Virus record (IMG/VR): IMGVR_UViG_3300043419_001109
Location: 1 to 39,513 of that record
Source of the DNA: a virus
Reading direction: 5' to 3' (one strand)
DNA: 39,513 nt
Of the stretch, positions 1 through 39,513 are shown piece by piece. The notes beneath the pieces were generated by a model. The model was not told where the DNA came from. It searched no databases and worked only from the letters and a program-made list of their open reading frames with translations. The translations under genes and the position numbers were made by a program. Numbering within the stretch: the stretch's first letter is position 1; the number at the start of each line of letters is the position of its first letter.

Positions 1-231
1 GCACTTGCGGAGCGTCAAAATGCCGAGTCTAGCGATGTACAATGGAACGGCTACGGCCAGAATGGTTACACGGCTCGCGTGAATGACGCGGTCATTACGG
101 TGAGGAACCTTGGCAAACCTTATGGCTCTTATCGCGATGAATATTCGTGGCACATCAGCCTATGGGGTGATGCCCCAACCGAGGCCGAGGCTAAGGAAGC
201 CGCCGTCAAGGCAGCAAGGAGTCTAAAATGA
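1..231 (+). CDS. Hypothetical protein, 5'-truncated by window edge
   Basis: The frame is open from the first base and ends at a TGA that overlaps the ATG of the next gene (ATGA). About 76 residues are visible, including SWHISLWGDAPTEAEAKEAA and a basic end ARSLK. I do not recognise the family. The tight overlap with the following small genes suggests one co-transcribed run of short phage genes. Confidence 0.6.
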   Translation, partial: ALAERQNAESSDVQWNGYGQNGYTARVNDAVITVRNLGKPYGSYRDEYSWHISLWGDAPTEAEAKEAAVKAARSLK

Positions 232-425
232 TGTATGATAATAAATATGTTGTTATTTATATGAGCGGCAATGACCTATATGGCGAGCAGTTTGAGGACT
301 ATGACGCGGCACTAAAATATGTAGAGGAAGATATTGCAGACGAGAAAGCATATATCGTCCGCTTTGAGGGTTTCTGTGCCGAGGCATATCCGCCTGTAAC
401 GATAACCTTGGAGCCACATACATGA
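228..425 (+). CDS. Hypothetical small acidic protein (65 aa)
   Basis: Starts at the first ATG of an ATGATG pair, overlapping the upstream stop. It is an acidic protein with alternating hydrophobic strands (KYVVIYMSGNDLYG) followed by a helix-like FEDYDAALKYVEED stretch. No signal peptide, cysteine cluster or catalytic motif is evident. Its end overlaps the next start by four bases (ATGA). Family and function not recognised. Confidence 0.6.
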   Translation: MMYDNKYVVIYMSGNDLYGEQFEDYDAALKYVEEDIADEKAYIVRFEGFCAEAYPPVTITLEPHT

Positions 426-619
426 AAAAACAAACTTTACCACGTTTCCGTATAGAAGACTGGCCTTTTGCATTGGACCCAAAAGAGCGATATAGTGTTG
501 TATTTGAGGTTGCGTATGACGACGCTGGCGAATATGATAGCATGCGCTTTGGGTTTTGTGCTTCCGAGCAAGAAGCAGTAGAACTTGTAAATAAAGTTAT
601 TGCAGGTTGGAAGGGGTAA
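422..619 (+). CDS. Hypothetical small protein (65 aa)
   Basis: Overlaps the upstream gene by ATGA, so it is probably translated by coupling. A basic N-terminus (MKKQTLPRFRIEDW) is followed by a beta-rich middle (YSVVFEVAYDD) and a helix (SEQEAVELVNKVIAGW), an alpha/beta pattern typical of small phage accessory proteins. It ends in GGAAGGGGTAATAA, which supplies a ribosome site for the next gene. No family recognised. Confidence 0.6.
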   Translation: MKKQTLPRFRIEDWPFALDPKERYSVVFEVAYDDAGEYDSMRFGFCASEQEAVELVNKVIAGWKG

Positions 620-622
620 TAA

Positions 623-955
623 ATGGATAAAAACATTATTGTATTCCTTGATCCCGATGGTGATATTGTAGACCAAGTATCCCAAAATAATAGTAGCGAC
701 TCCATCTTTGCCGTTGCCCGTGAACTAACCAAGTCTCGTGGCGAACAGATAACGCCATACTACGCCAAACTAGAAGTCGGTGAAAAATATACAGATAAGA
801 TCCACAAAGATAGCGGTTTTGGACGACCAGCGGTATCCGTAAAAGTTCCTCTTGACGAGTGCCACAAACATGGGCTATGCTCCGATCCATCGTTCAGAGA
901 AACTGAGTTTTGTGTTCTTTCGCGATGCCGTATTTGTCCAAGGAGAGATAAGTGA
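623..955 (+). CDS. Hypothetical protein with C-terminal Cys/His cluster (110 aa)
   Basis: The N-terminus IIVFLDPDGDIV is strand-like. The last third holds C-x2-H-x2-HGLC and later C-x5-C-x2-C spacing (CVLSRCRICPRRDK), which could bind a metal. A ribosome site (GAAGGGG) lies in the end of the preceding gene. The stop overlaps the GTG start of the next gene (GTGA). Function unknown; zinc binding is an inference from cysteine spacing only. Confidence 0.6.
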   Translation: MDKNIIVFLDPDGDIVDQVSQNNSSDSIFAVARELTKSRGEQITPYYAKLEVGEKYTDKIHKDSGFGRPAVSVKVPLDECHKHGLCSDPSFRETEFCVLSRCRICPRRDK

Positions 956-1131
956 AAACTTTACTTCTGCTTGCAATCCTGCTAACCTGTGCTTGTGGTG
1001 ACGGTATGCCAGATCCCGAAGGCGACGAGTATGTAAAATGCTCTAACTTCTGCGGTGAGGATGGCGTAAGGGAGTTTAAGAAGAGTGATAGCGGATATAA
1101 CTGCTATTGTTATAACATGAGGAGGTCATAA
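952..1131 (+). CDS. Small putative secreted or lipoprotein, GTG start (59 aa)
   Basis: Begins with GTG overlapping the upstream TGA, preceded by AAGGAGAG. The N-terminus MKTLLLLAILLTCACG is a short basic start plus a hydrophobic core ending at cysteines, as in a lipoprotein signal, although the residue before the first Cys is Thr rather than the usual Gly/Ala/Ser. The remainder has four further cysteines (CSNFCG, CYC) that could form disulfides outside the cytoplasm. Small phage lipoproteins can be o-spanins or superinfection-exclusion proteins, but nothing here decides that. The AGGAGGT near its end is the ribosome site of the next gene. Confidence 0.55.
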   Translation: MKTLLLLAILLTCACGDGMPDPEGDEYVKCSNFCGEDGVREFKKSDSGYNCYCYNMRRS

Positions 1132-1133
1132 AT

Positions 1134-1343
1134 ATGACTAACGACGAGCTAAAAGACATTGAAGAAGGATTGAAGCGTTGGCATTCGGTATCAACCGATA
1201 CTGCCCGTAAGCTGCTTGATGAGATTTATAGATTGAAGCACCATATTGGTATGGAAAGTCTTGCAACCAATATTCTTTATAGAGAGCGGGAAGACGCCTA
1301 TAGGGAAATTGAAAGGCTAACAGGTGAGAAAATTGACGCGTGA
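1134..1343 (+). CDS. Hypothetical coiled-coil-like protein (69 aa)
   Basis: Preceded by a strong AGGAGGT. It is almost entirely charged helix: heptad-like leucine/isoleucine spacing in ELKDIEEGLKRW and again in AYREIERLTGEKI. No motif recognised. Its last 20 bases overlap the next reading frame. Confidence 0.6.
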   Translation: MTNDELKDIEEGLKRWHSVSTDTARKLLDEIYRLKHHIGMESLATNILYREREDAYREIERLTGEKIDA

Positions 1344-1632
1344 AGAAGAAGAACAGTTCCTTTTTGATAAAATTGTAGCGCTAAAGCGCCTTTATGAAGA
1401 AGTTGACAACCTAGTGAAGAGCGGGTATGATGGTCCCTTCATTGGCGAGGAAATTCGTCCTCTAATGGAAGCCTACTTCAAGGCAAAATGGGGTAATAAA
1501 AATGCAGACATTCCCAACGATCTACAAGCAGACGAAGGGCGGCAAGACGCAGGAGTGGACGGTGGAGGTTCAGGGCAACAGCTACAGGACGATCAGCGGG
1601 CAATTTCCGGACGGGAAGAAAGTAACCAGTGA
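1324..1632 (+). CDS. Hypothetical protein overlapping the ligase start; end uncertain
   Basis: The first ~57 codons look coding: an acidic helical protein (TREEEEQFLFDKIVALK, then GPFIGEEIRPLMEAYFKAK). The GTG chosen overlaps the upstream gene. An in-frame TTG at 1333, preceded at good distance by AGGTGAG, is an equally good start. After FKAKWG the frame runs about 130 bases into the ligase gene and becomes Gly/Gln/Asp-rich, as expected of a shadow frame. A one-base shift at the AAAA run near 1486 would end the protein at once at GGGTAA just before the ligase start, so the true end may be near 1496. Confidence 0.4.
   Translation: MRKLTREEEEQFLFDKIVALKRLYEEVDNLVKSGYDGPFIGEEIRPLMEAYFKAKWGNKNADIPNDLQADEGRQDAGVDGGGSGQQLQDDQRAISGREESNQ
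1403..1431 (+). promoter_or_regulatory. Candidate sigma70 promoter inside the preceding gene, upstream of DNA ligase
   Basis: TTGACA, a 17-base spacer, then TATGAT, which is a near-consensus sigma70 match. It lies in coding sequence about 70 bases before the ligase ATG. Downstream GGTCCCTTCA resembles the CTTCA after the promoters at 31884 and 32845. Being intragenic, it could be chance. Confidence 0.45.
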
Positions 1633-2620
1633 GTACACGATCTGCCAACCGAAGAACGTAGGCAAGGCTAATGCTACAACTGCGGAGGAGCAAGCAATCC
1701 TTGAAGCCACGGCTCTTCGTAAGAAGAAGCTGGAGCATGGCTATTTTGAGGATATTAGCAATATCAGCCAAAAGCAGTATTTTGAGCCTATGCTTGCAAA
1801 GGACTACCTTGATTACAAGGACGAGATCAAGTTTCCTGTTTACAGCCAGCCCAAGTTGGACGGCGTCCGTTGTATTGTAAATAAAGATGGCATGTGGACC
1901 CGCAACGGCAAGGAAATCATTAGCGCGCCGCATATTCGCAAAAGCCTCCAGCATGTTTTTGATATGGAGCCAGAACTTATCCTTGATGGCGAACTCTATA
2001 ATCACAACCTCAAGCATGATTTCAATACTATCGTCTCTCTTATCAAGAAGACAAAGCCTACCGACGAGGATCTGAAAGAAAGTGCAGAGAAAATCCAATA
2101 TCATATTTATGATATTCCCTCTGCACAGAACTATTTTCCAACATTCGGTAGCCGTCTAAAGTCACTTGCAAGTTATTGGTTTAATAATCTTATGCCTGAA
2201 TGTTGCGTGCTTGTTCGTACCGATGTTGCCGTCAATGATATGGCCATTGAGCGTCTTTATGGCGAATATGTTGATGACGGTTACGAAGGTCAAATGATCC
2301 GTTTGAATAAACCCTACGAAAACAAGCGCAGCAAGTTTCTCCTAAAGCACAAGACCTTCCAAGACGAGGAGTTTACGATTCTTGATATTGTTGAGGGCGA
2401 GGGCAACCGTACCGGCGCGGCTGGATATATGACCTTCCAGCGCGAAGGTAAGCCATTCAAGAGCAACATCAAGGGTACATGGGAGTATCTTGTTGACATT
2501 CTCCAGAATCGTGATAGTCTGATCGGCAAGAAGGCAACGATTAAGTATTTTAATCTTACACCAGACGGTATCCCGAGGTTCCCATATGTCATCAACATCA
2601 ACCGCGCTCAATACGAATGA
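1502..2620 (+). CDS. ATP-dependent DNA ligase
   Basis: Seals nicks in duplex DNA through an enzyme-AMP intermediate. The nucleotidyltransferase motifs are visible in order. Motif I is KLDGVR with the adenylated Lys at about residue 118. Motif III is near LDGELYN (161-167), motif IV is DDGYEGQMIR (258-267) and motif V is KFLLKHK (278-284). An OB-fold-like tail follows (TILDIVEGEGNRTG and onward). The first ~80 residues (PTIYKQTKGGKTQEW and KNVGKANATTAEEQA) form an N-terminal extension of the kind seen in some phage ligases. At 372 aa the length fits small viral ligases. It probably joins Okazaki fragments made by the DnaE polymerase at 6442. The 3' end overlaps the next gene by 35 bases. Confidence 0.93.
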   Translation: MQTFPTIYKQTKGGKTQEWTVEVQGNSYRTISGQFPDGKKVTSEYTICQPKNVGKANATTAEEQAILEATALRKKKLEHGYFEDISNISQKQYFEPMLAKDYLDYKDEIKFPVYSQPKLDGVRCIVNKDGMWTRNGKEIISAPHIRKSLQHVFDMEPELILDGELYNHNLKHDFNTIVSLIKKTKPTDEDLKESAEKIQYHIYDIPSAQNYFPTFGSRLKSLASYWFNNLMPECCVLVRTDVAVNDMAIERLYGEYVDDGYEGQMIRLNKPYENKRSKFLLKHKTFQDEEFTILDIVEGEGNRTGAAGYMTFQREGKPFKSNIKGTWEYLVDILQNRDSLIGKKATIKYFNLTPDGIPRFPYVININRAQYE

Positions 2621-2855
2621 TATTAAGGTTGGCAATCTGATTCAGTACTTCAATGATTATACGCAAAAGTGGCATGACATGGTTATTGTTTCTATGCATG
2701 CGCCTCGCTGCAAGCAATTGTACGCAGGCCAAGATATGCGTAGGTGGATTGTAGTAGTGACATACATTGAAGACCCACAAAATACAAAAATGTACTTTCA
2801 CAGAAAAGATATGCTAAAAAGCGAAAAGCATCTTTTTAGAAAGCGTGAGGTCTAA
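2586..2855 (+). CDS. Small protein, distant member of the VGDLL family (89 aa)
   Basis: Starts inside the ligase gene; this is the only ATG available before the conserved part. Residues 13-20 (IKVGNLIQ) match the N-terminal EVGDLL motif of the paralogue array at 30549-37960. A strand WHDMVIVSM follows where the array proteins have YLVL. The C-terminus is basic (LFRKREV) rather than KVA. I regard it as an isolated, diverged copy of that family; function unknown. Confidence 0.55.
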   Translation: MSSTSTALNTNDIKVGNLIQYFNDYTQKWHDMVIVSMHAPRCKQLYAGQDMRRWIVVVTYIEDPQNTKMYFHRKDMLKSEKHLFRKREV

Positions 2856-2856
2856 C

Positions 2857-3087
2857 GTGACAATGATAGAATTTAATGACGAAGTACAGGTAAGGATGAA
2901 TAAACATGGTGATTGCCGCAGGGGACAGGCAATGTTCCTTGTTGCATGGGATCATCTAGGAGAAAAGATTAACCATATCCTTGGGTCAGATCGCGACCCG
3001 TTCTATAACGACGAACGAATCCCAGAATTCCTTGTTTACCTAGTTGATAATAACTTTTTTAGCGATATGCAGAAACAGGAGGCGTAA
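2857..3087 (+). CDS. Hypothetical protein, probable GTG start
   Basis: GTG is chosen because GAGGT lies five bases upstream. An in-frame ATG six bases later (2863) and an upstream GTG at 2845 are alternatives. The product is about 76 aa with an acidic C-terminal helix (EFLVYLVDNNFFSDMQKQEA). No recognisable domain. Its end carries the GGAGG used by the RNA ligase gene two bases on. Confidence 0.5.
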   Translation: MTMIEFNDEVQVRMNKHGDCRRGQAMFLVAWDHLGEKINHILGSDRDPFYNDERIPEFLVYLVDNNFFSDMQKQEA

Positions 3088-3088
3088 A

Positions 3089-3976
3089 ATGGGCTATATG
3101 CACATTGATAATCTTTATAAAAACAATCAGATCATGCAGTTTAAAAACTGCTATGCACTTGAAAAGGTACATGGCACCAGCGCACATATTCAGTGGTCAA
3201 ATGGTCATGTAAGCTTTTACAGCGGCGGCGAGAAACATGATAATTTTGTTGCCCTGTTTGATAGCGATAAGCTTACAGAATTTTTTAAAAGTAAATATGG
3301 CGATGAAGACCTTGTCCGTATCCACGGTGAAGCGTATGGCGGTAAGCAGCAGGCCATGAGTAAGACTTATGGCCCAAAGCTCCATTTTATTGTTTTTGAT
3401 GTTAACGTTAATGGATTTTGGCTTGATGTGCCAAAGGCAGAAGATTATGCCCTAGCACTGGGGCTGGAGTTTGTTCCATATGAACTAGTGGGAACCGACC
3501 CAGACTCCCTAAATCGTGAGCGTGATCGGGATTCAATTGTTGCTATCCGCCGTGGAATGGGCGAAGGCCATATCCGTGAAGGTGTTGTATTACGTCCTCC
3601 ATTTGAGGTACGCCTAAACGGCGGGGGCCGTTGCATGAGCAAGCATAAGCGGGACGAATTCCGTGAGCATAAAAGCCCACGGGATATTACTATAGACCCA
3701 GAAAAACAGGCCATGCTAGATAAAGCCGAGGAAATTGCGGACGAATGGTGCGTACCTATGCGCCTTGAACATGTTATTGATAAAATGACTATTGACGGTA
3801 TTGAGCCGGAAATGAAGGATATTCCCAAAGTTATTGATGCAATGATTGAAGATATCTTTAGGGAAGCCAAGGGTGAAATCGTAGAAGGCCGTGAAGTTCG
3901 TAAGGCTATTGGTACACGGGCCGTAAAGCTTTTTAAGGCTAGACTGACAAAAAAGGCTGGTCTATCCTCAGAATAG
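3089..3976 (+). CDS. RNA ligase, T4 Rnl2-like
   Basis: Covalent nucleotidyltransferase that reseals RNA 3'-OH/5'-phosphate ends. Motif I is EKVHGTSAHI with the nucleophilic Lys at residue 26. Later blocks are RIHGEAYGGKQQ (motif III region), FDVNVNG (IIIa), EGVVLRP (motif IV) and SKHKRDEF (motif V region). The 295 aa length and the helical C-terminal third fit Rnl2-type enzymes. The ATG at 3089 is used because GGAGG lies just upstream and motif I then sits at the usual distance from the N-terminus. Phage RNA ligases often repair tRNAs or mRNAs cut by host defence nucleases; no polynucleotide kinase partner is seen here. Confidence 0.88.
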   Translation: MGYMHIDNLYKNNQIMQFKNCYALEKVHGTSAHIQWSNGHVSFYSGGEKHDNFVALFDSDKLTEFFKSKYGDEDLVRIHGEAYGGKQQAMSKTYGPKLHFIVFDVNVNGFWLDVPKAEDYALALGLEFVPYELVGTDPDSLNRERDRDSIVAIRRGMGEGHIREGVVLRPPFEVRLNGGGRCMSKHKRDEFREHKSPRDITIDPEKQAMLDKAEEIADEWCVPMRLEHVIDKMTIDGIEPEMKDIPKVIDAMIEDIFREAKGEIVEGREVRKAIGTRAVKLFKARLTKKAGLSSE

Positions 3977-3985
3977 AGACTACTT

Positions 3986-4777
3986 ATGGGTATGAAACTA
4001 GTATTAAAAGATCGTAAGACGATAAAAGAAAATACAGCCACAGATGCAAGACTGGAGTGGAAAGTAAAAACAGATCCAGAAAACTTCTTAGCTTTGGCTA
4101 AAGAAGATAAAACTGGAAATGTGCAAGCAAGAGCTGCGGCTTATGGAAAGTTTGATCCAGAAAAAGCAAGCGGTATGTATCTAGCTATTGATCCAACAAC
4201 TGGCCAAGTGACTGAACACGGAGGCCGTGGTAGATCGCAGACGGCATTAAACTCTGGCGTAACCGAAGTAGAGATCTCAATAAAGGTAGATACCAGTAAA
4301 GGCGATGGTGAATTTACCTGGGATAAGCTACCAAAATATTTCCTACCAGAAGACGGTAGACAGGGATATGTAGCCAAATCTGAATTTAAATTAATTGAAG
4401 TCAGCAAAGAAGCTAATTTTGAAGACATCCTAAGATTAGGTGGGAAGCCAAAGACATTTGAAAGAGTGGTTATTCAAAATAAAAACGGTCCATATGTAAG
4501 AGAAGATCCAAGTAGAAACGTTCCTGTATTTGTTTCTGTAAAATATTCAGAACAATTTACATCAGCTTTACGTAAAAGTGCAGGAATGAAGGATATTCCT
4601 GGTAATTTACCGGTTGATGTCGCGACAGCAATTACGCAATATATAGAGCTAGTGAATAAGCAATATTCATTCTCGGACGAGCAAGGTGAAATGAAAATCA
4701 TGAGAGCGTTTCCAAACGGATCATCTCTTAAACTAGATAGACAATCTGAGAGTAATGTTACAATCACTCCAAGATAA
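3986..4777 (+). CDS. Unknown protein with MKLVLKD-type leader (263 aa)
   Basis: The N-terminus GMKLVLKDRKTIKEN resembles the starts of the proteins at 20610 (MKLVLKE) and 20980 (MKLVIKE). The body is mixed: charged helices, then strands such as EVEISIKVDT and FERVVIQNKNGPYV. No catalytic motif recognised. A terminator follows directly, so it closes a transcription unit. Codon use is more AT-rich than in the ligases. By analogy with the leader-bearing proteins of the 12670-25431 block it may be virion-associated, which is inference. Confidence 0.6.
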   Translation: MGMKLVLKDRKTIKENTATDARLEWKVKTDPENFLALAKEDKTGNVQARAAAYGKFDPEKASGMYLAIDPTTGQVTEHGGRGRSQTALNSGVTEVEISIKVDTSKGDGEFTWDKLPKYFLPEDGRQGYVAKSEFKLIEVSKEANFEDILRLGGKPKTFERVVIQNKNGPYVREDPSRNVPVFVSVKYSEQFTSALRKSAGMKDIPGNLPVDVATAITQYIELVNKQYSFSDEQGEMKIMRAFPNGSSLKLDRQSESNVTITPR

Positions 4778-4798
4778 GATTCTTCTTTACAAACACCG

Positions 4799-4836
4799 AA
4801 CGGGATGGTACATTGCGTACTGTCCCGTTTTCTTTT
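4799..4836 (+). terminator. Rho-independent terminator
   Basis: Stem AACGGGA / TCCCGTT with a second short GTAC/GTAC pairing in the loop, followed by TTTTCTTTT. It closes the unit ending with the gene at 3986. Confidence 0.8.
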
Positions 4837-4846
4837 GGAGGTATAC

Positions 4847-5077
4847 ATGGACGACCGCAATTGGCAGGAAAAATACAAGAAGCTTAAGGTTAACTTTGAT
4901 AGGCTTGACAGATTCAACGATGTCCTGTATAGGTATTGGTATACGCTCAACAAAGAAGGCGGTTGCACCGTAGAGGATATGACCAAAGCCAATCAAGGCG
5001 TTAAAGATTATATGAAGGAGTTAGAAGATGCTGCCGAAAGACGACGAGATTCCGAAGCACCGAAGCAAGAAGGATAA
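4847..5077 (+). CDS. Hypothetical helical protein (76 aa)
   Basis: The ATG is chosen because TTTTGGAGGT sits just upstream, immediately after the terminator. The protein is charged and helical (WQEKYKKLKVNFDRLDRF, later YMKELEDAAERRRD) with aromatic RYWYTL in the middle. No domain recognised. Its end overlaps the next gene by 50 bases. Confidence 0.6.
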   Translation: MDDRNWQEKYKKLKVNFDRLDRFNDVLYRYWYTLNKEGGCTVEDMTKANQGVKDYMKELEDAAERRRDSEAPKQEG

Positions 5078-5333
5078 GCGTCGGTGGTGTGGTGGAAAGC
5101 CTGGACGCGAACACGACCCGATGTGGGAACATAGTAAAAAAACAGGTGGAAATCCCGACTCTGCATGGCGAGACTATACTTGTCAAGTTTGTCATAAAGT
5201 ATTGGATACTTGGTGGACTTATTCCTGGGCAAACATAGGAGCCTATGATGGCAAATATGAAAGGCCAGAAATCGGCTCGCGTGAGCCATTAAAGAAAAGA
5301 GAAAAAGATGGCGGACCTAAAGTGGACGAGTGA
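5028..5333 (+). CDS. Hypothetical protein with CxxC (101 aa)
   Basis: The start is supported by AAGGAGTTAGAAG upstream, although it lies within the preceding gene. The N-terminus is very basic (PKHRSKKDKRRWCGGKPGR). The middle YTCQVCHKVLDTWW with a C-x2-C could form half of a zinc site with other Cys/His residues (RWCGG, REHD). It may bind nucleic acid, judged only from charge and cysteines. Confidence 0.55.
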   Translation: MLPKDDEIPKHRSKKDKRRWCGGKPGREHDPMWEHSKKTGGNPDSAWRDYTCQVCHKVLDTWWTYSWANIGAYDGKYERPEIGSREPLKKREKDGGPKVDE

Positions 5334-5577
5334 AGCGGACAGTTATTACAAAGAGGTACATACCCTAAAGGTTGGTAATTTTGAGATTGTTATCCATCAG
5401 ATTGATGAAGATAACTTTGACTGGTTTGTAAACAATCTTGATGACAACGGCGATATCTTGTGGCATAGTCTTCTTGAAGGCGTAGGCAGCAGCCTACGTC
5501 AATGTAAAAAAGACTCACTTGAGTGCATGGAAAAGTTAGCTAAGGATTTTAAAGTATACGCAAAGGAAACGAAGTAA
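5308..5577 (+). CDS. Hypothetical small acidic protein (89 aa)
   Basis: Overlaps the upstream gene by 26 bases; AAAGAGAAAAAG supplies a weak ribosome site. Predicted strands (KVGNFEIVIHQI, NFDWFVNNL) precede a C-terminal helix (CKKDSLECMEKLAKDFKVY). Family not recognised. It is the last gene before the hairpin that precedes the homing endonuclease. Confidence 0.6.
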   Translation: MADLKWTSEADSYYKEVHTLKVGNFEIVIHQIDEDNFDWFVNNLDDNGDILWHSLLEGVGSSLRQCKKDSLECMEKLAKDFKVYAKETK

Positions 5578-5595
5578 ATATACACGACCACATTT

Positions 5596-5647
5596 CTCCC
5601 TTTATATACTACTTATTGTATGGTAATGTATATAAAGGGAGATTTTT
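5596..5647 (+). promoter_or_regulatory. Long hairpin: terminator that also sequesters the endonuclease ribosome site
   Basis: A perfect 14-base inverted repeat (CTCCCTTTATATAC / GTATATAAAGGGAG) with an 18-base loop is followed by ATTTTTATT. The right arm contains GGGAG, the only Shine-Dalgarno candidate for the ATG at 5651. The structure can act as a terminator and, in read-through mRNA, would hide the ribosome site. T4 homing endonuclease genes such as I-TevI are known to be restrained by similar hairpins. Confidence 0.75.
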
Positions 5648-5650
5648 ATT

Positions 5651-6442
5651 ATGCGTGAAGAAACAAAAGTAAGAAGAGAACAGGGTCGTCATAAGATTTG
5701 TCCAAACTGTCAAGTAGAGTTTTGTTCACTGGCTCCTACTGGATATAGGACTCCAAGAGAGGTTGCATGTACAAAAGAGTGCGCATATAAATATGGCGTA
5801 CAGATTCGATACGATAAAGGCTCTTATATTAGGACAAAAGAGGCCATAAAAAAAGATTTTGCAACGAAAGCCTCAAAGAATCCCGAGCATGGTAAAAAAT
5901 GGGCAAAGACTCTACAAGATAGAAAAGATCGCGGCCTCGGTAACTACGATAAAGAAAAATATAAACATTGGTCGCAGACTCCCAAGGGAAGACAAAAGAT
6001 AAGTGAAACTCATAAAGGTCGTGAAGTTTCTGCACACGCAAGGAAACTTATGAGTGAGAGAATGAAAAAACTCTTGCACGATAACCCAGAAAAAGTGTAT
6101 TCAAATGCCAATGGTGGCAAAAGAATAGATCTAAACAACCAATATTTTCGTAGTAACTGGGAGGCAAACTACGCAAGAATATTGAACGAACAAAATATAT
6201 CATGGCAATACGAGCCAGAAACTTTTGATTTATCTGACGGTACAACATACACACCAGATTTCAAGATAGGCGATAATAAATTCGTTGAGATAAAAGGTTG
6301 GTATGATAAGGACTCTCGGCAAAAAATATCTTTATTTTTGAAAGAATACCCGCAATACGAGCTTGACTTGATTGGCGAATCAGAGTACTATTCTCTTCGT
6401 TCGTTGTTCAAAGATAAAATAACAGAATGGGAAGGTAAATAA
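5651..6442 (+). CDS. Free-standing homing endonuclease, NUMOD3 plus PD-(D/E)xK-type nuclease
   Basis: Selfish DNA endonuclease that copies itself into cognate sites. An N-terminal zinc-like cluster (C17, C20, C40, C44) is followed by NUMOD3-like DNA-binding segments (KGRQKISETHKGR, about 111-124). The C-terminal nuclease has FRSNWEANYARIL, YTPDFKIG and FVEIKGW, fitting E171, D203 and E213-x-K215 of a PD-(D/E)xK core. Free-standing endonucleases usually target a neighbouring gene; the adjacent polymerase gene is the natural candidate. Its stop overlaps the polymerase ATG (TAATG), which suggests insertion between an older terminator and that gene. Expression is probably limited by the hairpin at 5596-5641. 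Confidence 0.85.
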   Translation: MREETKVRREQGRHKICPNCQVEFCSLAPTGYRTPREVACTKECAYKYGVQIRYDKGSYIRTKEAIKKDFATKASKNPEHGKKWAKTLQDRKDRGLGNYDKEKYKHWSQTPKGRQKISETHKGREVSAHARKLMSERMKKLLHDNPEKVYSNANGGKRIDLNNQYFRSNWEANYARILNEQNISWQYEPETFDLSDGTTYTPDFKIGDNKFVEIKGWYDKDSRQKISLFLKEYPQYELDLIGESEYYSLRSLFKDKITEWEGK

Positions 6443-9400
6443 TGTCTGAGAGAAAGAAGCCGTCGATTCCGTTTGCTTCACTTCATTCACACGATACATT
6501 TTCGATTTTTGATGGCCTCGGCTATCCGGAAGAACACTGCGAATTTGCATATAAAAATGGTCTCGTTGGATATGCCCAAACTAATCATGGAAACATGAAT
6601 GGTTTTGGTTATGCTTTTCAGCAAGCTAAAAAAATGCAAGCAGACGGGCGTAGTGACTTCAAGATTATCTATGGTATTGAAGCATATGTCCATCCCAATA
6701 TTGAGGAGTGGAAGATTGAACGCGAAAAGCATAAGGAAGACGCTAAACTCGCCAAGCAGGTTGACGAAGATGTCGGCCTTGTTGTAGAGGATGAAAATGA
6801 AAGCAAACGTGTTGTCAAGTCCACGCTCAACCAGCGCAGCCACCTTGTACTTACCGCCCAAAACCAAACCGGCCTCAATAACCTTTTTAGACTCGTTAGC
6901 AACTCTTATCGTGGGGACAACTTTTATCGCTTTCCTCGGATGGATTATAACGATCTTCGCAAGAATAGTGACGGGATTATTGCTTCAAGTGCATGTATCG
7001 GTGGCGTGTTGGGCAATGATTACTGGCGTAATAGAGATCTGGGCGATAAGGCGGTTCTTGAGGCAATGAGCAAGACCGTAGAATCCATGATGGATATCTT
7101 TGGTGATCGCTTCTATGGCGAACTCCAATGGGCAAACTATGCCGAACAGCATATCATTAATCAAAAGATTATTGAGTTGAGCAAGGTTTATGGATTCAAG
7201 CTAATTAGCACCTGCGATGCTCACTTTCCTAATCCAGATGTCTGGAAGGACCGTGAAATCTATAAGATGATCGGCTGGATGGGTAAGAAAAAGGACGAAC
7301 AGAAAATTGATGCGCTACCTTCTACACTTGAGGAAATGGAGTACCAGCTTTATCCTAAAAATGGAGATGAGCTATTTGCAGCATACCGAAATTTTTCACA
7401 ACGCCTTGGATTTACTTACGATGATAGGCTTGTCGAAGACTCTATTACTCGCACCGCTGATATTGCACATAACCGTATCACTTCTTACACACCCGATACA
7501 AACATTAAGTTACCGTCCTTTGTTGTACCCGAAGGTGAAACGGCTGATACTGCCCTTGCTAAACTTGCGGTTACTTCCCTAAAGGACAGCGGACTATATA
7601 AGGATCAAACCTATATTGACCGTCTAAAGGAAGAACTCCATACAATCAAGGATCGCGGATTCTCTAAATACTTCCTTACAATGAAGACTATTACGGATAA
7701 AGCAAAGGCCAATCAACTTTGTGGTGACGGTCGCGGAAGTGGTGCTGGTTCGCTTGTATCATATCTTCTTGATATTACGGCGGTTGACCCAATTAAGTAT
7801 AAGCTACAGTTCAGCCGTTTTATTCGTAAGACGGATAAGTCATATCCCGATATTGACTTTGATGTTAGCGACCCAATGGAACTCAAGGAAATGTTCATTC
7901 GGGAGTACGGTGAGAATACGGTTGTACCCATCAGTAATTTCAATACTCTAAAGGCCCGTTCACTTATCAAGGATATTAGCAAACTGTATGATATTGAATT
8001 CCAAGAGGTCAATGACGTAACCAGCAAGATGATGTTTGAGGCCAAGGGACCGGCGATGAAAGAGCATGGCATGACTGCCGGTGCATATGAGCCTACTTGG
8101 GAGGAGCTAAAAAAATATAGCCCTACGCTTGCCAACTATCTCCTAAAGTATCCCGATGTTGCGACCCATGTAGAAACACTACAACGCCAGATCAGAAGTA
8201 TCAGTCGCCATGCTGGCGGTGTACTATTCGCAGATAATCTTGACGAAAAGATGCCGCTTATCAATAGCGGTGGTGTAGTCCAGACTCCTTGGACCGAGGG
8301 TCAGACTGTACGACATCTTGAGCCGCTTGGATTTATTAAGTTTGATATCCTTGGGCTTGCTTCTCTCCGAATGTTAGAAACGGCTATCAGTCATATCTTA
8401 AAAAACCATCATGGCATCAAGGAACCAACCTTTGAAGATATCAAGAAATATTATGACGAGAACCTGCACAACGAGAAATTAAATCTTGATGACCAAGCCG
8501 TATACGAAAATGTATTCCATAAGGGCAACTTCCTTGGAACATTCCAGTTTACAAACGATGGCGCACAGGATTTCTGTAAGCAGAGTAAGCCAAGGAGTAT
8601 TGTAGATATTGCGGCTATTACGAGTATTTATCGTCCAGGTCCGCTGTCCGCAAATGTAGATAAAAAGTATGTAGAGGCAAAGGAAAACCCAAATGCGGTA
8701 CATTATCTAAATGATATTGTAGAGGAGGTTACAAAGGAAACCTATGGATTTATTGTTTTCCAAGAGCAACTTTCGCTACTTGCACATAAACTTGGGCGAG
8801 ATATTTCGCTTGACGAAGGCAATGAACTGCGCAAGGTTCTAACGAAGAAGGGTACGGGTAAGGAGGCACAGGTAAAGGCTGCACTATATGATAAGTTTAT
8901 TGCAGGCTGCGTAGACAAGGGTATCCATGAAAAGGATGCAGATAAACTCTGGAAAACAATGGAGTTTTTCAGCGGCTATGGCTTCAATCTTGCCCACGCC
9001 GTATGTTATTCAATCCTATCTTATCAATGTGCATGGTTATGGCACTACTACCCAGCCGAATGGGCGTGTGCGTTCCTAGATAAGGAACCAGAAGACCGTA
9101 AGGAAAGTGCTATTTCAGCGGTCAAGGGATATGGGCTAAAGATCAAGCCATTGGATATTAATATGTCTGGTACTGTATGGACCGTCGTAGAGGGCGATAA
9201 TAAAACTCTTGTCCAGCCACTATCGTCAATCAAGGGTCTTGGAGACACCGCTATTAGTGAGATTATGAATAACCGTCCATTTAAGGATATTGAGGACTTG
9301 CTATTCAACGACAATGTCAAGTATAACAAGCTAAACAAGCGAGGTCTTGACGCCCTGTCCCGAAGCGGCGCACTAAACTGCCTTATGGATAACCGCTTCA

Positions 9401-9873
9401 CGGGTATGAAACATTTTTGGAGTGCCGTAGCAGTAGACCGTCCAAAGACAAAAAAGAAGTTCCTAGAGAACATTGAACTCTATAAGCCAGAGGGAGATTT
9501 CAGCGACGAGGAAAAGATTGAGCATGTTACTGCGCTAACGGGCGTATATCCCCTAAGCCTTGTTGTGACACCAGAGATTAGCAAGCGTCTAACCGAGAAG
9601 AATATCAAGCCGCTTGGCGAGGCAGCCGAGGAACAAGGTGGACTATGCTGGTTCGTGCCGCGTAAAAAGGAAGTAAAGCAGACAAAAACAGGCAAGCCGT
9701 ATTGGATTGTTAGCGCAACCGATAGTACAAATCAGTTGACAGACATCAAGTGTTGGGGTATTATGACTACCGATGTTATCCACATGAACCGTCCTTACCT
9801 TGGACAAGTACAAAAGGATAACTTCGGACTTTCAATTCGCAGTCTTAAGTCACAACTTAAGTTACTTGCATAG
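6442..9873 (+). CDS. dnaE: DNA polymerase III alpha subunit-like (family C replicative polymerase)
   Basis: Replicative DNA polymerase of 1143 aa, close to bacterial DnaE length. The N-terminal PHP domain shows SLHSHDTFSIFDG (H15, H17), TNHGNMNG and YGIEAYV. The palm carries GDGRGSGAGSLVSYLL (near residue 427) and SYPDIDFDV with the catalytic Asp pair (near 467). Later conserved blocks are ISRHAGGVLFA, FDILGLASLRML, SIYRPGPLS, FQEQLSLLA and GYGFNLAHAVCYS. A helix-hairpin-helix region (SSIKGLGDTAISEI) and an OB-like tail follow. No intein or frameshift is seen. Most phages use family A or B polymerases, so DnaE is notable. The PHP TNHG where TDHG is usual, and a missing clamp-binding check, leave proofreading by PHP open. 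Confidence 0.93.
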   Translation: MSERKKPSIPFASLHSHDTFSIFDGLGYPEEHCEFAYKNGLVGYAQTNHGNMNGFGYAFQQAKKMQADGRSDFKIIYGIEAYVHPNIEEWKIEREKHKEDAKLAKQVDEDVGLVVEDENESKRVVKSTLNQRSHLVLTAQNQTGLNNLFRLVSNSYRGDNFYRFPRMDYNDLRKNSDGIIASSACIGGVLGNDYWRNRDLGDKAVLEAMSKTVESMMDIFGDRFYGELQWANYAEQHIINQKIIELSKVYGFKLISTCDAHFPNPDVWKDREIYKMIGWMGKKKDEQKIDALPSTLEEMEYQLYPKNGDELFAAYRNFSQRLGFTYDDRLVEDSITRTADIAHNRITSYTPDTNIKLPSFVVPEGETADTALAKLAVTSLKDSGLYKDQTYIDRLKEELHTIKDRGFSKYFLTMKTITDKAKANQLCGDGRGSGAGSLVSYLLDITAVDPIKYKLQFSRFIRKTDKSYPDIDFDVSDPMELKEMFIREYGENTVVPISNFNTLKARSLIKDISKLYDIEFQEVNDVTSKMMFEAKGPAMKEHGMTAGAYEPTWEELKKYSPTLANYLLKYPDVATHVETLQRQIRSISRHAGGVLFADNLDEKMPLINSGGVVQTPWTEGQTVRHLEPLGFIKFDILGLASLRMLETAISHILKNHHGIKEPTFEDIKKYYDENLHNEKLNLDDQAVYENVFHKGNFLGTFQFTNDGAQDFCKQSKPRSIVDIAAITSIYRPGPLSANVDKKYVEAKENPNAVHYLNDIVEEVTKETYGFIVFQEQLSLLAHKLGRDISLDEGNELRKVLTKKGTGKEAQVKAALYDKFIAGCVDKGIHEKDADKLWKTMEFFSGYGFNLAHAVCYSILSYQCAWLWHYYPAEWACAFLDKEPEDRKESAISAVKGYGLKIKPLDINMSGTVWTVVEGDNKTLVQPLSSIKGLGDTAISEIMNNRPFKDIEDLLFNDNVKYNKLNKRGLDALSRSGALNCLMDNRFTGMKHFWSAVAVDRPKTKKKFLENIELYKPEGDFSDEEKIEHVTALTGVYPLSLVVTPEISKRLTEKNIKPLGEAAEEQGGLCWFVPRKKEVKQTKTGKPYWIVSATDSTNQLTDIKCWGIMTTDVIHMNRPYLGQVQKDNFGLSIRSLKSQLKLLA
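9736..9764 (+). promoter_or_regulatory. Candidate sigma70 promoter within the 3' end of dnaE
   Basis: TTGACA, 17 bases, TATTAT. It would feed the following unit (9882 gene, dUTPase, IMP dehydrogenase-like). It lies in coding sequence, so chance is possible; the spacing and the -35 are exact. Confidence 0.4.
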
Positions 9874-9881
9874 GAGGATGT

Positions 9882-10214
9882 ATGAAAGAGTTATTTGACG
9901 AACAATTAAAGAAGGAATTTAAAATTCCACTTCCACAAAAGAAGCCACCAAAGCATTCCTATTTTGGTACTGAGTTTAAAGCTGGCGATAGGATTTTCTA
10001 TGCCGGTACGCTAGAAACGGTAATGTTACCAGCCGAAGGTCAAACTGTTAACCCTGTTCCAACTGCAATTATTCTTCCTCTAGCCGAAGAAGACTTTCCA
10101 ATTTTTCAAAAAGGGTTTGAACATATAGACTTACGAGATAAGTTTGATAAGCATAAAGAGCTTGAAGTTTTTAAGACTGTTCCACTCTTTATTAACCTTT
10201 CAAGAAAGGTATAA
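9882..10214 (+). CDS. Hypothetical protein with FKAGDRI strand (110 aa)
   Basis: Preceded by a strong AGGAGG. The N-terminus is lysine-rich (KELFDEQLKKEFKIPLPQKK). The segment FKAGDRIFYAGTLETVML looks like a small beta-barrel entry similar in shape to the VGDLL proteins, but homology is too thin to claim. The remainder is strand/loop with proline. Sits between polymerase and dUTPase, so a replication-linked role is possible. Confidence 0.6.
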   Translation: MKELFDEQLKKEFKIPLPQKKPPKHSYFGTEFKAGDRIFYAGTLETVMLPAEGQTVNPVPTAIILPLAEEDFPIFQKGFEHIDLRDKFDKHKELEVFKTVPLFINLSRKV

Positions 10215-10215
10215 A

Positions 10216-10776
10216 ATGGGCAAAATGGCAGATCTATATGAACAGGAACAAGAAAACCGACGTAAGGCACTACAAGAACTAATTGAAATTAGCCAAGAAT
10301 ATGGAGGATATAATATGGAACCAGTCAAGCTAGAGTATAAGGCACTAAGCGAAACCGCCAAGAAGCCCGAAAAGGCTCATAGTTACGATGCAGCTTGGGA
10401 TCTATTTGCCGACGTGCCTAATGATGATCCGCAATTTGGCGGAATGCGTATTGAGCCTGGTCAAACAAAGATCGTGCCAACCAATATTGCTATCCGTCCA
10501 CCTCGCGGTTATTCATGCGATATTCGTGGGCGCAGCGGTATGAACAGCAAGGGCAAGCTAGCTATCCTTGGTCTTGTTGATGCCGATTATACCGGCCCTT
10601 GGGGTATCGTTATGCACAACAGCACTAACGATACAATTCGTATTGGTCATCACGACAAGATCGCACAGTTTACTGTAAACCGCGTTATTGAGAGTTACCT
10701 ATCCGATGTTGATAGCTTCCGTCTACAAGATGGCTCACGGGGTACAGGTGGCTTTGGAAGCACAGGTGCAAAGTGA
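10216..10776 (+). CDS. dut: dUTPase (trimeric type)
   Basis: Hydrolyses dUTP to dUMP and pyrophosphate, keeping uracil out of phage DNA and supplying dTMP precursor. The five trimeric dUTPase motifs are visible: DAAWDLFA (1), GRSGMNSKG (2), GLVDADYTGPWG (3), GHHDKIAQF (4) and RGTGGFGSTG (5, P-loop-like at the C-terminus). About 35 extra charged residues precede the core (EQEQENRRKALQELIEI), longer than usual. The start at 10216 is the first ATG after the upstream stop; ATG at 10315 would give the bare core. Overlaps the next GTG start. Confidence 0.92.
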   Translation: MGKMADLYEQEQENRRKALQELIEISQEYGGYNMEPVKLEYKALSETAKKPEKAHSYDAAWDLFADVPNDDPQFGGMRIEPGQTKIVPTNIAIRPPRGYSCDIRGRSGMNSKGKLAILGLVDADYTGPWGIVMHNSTNDTIRIGHHDKIAQFTVNRVIESYLSDVDSFRLQDGSRGTGGFGSTGAK

Positions 10777-11003
10777 ATCGTAAGCAGCGGCGTCAATTGG
10801 AGAAGATGGTAGGAAAAGGTACAGCCGTAAAGCTAGATATGATGCTAAACCTACCAGAAAAATGCCATAAATGTAAGGCTCCATATGACAAAAAAAGCAA
10901 AGAAATGGCAATGACTTGGTTTGTAGATGTATACGAACAACAACACTTAACCATACTAACTTGCCCAACTTGCCGAGAAAAGAGAGAAAATGAGCCACTT
11001 TAA
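10773..11003 (+). CDS. Small zinc-ribbon protein, GTG start (76 aa)
   Basis: The GTG overlaps the dUTPase stop (GTGA). The basic start MNRKQRRQLEKMVGK is followed by CHKCKAPY and, 30 residues later, CPTCREKRE: two C-x2-C knuckles that can make one zinc ribbon. Such small proteins are common in phage replication and nucleotide blocks; no specific function assigned. Overlaps the IMP dehydrogenase-like gene by 14 bases. Confidence 0.65.
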   Translation: MNRKQRRQLEKMVGKGTAVKLDMMLNLPEKCHKCKAPYDKKSKEMAMTWFVDVYEQQHLTILTCPTCREKRENEPL

Positions 11004-12015
11004 AGAATATCTAACATATGACGATGTATTGATTGTGCCGCAATACAGCGAAATTAAAAGCCGTAGCGAATGTAATACCCGCGTATATCTAGACAAGACT
11101 TTATATCTTGATATTCCAATTATCGCCAGTCCAATGGATACAATCAGCGGCCCAGAAATGGCTTCCGAAATGGATAGACTTGGTGGTATGGCAATTATCC
11201 ACCGATATAATACAGTAGACGAACAGGTAGCAATGGTAAAGGCTACCGGCATCCGTGGTAAAAAGAATATCGGTGCCGCTATTGGTGCAACCGGCGACTA
11301 CCTTGAGCGTTCGCAAGAACTTGTAAAGGCTGGTGCGAATCTACTATGTGTAGATGTTGCACACGGTCACCATATTCTTGTGGAGGACGCCTTATCTGAC
11401 CTTCGCCGCCAACATGGAAGCCATATCCATATCATGGCTGGTAATGTTGCTACCGCCCGAGGCTTCGCAGACTTGGAAGCTTGGGGCGCAGACAGCATCC
11501 GTATTGGGGTAGGTAATGGATCTATTTGTAGTACCCGCCTACAAACAGGCCACGGCGTACCAAGCTTTACCTTATTGCAGGAATGTGCTAATGTTACCAA
11601 GGGTGCAAAACTTATTGCTGACGGTGGTCTAAAGACCAGCGGCGATATTGTAAAGGCACTTGCAGCAGGAGCCGATGCTGTTATGCTTGGTTCTATGTTG
11701 AGCGGAACCGATGCCTGCCCTGGTGATTTTATTGAGCGGGACGGTAAGCTTTACAAAACCTATCGTGGCATGGCGTCAAGCGAAGCACAAAATGATTGGC
11801 GCGGCAAATCATCAGCCCCCGAAGGTATTAGCGCAACTGTGCCATATAAGGGTAAACTGGAAGATATTGTAGCCAATATCGTTGGCGGCATTCGTTCTGG
11901 TATGAGTTATAGTAATGCCAAGTTCCTATCTGATCTGCAAGCCCGTGCCCAGTTTATCCGTCAAACCGGCGCAGGACAGGTAGAAAGCTCTACCCATATC
12001 CTAAATAGGGTATAA
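10990..12015 (+). CDS. guaB: IMP dehydrogenase/GMP reductase family enzyme without CBS domains
   Basis: Most likely oxidises IMP to XMP, the committed step to guanine nucleotides. Visible motifs: LTYDDVLIVPQ start, SPMDTISG, VDVAHGH (about 121-127), MAGNVAT, and the catalytic loop GVGNGSICSTR with Cys180. After these come DGGLKTSGDIVKALAAGADA, KTYRGMASSEA and a flap-like EGISATVPYKG. The end GGIRSGMSYS and FIRQTGAG resembles IMP dehydrogenase more than GMP reductase. At 341 aa it lacks the paired CBS domains usually inserted near residue 90-110, so it should escape CBS-mediated nucleotide feedback. GMP reductase is the alternative. Works on the same IMP pool as the PurA/PurZ-like enzyme at 26550. 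Confidence 0.88.
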   Translation: MSHFKEYLTYDDVLIVPQYSEIKSRSECNTRVYLDKTLYLDIPIIASPMDTISGPEMASEMDRLGGMAIIHRYNTVDEQVAMVKATGIRGKKNIGAAIGATGDYLERSQELVKAGANLLCVDVAHGHHILVEDALSDLRRQHGSHIHIMAGNVATARGFADLEAWGADSIRIGVGNGSICSTRLQTGHGVPSFTLLQECANVTKGAKLIADGGLKTSGDIVKALAAGADAVMLGSMLSGTDACPGDFIERDGKLYKTYRGMASSEAQNDWRGKSSAPEGISATVPYKGKLEDIVANIVGGIRSGMSYSNAKFLSDLQARAQFIRQTGAGQVESSTHILNRV

Positions 12016-12016
12016 T

Positions 12017-12343
12017 ATGAGCGATATCTATAAAAACCGTACAAAAAAAATAGTTTTCTATGAAAATACGCAGCTTCACGCCCAAGCCCTTGCTAAGATG
12101 AAGGTGGACGGCGTGAAGCAGCGTACCCTTTTTAGGGTATTTCTAGAGGCTTTTATTGCAGATGATCCAGCAATACGGGAACTTATAGAGCGCCACCCAG
12201 ATGTAAAAGTTCGCAATAACCGTAAAAAACGTGTGTTGCGAGAAGAACGTAAAGCAAAAAAACAAAAAGTAGAACTCAATCTTGACAGGGAGTTCATTGA
12301 AAATCTTTTTGATATCATCGCAGAGGAAAATGGTGACTTATGA
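12017..12343 (+). CDS. Hypothetical basic helical protein (108 aa)
   Basis: Follows the IMP dehydrogenase-like gene by one base. The start IYKNRTKKIVFYENTQLHAQALAKM and the DGVKQRTLFRVFLEAFIADD segment would fit a ribbon-helix-helix-like DNA-binding fold (strand then two helices), but this is only a pattern guess. A long basic stretch (RNNRKKRVLREERKAKKQK) precedes an acidic end. Its stop overlaps the next ATG. Confidence 0.6.
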   Translation: MSDIYKNRTKKIVFYENTQLHAQALAKMKVDGVKQRTLFRVFLEAFIADDPAIRELIERHPDVKVRNNRKKRVLREERKAKKQKVELNLDREFIENLFDIIAEENGDL

Positions 12344-12576
12344 GTTGCAAAAATGAATGTATTGATAGCGGAGTATCGTGTTTAGCACAAAAATGCCGTC
12401 ACTGGATTGATTATGACGAAGACTATAATTGCTCGCTCGTAAGTGCAGATAAAGGCCCGCTAACGCTTGATGAAATATCAAAAAGGATGGGTTTAAGTCT
12501 TGTAAGAGTTAAACAAATAGAAGATAAGGCACTAGTTAAACTTAAAAAAAGAGTTGCAAAAACATTACATGAATAA
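12340..12576 (+). CDS. Cys-rich protein with sigma70 region 4-like helix-turn-helix (78 aa)
   Basis: The C-terminal half LTLDEISKRMGLSLVRVKQI followed by DKALVKLKKR closely follows sigma factor region 4.2 (LTLEEIG-x-RLG, R-VRQIE-KAL-KLR), the helix-turn-helix that reads the -35 element. The N-terminal half has six cysteines and a histidine (C3, C7, C14, C19, C-terminal NC) in a zinc-like arrangement. No region 2 is present, so it is not a complete sigma factor. It could steer or inhibit host RNA polymerase, or bind DNA independently. It sits just before the apparent switch to late genes. Confidence 0.7.
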   Translation: MSCKNECIDSGVSCLAQKCRHWIDYDEDYNCSLVSADKGPLTLDEISKRMGLSLVRVKQIEDKALVKLKKRVAKTLHE

Positions 12577-12604
12577 CTTTTTTGTGCTTTTAGAGCAAGG
12601 TGTA

Positions 12605-12639
12605 CTATTTATTAGTATAAAATAGGTGTATGCATACAC
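12605..12639 (+). promoter_or_regulatory. Hairpin plus 14-base perfect palindrome upstream of scaffold-like gene
   Basis: CTATTT and AAATAG can pair around ATTAGTATA, and the following GTGTATGCATACAC is a perfect 14-base palindrome. TATAAAATAG also resembles a -10 or T4-type late element. The stretch lies between two genes and is a plausible operator or promoter region; no -35 is convincing. Confidence 0.4.
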
Positions 12640-12669
12640 ATCCTATAACATTATCCCTAGGAGATAAAA

Positions 12670-13461
12670 ATGTCAGAGAAGAAATTACTTGAAGAAAGCA
12701 CTATTCGTCGCTTTATGAAGCTAGCGAATATTAAGCCACTAAACGAAACAGGAATGTTCGCTGGTGGCTCTCCAATGGAAGATCAGGCCCGTTTTGCAGA
12801 CGGCGGTCGTCCAGCACCAGGCGGTCTTCGTGAAGAAGAAGAACCAGCCGAAGAGCCAGAAATGGACGGTGAACTTGGTGGCGAAGAAGAGGAAGCCCCA
12901 GAAGCCCCAGAGATGGGCGGCATGGAAGGAGGTGACCTTAAGGCCAAAGTTGACGCTCTAGTTGATGCATTTAATGCACTATTATCAGACCTTCCAGGTA
13001 TGGAAGGAACCGAAGTTGGCGTTGAAGACGACGGCGGTGAAGAATTTGGTGGTGAAGAATTTGGTGGTGAAGGTCCAGAAATGGAAGAAGCTTCACTCTA
13101 TGAAGAACTAGAAGAAGAAGGTCTTACCGAAGAACTAGAAGAAGAAGGTCTTACCGAAGAACTAGAAGAAGAAGGCCAAGTTAAGGAAGAAGGCAAGAAG
13201 CCAGAAAAGAAAGAAAAAAAGAAGATGGATAAGGAAGAACTTGCCGAAGAGCTTACCCGTCGCGTTGCTGCTCGCCTCATGGCAGAAATGAAGAAGAACA
13301 GTAAGTTCGTCAAGAAAGGCACCACTGGTCCAAAAGCCCTAACAGGCACAGGAACCAAGAGCCACGGCCCAGTTAAGGGTCACGGACCAAAGAAAGTTGC
13401 TCCATACAACAAGCATGTTTCCGTCAAGGGACTTGCTGGCAAGGGCGGCAAGGGCAAGTAA
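12670..13461 (+). CDS. Acidic/basic scaffold-like or internal virion protein (263 aa)
   Basis: Good ribosome site (AGGAGATAAAA). The start KLLEESTIRRFMKLANIKPL is an amphipathic leader, comparable to the short leaders on neighbouring proteins at 15015, 21818, 22192 and 24196. Residues ~50-175 are strongly acidic and Gly/Pro-rich with tandem repeats. The last third is lysine-rich and ends KGGKGK. Such a charge split with low complexity suits a scaffold or internal head protein that is removed or packaged with DNA. No enzyme motif. Own terminator follows, so it may be expressed at a high level alone. Confidence 0.65.
   Translation: MSEKKLLEESTIRRFMKLANIKPLNETGMFAGGSPMEDQARFADGGRPAPGGLREEEEPAEEPEMDGELGGEEEEAPEAPEMGGMEGGDLKAKVDALVDAFNALLSDLPGMEGTEVGVEDDGGEEFGGEEFGGEGPEMEEASLYEELEEEGLTEELEEEGLTEELEEEGQVKEEGKKPEKKEKKKMDKEELAEELTRRVAARLMAEMKKNSKFVKKGTTGPKALTGTGTKSHGPVKGHGPKKVAPYNKHVSVKGLAGKGGKGK
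13036..13073 (+). repeat. 15-base tandem repeat inside coding sequence
   Basis: GGTGAAGAATTTGGT occurs twice plus a partial third copy and encodes GEEFG units in the acidic part of the scaffold-like protein. Confidence 0.85.
13102..13180 (+). repeat. 27-base tandem repeat inside coding sequence
   Basis: A unit beginning GAAGAACTAGAAGAAGAAGG occurs nearly three times without mismatch in the first two copies, encoding EELEEEGLT. The lack of synonymous drift indicates recent duplication. Confidence 0.9.
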
Positions 13462-13485
13462 TATCTAGCCTCGCAATATAATATT

Positions 13486-13514
13486 GGCAGCTGGTTTCGG
13501 CCAGCTGCCTTTTT
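13486..13514 (+). terminator. Rho-independent terminator
   Basis: Stem GGCAGCTGG / CCAGCTGCC with loop TTTCGG, followed by five T. Ends the scaffold-like gene transcript. Confidence 0.9.
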
Positions 13515-13521
13515 ATTTGTG

Positions 13522-13550
13522 TTGATTCTATTTATAATCTAGGGTACGAT
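13522..13550 (+). promoter_or_regulatory. Candidate promoter after terminator
   Basis: TTGATT, 17 bases, TACGAT: moderate sigma70 match directly behind a terminator and before the gene at 13591. The spacer holds CTATTTATA (13528-13536), a motif repeated at 20599 and 25489. Confidence 0.45.
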
Positions 13551-13590
13551 AGCTGTATCCGTAACTACTTAAGATATTAGGAGAAAACTC

Positions 13591-13776
13591 ATGGACCGCG
13601 AAGAACAAACATTAAAAATCATAAGAAGTCTTATAAACGAGGTGACAGACGAAATTAAGTCGGGTATCATCAAGGAATCACTTGAAGCAGGAGCAAGAGA
13701 GGAAAGTGAAGAAAAGCTACTAAAGGAATACGTAACAAAGCGAATAGTTAAAGTTCTAAAAGAATCTGGAGACTAA
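13591..13776 (+). CDS. Hypothetical small helical protein (61 aa)
   Basis: Good ribosome site (TAGGAGAAAA). Wholly helical and charged: LKIIRSLINEVTDEIKSG then EEKLLKEYVTKRIVKVLKES. The N-terminal part has the same amphipathic L-x2-I-x2-E spacing as the leaders on larger neighbours, so it may be a minimal relative or a peptide processed like them. Stop overlaps next ATG (TAATG). Confidence 0.6.
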   Translation: MDREEQTLKIIRSLINEVTDEIKSGIIKESLEAGAREESEEKLLKEYVTKRIVKVLKESGD

Positions 13777-14051
13777 TGACCGTAAAAGACCCAAAAACCA
13801 TTATACGAAATCTTTACCAAAAATACGCAAAGCGTGATCAGAATGTCATTCATGCAGAAAAAATCTTTATCATTAACTCCATAATAAAAGATTTATTTAC
13901 AGGACACGATGCAAATAGCGTAGACAAACGGCTATTGGCACAGTATGCAGAATTAATTGATAGATACCTTAAAAACGAGGTTGACATCTTCTGGAAGGAT
14001 GGTAAACTCATGGTGGAGGAAACAAACTCTGGAGGCATTAATGGCAGCTAA
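13776..14051 (+). CDS. Hypothetical protein (91 aa)
   Basis: Coupled to the previous gene by TAATG. Helical body (TIIRNLYQKYAKRDQNVIHA, LLAQYAELIDRYLKNE) and a strand end (DIFWKDGKLMVEE). No family recognised. Overlaps the next gene by 11 bases, carrying its GGAGG. Confidence 0.6.
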   Translation: MTVKDPKTIIRNLYQKYAKRDQNVIHAEKIFIINSIIKDLFTGHDANSVDKRLLAQYAELIDRYLKNEVDIFWKDGKLMVEETNSGGINGS

Positions 14052-14346
14052 TCTTAGCACGGTAGCATGGAAAGGCGATGAAACTGACAACGGAATAGTG
14101 TATAATGTCCAGATTAATGACATTACATACAAATTTCGTAAGCCAATTGAAGAAGCTATGAAAGATTGGAAAAAAGTTTCGTATGGGTGGAATATCAAAG
14201 ATTCCACGGAAGTTTTTATTTTCCGTAAGACGTTCCGTAACGAGCAGGAATGGATTAACTGGGCACAGAAATTCCCACTTACGGTAAAAGAAAAGCGTTT
14301 TTGGGGCAACAAAGAGAAGCATATCATTCACAAGAAAGCAGGATAA
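14041..14346 (+). CDS. Hypothetical protein (101 aa)
   Basis: The ATG is taken because CTGGAGGC lies just upstream; longer in-frame starts have no ribosome site. Strands (GIVYNVQINDITYKFRK, STEVFIFRKTF) and tryptophan-rich turns (DWKKVSYGWNI, EWINWAQKF) with a basic end (KEKHIIHKKAG). Unrecognised. Directly precedes the ClpP-type protease, one base away. Confidence 0.6.
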   Translation: MAANLSTVAWKGDETDNGIVYNVQINDITYKFRKPIEEAMKDWKKVSYGWNIKDSTEVFIFRKTFRNEQEWINWAQKFPLTVKEKRFWGNKEKHIIHKKAG

Positions 14347-14347
14347 A

Positions 14348-15001
14348 ATGCGTAAATCAAAACTAAACAACGAAGTTGAAGGCGAAGTAGGTGAAATGGC
14401 AATCCCACCATTTATGTTTATGCCACAGCCAGCGCAGGACGATGGTCCAAAGATGCGTAAGATTGGCCTTATTGGTGACGTAAATGAAGAAAAAACAAAT
14501 GATCTAATCTATGGCCTATATGCCCTAAAGGAAATGGGCAAGGTCGTAGAGGAAGCAAAGGGCAAGAAGAAGCAAAAGATCACGTATGATCCAATTGAAC
14601 TTATCATCAGTACCCACGGCGGTAGCGCAAGCGAAATGTTTGCAATCTATGATGTAATGCGTGATGTACGCGCCGATTGCCCAATCCAGACATTTGGTCT
14701 TGGTAAAGTTATGAGTGCTGGTGTACTCCTACTTGCTTCTGGCACAAAGGGCCAGCGTAAGATTGGAAAGAACTGCCGAGTTATGATGCATGCAGTTATT
14801 GCAGGCAACAGCGGCTCAATCCACAATCTACAAAACGAAATGGCTGAAGTCCTTGAGACGCAAAAGCGTTATATTGAAGCTCTACGCCAAGAAACAAAGA
14901 TGAGCGTAAAGAAAATTAATGAGTTTTTCAACCGCCATGTTGATATTTACCTATCAGCAGAGGAAGCGGTAAAGCTAGGTATTGCGGATATTGTAGTATA
15001 A
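14348..15001 (+). CDS. clpP: ClpP-type serine protease (S14 family)
   Basis: Self-compartmentalised serine protease fold. Ser123 lies in GLGKVMSAGVLLLASG, His148 in RVMMHAVIAG and Asp199 in VDIYLSAEEAVKLGIAD, matching the ClpP triad order and spacing. LIISTHGGSASEMFAIYD corresponds to the strand/GG loop before the active site. At 217 aa it is slightly longer than bacterial ClpP, with a Pro/Met-rich N-terminal extension (AIPPFMFMPQPAQ) in place of a processed propeptide. No Clp ATPase is in the window; it may pair with host ClpX/ClpA, or act alone as a head-maturation protease, since it lies among virion-like genes. The triad is sure, the role is not. Confidence 0.9.
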   Translation: MRKSKLNNEVEGEVGEMAIPPFMFMPQPAQDDGPKMRKIGLIGDVNEEKTNDLIYGLYALKEMGKVVEEAKGKKKQKITYDPIELIISTHGGSASEMFAIYDVMRDVRADCPIQTFGLGKVMSAGVLLLASGTKGQRKIGKNCRVMMHAVIAGNSGSIHNLQNEMAEVLETQKRYIEALRQETKMSVKKINEFFNRHVDIYLSAEEAVKLGIADIVV

Positions 15002-15014
15002 GGAACTTATATAA

Positions 15015-16895
15015 ATGAAAAAAGTAGATATTGGTGAGATTGTAAAACGCAGTCTCCATGAAGCTAAGAAGTCTCATGGCTTAATCCGCGAAGAGGAAGA
15101 AGAAACAACAGCAGCAGAAAAAATGGGATTAGGCAAGGAAGAATATCCGCCTTTTGACCCAGAAAAGCATATGCCCAATTTTGAAATTGCTGGCCTTTCT
15201 TGGGGTAAGGCAGACGAGGCAGAACACTCAGTTAATGAGCTAAATGCCTATATTGAATCAATCAGAGCTGGTAGTCAAGATTTTAAAGATTTTTTAAAAA
15301 ACTTTAATACTGCACTTGGAATGAATATTGGATCAGAGGGCGATCCATTGCCGCTTGATATTGAAGCAGATAATTTTAATCTGAGCCGTGTTGTTTCTGC
15401 CCTAACTCTTAGAAAGCTTATGGTTTCTATTGTTAGAAAAAATAAAGGCGGAGCAGCGGGAGATATTTGGGAAGGTTTATATGCACGTTTATTAGGCGGC
15501 AAGACAACAGATGCCGATAATCCAATTGAAGATATTTCTTTTGATCCGAAGCATGGAGCGCTTTTATCTTTAAAATTATTAACAGAAACTGATGCGAAGA
15601 TAAAAGGATCAAAATTAGAATTGGCGATGGCTCTTGCGAAACATAATGGAGGAGCCGGTAAACGTACAAAAATACCATTAAAGTATATTGTTGGTATAAA
15701 ACAAGGCAAAGAAGGAGATATTTTTAAAGTTAAATTTTTTTCATTTGAAATCACAAAAGAAAATTATTTTCAATGGATTTTTGGCAATCCAGACCCTGCT
15801 CCGAAGGAAATAAAAGATTTTATAGATCAAGTCTTAATTACGATTACTAATAAAGGCAAAGGTGCTGCGGGAAAAACATCGACAGCTGGTGATTCTGGTA
15901 ACGATCTTGACTTTCAAGACTTTCTAAAGATAGCTACAACGCCGGAGAAAGAGGAAGCATTCCAGCAAATTAATATCGCGCTCAGAACAATAGAAAATGA
16001 TCCAGTTTTACTAACTTTAGTAAAAGAAAAAACTGGCATGGAGTCCTTGACAAAAGAAGATTTTTATTCTAGTTTCTTATTTAAAGGATACTTCACTTCA
16101 ACTCCAGGTAAACCATCCAAGGGAGGAAAAGCAGCAAAACCAGAATTAAATAAGTTAATAAACTTGATACTTACTTCATTTTCAAGAATTTCATTAGCTG
16201 ACTATATTTCTGCTAGTGGAGGGAACCCCGCAGATCCTGCGCAACAAACTCAGTTTAGAGAAAAGCAGCGCAAAGATATGGAAGCACTAAAATCTTTGAT
16301 TCTATCGCTTGAGCTTCTAAATAAAGAATACCAAAAAGAACAAAAATTACATAGAGACGCTATGGCTGCACAAAGTACTCAGAAGCATGCCGCGGTAGTT
16401 TCTAGTACTAATATTAATCAAGCAATTGATGATTTTTGGAATAATCTATCTAATCTAGTAAGTAGAAATTTTCAGCTAGAGGGAGATGCAAGCCAATTTA
16501 AGTTTAGAGTAACGACTATTCTTAGCGGTTTTAATTTTATATCGGCAGATTATGGTTATCAACCAATTATTATAGACACAAAGGCAATGTTTATTTCAAG
16601 CCAAAAAATGGTCGCTAGCTTTAAAAAATATGCAGAGCCTATATACCGCGACAGATACTATATGGATATAGCATTACGAAAATATTTCGTTGATGATAAA
16701 CCACAAGGCATGATTGACTTTGAAAAAACATTAAAGCAATCAGAACAGGATATCAGTATATTACTAAATACTAGTAAAGACAGCGATGAAAAATATACAC
16801 AAGCTTCCAAGTTAGGCAAAAGCGAACAGCCAATTCAAGAAAATAAAAAAGTCTTTACAAGAAACTATATAGATGATATATTAGATGACCTTTAA
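15015..16895 (+). CDS. Large unknown protein with N-terminal leader (626 aa)
   Basis: The leader KKVDIGEIVKRSLHEAKKSHG ends in an acidic EEEEE patch, similar in position to other leader proteins here. The body is Lys- and Asn-rich, mainly helical (LSRVVSALTLRKLMVSIVRK, ALKSLILSLELLNKEYQKEQ), with an aromatic C-terminal part (YAEPIYRDRYYMDIALRKYF). No catalytic motif. The C-terminus RNYIDDILDDL is acidic. Codon use is more A/T-rich than in clpP and groEL on either side, hinting at a different origin. Virion or ejected protein is a guess from context. Confidence 0.6.
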   Translation: MKKVDIGEIVKRSLHEAKKSHGLIREEEEETTAAEKMGLGKEEYPPFDPEKHMPNFEIAGLSWGKADEAEHSVNELNAYIESIRAGSQDFKDFLKNFNTALGMNIGSEGDPLPLDIEADNFNLSRVVSALTLRKLMVSIVRKNKGGAAGDIWEGLYARLLGGKTTDADNPIEDISFDPKHGALLSLKLLTETDAKIKGSKLELAMALAKHNGGAGKRTKIPLKYIVGIKQGKEGDIFKVKFFSFEITKENYFQWIFGNPDPAPKEIKDFIDQVLITITNKGKGAAGKTSTAGDSGNDLDFQDFLKIATTPEKEEAFQQINIALRTIENDPVLLTLVKEKTGMESLTKEDFYSSFLFKGYFTSTPGKPSKGGKAAKPELNKLINLILTSFSRISLADYISASGGNPADPAQQTQFREKQRKDMEALKSLILSLELLNKEYQKEQKLHRDAMAAQSTQKHAAVVSSTNINQAIDDFWNNLSNLVSRNFQLEGDASQFKFRVTTILSGFNFISADYGYQPIIIDTKAMFISSQKMVASFKKYAEPIYRDRYYMDIALRKYFVDDKPQGMIDFEKTLKQSEQDISILLNTSKDSDEKYTQASKLGKSEQPIQENKKVFTRNYIDDILDDL

Positions 16896-16909
16896 TTATC
16901 GGAGGAATC

Positions 16910-18478
16910 GTGAAGGTATATAACAAAGAGCAAGACCTAAACAACAAAATTGTAAGTGGTGTACGTAAATTAAATGAAGCAGTAAGCACTACGCTTGGCC
17001 CAAAGGGTCGCAACGTGCTTATCCACGCAAAGGGGCAGAATCCCTTTGTAACAAAGGACGGCGTTACCGTTGCTGCAAATGTTGCACTTGAAGATCCATT
17101 TGAGAATGCTGGCGCACAGGTACTAAAACAGGTATCACTTAAGACCGTAGAGGACTGCGGAGACGGGACCACGACAAGTACCGTCCTTGCTTCTTCTATT
17201 CTTATTGGTTCACAAAAGTATATTGCCGCTGGCAGTAATCCTACAGATATCCGTAGGGGCATGGATAAGGCTTGCGAAGCGGTAATTCAAAAGATTGGCG
17301 AGCTTGCACGTCCTGTTGCTTCACTAGATGAAATTTCTAATATTGCAACAATTAGTGCAAATGGTGATACAAAGATTGGCACACTTATTGCAACTGCTAT
17401 TGATAAGGCTGGCGTAGACGGCGCAATCACAATCCAAGACGGGCATACTGCGGATACCAAGCTAGAAATCGTAGAAGGTTTCCAGATTGACGCAGGATAT
17501 CTATCAAAAGAGTTTATCACCGATGAACGCAAGGGTGCCATGCGTTATGATAACGCCCTTGTATTGGTAACCGATGAAGAGGTTAGCAGCGTTGAAGACC
17601 TGTTACCAATTCTTGAAGTTGTTGCACGCGAGAATAAACCATTTGTTATTGTAAGTGAAGGCGTTGAGGGCCAAGCCCTTGCTGCCCTTATTGCAAATGC
17701 AGTTCGCGGAACACTAAAGGTTGGTGCAATTAAGGCTCCGAAGTATGGCGAAGAGCGTAGGAATATCCTACGCGATCTAGCACTATCTGTTGGAGCAACG
17801 TATATTAGTCGCTCAAGCGGTAGGCAGCTACGAGAAGCAAAGCGTAGTGATCTTGGGTCGGTAAAGACAGTTGAGTGCTTAAAGAACTGGACTACCTTTG
17901 TAGGCGGAAAAGGTAACCCAGATGAGATCCTGAGCCGTATTGATTCTCTAAAAACTGAAATCTCTCAAACTGATGATCTATCCGACTGTAGATTAATCCA
18001 AGAAAGAATTACCCGACTCGCCAGCGGAGTTGCTATTATTAGTGTTGGCGGCGTAACCGACGTAGATATGACTGAGCGCAAGCACCGCATTGAGGACGCT
18101 CTCTCTGCGGTCAAGAGCGCACAGGCCGAAGGAGTTTTACCTGGTGGTGGTGTCGCTTTACTAAGGGCATCGCGTATGGTGTCGGTAGAAGGCAGCAACC
18201 CAGATGAGCAGTTTGGTATTAATATTATTCTTGAATCATGTGAACAACCAATCCGTACAATCCTACAGAACTGTGGTTTAAAGTCTGATATTATCGTAGA
18301 GAAGGTTTGCTCAAGTGAAGCTGTCTGGACCGGCTATGACTTTATGACAGGAGGTCTAAAAAACTTTGACGATTCGGGCATTTTAGACCCTGCTAAAGTT
18401 ACACGTTGTGCGCTCCTAAATGCAGTATCCGCAGCATCAACTTTGATGACAACTTCTTATGCAATTATTGATATTTAA
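16910..18478 (+). CDS. groL: GroEL-type group I chaperonin
   Basis: ATP-driven folding chamber subunit, 522 aa. GTG start with GGAGGAATC upstream. Equatorial motifs are TLGPKGRNV, VTKDGVTVA and AGDGTTT-equivalent CGDGTTTSTVLA (Asp85), with GGGVALLRA and ILDPAKVTRCAL near the C-terminus. Apical substrate-site residues are largely kept (LLPILEVV, GQALAALIANAVRG), but YLSKEFI has Glu where E. coli has Tyr203. The Gly-Met tail is absent; it stops at TSYAIIDI. No GroES-like gene is in the window, so it may use the host co-chaperonin, an unseen phage one, or work alone as reported for some large phages. Probably assists capsid or protease folding. Confidence 0.93.
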   Translation: MKVYNKEQDLNNKIVSGVRKLNEAVSTTLGPKGRNVLIHAKGQNPFVTKDGVTVAANVALEDPFENAGAQVLKQVSLKTVEDCGDGTTTSTVLASSILIGSQKYIAAGSNPTDIRRGMDKACEAVIQKIGELARPVASLDEISNIATISANGDTKIGTLIATAIDKAGVDGAITIQDGHTADTKLEIVEGFQIDAGYLSKEFITDERKGAMRYDNALVLVTDEEVSSVEDLLPILEVVARENKPFVIVSEGVEGQALAALIANAVRGTLKVGAIKAPKYGEERRNILRDLALSVGATYISRSSGRQLREAKRSDLGSVKTVECLKNWTTFVGGKGNPDEILSRIDSLKTEISQTDDLSDCRLIQERITRLASGVAIISVGGVTDVDMTERKHRIEDALSAVKSAQAEGVLPGGGVALLRASRMVSVEGSNPDEQFGINIILESCEQPIRTILQNCGLKSDIIVEKVCSSEAVWTGYDFMTGGLKNFDDSGILDPAKVTRCALLNAVSAASTLMTTSYAIIDI

Positions 18479-18494
18479 TACTAATTATTAGTAT
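18478..18494. promoter_or_regulatory. Short perfect inverted repeat after groL
   Basis: ATACTAAT-T-ATTAGTAT spans the groL stop region and ends 17 bases before the next ATG. It may be an operator half-site pair or a weak hairpin; no T-run follows. Confidence 0.35.
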
Positions 18495-18511
18495 GGATTG
18501 GAGGTGATAAA

Positions 18512-18829
18512 ATGGCAGACGAGAACGCGTTTAAAGAGCTTGGTTTAATGATAACTGAACTTAAATTAAGCACTGAAAGAATGTCAAGCAGGCTTGAACA
18601 GACTTGTGATAGTATTGAGCGTCTTGAAGAAAGCATTAAACGCGTTGATGCTGCTGTTTCTTCACAAGAAAGAAGAGTAATAATTCTTGAAGAAGCCGTA
18701 CCTGATAACTTAATTGCCGACCTTGCACTTATCAAGGATGCCCAAGAGACTCAAAAAAAAATTCTGTGGGCTGTAATTGGTGCAATAGTTGTTACATGGG
18801 CCAAGCAAGTTCTCTCTTTACTACCGTAG
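18512..18829 (+). CDS. XhlA-like coiled-coil membrane protein, possible holin
   Basis: Residues ~8-75 form a long coiled coil (LMITELKLSTERMSSRLEQT, IERLEESIKRVDAAVSSQER). After a short linker (LIKDAQETQKK) a single membrane helix ILWAVIGAIVVTWAKQVLSLL ends the protein. This layout, with QKKILWAVIGAI at the junction, is that of XhlA-type holin-associated proteins. It would anchor in the inner membrane with the coiled coil in the cytosol. Alternatives: any tail-anchored phage protein. Strong GGAGGTG ribosome site; a terminator follows. Confidence 0.65.
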   Translation: MADENAFKELGLMITELKLSTERMSSRLEQTCDSIERLEESIKRVDAAVSSQERRVIILEEAVPDNLIADLALIKDAQETQKKILWAVIGAIVVTWAKQVLSLLP

Positions 18830-18847
18830 TCTGTTGTGCTAAACTAG

Positions 18848-18883
18848 GCTCCTAACGGGTTGATCTCGTTAGGAGCTTTTTTT
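18848..18883 (+). terminator. Rho-independent terminator
   Basis: Ten-base stem GCTCCTAACG / CGTTAGGAGC, loop GGTTGATCT, then seven T. Ends the groL-XhlA-like unit. Confidence 0.92.
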
Positions 18884-18896
18884 ATTGGAGGCATAT

Positions 18897-19196
18897 ATGA
18901 ACGTAAAGATTAGTTATACCGTCCCTTTTGATGAGATTCCTGCTCACCTCCGACTCGTACTTGCCGATGCAAGTCTCAAGCTTAATGAACTTGGAGGACT
19001 TCTTGGACACGTTGGGAAGGAAATGATGAGTGATCCTCTTGCTGTACGTCGCCTTGACGATATTCGCAAGGGTCTTGCCTCTGTTGACTTCCTGCTCCAA
19101 GACTGCTATAGTATCCATACTGGCTACGTGGCACAGAAAATGCAAGCAAATCCGCGTGACGACACGGAAGAGGAGCAGGATGTCCCGTTATCATGA
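18897..19196 (+). CDS. Hypothetical helical protein (99 aa)
   Basis: ATG with GGAGG seven bases upstream, just after a terminator. Sequence ISYTVPFDEIPAHLRLVLAD then LNELGGLLGHVGKEM suggests two or three helices; a later segment VRRLDDIRKGLASVDFLLQD continues the pattern. No family recognised. Overlaps the next gene by 17 bases. Confidence 0.65.
   Translation: MNVKISYTVPFDEIPAHLRLVLADASLKLNELGGLLGHVGKEMMSDPLAVRRLDDIRKGLASVDFLLQDCYSIHTGYVAQKMQANPRDDTEEEQDVPLS
19084..19112 (+). promoter_or_regulatory. Candidate intragenic sigma70 promoter
   Basis: TTGACT, 17 bases, TATAGT, located 68 bases before the ATG at 19180. The -10 is identical to that at 32868. It is intragenic, so moderate confidence only. 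Confidence 0.4.
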
Positions 19197-19401
19197 AGTG
19201 GGAGATTTAGTCCGTATTCCACAATGCAGACTAATGTCAGAACATGCTATTAAATACATACAAAAACCAACACCTGCTATATTACTTGGCAAGGCAAAGG
19301 ATTTAATGCCAAATGCATCTTGGCGTGATGATGATTGTGCTGTCTTAATTGACGGCGAAACATGGGTAGTAGACGAACTATTTATTCAAGAATGGAGATA
19401 A
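19180..19401 (+). CDS. EVGDLV-family small protein (73 aa), isolated copy
   Basis: The start is fixed by GAGGAGCAGG upstream and by the motif position. HEVGDLVRIPQ at residues 5-15 matches the array family at 30549-37960. A strand PAILLGKAKDL and an end CAVLIDGETWVVDELFIQEW follow, which read like an SH3-type barrel closing strand. It lacks the C-terminal KVA. Isolated from the array by more than 9 kb, so it marks the family as dispersed as well as tandem. Confidence 0.7.
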   Translation: MSRYHEVGDLVRIPQCRLMSEHAIKYIQKPTPAILLGKAKDLMPNASWRDDDCAVLIDGETWVVDELFIQEWR

Positions 19402-19403
19402 AA

Positions 19404-19685
19404 ATGTTGATCAGACTAACAGAAGCGTACCAGATTCCAAGTTCAGTAAATTACGGCCTACGGGAAATTAGTGTTAACCCAGCCAATGTAGTAGCAATTC
19501 GTGCAGAAGACAGTGCAAGACAGGCTCTTGTAGAGGGGCGTATGCCAGAAGGTATCAGTCAATCGGCACACTTTAGCCGTGTATATCTAAATACTGGCGG
19601 TAATGGTCTAAACGTCCTTGTTGTTGGCGACCAGTCTACTCTGGAGAAGAAGTTTTCAAGCAGCAAACAACTACTAAGGGACTAA
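19404..19685 (+). CDS. Hypothetical FlbD-like small protein (93 aa)
   Basis: ATG with GGAGATAAAA upstream. LIRLTEAY at the start and REISVNPANVVAIRAED form the pattern 'I-x-LT ... NP-x-x-V' seen in FlbD-like proteins and common phage homologues; AHFSRVYLNTGGNGLNVLVV continues as strands. The FlbD link is by pattern only. Probably a small beta protein of unknown role. Confidence 0.6.
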   Translation: MLIRLTEAYQIPSSVNYGLREISVNPANVVAIRAEDSARQALVEGRMPEGISQSAHFSRVYLNTGGNGLNVLVVGDQSTLEKKFSSSKQLLRD

Positions 19686-19688
19686 AAT

Positions 19689-20072
19689 ATGAGCGATAAC
19701 GATCTTAGCGGATATTATGTAATTAAGCCAGACAATCTTATAACTCTCACAAAGAACATTAATCAGAAATATTATATTTCTTGTGATATTATTCAAGAAG
19801 CCGTTATCTCTACGCAAATTGAAGAGTGGGAGCAAAATAATTTTTATAGACTAATGAGTTATTATACTTCCCTACGGAATGTAATGAATGTTCTAGATGA
19901 AATTATTAATAAACCGTCTAAAGAATCGTTACGTTTAACAAAAAAACATAAAATTGATGGTATCTTGGTTGAAGAACCTACCTTACAGAAGTTAAATGCT
20001 TCCCTGCTTATTGCAGAATCAGTTGAAGCAGAACTAGAAATTGATCAAAAAAGATCAGCAATCGTACACTAG
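19689..20072 (+). CDS. Hypothetical protein (127 aa)
   Basis: Mostly helical (IIQEAVISTQIEEWEQNNFY, LRNVMNVLDEIINKP) with a strand-like start (YYVIKPDNLITL). Weak ribosome site (AAGGGACTAAA). No family recognised; it ends just before a strong promoter. Confidence 0.6.
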   Translation: MSDNDLSGYYVIKPDNLITLTKNINQKYYISCDIIQEAVISTQIEEWEQNNFYRLMSYYTSLRNVMNVLDEIINKPSKESLRLTKKHKIDGILVEEPTLQKLNASLLIAESVEAELEIDQKRSAIVH

Positions 20073-20076
20073 GCTC

Positions 20077-20106
20077 TTGACAAAAAGAAAAGGCTGCATA
20101 TATTAT
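20077..20106 (+). promoter_or_regulatory. Sigma70 promoter upstream of hsp20
   Basis: TTGACA with TATATT (spacer 16) or TATTAT (spacer 18) just behind the preceding stop and about 50 bases before the Hsp20 ATG. Preceded by CTC as at 32842. Confidence 0.65.
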
Positions 20107-20151
20107 AGGCATGATCGCGGGAAGCACCCGCCTAACACAAAGGAGAATATC

Positions 20152-20535
20152 ATGACTGCATCACAAATTGATCAACTAATCGCTGACGCTCTAGGTGTGC
20201 CGGTATCCGGCCTACAGTGGCAAAATGCACGCCCAGCAGTTAGCAATGCCCATCTTCGCTCAACCGAGGAAGAGTATACTATTTCATATGTAATTCCAGG
20301 AATTAAGCGTGAAGAGGTATCTGTTTCAACAGAAAATAACGTTCTAACTGTTTCTGTTGATGCCCCAACTGCTCCGCACTTTGCTAAGGACTATGCCAAG
20401 TTTACGAGAACTTATAATCTATCAGCAGATGCGGGGCTTGATAGCATCAATGCTACCCATGCAGACGGCGTACTTACAGTAACCATTCCAAGGGTAAAGC
20501 CAAAGAAGAAGATTCGCACAGTATCTATTAACTAA
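20152..20535 (+). CDS. Small heat-shock protein (Hsp20/alpha-crystallin)
   Basis: ATP-independent holdase. The crystallin domain runs from about residue 30: EEEYTISYVIPGIKREEVSV, NNVLTVSVDA, and the signature ADGVLTVTIPRVKPKK (A-x-GVL-T-x-P). The C-terminal tail RTVSIN is short and lacks a clear I-x-I oligomer motif, though VSI is close. Strong AAGGAG site and its own promoter and terminator: a monocistronic unit. Likely protects aggregation-prone virion proteins together with the GroEL-type chaperonin. Confidence 0.92.
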   Translation: MTASQIDQLIADALGVPVSGLQWQNARPAVSNAHLRSTEEEYTISYVIPGIKREEVSVSTENNVLTVSVDAPTAPHFAKDYAKFTRTYNLSADAGLDSINATHADGVLTVTIPRVKPKKKIRTVSIN

Positions 20536-20558
20536 TAGTCTGTAGGGCATAAATAGTG

Positions 20559-20595
20559 AAAAGGGCGGGTAAAATCCCGCCCTTTTCCGTTTTTA
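20559..20595 (+). terminator. Rho-independent terminator
   Basis: Eleven-base stem AAAAGGGCGGG / CCCGCCCTTTT, loop TAAAAT, then CCGTTTTTA. It is flanked by ATAAATAGT upstream and ACTATTTAT downstream, which are complementary to each other. Confidence 0.9.
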
Positions 20596-20609
20596 TAACT
20601 ATTTATAGC

Positions 20610-20978
20610 ATGAAACTCGTATTAAAAGAAATAGATGGTGGCCTTACGTCGGTTGAAGCACCAGTACCAAATAGATATTCTGCCATGGGTCTTGAGGAAG
20701 ACGACTGTTCATGCACTTGCCCCCAGTGCCATAAGCCAATAGAACCAGATAGCGATGGCGAAATTGAAGGCGACGAGATTGAATTATCTCCGCAAATATT
20801 GGCTGGAATATTAAGCGGCAAAACTAAGCTAGTTGTTTTTGAAAAAAAGCAAAAAAAGAAGAAACGCGACCGTTGCACAACAATGGCGGCAAGTAAGTTT
20901 GATCCATTCCCTTCCTATAATGCTGCTGCGGCAATATCACGCTGCCGTAAAGGTGAAATCTGGAAAAAGAAAAAATAA
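20610..20978 (+). CDS. MKLVLKE-leader protein with Cys cluster (122 aa)
   Basis: The ATG follows CTATTTATAGC with no Shine-Dalgarno, so initiation may be unusual. The start MKLVLKE matches those at 3986 and 20980. Cysteines C33, C35, C37 and C40 (CSCTCPQC) suggest metal binding. An acidic middle (EIEGDEIELS) and a long Lys/Arg run (KKQKKKKRDR) precede a tail with DPFPSYNAAAAI. Function unknown; virion-linked by context. Confidence 0.6.
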   Translation: MKLVLKEIDGGLTSVEAPVPNRYSAMGLEEDDCSCTCPQCHKPIEPDSDGEIEGDEIELSPQILAGILSGKTKLVVFEKKQKKKKRDRCTTMAASKFDPFPSYNAAAAISRCRKGEIWKKKK

Positions 20979-20979
20979 T

Positions 20980-21369
20980 ATGAAACTAGTAATCAAAGAA
21001 AAAACCTGTGAGCAAATCGCAGAAGAAGAATTAGGTGAAGGTACTGCCACTCTTGATAATGGTGACGCTGTTTGCGAAGCATGCTTATATGAAGCACTAA
21101 CTTGTGGTTGCCCAGATCTATTAGGCGAAGCAAAATACCAAGGACGCTCCGTCTCTCTAAATAAACCAATGAAGGGCGATGTAAAGAAATTTAAAGTCTA
21201 TGTTCGCAACCCCTCTACTGGGAATATCAAAAAAGTTAACTTTGGTGATAAGACTATGAGAATAAAGAAGAGCAACCCAAAGCGTCGTAAAAGCTTTCGT
21301 GCAAGACATAACTGTGCAAATCCTGGACCAAAAACAAAAGCTCGTTATTGGTCTTGCAAAAAGTGGTAA
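20980..21369 (+). CDS. Conserved phage protein with SFRARHNC basic domain (129 aa)
   Basis: Starts MKLVIKEKTCEQIAEEELGE, a leader like its neighbours. The C-terminal ~70 residues (SLNKPMKGDVKKFKVYV, MRIKKSNPKRRKSFRARH, NPGPKTKARYWSCKKW) form a very basic domain that I recall as widespread in environmental tailed phages, without known function. Cysteines C34, C37, C43 and C45 (CEACLYEALTCGC) and the last two could bind metal. No ribosome site beyond A-rich sequence after the upstream stop. Confidence 0.65.
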   Translation: MKLVIKEKTCEQIAEEELGEGTATLDNGDAVCEACLYEALTCGCPDLLGEAKYQGRSVSLNKPMKGDVKKFKVYVRNPSTGNIKKVNFGDKTMRIKKSNPKRRKSFRARHNCANPGPKTKARYWSCKKW

Positions 21370-21434
21370 CATACTATGGCGGCGATGTGATAGACTATAA
21401 CAGACTGTTTTGGACTTTTTAAGCGAGATAATAT

Positions 21435-21758
21435 ATGGGTTACAGGCTGGTGTTTATTGATAAAAAAGAAATAGAGAAAGGCGAAAGTGAAGAGGCTGGT
21501 GAACACGGCTTCCCACCCGAGGTAGCTCACAAGACCGCACTTGATCATTTAACCAAAAAAGATACACACTACTATTCTATATTACAGAAACTAGGATTAG
21601 AAGAAGCAGTAGTAGAAGAATTAAAAGAGTGGATAGATTCTATCTTTACAAAAGACAAAGTTGGTGGTAGAATGGGCCGTGCTAGAAAAGAACTAAAGAA
21701 GGTAAAAGGCTGGGCAACTGTTAATGGCGATACAGGTTTGTCTGGTGGTCAAAAATAA
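21435..21758 (+). CDS. Hypothetical protein with DHL-x-YYS motif (107 aa)
   Basis: Segment VAHKTALDHLTKKDTHYYSI with LQKLGLEEA resembles a small helical module common in phage and bacterial hypothetical proteins (DUF5661-like by pattern). N-terminus GYRLVFIDKKEIEKGESEEA looks like another short leader. A lysine-rich helix (GRARKELKKVKGW) and Gly-rich tail follow. Role unknown. Confidence 0.55.
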   Translation: MGYRLVFIDKKEIEKGESEEAGEHGFPPEVAHKTALDHLTKKDTHYYSILQKLGLEEAVVEELKEWIDSIFTKDKVGGRMGRARKELKKVKGWATVNGDTGLSGGQK

Positions 21759-21817
21759 ATAAAATTTGTTGGTAGTAGGCGGCGATACCTACTATTTACG
21801 TTTTGAGGACAATAAAT

Positions 21818-22192
21818 ATGAAGATTGCAAAAGATAGACTAAAGCAGCTTATCAAGGAAGAACTATCACTTGAAGGTCACGGCGAAGCAGACGGTAGTAT
21901 GGCTCAGCAAAATCTATGGAAGATCTGTGAATATGCAGAGAAGCTAAAGGGGATCATATCCAGCGATCAAGATCTTGAACCATGGGTTGAAGAAAAGATT
22001 GCAGTTGCTGCATATATCATGGACAGCGTTGGTCACTATATGGAATTTGAAGCAGAAGGTGGCGGCGAAGAAGAATATAGCGAAGAGCCACCATCAGAAG
22101 AATTTGGCGATGATGAAGAAGGTTTTGACGACGAAGAAGATATTGAATTTGAACTTCACGAAGAACTAGAAGAAGGACAAGAGGAAGAATAA
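21818..22192 (+). CDS. Leader-bearing acidic phage protein (124 aa)
   Basis: The leader MKIAKDRLKQLIKEELSLEG is nearly the same as that at 24196 (MKITKSQLKQLVMEEL). A helical domain follows (LWKICEYAEKLKGIISSDQD, EPWVEEKIAVAAYIMDSVGH) of a kind I have often seen in marine tailed phages. The last 40 residues are almost all Glu/Asp. ATG is chosen for TTGAGGAC upstream and the leader match. Stop overlaps the next ATG. Confidence 0.65.
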   Translation: MKIAKDRLKQLIKEELSLEGHGEADGSMAQQNLWKICEYAEKLKGIISSDQDLEPWVEEKIAVAAYIMDSVGHYMEFEAEGGGEEEYSEEPPSEEFGDDEEGFDDEEDIEFELHEELEEGQEEE

Positions 22193-23907
22193 TGTCAAGA
22201 CAAGAAACTAAGTTCCTTTTTGAAGGATGGCGTCGTTATCTTGCCGAAGCCGAGGGTGCTGCCGGTGGCGAAACTGTAAAGATCTTTGACTTTGATAACA
22301 CTCTTGTTGGCATGAGCGAAGGTTTTAAGGAAATTGGTGGAGCAGTTAATCAATTCCTTCTCTACTTAAATGAAGCTGCATATAAGCGTGCTTGCACCAA
22401 GCTACTACGCGATGCACAGAAACTCCCAGCCTTTGATACATTCGGCAAAGCATTCTCAGAAAACCCAAACGCAACCTATATCTATTCAATGGTTAAAAGC
22501 GAAGGCTTTAATAAAAAGGAAGATACCTTCCTACGTTATCTAATGGGTGGAGTTGACGGCAACGGTGTCCAGAAGCCACCAGATCAAGCATTTCATACGT
22601 TCCTTAAGCTTATCTTTGGTATCCATGCAACAACATTAGCTAAATTTGACCAAGGCGGCACAGAACGCGTAGAGGTTGACGATAGCGACGAAGTTGATTA
22701 TGATGAATCATATCAAGACCAGGATATGGATTACGAGTATATGGAAGAGGCCAGCAAGGGCAAGAAAGTTCCACAGGAACAAGCTCTCGAAATGGCTGCA
22801 AAAGGTGATGTAAAGGCAGCCAAGGCTCTATTAAAGAAGTATTTTACATATGATGAAATGCGCGGTGGATTAGAGCGCAGCAACCAAGCTAAAGTTGCAA
22901 TTAAAAAAGACCTTATTGAACAAATACTAAAGAAGTTTGGTCTAGCTGGATTCCCAGCAGATAAGATTATTGTAACAGATAACCTTGCATTAGCAAAAGA
23001 TGCCGGTGGCCTTGAGGCTGGCACAAGTGGCAAGCGTAAAGGTACTATTGATATTGCCAAAGCCCATCCAAGTGCCGCAGGTTACGAGATATATGACAAT
23101 AACGGCCCAGCATTAGGACAAATGAAAGCTGGTATCGTTCGTGCTGCTAGAAGTGGCGGCGCTGAAGGTGCAGCAGAACTCTCACAAAAGATCGCTGATC
23201 TAAAGGCAAAGTCAGAAACCGAAATAGATAAAGCTGCAAAGCGTCAACTGGATGCAACAATTAAGCAACTTGATCTTGAACTACAACAAAAACTAAATAT
23301 TGCCACGTTCAGCATTGATAAGGCAACCGGAGCAGCAAAGGAAATCTTTAATCCACTTTCCGGCAACAATGGCACAGGTATTGCAGATCCAACCCATGCC
23401 ACCCGCGCTCTTGAAAATGATATCTTTGGTGTTGTTAGCGGAAGCAACAAGCGCGATGGTATCCTATCTGGACGTAAGGTTTCAAAGGCTGGCAATAAGC
23501 AAGAGTTTATTAAACTTGCTGCACAATTCCCAGCCGTTGCAGCATTTATCAACGGTGCAATTGCACGCGGTAAGGGCGGCAAGACAGCAGAAGCAATCCC
23601 TGGTGTTGAGGCAATGGATGCAACTGCAATGTCACCAGAGGCAGCAGATGCCGCACTTGCAAAAGTAAGAAAGGAACTACCAGCTTTTAGTAAAGCGGTA
23701 CAAGAAAAGTTCCCACACAAGAGTGCAGCCGGCGAAGAAGAAGCAGCGCCAGAAGCTCCAACCGCACCAGAGCCAACTCCAGAGCCAGAAGCAAAGCCAA
23801 AGGCCGCAAAGAAACCTGCGGCAAAGAAGGCAGCAAAGCCAGAAGAACCAGAACTAGATGAACGCGCACTATACGAAGCATTAAAGCGCATATTAAAAAA
23901 ACGATAA
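22192..23907 (+). CDS. HAD-like domain protein with cleavable-type leader (571 aa)
   Basis: The leader TKFLFEGWRRYLAEAEGA resembles T4-type capsid targeting sequences that end in L-x-E before the cleavage point. IFDFDNTLVG (D33, D35) is HAD motif I, and a later SAAGYEIYDNNGPALGQM (from about residue 289) looks like the acidic HAD motif IV of the phage nucleic-acid-repair type. Between them lies a helical insert with an acidic patch (VDDSDEVDYDE). A long helical region and an Ala/Pro/Glu/Lys-rich linker lead to LYEALKRILKKR. Probably a virion-associated phosphohydrolase; activity unproven. Confidence 0.65.
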   Translation: MSRQETKFLFEGWRRYLAEAEGAAGGETVKIFDFDNTLVGMSEGFKEIGGAVNQFLLYLNEAAYKRACTKLLRDAQKLPAFDTFGKAFSENPNATYIYSMVKSEGFNKKEDTFLRYLMGGVDGNGVQKPPDQAFHTFLKLIFGIHATTLAKFDQGGTERVEVDDSDEVDYDESYQDQDMDYEYMEEASKGKKVPQEQALEMAAKGDVKAAKALLKKYFTYDEMRGGLERSNQAKVAIKKDLIEQILKKFGLAGFPADKIIVTDNLALAKDAGGLEAGTSGKRKGTIDIAKAHPSAAGYEIYDNNGPALGQMKAGIVRAARSGGAEGAAELSQKIADLKAKSETEIDKAAKRQLDATIKQLDLELQQKLNIATFSIDKATGAAKEIFNPLSGNNGTGIADPTHATRALENDIFGVVSGSNKRDGILSGRKVSKAGNKQEFIKLAAQFPAVAAFINGAIARGKGGKTAEAIPGVEAMDATAMSPEAADAALAKVRKELPAFSKAVQEKFPHKSAAGEEEAAPEAPTAPEPTPEPEAKPKAAKKPAAKKAAKPEEPELDERALYEALKRILKKR

Positions 23908-23922
23908 GAGGATAGACAAAGT

Positions 23923-24192
23923 ATGTGTACTATTTGTAGAAAATTTAAAAAAGGAAGTATTGAAATAGACGAAGCCCGCGAACAGTTAGAGGAGCAGTCT
24001 GAATATCTAACTGAAGAGCATATTGAAGAAATTGAAGAAATGCTACTTATTGCGGAAGATAAGCAAGAATACATGAATGAACGTCAACGCGAACGTCTTG
24101 AGTATGACGATGATTCAGAAGAAATTTTAGAAGGCGACGATCTGGAGCTTCCAGATGGAAGCGATAACTACTTTATAGAAGAGGATGAGTAA
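23923..24192 (+). CDS. Hypothetical very acidic helical protein (89 aa)
   Basis: N-terminal MCTICRKFKKGSIEI has one C-x2-C. The rest is helix rich in Glu (EEHIEEIEEMLLIAEDKQEY) ending in an Asp/Glu tail. The GAGGATAGACAAAGT upstream is a fair ribosome site. Could be a small scaffold-like or chaperone-like acidic protein; unassigned. Confidence 0.6.
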   Translation: MCTICRKFKKGSIEIDEAREQLEEQSEYLTEEHIEEIEEMLLIAEDKQEYMNERQRERLEYDDDSEEILEGDDLELPDGSDNYFIEEDE

Positions 24193-24195
24193 AAA

Positions 24196-25431
24196 ATGAA
24201 GATTACCAAAAGTCAGTTGAAGCAGCTAGTCATGGAAGAACTTTCAGAACAGATGCCAGAAATGGCAGAAATGCATGGCGGCGACGAAATGCATCTGCCA
24301 GAAGCAGAAGTTATGGAAATGCAAGGTGAGACGGTTACTGTAAAAGTGACTCTAGAATTTATAGACGGTCATGCAAATACGGAAGGAATCCAACAAGCCG
24401 TTGACCAAGCGATTGGTAGCCATGAACAAAGCGGTGCCGAATACGGTATGGACGAAGCCAAGCGCCAATCATGGAAGAGAATAAGCAGAGATAGAGCAAT
24501 GGCAGATATTGATGCACGTCTTAAAAATGATCCAAAACATCAAGCTTCAGAAAAAAGACGCAAATCAGGAGAGGACCAAGAAGTTATAGGTAAATCATAC
24601 AGTCGCGGTCATGCTCCACGCGGCGGGGAAGATGAAATAGACGAAGGTCGCTTCGGAAGAAGCAAGGAACCAGCTTATCTCAAGCGTGCAAGAGAAGAGG
24701 AAGAAGATAAGCTTTATGGAAAACCAAAGGGTGATGAAGATACCATAAGAAGAGATCCACACGGCAAGAGAAGCCGCGAAGAACGCTCAGACAAAGATTC
24801 AAAGAACGAGGGACGTATTAGCAAAAGCTCGTTAAATTCTCTTATTGCTGAAGAATATTCAGCAATGTTAAAAGAATATGAAGCTTGGGTTGTAGGCGAT
24901 GACGGATACCTACGCGATGACGAAGGCAATGAAGTTTATGTAGGTGGCCCTGCGCGTGAGTGGCATGGAGCGTGGCCAAAAGATAAATATGGTCGTGAAA
25001 AGCATGGCGGTGGGTCAAGTTCATACGGCGGTTCATCCGCACCAGAAAGCAAAGAAAATATTGCTAAACTTGAGGCTGCGCTAGCAAAGCAAGGACCAGG
25101 ATCTAAGTCCCATGAATTCCTAAGTTCAATTATTTCACAAGCAAAGCGCAAGGCTCTATCACCAAAACAAAAAGCTTCACCAATGATTGCACGTATTCTA
25201 GGCGGCGGGACAGCAAAGCCAGCCGCACCAGCAGCAGCCCCTGCACCATCAGCGGCACCATCCGCTCCAGCAGCAGGTGGCGGTAGCCCAATGATGGCAA
25301 AGGCTAAGGCACTTGTTGCACAGAAGCCAGAACTAGCCGATAGCAGCACAATCAAGGCAATCATGGCAGGAAAGACACCAAATAGCTTTGCAATCAAAGC
25401 ATTTGAAAAGAAGTACGGAGTTAAGCTATAA
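24196..25431 (+). CDS. Leader-bearing low-complexity protein with LysM-like or helical tail (411 aa)
   Basis: Leader MKITKSQLKQLVMEELSEQ, followed by an acidic Met-rich stretch. The middle is charged and disordered (Arg/Glu/Asp/Lys). A second leader-like segment, GRISKSSLNSLIAEEYSAML, occurs near residue 207, then a Gly/Tyr/Trp-rich patch (GYLRDDEGNEVYVGGPAREW). The C-terminal third has an Ala/Pro linker and helices ending AIKAFEKKYGVKL. Probably virion-associated and possibly processed at two sites. No enzyme motif. Confidence 0.6.
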   Translation: MKITKSQLKQLVMEELSEQMPEMAEMHGGDEMHLPEAEVMEMQGETVTVKVTLEFIDGHANTEGIQQAVDQAIGSHEQSGAEYGMDEAKRQSWKRISRDRAMADIDARLKNDPKHQASEKRRKSGEDQEVIGKSYSRGHAPRGGEDEIDEGRFGRSKEPAYLKRAREEEEDKLYGKPKGDEDTIRRDPHGKRSREERSDKDSKNEGRISKSSLNSLIAEEYSAMLKEYEAWVVGDDGYLRDDEGNEVYVGGPAREWHGAWPKDKYGREKHGGGSSSYGGSSAPESKENIAKLEAALAKQGPGSKSHEFLSSIISQAKRKALSPKQKASPMIARILGGGTAKPAAPAAAPAPSAAPSAPAAGGGSPMMAKAKALVAQKPELADSSTIKAIMAGKTPNSFAIKAFEKKYGVKL

Positions 25432-25458
25432 TATAGCTACCTTCTAGAAACTCAACAG

Positions 25459-25495
25459 CCGCCGTATCCTAATAAGGTACGGCGGTTTCTATTTA
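25459..25495 (+). terminator. Rho-independent terminator
   Basis: Stem CCGCCGTA / TACGGCGG with inner CCT/AGG pairing, followed by TTTCTATTTATA. The CTATTTATA (25489-25497) abuts the next ATG. Confidence 0.85.
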
Positions 25496-25499
25496 TAAT

Positions 25500-26195
25500 A
25501 TGAGATTATTATTTGATCACGTTCATGGCTTTGGAAAAATGGCGCAGGAAGCAATACTTTATTATCCATGTGCTGCTATATTTGAAGAATATGAATATCC
25601 TATGGCACTGGAGACAGGCTGGTTCCCGTTAAATAAACATATGTGGTTTCAGAGTCGCAGCACCAGGATAGACTTATCACTTTATAAAACGGGCAAAAGT
25701 ATCCTAAAGAATTCTAGAAAGATAACTTGGCATCTCTGGAAGCCAGATAAGAAATTACTTGGACCCATATATGAAAAGTATCTTGCACATAAAGGCTATA
25801 ATGGCAATAACTTAACACTTGATGATATCTGTGATAACAGCAACCAGATATTATTATATCGTCGCAATGGTAAGTTTATAGGTTTCCTTGCTTTCAAGAT
25901 TATCGGTAAAGCATTTCTTTCTGTTGAATTTGCATGGGATTACGAAGAGCCACAGTTAAGTCTAGGCCATGTATCCCGCCACGTTGAATCTCTACTTGCA
26001 AAGCAGCGTGGATGCAGGTATATTTACATGAGTAGCGGGTATGAAACATGCTCCCTGTATAAAGGCGACTATCTTGGATTTCAATGGTGGAAAGGTTACG
26101 AGTGGTCAAGTGATGTTGACATGTATCGCCAGATGTGTCACAATGACTCCGCTGTTGAGGTAAAGAATTACTTCAATCGGCTGGAGGAAAAATGA
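25500..26195 (+). CDS. Aminoacyl-tRNA-protein transferase-like (ATE/Bpt C-terminal GNAT fold)
   Basis: The C-terminal half resembles arginyl/leucyl-tRNA-protein transferases: LLGPIYEKYLAHKGY, a GNAT-like strand pair (KFIGFLAFKI), SLGHVSRHVESLLAKQRG, then YIYMSSGYETCSLYKGDYLG and WWKGYEW. This matches their 'SLG ... YLYLGY ... MKYK ... P ... W' pattern. The N-terminal part (ALETGWFPLNKHMWFQSRST) replaces the cysteine-rich domain of cellular enzymes. If active it would add an amino acid to acceptor N-termini, creating degrons. No Shine-Dalgarno precedes the ATG; M14 is an alternative start. An ordinary GNAT is the alternative. The next gene acts on peptidyl-tRNA. Confidence 0.55.
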   Translation: MRLLFDHVHGFGKMAQEAILYYPCAAIFEEYEYPMALETGWFPLNKHMWFQSRSTRIDLSLYKTGKSILKNSRKITWHLWKPDKKLLGPIYEKYLAHKGYNGNNLTLDDICDNSNQILLYRRNGKFIGFLAFKIIGKAFLSVEFAWDYEEPQLSLGHVSRHVESLLAKQRGCRYIYMSSGYETCSLYKGDYLGFQWWKGYEWSSDVDMYRQMCHNDSAVEVKNYFNRLEEK

Positions 26196-26539
26196 GCATC
26201 TATAAACAAGTTATTGTAATGCGTAAGTTCCCTTCTCTCCGCAAGGGCAAGTATATTGCGCAAGGTTGCCATGCCTCACTAGAGGCTGCCACCCAAGCGT
26301 CAAAGAAACATCTTTTGGAGTGGGCACTGTCTGGCAATACAAAGATCGTTGTATATGTTGAAAGCGAGTTGGAACTTCGCCGCTTGCGTCATGACTGTGA
26401 GTATGCTAAGATTCCCTGCTATCTTGTTGAGGACGCAGGGCGGACAGAATTTCCAGAGCCAACAATAACTGCACTTGGTATTGGACCCGCGAGCAGTGAA
26501 GAAATTGATAAGATTACAGGACACCTACCACTTTTTTAA
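26192..26539 (+). CDS. Peptidyl-tRNA hydrolase 2 (Pth2)
   Basis: Releases tRNA from prematurely dropped peptidyl-tRNA. Motifs of the Pth2 fold: KQVIVMRKFPSLRKGKYIAQ, GCHASLEAA (catalytic-region His), KIVVYVESELELRRL, VEDAGRTEFPEPTITALGIG and the end IDKITGHLPLF. 115 aa, the usual size. This is the archaeal/eukaryotic-type enzyme, different from bacterial Pth, so it is not host-like in kind. Overlaps the transferase-like gene by four bases (ATGA), with GGAGG upstream. Confidence 0.9.
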   Translation: MSIYKQVIVMRKFPSLRKGKYIAQGCHASLEAATQASKKHLLEWALSGNTKIVVYVESELELRRLRHDCEYAKIPCYLVEDAGRTEFPEPTITALGIGPASSEEIDKITGHLPLF

Positions 26540-26549
26540 TGAGGATAAA

Positions 26550-27590
26550 ATGATTCAATATGCTGATGTGATCGTAGATTTACAGCAGGGTGATAGTGGA
26601 AAGGGCAAGGTGGCAAACTATCTTGCCAAAACACGATCTTATACACATGTTGTGCGTTATAATGGCAGTAATAATGCAGGGCACACTATTTATGTCAATG
26701 GAAAAAAGGTGGTGACACATAGTATTCCTGTCGGCGTATTACACGGAATCAAAAGCATTATTGGCCCAGGTTGCGTAGTAAATGTCGAGCATTTCTTCAA
26801 TGAGTTGAGGGAACTTGAAGATGCTGGAATTAATACTCGCGGTCTTGTGTATATTGCAAATAACGCTCATATCATTACAGATAGTCATCTTAGTGAGGAT
26901 CGGGCCGATAGTAAGATTGGTACAACTAAACGAGGCAACGGTCCAGCGTACCGTGATAAGTATGCAAGAGAAGGTACGCGAGCATCACAGGTTGCGGAAC
27001 TCCAACCATACCTAATTGATATTCACGAAGAATTCTATAATAGTTTTACCGACTGCCGCATCCTATTTGAAGGAGCGCAGGGTTTCTATCTTGATATTGA
27101 TTGGGGCGACTATCCCTATGTAACAAGCTCGCATTGCACTGTTGGTAGCGCGATTATGAATGGTGTGCCTCCACAGAAGATTCGCCATATCTATGGTGTC
27201 GCCAAGGTATATGAAACCTATGTAGGCGCAAAAGAGTTTGAACCAGCAGGTAATCCTACGTTTAGTAAGATGCGCGAACTCGGCGGCGAATACGGTGCAA
27301 CAACTGGCCGTCCGCGCCAATGCAACTGGATTAATGTTAACAACTTAAGTAAGGCAATCCAGATGAACGGCGTAACGCATCTTATCTTTAACAAGATTGA
27401 TGTTCTCCGAGAACTTGGACAGTACGCCGCATATAATAACGGTAAATTAATCAAGTTCCGCGACGAAGTTGACATGGCTAACTATTTTATTGATGTTGCA
27501 GAGTTTTCAGAAGTGTGTAATATTACCTTCTCTGACAATCCAGATGATATCCATGACCATGCCGCAGGAGTGGAAGCGGCGACAGGATAA
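26550..27590 (+). CDS. PurA/PurZ-family synthetase, short archaeal/phage form (346 aa)
   Basis: Ligates aspartate to a purine nucleotide using a nucleoside triphosphate. DLQQGDSGKGK (10-20) is the P-loop: PurA has GDEGKGK and phage PurZ, as I recall it, GSTGKG. Here the catalytic Asp15 of PurA is kept but the next Glu is Ser. His45 in NNAGHT, KIGTTKRGNGPAY, EGAQGFYLDIDWGDYPYVTS and the aspartate loop GATTGRPRQ are present. FNKIDVL fits guanine recognition, so GTP is the likely donor. Length matches archaeal PurA and PurZ rather than ~430 aa bacterial PurA. Likely product adenylosuccinate from IMP; dGMP as substrate cannot be excluded. Start chosen for GAGGATAAA upstream. Confidence 0.85.
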   Translation: MIQYADVIVDLQQGDSGKGKVANYLAKTRSYTHVVRYNGSNNAGHTIYVNGKKVVTHSIPVGVLHGIKSIIGPGCVVNVEHFFNELRELEDAGINTRGLVYIANNAHIITDSHLSEDRADSKIGTTKRGNGPAYRDKYAREGTRASQVAELQPYLIDIHEEFYNSFTDCRILFEGAQGFYLDIDWGDYPYVTSSHCTVGSAIMNGVPPQKIRHIYGVAKVYETYVGAKEFEPAGNPTFSKMRELGGEYGATTGRPRQCNWINVNNLSKAIQMNGVTHLIFNKIDVLRELGQYAAYNNGKLIKFRDEVDMANYFIDVAEFSEVCNITFSDNPDDIHDHAAGVEAATG

Positions 27591-27599
27591 AGAAAGTAC

Positions 27600-27628
27600 T
27601 TGAAAGTGCCAGCAAGATGATGTAAGAT
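27600..27628 (+). promoter_or_regulatory. Sigma70 promoter
   Basis: TTGAAA, 17 bases, TAAGAT followed by GCTTCTA, in the gap before the gene at 27674. Its expected start leaves a short leader with a small GCCC/GGGC hairpin. Confidence 0.6.
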
Positions 27629-27673
27629 GCTTCTACACTAACCGCCCCACAGTGGGCAGAAACGGAAAACAAA

Positions 27674-28015
27674 ATGGCTACCTCAACTCGTTCTACCTCA
27701 CGCACCACCGGCTCAACCTCACGGCGTTCATCAACCCGTACTGACGGTTCAACCTCAACCCGTCGCGACTCAAGCTCACGCGATACGACTCGCCGTACGT
27801 CAACCCCACGTACCGATGCGTCACCAAATCGTCGCGCCCGTGATGTCAGCCGCATCAAGCACTACACCTTCCGCTATAACCTTGACCGTGTTTCACGCAA
27901 GGCTGGTTCATCAAATGTTACCATTGCCTCAAATGGTAGCGACGGTGCGCTAACCCTCTCAATCCAAGAGGCTCGCTCGCTATATAATTTCCTTGACCGC
28001 CACTTCAATGCCTAA
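27674..28015 (+). CDS. Ser/Thr/Arg-rich tail plus small C-terminal domain (113 aa)
   Basis: Residues 2-58 are almost only Ser, Thr and Arg with a few Asp/Pro (TSTRSTSRTTGSTSRRSS), a disordered, highly basic arm like protamines or SR proteins. Serine is nearly always TCA and the codon run is repetitive. Residues 59-113 form a compact alpha/beta domain (HYTFRYNLDRVSRK, GALTLSIQEARSLYNFLDRH). DNA or RNA binding is a reasonable inference. Own promoter and terminator imply strong separate expression. No clear ribosome site (ACGGAAAACAAA). Confidence 0.65.
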   Translation: MATSTRSTSRTTGSTSRRSSTRTDGSTSTRRDSSSRDTTRRTSTPRTDASPNRRARDVSRIKHYTFRYNLDRVSRKAGSSNVTIASNGSDGALTLSIQEARSLYNFLDRHFNA

Positions 28016-28037
28016 TATCGGATAGGTAAGTAAATGG

Positions 28038-28069
28038 AACCCTGCTGCCGAAAGGTGGCAGGGTTTTTT
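28038..28069 (+). terminator. Rho-independent terminator
   Basis: AACCCTGC ... GCAGGGTT stem capped by TGCC-GAAA-GGTG, then TTTTTT. GNRA-type loop. Confidence 0.88.
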
Positions 28070-28081
28070 ATAGGAGGATAC

Positions 28082-28294
28082 ATGCAAAATTATCTACTGT
28101 TAGCCCGAACTAATACGGGCGCTATTGAAGAAAAGGTAAATGTTTTCTGTTCTCTTGATGTAGCAAAAGGGATACTTAACGTAATCATGGATACAAAGAA
28201 GAGCCTTGTTCGCGGTGAAATTATTGAAGGAAACCGCAACTGGATTAGTGATTTTCGCGTCAAGCCAATATGGAGCCAAAGTTATGAATCGTAG
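28082..28294 (+). CDS. Hypothetical protein (70 aa)
   Basis: The ATG is set by TAGGAGGATAC. Strand start (NYLLLARTNTGAIEEKVNVF), helix (LDVAKGILNVIMDTKKS), then strands ending with VKPIWSQS. Alpha/beta sandwich-like, unrecognised. Overlaps the next gene by 11 bases. Confidence 0.6.
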   Translation: MQNYLLLARTNTGAIEEKVNVFCSLDVAKGILNVIMDTKKSLVRGEIIEGNRNWISDFRVKPIWSQSYES

Positions 28295-28538
28295 TGGAAC
28301 ATATAAAACTATTCGCGTAAGACATCCATACCAGCCAACAAAAGACCCGCATAGGGTTAAAGATATTCAGCGTATACAAAATGCTATGCTCCTACATGGA
28401 TATTACGCCACAAGCGAACAGTGCGAAGAAATGTGGGAAATGAATAGCGATGATGTTTGTGCAAGCTGGCTTGTACTCCCAGCAGATGATGAATCTATTT
28501 ATAGAGAGATCAAACAATATTTTGAAGAAGTTAAATAA
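28284..28538 (+). CDS. Hypothetical protein (84 aa)
   Basis: Start has TGGAGCC upstream. N-terminus RSGTYKTIRVRHPYQPTK is basic; helices follow (VKDIQRIQNAMLLHGYYA, SEQCEEMWEMNSDDVCASWL). Ends on YREIKQYFEEVK, with the last base of the TAA serving the next ATG (TAATG). Unrecognised. Confidence 0.6.
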   Translation: MNRSGTYKTIRVRHPYQPTKDPHRVKDIQRIQNAMLLHGYYATSEQCEEMWEMNSDDVCASWLVLPADDESIYREIKQYFEEVK

Positions 28539-28783
28539 TGTCTAAGTTTAAACCGGGCGATTTACTGTCTATCAATAGCGATGTTAACGCTGAAAGCGGA
28601 TACTGGTGGGAGGGGTCCGGCCTCCTTCTCAGTAATGAAAACGGCTTTTATCTACTAGAAATGATTTTTTTTAATAGAATCAACCGTCGTAACTTTGCGG
28701 TAACAGAGCGATATAATTATCGCCTAACCGTGCCCATAAAAGAATCTGACTACATTGGGTTATTTTATTTGGATGAGGACTAA
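28538..28783 (+). CDS. GDLL-family small protein (81 aa)
   Basis: FKPGDLLSIN (residues 4-13) is the family entry motif, with Lys-Pro for Glu-Val. GSGLLLSNENGFYLLEMIFF corresponds to the YLVL and YKLM strands of the array members. The end is DYIGLFYLDED rather than KVA. Coupled to the gene before by TAATG. Outlier copy about 2 kb upstream of the main array. Confidence 0.65.
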   Translation: MSKFKPGDLLSINSDVNAESGYWWEGSGLLLSNENGFYLLEMIFFNRINRRNFAVTERYNYRLTVPIKESDYIGLFYLDED

Positions 28784-28811
28784 TTATATTATCCAAAGGA
28801 GGCCCAATGAT

Positions 28812-29420
28812 ATGGCAAAGGATAAAAACGAAAAGTTAACAGCACTTCCACTGATCACAGAGAAACAATTAAAGGCAATTTACCCAAACTGCAAACCAGA
28901 AAAAGTAAAAAGCTATACAGCAGCATTCAATGTTGTATTCCCAATCTTTGAAGTTGATACACCGGCACGTATTGCGGCATTCTTAGGTCAGGTTGGAGTT
29001 GAGAGCGGCGAACTACGCTACGATAAAGAGCTACCAAGCAAATATAACAAGAAAGATCCAAAAGATCCAAATGAACCATGCGGTTCACTTTATGAAGGTC
29101 GCAAGCTATTAGGTAATACACAGGCTGGTGACGGACCAAAGTTTATTGGTCGCGGAGTTCTACAATTAACTGGCCGTGCAAACTATACCGATATGAGCAA
29201 GAAAATTGGTATTGATCTAGTCGCGCACCCAGAGAAAGCAGCAGAAGCAGATGTCTCTGTACGTATTGCTTGCCAGTTCTTTAAGGATCGTGGACTATTT
29301 GCCAAAGCAGATGCCTGGGATCTACGCGAAATTACCCGTCGTGTAAATGGTAATGCTTGCCTACATCACGAACAACGCGTTGCATTTAGCGAGAAAGCAT
29401 TAAAAGTTCTAACAGCTTAA
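28812..29420 (+). CDS. Endolysin, glycoside hydrolase family 19 (chitinase-like lysozyme)
   Basis: Cuts peptidoglycan glycan strands at lysis. GH19 pattern: IAAFLGQVGVESGELRYDKE with catalytic Glu64 and Glu67 nearby, YEGRKLLGNTQAGDGPKFIG, GRGVLQLTGRANYTD, later ACQFFKDRGLFAKAD and the helix EITRRVNGN. 202 aa with no separate cell-wall-binding domain and no signal peptide, so it needs a holin. Start at 28812 is preferred: AAAGGAGG lies nine bases before, and MAKDKN gives the compact protein. Followed by a terminator and two membrane-linked genes. Confidence 0.9.
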   Translation: MAKDKNEKLTALPLITEKQLKAIYPNCKPEKVKSYTAAFNVVFPIFEVDTPARIAAFLGQVGVESGELRYDKELPSKYNKKDPKDPNEPCGSLYEGRKLLGNTQAGDGPKFIGRGVLQLTGRANYTDMSKKIGIDLVAHPEKAAEADVSVRIACQFFKDRGLFAKADAWDLREITRRVNGNACLHHEQRVAFSEKALKVLTA

Positions 29421-29433
29421 AATAAAAAGTATT

Positions 29434-29478
29434 AAATAGCACGGCTGGGTAAAACTGGCCGTGCTATTTTTTATTTTT
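29434..29478 (+). terminator. Rho-independent terminator
   Basis: Twelve-base stem AAATAGCACGGC / GCCGTGCTATTT with loop TGGGTAAAACTG, followed by TTTATTTTT. Ends the endolysin transcript. Confidence 0.92.
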
Positions 29479-29533
29479 AAAACTAATTACATAAGAACGA
29501 TATCTTCCCCATGATGGGAGAAAGGAGAATAAC

Positions 29534-29839
29534 ATGGAAGAAACTACTATGGAAGCCCCACACACCGTAGCTACTGTTGGTGCAGAGCCAAGTCTCGGTA
29601 GCGAATTAGCAATGGTCAAAGACCTAACTGGCGGTAACCCAGTTGTGACCGTTGTTCTCGCAGCAATTCTTATGGTTGGTGGTCCCGCTGGTTGGAAGTT
29701 CTGGACTGCTCGTCAAAAAGCAAAAACAGAACTAGAAGAAAAGCGCATGGAACTTGAAGCAAAAATCAAGCTAGCTGAAATTAAAGCTGCTGATAATGAC
29801 GACGAACCAAAGAAAGGTAAGAAAAGTAAGAAAGCTTAA
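29534..29839 (+). CDS. Single-span membrane protein, holin or spanin candidate (101 aa)
   Basis: A strong AAGGAG site. Residues ~36-57 (PVVTVVLAAILMVGGPAGW) form one membrane helix. The following 40 residues are a charged coiled coil (ARQKAKTELEEKRMELEAKI) ending in a Lys-rich tail (KKGKKSKKA), which would be cytosolic by the positive-inside rule. The acidic/neutral N-terminus (about 35 aa) would then be periplasmic. Position right after the endolysin supports a lysis role; type not decided. Confidence 0.6.
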   Translation: MEETTMEAPHTVATVGAEPSLGSELAMVKDLTGGNPVVTVVLAAILMVGGPAGWKFWTARQKAKTELEEKRMELEAKIKLAEIKAADNDDEPKKGKKSKKA

Positions 29840-29853
29840 TTGAGAATAGCCCA

Positions 29854-30549
29854 ATGACTGACAAATATAATTGGGCCGAAGACCCTCGTCCGGTATGCAT
29901 AATACCCGATGGGGGCTTTTCGTCTCTATCTCAAATAGGTGATTGTAAATTTCCTCAAGATTATAGTGGCCCGCTTATTTCATTTTCTTCGGAAATAGTA
30001 GATAAACACGGGCATCCGTTAGATGGGGATAATGATCCTCATGGTAAAAATGGCTGCGACCATCGTGATACAAAAGAATGGAAAGCAGAACACAGACATA
30101 AAAAAATAGAAAAGAAAGAAATAAAAGAAGTAAAAACAGAACAGCTTACGGCAACGGTTGAAGTACCAACCCGTCCAATTGATGTTCCAAAACCTCCACA
30201 GAAAGCAGATGGCTTAGCTTCTTTGCCAATCCTAACTGGCGCGATAGCCGGTGCAGTAAGTTCTGCCGCTGGTCCGGTGGCGGGGAAGTTTTTAAAAACC
30301 TTATTTAATAAATTATTTAAAAATAATAAATTTAATGCAAAGGAAGATAAGAAAGAACAACCAACCGATTGCAAAACATCACAGATGAATACATTTGCTA
30401 GATTTAGAACGCTGGAGGCCAAAGTATCTGCACTTGAAGGAAAAGAAGGCTCAGGAAATATTAAAGTAGGCAGCAATAGCCTAGAAGAAATCATTGAAAG
30501 ATTAGAGAATCTAGAGAAAGGGAGAAAGAAATCCAAGGAAAAAATATAA
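29854..30549 (+). CDS. Unknown protein with hydrophobic segment and coiled coil (231 aa)
   Basis: N-terminal part has Cys/His/Asp-rich loops (RPVCIIPDGGF, DKHGHPLDGDND, NGCDHRDTKEW). A very charged stretch (HRHKKIEKKEIKEVKTEQ) leads to a Gly/Ala-rich hydrophobic segment (LPILTGAIAGAVSSAAGPVA, about 125-144), then a lysine-rich part and a short coiled coil (LEEIIERLENLEKGRKK). It may insert in membrane. Next to lysis genes, but no lysis family is recognised. Stop overlaps next ATG. Confidence 0.55.
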   Translation: MTDKYNWAEDPRPVCIIPDGGFSSLSQIGDCKFPQDYSGPLISFSSEIVDKHGHPLDGDNDPHGKNGCDHRDTKEWKAEHRHKKIEKKEIKEVKTEQLTATVEVPTRPIDVPKPPQKADGLASLPILTGAIAGAVSSAAGPVAGKFLKTLFNKLFKNNKFNAKEDKKEQPTDCKTSQMNTFARFRTLEAKVSALEGKEGSGNIKVGSNSLEEIIERLENLEKGRKKSKEKI

Positions 30550-30743
30550 TGTTTAGAGTAAAGGATGTTCTTGTCGGATTATTAGATAATATGAATGGCG
30601 AGCATCGTTTCTATGAAGTAACAAAAGTATATAAAAGCGATACGATGACGCTCTATGATATACGGGCATTAAAGACAGGAATAATGTATCACAAGGTAAT
30701 GCTACCAGAGGGATACTATAAAAAGATAGACAAAGTAAGATAA
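30549..30743 (+). CDS. Diverged VGDLL-family protein (64 aa)
   Basis: The first of the paralogue run. FRVKDVLVGLL replaces F-x-VGDLV; FYEVTKVYK, YDIRALKTGIM and GYYKKIDKVR match the array's later strands, TG turn and Y-x-K ending. Coupled by TAATG. The Gly-Asp pair is Lys-Asp here, so the loop may differ. Family role unknown. Confidence 0.6.
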   Translation: MFRVKDVLVGLLDNMNGEHRFYEVTKVYKSDTMTLYDIRALKTGIMYHKVMLPEGYYKKIDKVR

Positions 30744-30758
30744 AAGGATAGGGCAGTA

Positions 30759-30801
30759 CAATATAGCACAGTTGACCTTCATGGTTGGCTGTGCTATATT
30801 G
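30759..30801 (+). promoter_or_regulatory. Thirteen-base inverted repeat overlapping a promoter
   Basis: CAATATAGCACAG and CTGTGCTATATTG are perfect reverse complements around a 17-base loop. The right arm contains the -10 of the promoter at 30772. Could end the upstream transcript (only CTTTG follows) or act as a regulator site. Confidence 0.6.
30772..30800 (+). promoter_or_regulatory. Sigma70 promoter, possibly giving a leaderless mRNA
   Basis: TTGACC, 17 bases, TATATT. The ATG at 30808 lies seven bases after the -10, where transcription would be expected to start, and has no Shine-Dalgarno. Confidence 0.55.
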
Positions 30802-30807
30802 CTTTGT

Positions 30808-31017
30808 ATGCGAAACGACATTCACCGTCCCGAAGTTGGCGATCTGTTGCAGAGTAACAATAATGATGATGTGGTGCTTATACTAGAGAAGACACTTGAC
30901 AACAAGTCCAAGTGCATGGTAGTCTATGCTTCACCAGATAGAAAACCCTGGTCCGTTACTGTTGGCAGTATTTTAAAAAACATACACTTCTATAAAGATG
31001 CTTGGGAGATACTCTGA
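30808..31017 (+). CDS. PEVGDLL-family protein (69 aa)
   Basis: PEVGDLLQ at residues 8-15, strand DVVLILEK, then CMVVYASPDRKPW and a helix end FYKDAWEIL. No ribosome site before the ATG; see promoter at 30772. The C-terminus lacks KVA. Stop TGA overlaps the next ATG (TGATG). Confidence 0.7.
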   Translation: MRNDIHRPEVGDLLQSNNNDDVVLILEKTLDNKSKCMVVYASPDRKPWSVTVGSILKNIHFYKDAWEIL

Positions 31018-31283
31018 TGCAAAATATAGAAATTCGCAACGCAGAGAGCGCAGCAAAATTAGCTTTTGCTGTCCATCATAGCTTCCAAGTTGGAGATATT
31101 TTAAAAGAAATAGGTAGCGATACTGGTTACTCAGTTATGGTTATTGGAACTGTAGACAGTAATGAAGTTTATGATGTTATGGTAATGAAAGAAGCAGCGT
31201 CAGAGCATAGAGTCCCAGGTGCAGTAATTGGTGCGATAATTAAAAATCATCTTTTTCCTAGCACTTCTTGGGAGCGAGTTTAA
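31017..31283 (+). CDS. VGDIL-family protein with helical N-terminal extension (88 aa)
   Basis: About 22 residues (QNIEIRNAESAAKLAFAVHH) precede FQVGDILKEIG. Strands YSVMVIGTV and YDVMVMKEA follow, then a helix and the end STSWERV. The extension is unlike those of its neighbours. Family role unknown. Confidence 0.68.
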   Translation: MQNIEIRNAESAAKLAFAVHHSFQVGDILKEIGSDTGYSVMVIGTVDSNEVYDVMVMKEAASEHRVPGAVIGAIIKNHLFPSTSWERV

Positions 31284-31475
31284 ATGACAATCTTTAATTT
31301 CCGTGTTGGCGATCTTGTTCAGAAGAAGTCCAACGGCCATATCTATCTTGTTCTTTCAGCAAAGAAGCAAGAAGATAACTCTCTTGTTATGTATATGGTT
31401 CGCTGCATGACTGATGGCAAACTGGATCACATCCGCTCAGCTCTCCCAAAGGGACTGTATAAGAAGGTTGCATAA
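31284..31475 (+). CDS. VGDLV-family protein (63 aa)
   Basis: A compact example: FRVGDLVQKK (6-15), IYLVLSAKK, YMVRCMTDGK, end GLYKKVA. Abuts the previous stop. Carries every family feature in the shortest form, so it is a good reference member. Confidence 0.75.
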   Translation: MTIFNFRVGDLVQKKSNGHIYLVLSAKKQEDNSLVMYMVRCMTDGKLDHIRSALPKGLYKKVA

Positions 31476-31499
31476 TAAACTCTAGTTATAGAGGTAAAC

Positions 31500-31688
31500 A
31501 TGAAAGACTTACCCGAGATTGGTGACCTTGTGAGGCGTAAGTACACAGAAGATTATTATCTTGTCCTCAGAAAAGAATATTCCGAAAGAAGCGGTCAGCT
31601 CTCGTCGTTCACAACACAAGAGATAAAAACAGGTAGATATATTAAAATCGTATATCATGAATTTTATGATGATTATGTTAAGGACTAA
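31500..31688 (+). CDS. EIGDLV-family protein (62 aa)
   Basis: PEIGDLVRRK (5-14), YYLVLRKEY, IKTGRYIKI. The end FYDDYVKD is acidic and lacks KVA, and this gene has its own ribosome site (TAGAGGTAAAC) instead of a coupled start. Confidence 0.72.
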   Translation: MKDLPEIGDLVRRKYTEDYYLVLRKEYSERSGQLSSFTTQEIKTGRYIKIVYHEFYDDYVKD

Positions 31689-31691
31689 TAT

Positions 31692-31904
31692 ATGACACTC
31701 AAACCAAAAATTATTCGCAACAGCGCACATTGCGATATGTGCGATGAAGAGGTTGAAAGCAAGTTTCGCCATGACTTCCAAAGTTGCTCATGCAATAATA
31801 TTTCAGTAGACGGTGGCAAGGACTATATCAAGCGTAGCTGGGGCGGCGGCAAGTGGCATGACACAAGCATCACCGATCCACCCTTGACAGAAGATGAGAT
31901 CTAG
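31692..31904 (+). CDS. Zinc-binding conserved phage protein (70 aa)
   Basis: Not a family member. CDMCDEEVESKFRHDFQSCSC with VDGGKDYIKR is a pattern I recall from many phages: two C-x2-C-like pairs (C18-C21, C36-C38) and a His make a zinc site, then a DGG-DY-x-R turn. Function unknown. Its 3' end contains the promoter at 31884. Confidence 0.7.
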   Translation: MTLKPKIIRNSAHCDMCDEEVESKFRHDFQSCSCNNISVDGGKDYIKRSWGGGKWHDTSITDPPLTEDEI

Positions 31905-31912
31905 GGTAAAGT
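31884..31912 (+). promoter_or_regulatory. Sigma70 promoter
   Basis: TTGACA, 17 bases, TAAAGT followed by CCCTTCA. Spans the end of the zinc protein gene and drives the gene at 31936. Confidence 0.65.
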
Positions 31913-31935
31913 CCCTTCACGATGAGGAGACGCCA

Positions 31936-32118
31936 ATGAAGAAATTAAATGTAAAATATGAAGTTGGTGATCTTATTGTAAAAAGAAAAGAGCGGTTACA
32001 CTATCTTGTAATAGGTCTTTTTCCTTACCAATATAAATTAATGGATCTAAAGACAGAAGAAATAGTAGTGAAGTCAAAAACGGAGATCCACACAACAGCC
32101 TATAAAAAAAGGGGTTAA
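31936..32118 (+). CDS. YEVGDLI-family protein (60 aa)
   Basis: YEVGDLIVKRK (8-18), YLVIGLFPY, YKLMDLKTEE and an end AYKKRG. ATG chosen for GAGGAGACGCC upstream. It has its own promoter, so this member can be expressed apart from the main array. Confidence 0.75.
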   Translation: MKKLNVKYEVGDLIVKRKERLHYLVIGLFPYQYKLMDLKTEEIVVKSKTEIHTTAYKKRG

Positions 32119-32120
32119 TC

Positions 32121-32510
32121 ATGTCAAAGAAGATTAAGAACAGCAAGCCTGTAGTAAACTTTCAGCACGGCGACCAGGTTATGTATTCAGACCTTGGTAT
32201 CCGTAGTACTGTAATTGGTAAGTCTGTAACTGAAAAGGGAGTATATGTTCTTGAACTTTCAAATGGAACACTTGAAACCGCCAGCGGCGATGAACTTGAA
32301 CTTGTTGACTTCATCCGTGAATATGATGACGGCATCAAGGAAGGAAAGAAGTACGCTGATACTATCCGCGAAGAAGTCCTTGTTGATGTTCGTGGGTTTG
32401 CAATGGAGCGGTCACACGACTATGCGCAGGGCTATCTTAATTCCGTAATTGAAGGTCTTTCGGATTTTCCAGATCTTATCGCAGATGTCCTTGAAGACGA
32501 GGAGGAATAA
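32121..32510 (+). CDS. Hypothetical protein, possible distant barrel start (129 aa)
   Basis: FQHGDQVMYSDLGIRSTVIG reads like a small barrel start with a GD turn; it may be a distant relative of the family but I do not claim it. The second half is helical and acidic (REYDDGIKEGKKYADTIREE, YLNSVIEGLSDFPDLIADVL). Ends with GGAGGAATAA used by the next gene. Confidence 0.6.
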   Translation: MSKKIKNSKPVVNFQHGDQVMYSDLGIRSTVIGKSVTEKGVYVLELSNGTLETASGDELELVDFIREYDDGIKEGKKYADTIREEVLVDVRGFAMERSHDYAQGYLNSVIEGLSDFPDLIADVLEDEEE

Positions 32511-32511
32511 T

Positions 32512-32841
32512 ATGTTTTATCGTTATCGTCAAAATAATAGCGGCGGCGGTTTTATGGTAGACAAAGACCGCGGTGTTGGTCACACTGTTTTTATTGAAGC
32601 GGTAGATTCAACAGAAGCCAGCCGTAAAGCGCAAGAAATTGGTATCTACTTTGATGGCGTTGATAATGGCGATGACTGTGAATGTTGCGGTGATCGCTGG
32701 ATGGATTATCCAGATGCCATCGCCGTAATCTCAAAGCAGGATTTACCAAAAAGTTATTTCAACGATCAGTATTTTATTCACTATGCTGACGGAACGATTG
32801 AGCATATTGATGCCGGCAGAGATGATGGCAAGTCCATCTGA
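32512..32841 (+). CDS. Conserved phage protein with CECCGDRW motif (109 aa)
   Basis: Start FYRYRQNNSGGGFMVDKDRG, helix STEASRKAQEIGIYF, then DGVDNGDDCECCGDRW with three cysteines, and a C-terminal sheet (YFIHYADGTIEHID). I recall this layout as a widespread phage family of unknown role (DUF7296-like by memory). The strong promoter at 32845 follows. Confidence 0.68.
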   Translation: MFYRYRQNNSGGGFMVDKDRGVGHTVFIEAVDSTEASRKAQEIGIYFDGVDNGDDCECCGDRWMDYPDAIAVISKQDLPKSYFNDQYFIHYADGTIEHIDAGRDDGKSI

Positions 32842-32844
32842 CTC

Positions 32845-32873
32845 TTGACAGTTAACGGTCACTAGGCTATAGT
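32845..32873 (+). promoter_or_regulatory. Near-consensus sigma70 promoter at the head of the tandem array
   Basis: TTGACA, 17 bases, TATAGT, then CACTTCA, in a true intergenic gap. It is the last clear promoter before the 22-gene array, and no terminator is seen until after 37960. Confidence 0.8.
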
Positions 32874-32896
32874 CACTTCATACCAAGGAGGCAGCG

Positions 32897-33046
32897 ATGT
32901 GGAACCCCTTTCGTAAGACCCAGCAGAATCAGGAAGAAATGTTCAAGCAGATGATGGAGGCCATGATGGCCAAGGCTGACGAACAGGAACGCCCATATCG
33001 TAGTACCAAAATTGGATTTGGAGCAAACTTCAATGTCGGTGAATAA
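32897..33046 (+). CDS. Small Met/Gln-rich protein leading the array (49 aa)
   Basis: Excellent ribosome site (AAGGAGGCAGCG) 24 bases behind the promoter. MWNPFRKTQQNQEEMFKQM continues as a Met-rich helix (MEAMMAKADEQE) and ends FGANFNVGE. Unrelated to the family in sequence. Its stop lies 13 bases inside the next gene, so it may act as a translation-priming lead gene for the array. Confidence 0.65.
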   Translation: MWNPFRKTQQNQEEMFKQMMEAMMAKADEQERPYRSTKIGFGANFNVGE

Positions 33047-33239
33047 AGCTGATTATGAGATTGGGGATCTTATCTATGCTCGGTCTGGGCTACCAGATGA
33101 AGCGGCATTGATTATAGGCGTTGATGATAGTTATGAAACTTATAAACTGATGCCTTTACGAGTTAGTCCACTTGCCCATATAGTTACAAACGAGATGATG
33201 AGTTTCCATGTTGCCCACAAATACTTCCAAAGGGTTTGA
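33033..33239 (+). CDS. Array member 1, YEIGDLI type (68 aa)
   Basis: YEIGDLIYARSG (8-19), AALIIGVDD, YKLMPLRVSP, end HKYFQRV. The start lies inside the 49-aa lead gene. The TG turn is replaced by SP, and the next gene starts 32 bases before this one ends, the longest overlap in the array. Confidence 0.72.
   Translation: MSVNKADYEIGDLIYARSGLPDEAALIIGVDDSYETYKLMPLRVSPLAHIVTNEMMSFHVAHKYFQRV
33208..33239 (+). other. Longest gene overlap in the array
   Basis: Members 1 and 2 share 32 bases in different frames, in contrast to the one- or four-base overlaps elsewhere. It may be the relic of an older junction where the KVA/stop/start element was lost. Confidence 0.45.
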
Positions 33240-33426
33240 AGTTGGCGATTTACTCAAGTGTACAGTAATAGAAGAAGTTGATGACCCGCCTATGTATTTT
33301 CTGTTACTGGAAAATATGACATCCTCAAACCCGTTTGATAGAAATCGGTGGCGAGTATTAAATCACACAACTGGTGAGACGATGATAACATACGTGCCAC
33401 CTGATATGTGGGAAAAGGTAAAGTAA
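33208..33426 (+). CDS. Array member 2, FEVGDLL type (72 aa)
   Basis: FEVGDLLKCTV (10-20), MYFLLLENM, WRVLNHTTGETM, end MWEKVK. The ribosome site is weak and internal to member 1. The terminal AAAAGGTAAAG gives the next gene its site, with stop and start fused as TAATG. Confidence 0.74.
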   Translation: MLPTNTSKGFEVGDLLKCTVIEEVDDPPMYFLLLENMTSSNPFDRNRWRVLNHTTGETMITYVPPDMWEKVK

Positions 33427-33662
33427 TGGATAAAGTATTTTCATTATGGGAGGTTGGCGACCTGCTTAAGCATAAGGCAAATCAGCGGGGAGTACATGAA
33501 ACTCGTCTCGTAATTGGCGTGGTAAGCGTTGAAGGATTTCATAGCAGTATGTACGACGGGAAGAACGAAGACGGCATCCTTTATGAATCTCTTGACTTGA
33601 ATACGGGTGGCGTGTTACTTAGTTATCTACACGGTTGGGTATGGGAGAAGGCAGATGGCTAA
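33426..33662 (+). CDS. Array member 3, WEVGDLL type (78 aa)
   Basis: WEVGDLLKHKAN (8-19), ETRLVIGVVS, LYESLDLNTGGVLLSYL, end WVWEKADG. Trp replaces the usual Tyr/Phe before EVGD. The longer loop between strands (SVEGFHSSMYDGKNED) distinguishes it. Confidence 0.74.
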   Translation: MDKVFSLWEVGDLLKHKANQRGVHETRLVIGVVSVEGFHSSMYDGKNEDGILYESLDLNTGGVLLSYLHGWVWEKADG

Positions 33663-33909
33663 CTTTAATATTGGCGAAGTTATATACCGCAAGGCTTATG
33701 AAGGACGCGAAGCGTACCTTATTCTTGGTGTAAGTTTTTCCAATCATAAAAAATACACGCTCTATAATCTAACCGTAGATAGACTTATTCAAGACGAAAG
33801 CGTCCCCCCTTATGAAAGGGCGCTTATCGTTAGTCACAATCATCTGCTTGTTACAAGCAAGGAAAAGGATATATGGGGCAAGATTGATGACACCCCAGTA
33901 GCAGAATAG
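33655..33909 (+). CDS. Array member 4, FNIGEVI type (84 aa)
   Basis: FNIGEVIYRKAY (4-15), AYLILGVSF, YTLYNLTVDRL, then an insertion (VPPYERALIVSHNHLLV) and end WGKIDDTPVAE. GE replaces GD as in the PEIGE[LV]W subgroup. Start is preceded by GAGAAGGCAG. Confidence 0.7.
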   Translation: MANFNIGEVIYRKAYEGREAYLILGVSFSNHKKYTLYNLTVDRLIQDESVPPYERALIVSHNHLLVTSKEKDIWGKIDDTPVAE

Positions 33910-33916
33910 GTGTAAT

Positions 33917-34291
33917 ATGCGCCCAGATTTCACAATAAACATTGAAGGTGAAGGCTGTGTCCGCATTAGTGGTTATGAATGCGGACTTCCGCCTATGGAA
34001 ATAAAATCAAAATACTGTAAACTTGATGGTATGTACGGCAAGAATAATACCCTATACATAACACGTGTAAGGCCATATGCAATGGAAGAACGACACCACA
34101 CAGAAAAACCAAAGTACGAAGTTGGTGATCTATTAGATTGGAGCGGTGGAAAGTTCCTTGTTCTTGGATATAAGCAAGAAGATAGTGATCTTGTATGGAG
34201 AGACGAATATGAATTGTATTCCCCTGTAACTGGTTCCGTGATAGAGTTCTCTATTCGCTTCCTTGAAAGCGAAGCAGAACTGGTGGCATAA
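33917..34291 (+). CDS. Array member 5, YEVGDLL with 65-residue N-terminal extension (124 aa)
   Basis: The family domain starts at Tyr67 (YEVGDLLDWSG, KFLVLGYKQED, YELYSPVTGSV). The first 65 residues (INIEGEGCVRISGYECGLPP, YCKLDGMYGKNNTLYITRVR) form a separate beta-rich module with three cysteines, unique in the array. This is a domain fusion rather than a start error, since AATAGGTGTAAT precedes the ATG. Confidence 0.72.
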   Translation: MRPDFTINIEGEGCVRISGYECGLPPMEIKSKYCKLDGMYGKNNTLYITRVRPYAMEERHHTEKPKYEVGDLLDWSGGKFLVLGYKQEDSDLVWRDEYELYSPVTGSVIEFSIRFLESEAELVA

Positions 34292-34554
34292 TGATCCGTC
34301 CCGAAATAGGCGAAGTTTGGATTGAGCGGCTATCTAGACAAACTCTAGATAGAAATAACCTACAACACGATGCCAACAGCGATATGCGTTTTCTTGTTCT
34401 GTCGGCTGGGAAAGAAGTTGAAGACATAAAGAGAAACAAAGATCTAGGCGGTGGTATCTATACCTATACTATCTATAATTATGAGATAGACCAAGTAGAA
34501 GAGATAGAGTTATTCCTTGGCGGCGACTCATACGAATACGTGAGGATAGCATGA
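34291..34554 (+). CDS. Array member 6, PEIGEVW subgroup (87 aa)
   Basis: PEIGEVWIERL (4-14), RFLVLSAGKE, YTIYNYEIDQVEE, end YEYVRIA. Contains a long charged loop (SRQTLDRNNLQHDANSD). Ends with GAGGATAGCATGA: ribosome site, stop and next start in 13 bases. Confidence 0.72.
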   Translation: MIRPEIGEVWIERLSRQTLDRNNLQHDANSDMRFLVLSAGKEVEDIKRNKDLGGGIYTYTIYNYEIDQVEEIELFLGGDSYEYVRIA

Positions 34555-34754
34555 CGTTCAAATACGAAGTTGGCGACCTCCTCCAAACAAACGAAAAAGC
34601 ATACCTTTCCTGCCCAAAGTGTCTGCTCGTACTCCGTCAAGATCTAGCAGACGAGAAGTACCTTGCAGGTTATTATTGTCTTGACCCAGCAAAAGAAGAG
34701 TACTATGATCTCTCTACTGTCCATGTTCACAGGAACTATAGGAAGGTGGAGTAG
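34551..34754 (+). CDS. Array member 7, YEVGDLL type with CPKC (67 aa)
   Basis: YEVGDLLQTNEK (5-16), SCPKCLLVLRQD with a C-x2-C at 21-24 unique in the family, YYCLDPAKEE, end NYRKVE. The TG turn is AK here. A metal site would need a partner, so oxidation or dimer zinc binding is open. Confidence 0.74.
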   Translation: MTFKYEVGDLLQTNEKAYLSCPKCLLVLRQDLADEKYLAGYYCLDPAKEEYYDLSTVHVHRNYRKVE

Positions 34755-34755
34755 A

Positions 34756-34977
34756 ATGCGTGAAGGACCATATGAAACCGGCGACCTCCTTGTTAGATGG
34801 GTTGGGGTTAAAAAAGATAAATTAAGAGAATATTATTTGGTTCTTGGAACCAATGAAGATAGCAGCATGTGTCAAGGGCATACATATACATTATACAATC
34901 TCCTAAATGTTGCCAAGAATGAAAATCTATGGTGGCATGAGACATATGTTCACACTGTTATGAGGAAGGCGGCGTAA
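34756..34977 (+). CDS. Array member 8, YETGDLL type (73 aa)
   Basis: YETGDLLVRWVG (6-17), YYLVLGTNED, YTLYNLLNVAKN, end TVMRKAA. Thr replaces Val before GDLL, as in members 15 and 16. One base separates it from the next gene. Confidence 0.74.
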   Translation: MREGPYETGDLLVRWVGVKKDKLREYYLVLGTNEDSSMCQGHTYTLYNLLNVAKNENLWWHETYVHTVMRKAA

Positions 34978-34978
34978 C

Positions 34979-35185
34979 ATGGACAGGAAGCATACATATC
35001 AGGTTGGCGATCTATTAAAGCATGCGGCGGTAGGCGTTGCACCATATGCGCTCCTTGTCCTGGAAAGGATGCCTGATCCCACGTGGGAAACGAACCTGGT
35101 ATATCGTGTACTTGATACCCGAAGCGGAAGTATCTATGTAGAAAACCAACTTTATGTAGATAAAAACTACACGAGGATCGCCTAA
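34979..35185 (+). CDS. Array member 9, YQVGDLL type (68 aa)
   Basis: YQVGDLLKHAAV (7-18), YALLVLERM, YRVLDTRSGSIYV, end NYTRIA. AAGGCGGCGTAAC at the end of member 8 provides its ribosome site; its own ACGAGGATCGCCTAATG serves member 10. Confidence 0.76.
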   Translation: MDRKHTYQVGDLLKHAAVGVAPYALLVLERMPDPTWETNLVYRVLDTRSGSIYVENQLYVDKNYTRIA

Positions 35186-35412
35186 TGACCGAACCAGATT
35201 TCCATGATTGGCAGCCGCACTCTTTTGAGGTAGGTGACCTACTGGTTGGGCGTACTCCTGCATTGGAAGATTACTTTAAGTCTTTTCTTGTGTTAGAGTG
35301 CTATAAAAGAAAAGACACTGGTGCGCCCTATTACAGAATGATGAATGTAAGGACTGGCGATATCTCGCATCACCATAAGGTAGAGATAGAGCTAGCGTTT
35401 GAGAGGGTATAA
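35185..35412 (+). CDS. Array member 10, FEVGDLL type (75 aa)
   Basis: FEVGDLLVGRTP (14-25), KSFLVLECYK, YYRMMNVRTGDIS, end LAFERV. The N-terminal MTEPDFHDWQPHS is longer than usual and acidic/aromatic. Ends GAGAGGGTATAATG. Confidence 0.76.
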   Translation: MTEPDFHDWQPHSFEVGDLLVGRTPALEDYFKSFLVLECYKRKDTGAPYYRMMNVRTGDISHHHKVEIELAFERV

Positions 35413-35630
35413 TGGGACACCTACCGCGTAAGTTTGAAGTTGGCGATCTCGCACAGCGTAAGGTGAAATCCAATATTAATCTTTCAGATAAAATTCTTAT
35501 ACTCCAATACGGGGTACTCCATAATGCCCTTATTAGCTGGGATTCCTATAAAATCCTACAGTTGGATACTGGCGATGTAACAGAAATAGTTGCAGGACTT
35601 ATAGATAATAATTATAAAAAGGCTACATAG
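35412..35630 (+). CDS. Array member 11, FEVGDLA type (72 aa)
   Basis: FEVGDLAQRKVK (8-19), KILILQYG, YKILQLDTGDVTEI, end NYKKAT. Ala replaces the second Leu. Stop is TAG, overlapped by the GTG start of member 12 (TAGTG). Confidence 0.76.
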   Translation: MGHLPRKFEVGDLAQRKVKSNINLSDKILILQYGVLHNALISWDSYKILQLDTGDVTEIVAGLIDNNYKKAT

Positions 35631-35839
35631 TGCATTATAAATATGAAATTGGTGATCTATTAGATATATCCGGCGAACATACTGTACCAAAAAAAGACGC
35701 TAAGCAGGAATGCTTCCTCGTAATAGGGTATAAAACATACGGCGAACGCCCATTTTACTGTTTGATGGGTACAACCACAGGTGAGCAATACGAACACGGC
35801 CAGGAAACAGTAGAAAAGTTTTTCTATAGGATCGCATAA
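35630..35839 (+). CDS. Array member 12, YEIGDLL type, GTG start (69 aa)
   Basis: YEIGDLLDISGE (5-16), CFLVIGYKTYG, YCLMGTTTGEQYE, end FFYRIA. The only GTG start in the array; the TAGTG junction keeps the one-base overlap rule. Confidence 0.76.
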   Translation: MHYKYEIGDLLDISGEHTVPKKDAKQECFLVIGYKTYGERPFYCLMGTTTGEQYEHGQETVEKFFYRIA

Positions 35840-36033
35840 TGTATAAGTATGAGATAGGTGATCTGATCCAAAATGCATTTGGAGAAGGTTACCTCATACT
35901 TGGGGTAAAAGAGTTTAAGCGTAATAACGCCAAGTTGACCTACGCCAAGTATCAAATAATGCGCTTGCGTAACCAAGAGATCTTGTGGTATAACGCTCGT
36001 GAACTTGAGAAAGTTACCTACAAGGTGGCATAA
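35839..36033 (+). CDS. Array member 13, YEIGDLI type (64 aa)
   Basis: YEIGDLIQNAFG (4-15), GYLILGVKEF, YQIMRLRNQEILW, end VTYKVA. Shortest member of the array. Junction AAGGTGGCATAATG is the clearest example of the shared Shine-Dalgarno/KVA coding. Confidence 0.77.
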   Translation: MYKYEIGDLIQNAFGEGYLILGVKEFKRNNAKLTYAKYQIMRLRNQEILWYNARELEKVTYKVA

Positions 36034-36236
36034 TGCAGCCCACATATGAAACTGGTGATCTTATACGGGTAAGGGAGCAGAACAGGATAGAAGGCGTTAA
36101 TGGCATCTATCTTGTATTAGATTTCTATAAACCAGAACTTATGGGAAACTTATATAAACTAATGAATGTAAAGTCCGGTGCCGTTGTAGACTTTAGAGAA
36201 GTAACTGTCAACACTTATTTTTATAAGGTAGCCTAA
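36033..36236 (+). CDS. Array member 14, YETGDLI type (67 aa)
   Basis: YETGDLIRVREQ (5-16), GIYLVLDFYK, YKLMNVKSGAVVD, end YFYKVA. Junction AAGGTAGCCTAATG. SG replaces TG. Confidence 0.77.
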   Translation: MQPTYETGDLIRVREQNRIEGVNGIYLVLDFYKPELMGNLYKLMNVKSGAVVDFREVTVNTYFYKVA

Positions 36237-36445
36237 TGCTTACAACGGGAAGCGAAATAGAAACCGGCGACATTATAGAAGATATGCATAGCGGCAGTCG
36301 CTATCTCCTACTAGACCTAACCGAAGAGTGGTGGGAGAACACAAAAGAATGGAAAGCAACCTATAAAGCCATGTCGCTTGAAGATGGTAGTATAGAAAAG
36401 TTTGATAGCTATATGATGCACTATTACTTTTTTAAGGTTGCATAA
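36236..36445 (+). CDS. Array member 15, IETGDII type (69 aa)
   Basis: IETGDIIEDMHS (8-19), RYLLLDLTEEW, YKAMSLEDGSIEK, end YYFFKVA. Acidic overall, unlike the Lys/Arg-containing neighbours. Junction AAGGTTGCATAATG. Confidence 0.76.
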   Translation: MLTTGSEIETGDIIEDMHSGSRYLLLDLTEEWWENTKEWKATYKAMSLEDGSIEKFDSYMMHYYFFKVA

Positions 36446-36645
36446 TGGAATATAAATATGAAGTTGGAGATCTTCTCAGGGATAATGTTAATAGCCGCCA
36501 TCTTCTTGTACTTGGTATGAGAGAAGAAGTTATTGGCTCCTATAAATCAATGTACGGACTTTATAAGATAATGTGGGTAGACAACGGGGGAATAGAAGAG
36601 ATTGGTAAGAACTATTCTGAAAGAGAATGCGAAAAGATCGCCTAA
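36445..36645 (+). CDS. Array member 16, YEVGDLL type (66 aa)
   Basis: YEVGDLLRDNVN (5-16), HLLVLGMREE, YKIMWVDNGGIEE, end ERECEKIA. DNG in place of the TG turn, shared with members 21 (VNNGK) in form. Junction AAAGATCGCCTAATG has the weakest ribosome site of the KVA/KIA type. Confidence 0.76.
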   Translation: MEYKYEVGDLLRDNVNSRHLLVLGMREEVIGSYKSMYGLYKIMWVDNGGIEEIGKNYSERECEKIA

Positions 36646-36866
36646 TGGAAGAAAGAGACTACATGGGCACGATTCAATTTCCAGAAATCGGGGAACTGTG
36701 GTACTATGAACCTCTTGAAGGTAACTTCCTTATTGTATCCGAACCGGAAGTAGTTCATGAATATATGTGGAAGATAGAGTGCCTCTATCTAAAGCAGGAA
36801 AGAGTTATCCATTTATTTTTTGATCGGGATCAACTTAAGCGCAACTCTTTCTATAAGGTGGCCTAA
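36645..36866 (+). CDS. Array member 17, PEIGELW subgroup (73 aa)
   Basis: PEIGELWYYEPL (13-24), NFLIVSEPEVV, IECLYLKQERVIH, end SFYKVA. First of three neighbouring Pro-type members. The first 12 residues (EERDYMGTIQF) are an extra; M7 is an alternative start without ribosome site. Confidence 0.74.
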   Translation: MEERDYMGTIQFPEIGELWYYEPLEGNFLIVSEPEVVHEYMWKIECLYLKQERVIHLFFDRDQLKRNSFYKVA

Positions 36867-37069
36867 TGTATAACACAGTGTGGCCCGAGATTGGCGAGGT
36901 TTGGTTCTTTGAGAAAGAAGAAGAACATTATCTTATCCTTTCCGAAAGGAAGCATATCTGGAATGACGCTATAACTGTAAAAGGCTTGCATACCAAAACC
37001 GGCGCAATAGATAATATTATGATATATGTAACCGAGATTGACGAAGGTCATGCAAGGCGGGTAGCATAA
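36866..37069 (+). CDS. Array member 18, PEIGEVW subgroup (67 aa)
   Basis: PEIGEVWFFEKE (7-18), HYLILSERKH, VKGLHTKTGAIDN, end HARRVA. Closest to member 6 in the entry motif and to member 17 in position, so local duplication within the subgroup is likely. Confidence 0.75.
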   Translation: MYNTVWPEIGEVWFFEKEEEHYLILSERKHIWNDAITVKGLHTKTGAIDNIMIYVTEIDEGHARRVA

Positions 37070-37305
37070 TGGAAAATAGGCTACCCGAAGTAGGCGAACT
37101 GTGGACATGGCTGAGAAACCTTGACGGCAAAGAAATGGACCACTTTCTTGTAATCGGGGAACCAACTCCGATCCCAAAGATAGAACTAATGGGCGACTAT
37201 AAAGATCCATATGGCATAAAAGTTATGTGGGTATACGACGGAGATATTGGCAATATGATTATAGACCGAACCGATATGCATAATCATATAAGGAAGGTTG
37301 CATGA
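37069..37305 (+). CDS. Array member 19, PEVGELW subgroup (78 aa)
   Basis: PEVGELWTWLRN (6-17), HFLVIGEPTPI, IKVMWVYDGDIGN, end NHIRKVA. Longer central loop (PKIELMGDYKDP). Ends AAGGTTGCATGA, with the next ATG overlapping by four bases. Confidence 0.75.
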   Translation: MENRLPEVGELWTWLRNLDGKEMDHFLVIGEPTPIPKIELMGDYKDPYGIKVMWVYDGDIGNMIIDRTDMHNHIRKVA

Positions 37306-37511
37306 GTCTTTATCAATATGAAGTGGGCGATCTAATCCATTACCGAAAAGGAAACGGACTAGACCCAAATAGGTATATGCTTGTATTAGAGCATACAACC
37401 AAGAATACAAGTATCTTTACGCAGCGGGCATATAAACTACTTGAAGTAAGACGGGGAGATGTGCTAGAGTGGGAACAAGATTGGGTAGAGGGGGAAATGA
37501 TTCCGGCATAG
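37302..37511 (+). CDS. Array member 20, YEVGDLI type (69 aa)
   Basis: YEVGDLIHYRKG (6-17), YMLVLEHTTK, YKLLEVRRGDVLE, end VEGEMIPA. Its 3' end lacks the KVA/Shine-Dalgarno form, and the next gene has a separate GGGAGG nine bases later: one of the few uncoupled junctions. Confidence 0.76.
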   Translation: MSLYQYEVGDLIHYRKGNGLDPNRYMLVLEHTTKNTSIFTQRAYKLLEVRRGDVLEWEQDWVEGEMIPA

Positions 37512-37520
37512 GGAGGCAAT

Positions 37521-37745
37521 ATGGTAGACTTTCAGTTTGAAGTTGGCGATCTCCTAAAACATAATCCAGACAAGCCACTTACAAAAAAACAGGATGATAT
37601 CCACCATTTCCTTGTTCTAGAAATATTTAATTACGAGGATATAGCGGGGATATATCCATATTATAAATTAATGTGTGTAAACAATGGCAAGATCATGGAT
37701 CATAAACGCCAATTTATTGAGAACTGGCTTGTAAAGGCGGCATAA
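37521..37745 (+). CDS. Array member 21, FEVGDLL type (74 aa)
   Basis: FEVGDLLKHNPD (6-17), HFLVLEIFNYE, YKLMCVNNGKIMD, end NWLVKAA. Own ribosome site (AGGGAGGCAAT). Junction AAAGGCGGCATAATG to member 22. Confidence 0.76.
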   Translation: MVDFQFEVGDLLKHNPDKPLTKKQDDIHHFLVLEIFNYEDIAGIYPYYKLMCVNNGKIMDHKRQFIENWLVKAA

Positions 37746-37960
37746 TGCAACCAAAATACGAAATCGGGGACTTAATAAAGTTAAGAACAGCGCTATCAAC
37801 CAGTCCAACACAGAATTTTCCAGCACTTGTCCTAGGACATAGGATATCAACAGCGGGCGTATTCCCAAATGCTGTATATAAACTTATGTACCTAGATCCT
37901 AAGAATATAACAATGGAAAGAACCCAAGATTGGATAGATCGGGAATACGAGTATGCATAA
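37745..37960 (+). CDS. Array member 22, YEIGDLI type, last of the array (71 aa)
   Basis: YEIGDLIKLRTA (5-16), PALVLGHRIS, YKLMYLDPKNITM, end REYEYA. The final codons lack a good ribosome site, yet the stop still overlaps the endonuclease ATG (TAATG), so the endonuclease may depend on coupling. Confidence 0.76.
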   Translation: MQPKYEIGDLIKLRTALSTSPTQNFPALVLGHRISTAGVFPNAVYKLMYLDPKNITMERTQDWIDREYEYA

Positions 37961-39489
37961 TGGCTATTAAGAAAACACTAGAACAGTTTTTATTAGATGC
38001 AAGAGCAGCGCATGGCGATAGATATGATTATAGTAATATTAAAATATATTATAATGACGCTACAAAAGTAGAGATCGTATGTTCTATTCATGGATCTTTT
38101 TTTCAAACTCCACATAGTCATATTTCTGGTCATGGTTGCCCAGAGTGCGCAAAAAAGTCTAATACAAACACGCTTGAAAGTTTTTTAGAATCCAGCAAAA
38201 GAATCCATAATAATTTTTATGATTATTCTAAAGTTACAGAATATAAGAATAGCTATACAAAAGTAGAAATTATATGTCCAACACATGGTTCTTTCTGGCA
38301 GAAGCCTGCCCCTCATCTTCGCGGAGTTGGATGCAAAAAATGCGCATCTGATGCCAGAAAAAAAACACTTAAAGGTTTTATAGAGGAATGTATCAAATTA
38401 CATGCTAATAAATTTGACTATAGCAAGATTACAGAATATGTAAATGCTTTTACTAAAGTAGAAATCGTATGCCCAATTCATGGCTCGTTCTGGCAAACAC
38501 CAAACGATCACTTAAGAGGTGATGGTGGCTGTTTATCATGTTCGCTAGAAAAAAGAAGGAATACACTTGAATATTTTATTCAAAAATCAAACGAGGTACA
38601 CAATAATTTCTATGACTATAGCAGGATTACGGAATACAAGGGTGGAGAGAGTAAACTAGAGATTGTATGCCCAAATCACGGCCCATTTTGGCAATTAGCA
38701 AAAAATCATATGAACTCAGGGCAGGGATGCTTAAAATGTGCAATAGAAGAAGCTACGTTTACAACCGAATACTTTGTCCAAAAAGCAAAGGAAGTGCATG
38801 GTGATCTCTATGATTATAGCAAGATTACAGAATACAAGAATAGCTACACAAAAGTAAAAATTATATGCCACCAACATGGAGAGTTCTTACAAAATCCTGC
38901 TGAACATTTGCGTGGTAGTAAATGTCCGGATTGCGTAATAAAAGAAAAAACGCATACCTTCCAAAGTTTCCTAGATAGAAGCAATCTTGTACATAAAAAT
39001 ATATACGACTATAGCAAGATTACAGAATATGTAAATATCTCAACAAAGGTTGAGATTGTTTGCGCTAAGCATGGATCATTCTGGCAAAGACCTTTTGATC
39101 ATGTCAATGGTTCCGGTTGCCCTAGATGCTCAAAAAGCGTATCAATTAAAGAAACCGCATGGCTGGACTATCTAGGCGTACCGGATCTAACAGAAACCCA
39201 TAGGCAGGTAAAGATAAAGATCGGAAATAAAAAATATGTCATAGATGGATATGACCCACAAACAAATACGGTATATGAATTTCATGGGGATTACTGGCAT
39301 GGTAACCTAAACATATACCAACCAGATGAACTAAATCAAGTAACTGGCAAGAGTATGCAGTACCATTATGACCAAACATGCCGGAAGCATAGGGATATAA
39401 AAGGTGCCGGTTATAATCTTGTATGGATATGGGAAAGTGATTGGAAGAAACAGGTAGCAGTACAAAAGATGTTCAAAGGGGCCGCATAA
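37960..39489 (+). CDS. Six-repeat zinc-ribbon protein with C-terminal nuclease domain, probable homing endonuclease (509 aa)
   Basis: Six repeats of about 65 residues (to about residue 390) each carry F-x-x-x-A/S ... H-x-x-x-YDYS-x-I-TEY, K[VL]EI[VI]C-x2-HG-F-Q and a closing C-x2-C. The C-x3-H and C-x2-C pairs can bind one zinc per repeat and probably track DNA. The C-terminal domain (VIDGYDPQTNTVYEFHGDYW and later GYNLVWIWESDW) has the look of a Vsr/PD-(D/E)xK-type nuclease, with D and E-x-H in place of E-x-K. Similar repeat plus nuclease proteins occur in large viruses. Target unknown. TAATG joins it to the array and to the next gene. Confidence 0.72.
   Translation: MAIKKTLEQFLLDARAAHGDRYDYSNIKIYYNDATKVEIVCSIHGSFFQTPHSHISGHGCPECAKKSNTNTLESFLESSKRIHNNFYDYSKVTEYKNSYTKVEIICPTHGSFWQKPAPHLRGVGCKKCASDARKKTLKGFIEECIKLHANKFDYSKITEYVNAFTKVEIVCPIHGSFWQTPNDHLRGDGGCLSCSLEKRRNTLEYFIQKSNEVHNNFYDYSRITEYKGGESKLEIVCPNHGPFWQLAKNHMNSGQGCLKCAIEEATFTTEYFVQKAKEVHGDLYDYSKITEYKNSYTKVKIICHQHGEFLQNPAEHLRGSKCPDCVIKEKTHTFQSFLDRSNLVHKNIYDYSKITEYVNISTKVEIVCAKHGSFWQRPFDHVNGSGCPRCSKSVSIKETAWLDYLGVPDLTETHRQVKIKIGNKKYVIDGYDPQTNTVYEFHGDYWHGNLNIYQPDELNQVTGKSMQYHYDQTCRKHRDIKGAGYNLVWIWESDWKKQVAVQKMFKGAA
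37975..39129 (+). repeat. Six in-frame ~195-base repeats
   Basis: Protein-level tandem repeat within the endonuclease-like gene. Nucleotide identity is highest where the conserved 'DYSKITEY' block is encoded (TATAGCAAGATTACAGAATA in several copies), indicating internal duplication. Confidence 0.85.
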
Positions 39490-39513
39490 TGAAAAATAAA
39501 GATCTTATCCAGA
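39489..39513 (+). CDS. Partial gene at window edge
   Basis: ATG overlapping the preceding TAA, with GGGGCC upstream, opens MKNKDLIQ before the window ends. Too short to identify. Confidence 0.4.

Follow-up and report, generated by a model that had tools for sequence, protein, structure and literature searches.

Organization of the array locus

The window analysed here is the whole 39,513 nt of IMG/VR record IMGVR_UViG_3300043419_001109 (positions 1 to 39,513), which derives from an uncultured virus of bacteria. A run of 22 genes, all on the plus strand and all encoding homologous proteins, occupies positions 33033-37960, where neighbouring genes mostly overlap or abut (the commonest gap is -1 or -4). 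Five additional members lie upstream (30808-32118), so that the family comprises at least 27 genes in the window, and the gene at 30549-30743 is, judging from its sequence, probably a further member. The proteins are mostly small (60-90 aa) and stand-alone, and the full entry motif does not occur on the minus strand of the window. A DNA-level satellite or recent repeat was ruled out, as the array contains no tandem repeat and only short motif repeats, and RNA elements were ruled out as an explanation, as none were detected. The landmarks around the array are as follows:

28755-29420, plus strand: endolysin gene (PHROG 181, E = 5e-49), a synteny landmark upstream of the arrays in all four array-bearing phages
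32845-32873, plus strand: promoter-like sequence TTGACA-17-TATAGT (11/12 in a consensus scan)
32897-33046, plus strand: leader gene of the array (49 aa), outside the family
37969-39489, plus strand: multi-treble-clef endonuclease gene adjoining the 3' end of the array (PHROG 681, E = 2e-92)

A homologue of the endonuclease also follows the array of another phage, G002 (51% over 165 aa, at 39072).

Homology of the array proteins

In a leave-one-out test, each of the 27 copies was searched against a profile built from the other 26 (cut-off E < 0.01, Z = 10,000) together with 10,800 shuffled decoys. Twenty-five copies passed the cut-off and outscored every decoy, the weakest being u2 (31017-31283, E = 0.2) and a06 (34291-34554, E = 0.1). 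Without the entry motif and the three C-terminal residues, 11 of the 27 copies were still found at E < 0.01 and 19 at E < 1. Furthermore, a profile constructed solely from three other phages (relatives-only profile) retrieved 25 of the 663 ORFs of the window at E < 0.01; all 25 belong to the family, and none lies on the minus strand. These two analyses rule out a chance motif. The members are listed below:

30549-30743, plus strand: probable 28th member, beginning MFRVKDVLVGLLDN; length and tail pattern as in the family; outside the span noted earlier; four-phage profile E = 0.007, relatives-only profile E = 0.24
30808-31017, plus strand: u1, 69 aa; leave-one-out E = 7e-6
31017-31283, plus strand: u2, 88 aa; relatives-only profile E = 0.0014
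31284-31475, plus strand: u3, 63 aa; leave-one-out E = 7e-7
31500-31688, plus strand: u4, 62 aa; leave-one-out E = 9e-5
31936-32118, plus strand: u5, 60 aa; leave-one-out E = 1e-9
33033-33239, plus strand: a01; profile searches; top cross-phage match G004_26629
33208-33426, plus strand: a02; profile searches
33426-33662, plus strand: a03; leave-one-out; relatives-only profile just E = 0.17
33655-33909, plus strand: a04, extended at the C-terminus; profile searches
33917-34291, plus strand: a05, 124 aa; N-terminal extension ahead of the barrel
34291-34554, plus strand: a06, weakest of the 22-gene run; four-phage profile E = 2e-4
34551-34754, plus strand: a07, CPKC-bearing copy; profile searches
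34756-34977, plus strand: a08; profile searches
34979-35185, plus strand: a09; profile searches
35185-35412, plus strand: a10; profile searches
35412-35630, plus strand: a11; profile searches
35630-35839, plus strand: a12, GTG start; profile searches
35839-36033, plus strand: a13; profile searches
36033-36236, plus strand: a14; AlphaFold2 model (pLDDT 93.6, pTM 0.81), SH3-like barrel
36236-36445, plus strand: a15; profile searches
36445-36645, plus strand: a16; profile searches
36645-36866, plus strand: a17; profile searches
36866-37069, plus strand: a18; AlphaFold2 model (pLDDT 95.4, pTM 0.80), strand order as in a14
37069-37305, plus strand: a19; profile searches
37302-37511, plus strand: a20; profile searches
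37521-37745, plus strand: a21; profile searches
37745-37960, plus strand: a22, closing the run; profile searches

The first-pass annotation had described 22 consecutive genes of one family uninterrupted by unrelated genes. Both points hold for 33033-37960, with the reservation that 22 is an undercount, and the similarity exceeds that of shuffled sequences, a comparison that the annotation had proposed. The shared entry motif, in the form [VIT]-G-[DE]-[LIV], is present in all 22 proteins of the run. The YKLM-x-TG and Y-x-K-V-A motifs stand as tendencies, but their literal form is restricted to a minority of copies. The 65-residue fusion corresponds to an extension of approximately 66 residues in a05, which has no Pfam match and is perhaps optional, given an in-frame internal ATG at 34082. 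The alignment of 25 copies contains no stretch conserved enough for direct scanning.

Neither the 25 window copies nor the 27 members of alignment A2 matched Pfam KOW, DUF1653 or SH3 (the bacterial SH3b cell-wall-binding class). No named PHROG family was matched at E < 0.001 (best E = 0.0013, in one copy), and the families matched were all of unknown function. PADLOC-DB yielded no match at E < 0.5, which is uninformative because this library consists of defence, not counter-defence, proteins. The open-access literature examined yielded no description of such a phage system.

Predicted fold and structural neighbours

The AlphaFold2 models of a14 and a18, which were built from separate query copies with alignments that differ for the most part, show the same five-stranded barrel with a short helix preceding the last strand and an identical order of elements. 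The array proteins are thus predicted to be SH3-like barrels, as previously proposed, and these two confident models support that assignment. In Foldseek searches, no PDB match had an E-value below 0.001; the top matches were weak (best E 0.07-0.08, TM 0.5-0.6) and mainly SH3-, KOW- or Tudor-type barrels, including the eS4 KOW domain, EF-P, NusG/Spt5, the N-termini of CarD and CdnL, and the VapX antitoxin. Core columns of the alignment are conserved and surface columns are nearly random, the pattern anticipated in the first-pass annotation. Apart from the G-[DE] turn, which is structural, the alignment shows neither a basic patch nor a polar site that is conserved. Among the window copies, acidic proteins (pI below 6.5) predominate, and only u3, u5 and a13 are clearly basic.

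These neighbours raise the possibility that the copies are KOW-like binders of RNA, DNA, the ribosome or RNA polymerase, each tuning the transcription or translation of different genes. KOW and translation-factor barrels (eS4 KOW, domain I of EF-P and IF5A, NusG/Spt5 KOW) dominate the matches and share the topology of both models, and the diverged members of related phages with a 'VGDLV...G(L/I)I' pattern appear more KOW-like. T4 MotB, an early phage protein with a predicted KOW domain, has DNA-binding activity; however, it combines KOW and OB folds in two domains, is conserved among T-even phages and forms no array (PMC7827196). The array proteins lack a KOW motif or any sequence match to these barrels and are free-standing proteins in tandem arrays; moreover, their acidity speaks mildly against general nucleic-acid binding, as does the lack of a conserved basic patch. 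We therefore consider this explanation unlikely.

The CarD/CdnL N-terminal domain, which interacts with RNA polymerase, has a similar 'VGD' entry, which we regard as a lead only. The array proteins differ from CarD/CdnL in having neither the C-terminal DNA-binding domain nor a significant sequence match. Among viral proteins in BFVD, DUF1653-type phage proteins gave barrel-like matches (e.g. one from Serratia phage Moabite, with a query TM of 0.73), whereas no array copy has a Pfam DUF1653 match. Two small proteins of Klebsiella phage KP8 were also BFVD fold matches, but the family profile found no match in the first 50 kb of that phage.

Another explanation is that the array is a bank of antitoxin-like proteins that neutralize a range of host toxins, whether from toxin-antitoxin systems or abortive-infection effectors, which would be a special case of counter-defence. 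VapX of Haemophilus influenzae (6zn8 chain C), a 66-residue SH3-like protein, was among the hits of the a14 and a18 structure searches; TM was 0.60 for query and target with a14 (rank 46) and 0.49/0.50 with a18 (rank 47). However, these matches are not significant (E 0.5-0.75) and are common to many SH3-like folds, no link to VapX was detected at the sequence level, and VapX is the product of a single gene paired with the VapD toxin, whereas the array neighbours examined include no toxin gene. This possibility appears quite improbable.

Relatives and evolution of the array

Because searches of 50,697 phage records with the window DNA, a 626-aa protein and copy a14 revealed no relevant relative, no cultured relative is known. 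A search of viral contigs anchored on the 626-aa protein gave no match, a search with a single G002 copy found only itself, and the matches to a DNA pattern (start plus VGDL) were mostly due to chance. Among 84,980 species genomes of bacteria and archaea, a junction pattern matched 21 places, none of which encodes the family. In three collinear uncultured phages, however, the corresponding locus downstream of the endolysin gene is also occupied by an array. The copies there number 34, 25 and at least 15, versus 27 in the window, and this variable copy number agrees with what the first-pass annotation had foreseen. The sequence of G006, a 99% relative, stops short of the array. More distant relatives contain about 1-9 diverged copies. 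Those in G054, G008 and L009 are 'VGDLV...GLI...' proteins that share the entry motif but gave weak, low-scoring profile matches, and they likely represent the ancestral state before expansion.

The location of the arrays might suggest lysis-associated or cell-wall-binding SH3 proteins that aid the nearby endolysin. All four arrays lie downstream of that gene, two members lie just upstream of it in G002, and in Drexlerviridae the lysis module has been proposed to include a stand-alone SH3 protein (PMC13164509). Yet about 0.4-2.7 kb separate the endolysin from the first member downstream, with intervening content that differs from phage to phage, a 15-pair terminator-like hairpin lies immediately 3' of the endolysin gene in the window, and other G002 copies are far away (45-50 and 67 kb). 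No signal-like N-termini are present in the family, and such a role has no need of 27 diverged copies. This role is extremely improbable.

For 24 of the 27 window copies, the best match lies within the same phage (26% expected, p = 1e-11), which points to duplication inside each phage, that is, lineage-specific expansion, as the main origin of copies. A few copies have been retained as ordered orthologues: four pairs were identified between G002 and G004, three of which keep their order on the minus strand. The pN/pS ratios of ten pairs range from 0.46 to 0.65, a rough measure because synonymous sites are near saturation, and values of about 0.5 indicate purifying selection in all ten.

Mostly neutral duplication, in which a duplication-prone locus gathers weakly useful or useless copies, would fit the extreme divergence between copies (about 20-30% identity) and their fast turnover. 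However, approximately 100 frames are intact across the four phages, and the preserved core columns, the pN/pS ratios and the conserved ribosome-binding sites embedded in gene ends all argue against neutrality, making this a very improbable explanation. The copies might instead be non-identical subunits of one complex or virion, and co-assembly would be consistent with a common fold and coupled translation. Nevertheless, copy number and identity differ widely between phages, three of the phages have members on both strands, and no structural genes were recognized adjoining the array; we regard such an assembly as highly improbable, even more so than neutral accumulation.

Translation and transcription signals

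The C-terminal 'Y-x-K-V-A' end forms the last strand of the protein and, at the DNA level, the Shine-Dalgarno sequence of the following gene. A role of this tail purely in ribosome binding was rejected, since the tail also forms the last strand and some uncoupled copies retain it. Transcription of the main array unit probably starts at the promoter-like sequence at 32845-32873. On the coding strand, array regions are enriched in near-perfect sigma-70 promoters (11 versus 0.8 expected), which are denser there than in the remainder of these genomes (p = 1e-5); the array region of the window contains just one of them, and G004 has none. This enrichment suggests that array genes may be transcribed early in infection.

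Proposed role of the array

We propose that the array is a birth-and-death collection of small barrel binders directed against different host or defence proteins, an early-expressed arsenal for host takeover or counter-defence; in our estimation, this reading stands about an even chance of being correct. Host sigma-70 RNA polymerase would start a few array mRNAs, probably early in infection, and the genes would be translated through start-stop overlap. New copies would arise by tandem duplication and then diverge almost without constraint in their loops and surface, whereas the G-[DE] turn and the hydrophobic core would be retained. Each copy would most likely bind and modulate or block a different host protein, for example one that takes part in transcription, translation or defence (a defence toxin being one possibility), making the array an expandable arsenal. 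Protein binding with a different target per copy in counter-defence is what we infer from these features, and the evidence for a host-takeover or counter-defence role is circumstantial, consisting of the promoters, rapid turnover, purifying selection and accessory-gene setting.

A precedent that we count in favour of the arsenal is phi3T Nip, an early phage protein, clustered with another counter-defence gene, which has two predicted SH3-like domains and binds and inhibits a defence NADase (PMC11984713). Nip differs in its size (279 aa) and three-domain composition (the two SH3-like domains plus an HU-like domain), and the likeness is at the level of fold, with no sequence relation claimed.

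The small genes that phages deploy against host functions are usually an unrelated collection. In these four related phages, a single minimal fold has expanded to about 30 copies per genome and has retained its core. More tentatively, and with less than even confidence, the array may be a dedicated diversity generator, in which one minimal scaffold is tandem-duplicated and surface-diversified with one host or defence target per copy; it would then resemble a genome-encoded library of binders, unlike a set of unrelated anti-defence genes. The gene ends are also neatly compressed, in that the stretch for the last strand of each protein serves in addition as the ribosome-binding site for the gene that follows. 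Should every copy prove to have a separate target, the arrays would supply ready-made natural binders of bacterial proteins and might lead to undiscovered defence systems.

Homology and predicted fold of the array products

The family members found in the window and the gene that follows them are as follows (nucleotide positions):
30549-30743: likely a sixth member outside the run of 22, judged from its sequence
30808-32118: five further members (u1-u5), interspersed with unrelated small genes
33033-37960, plus strand: 22 consecutive genes (a01-a22), the main array
37969-39489: endonuclease immediately following the array, with approximately six treble-clef (DUF723/CapR-like) repeats

The array genes mostly overlap or abut adjoining genes, and their products, which are approximately 64-87 aa long except for one of 124 aa, all contain the entry motif [VIT]-G-[DE]-[LIV]. 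The first-pass annotation described the 22 genes as homologues of one architecture, and this was borne out by our analysis: leave-one-out profiles recovered 25 of the 27 copies at E<0.01, and in the shuffled-sequence check none of 10,800 decoys outscored them. After deletion of the entry motif and tail, the signal stayed strong, with 19 of the 27 copies giving E<1 at Z=10,000. In the most independent of the homology tests, a profile built from three other phages only detected 25 of the 663 window ORFs at E<0.01, all 25 of which are family members.

AlphaFold2 models of a14 (36033..36236; 25-row alignment) and a18 (36866..37069; 27 rows, 22 from other phages) reached pLDDT values of 93.6 and 95.4, respectively, and agree in how the elements follow one another (strands, then a short helix and the last strand); the two alignments have five rows in common, and these fold tests are not fully independent. 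The SH3-like barrel proposed earlier is supported by two confident models; matches to solved structures were weak (E ≥0.07, TM up to ~0.6) but mainly to SH3/KOW/Tudor-type barrels, and among them the antitoxin VapX provides a structural lead. The top BFVD match was a 67-residue phage protein (TM 0.80 both ways, E 0.002). No family in Pfam, PADLOC or the named PHROG families fits these proteins.

Phage genome and related arrays

The window covers the whole of one IMG/VR record (39.5 kb) from an uncultured phage, which also codes for DNA and RNA ligases, a ClpP-like head protease, an endolysin and the following proteins:
6442-9873: DnaE-type DNA polymerase
10990-12015: IMPDH/GMP-reductase
16910-18478: GroEL, 522 aa
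20041-20535: Hsp20-like protein
26475-27590: PurZ/PurA-type adenylosuccinate synthetase

GroEL homologues are also present in relatives. The synthetase, IMPDH/GMP-reductase and polymerase, as read from sequence, possibly point to 2-aminoadenine (Z) DNA. The product of 25500-26195, conserved in four relatives (G002, G005, G046 and G054), has a weak, above-cutoff Pfam match (E=3e-6) to the arginine-tRNA-protein transferase C-terminal domain. No near relative was found among the cultured phages searched. The nearest relative is a 55.8-kb contig (polymerase 99%) that stops before the array. Relatives whose polymerases are ~70-74% identical to that of the window extend to 162-174 kb, and the window therefore probably represents part of a phage in this size class.

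Over most genes, the window is collinear with three uncultured relatives: G002 (162 kb), G004 (41 kb) and G046 (88 kb). In each of them, the endolysin is followed at a distance of 0.4-2.7 kb by an array, with a second member cluster further on, on the minus strand. Copy number varies among them, as had been anticipated, with totals of 34, at least 15 and 25 members, respectively. A treble-clef endonuclease also comes after the main array in G002. A minus-strand AAA_5 ATPase gene, Pfam-confirmed, separates the two clusters in G002 and G046, where G004 has a similar ORF; in G002, a DUF2201 VWA/metallopeptidase gene adjoins it. The positions in the fetched loci are:
L049:680-3256, minus strand: AAA_5 ATPase gene/ORF between clusters
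L204:18687-19748, minus strand: the same
L059:10028-11134, minus strand: the same

More distant relatives contain ~1-9 diverged members each, and 204 of the 241 fetched loci contain none at E<0.01; the arrays therefore have the appearance of an expansion specific to this lineage, starting from a small number of ancestral barrel genes.

Several other loci were noted. A small gene directly upstream of the endolysin (28538-28783) matches the family only very weakly (E=0.5), and G002 and G046 have a family member at this position. A lone ORF outside the arrays (19030-19401), conserved in G002 and G004, carries the entry motif as 'HEVGDLVRIPQ'. Two genes (29534-29839 and 29854-30549) whose homologues are placed elsewhere in G004 lie between a pair of long inverted repeats (29434-29469 and 30759-30801, the latter overlapping a promoter-like site) that resemble each other in their arms (ATAGCAC...GTGCTAT).

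Expression and evolution of the copies

The [KR]-[VI]-A ending sits in or beside the last strand, and its codons also read AAGG or AGG, the ribosome-binding site of the next start. In the window, AAG accounts for 15 of the 18 tail lysine codons versus 43% in bodies (p=6e-4), and AGG for 10 of the 12 tail arginine codons versus 16% (p=6e-7). The other phages show the arginine bias as well (p=3e-5 and 1e-5). For lysine, the bias recurs in G002 and G004 together (p=0.001), and G046 does not show it (p=0.12). Alanine-ending tails are commoner in copies coupled to the next start (41/50) than in uncoupled copies (10/25; p=5e-4).

In 36.7 kb of array DNA, the coding strand carries eleven sigma-70-type sites (11 or 12 of 12 consensus bases), versus 0.8 in shuffled DNA, and their density exceeds that in the rest of the same genomes (p=1e-5, with array boundaries drawn by eye). 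None of the 11 is in G004 array DNA, and the window contributes one:
32845-32873: sigma-70-type site just upstream of the main-array leader gene
This enrichment suggests that the arrays may be transcribed early by the host polymerase.

Within the window, 24 of the 27 copies have their best match in the window itself (expected 26%, p=1e-11), a tendency also present in G002 and G046 and absent in G004. G002 and G004 share four clear orthologue pairs, three of which keep their order on the minus strand, and recent tandem duplicates are seen in G002 and G046. For ten pairs, pN/pS is 0.46-0.65, with synonymous sites partly saturated. A conserved core with a variable surface, as first predicted, was found: core columns are kept and many others are near random composition. 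The family evolves by birth and death, with purifying selection acting on the copies and their surfaces free to vary.

Possible function

Neither the SH3-like fold nor the concept of small phage genes expressed early is new; in the open-access literature searched, we found no description of an array in which >20 coupled copies of one barrel have diverged deeply, as seen here in four phages. The copies could be nucleic-acid or ribosome binders, and T4 MotB, a predicted KOW-domain phage protein, binds DNA (PMC7827196); we consider this rather improbable, and each of the remaining explanations less probable still. The best fit, to which we give about an even chance, is an arsenal of small protein binders, which would suit a minimal barrel whose core is preserved and whose surface has diverged in many copies, as well as the coupled translation and the probable early promoters. 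Phi3T Nip, a phage protein with predicted SH3-like domains that can bind and inhibit a defence enzyme (PMC11984713), is a precedent for inhibition by binding. In such an arsenal, each copy would have its own target among host or defence proteins.
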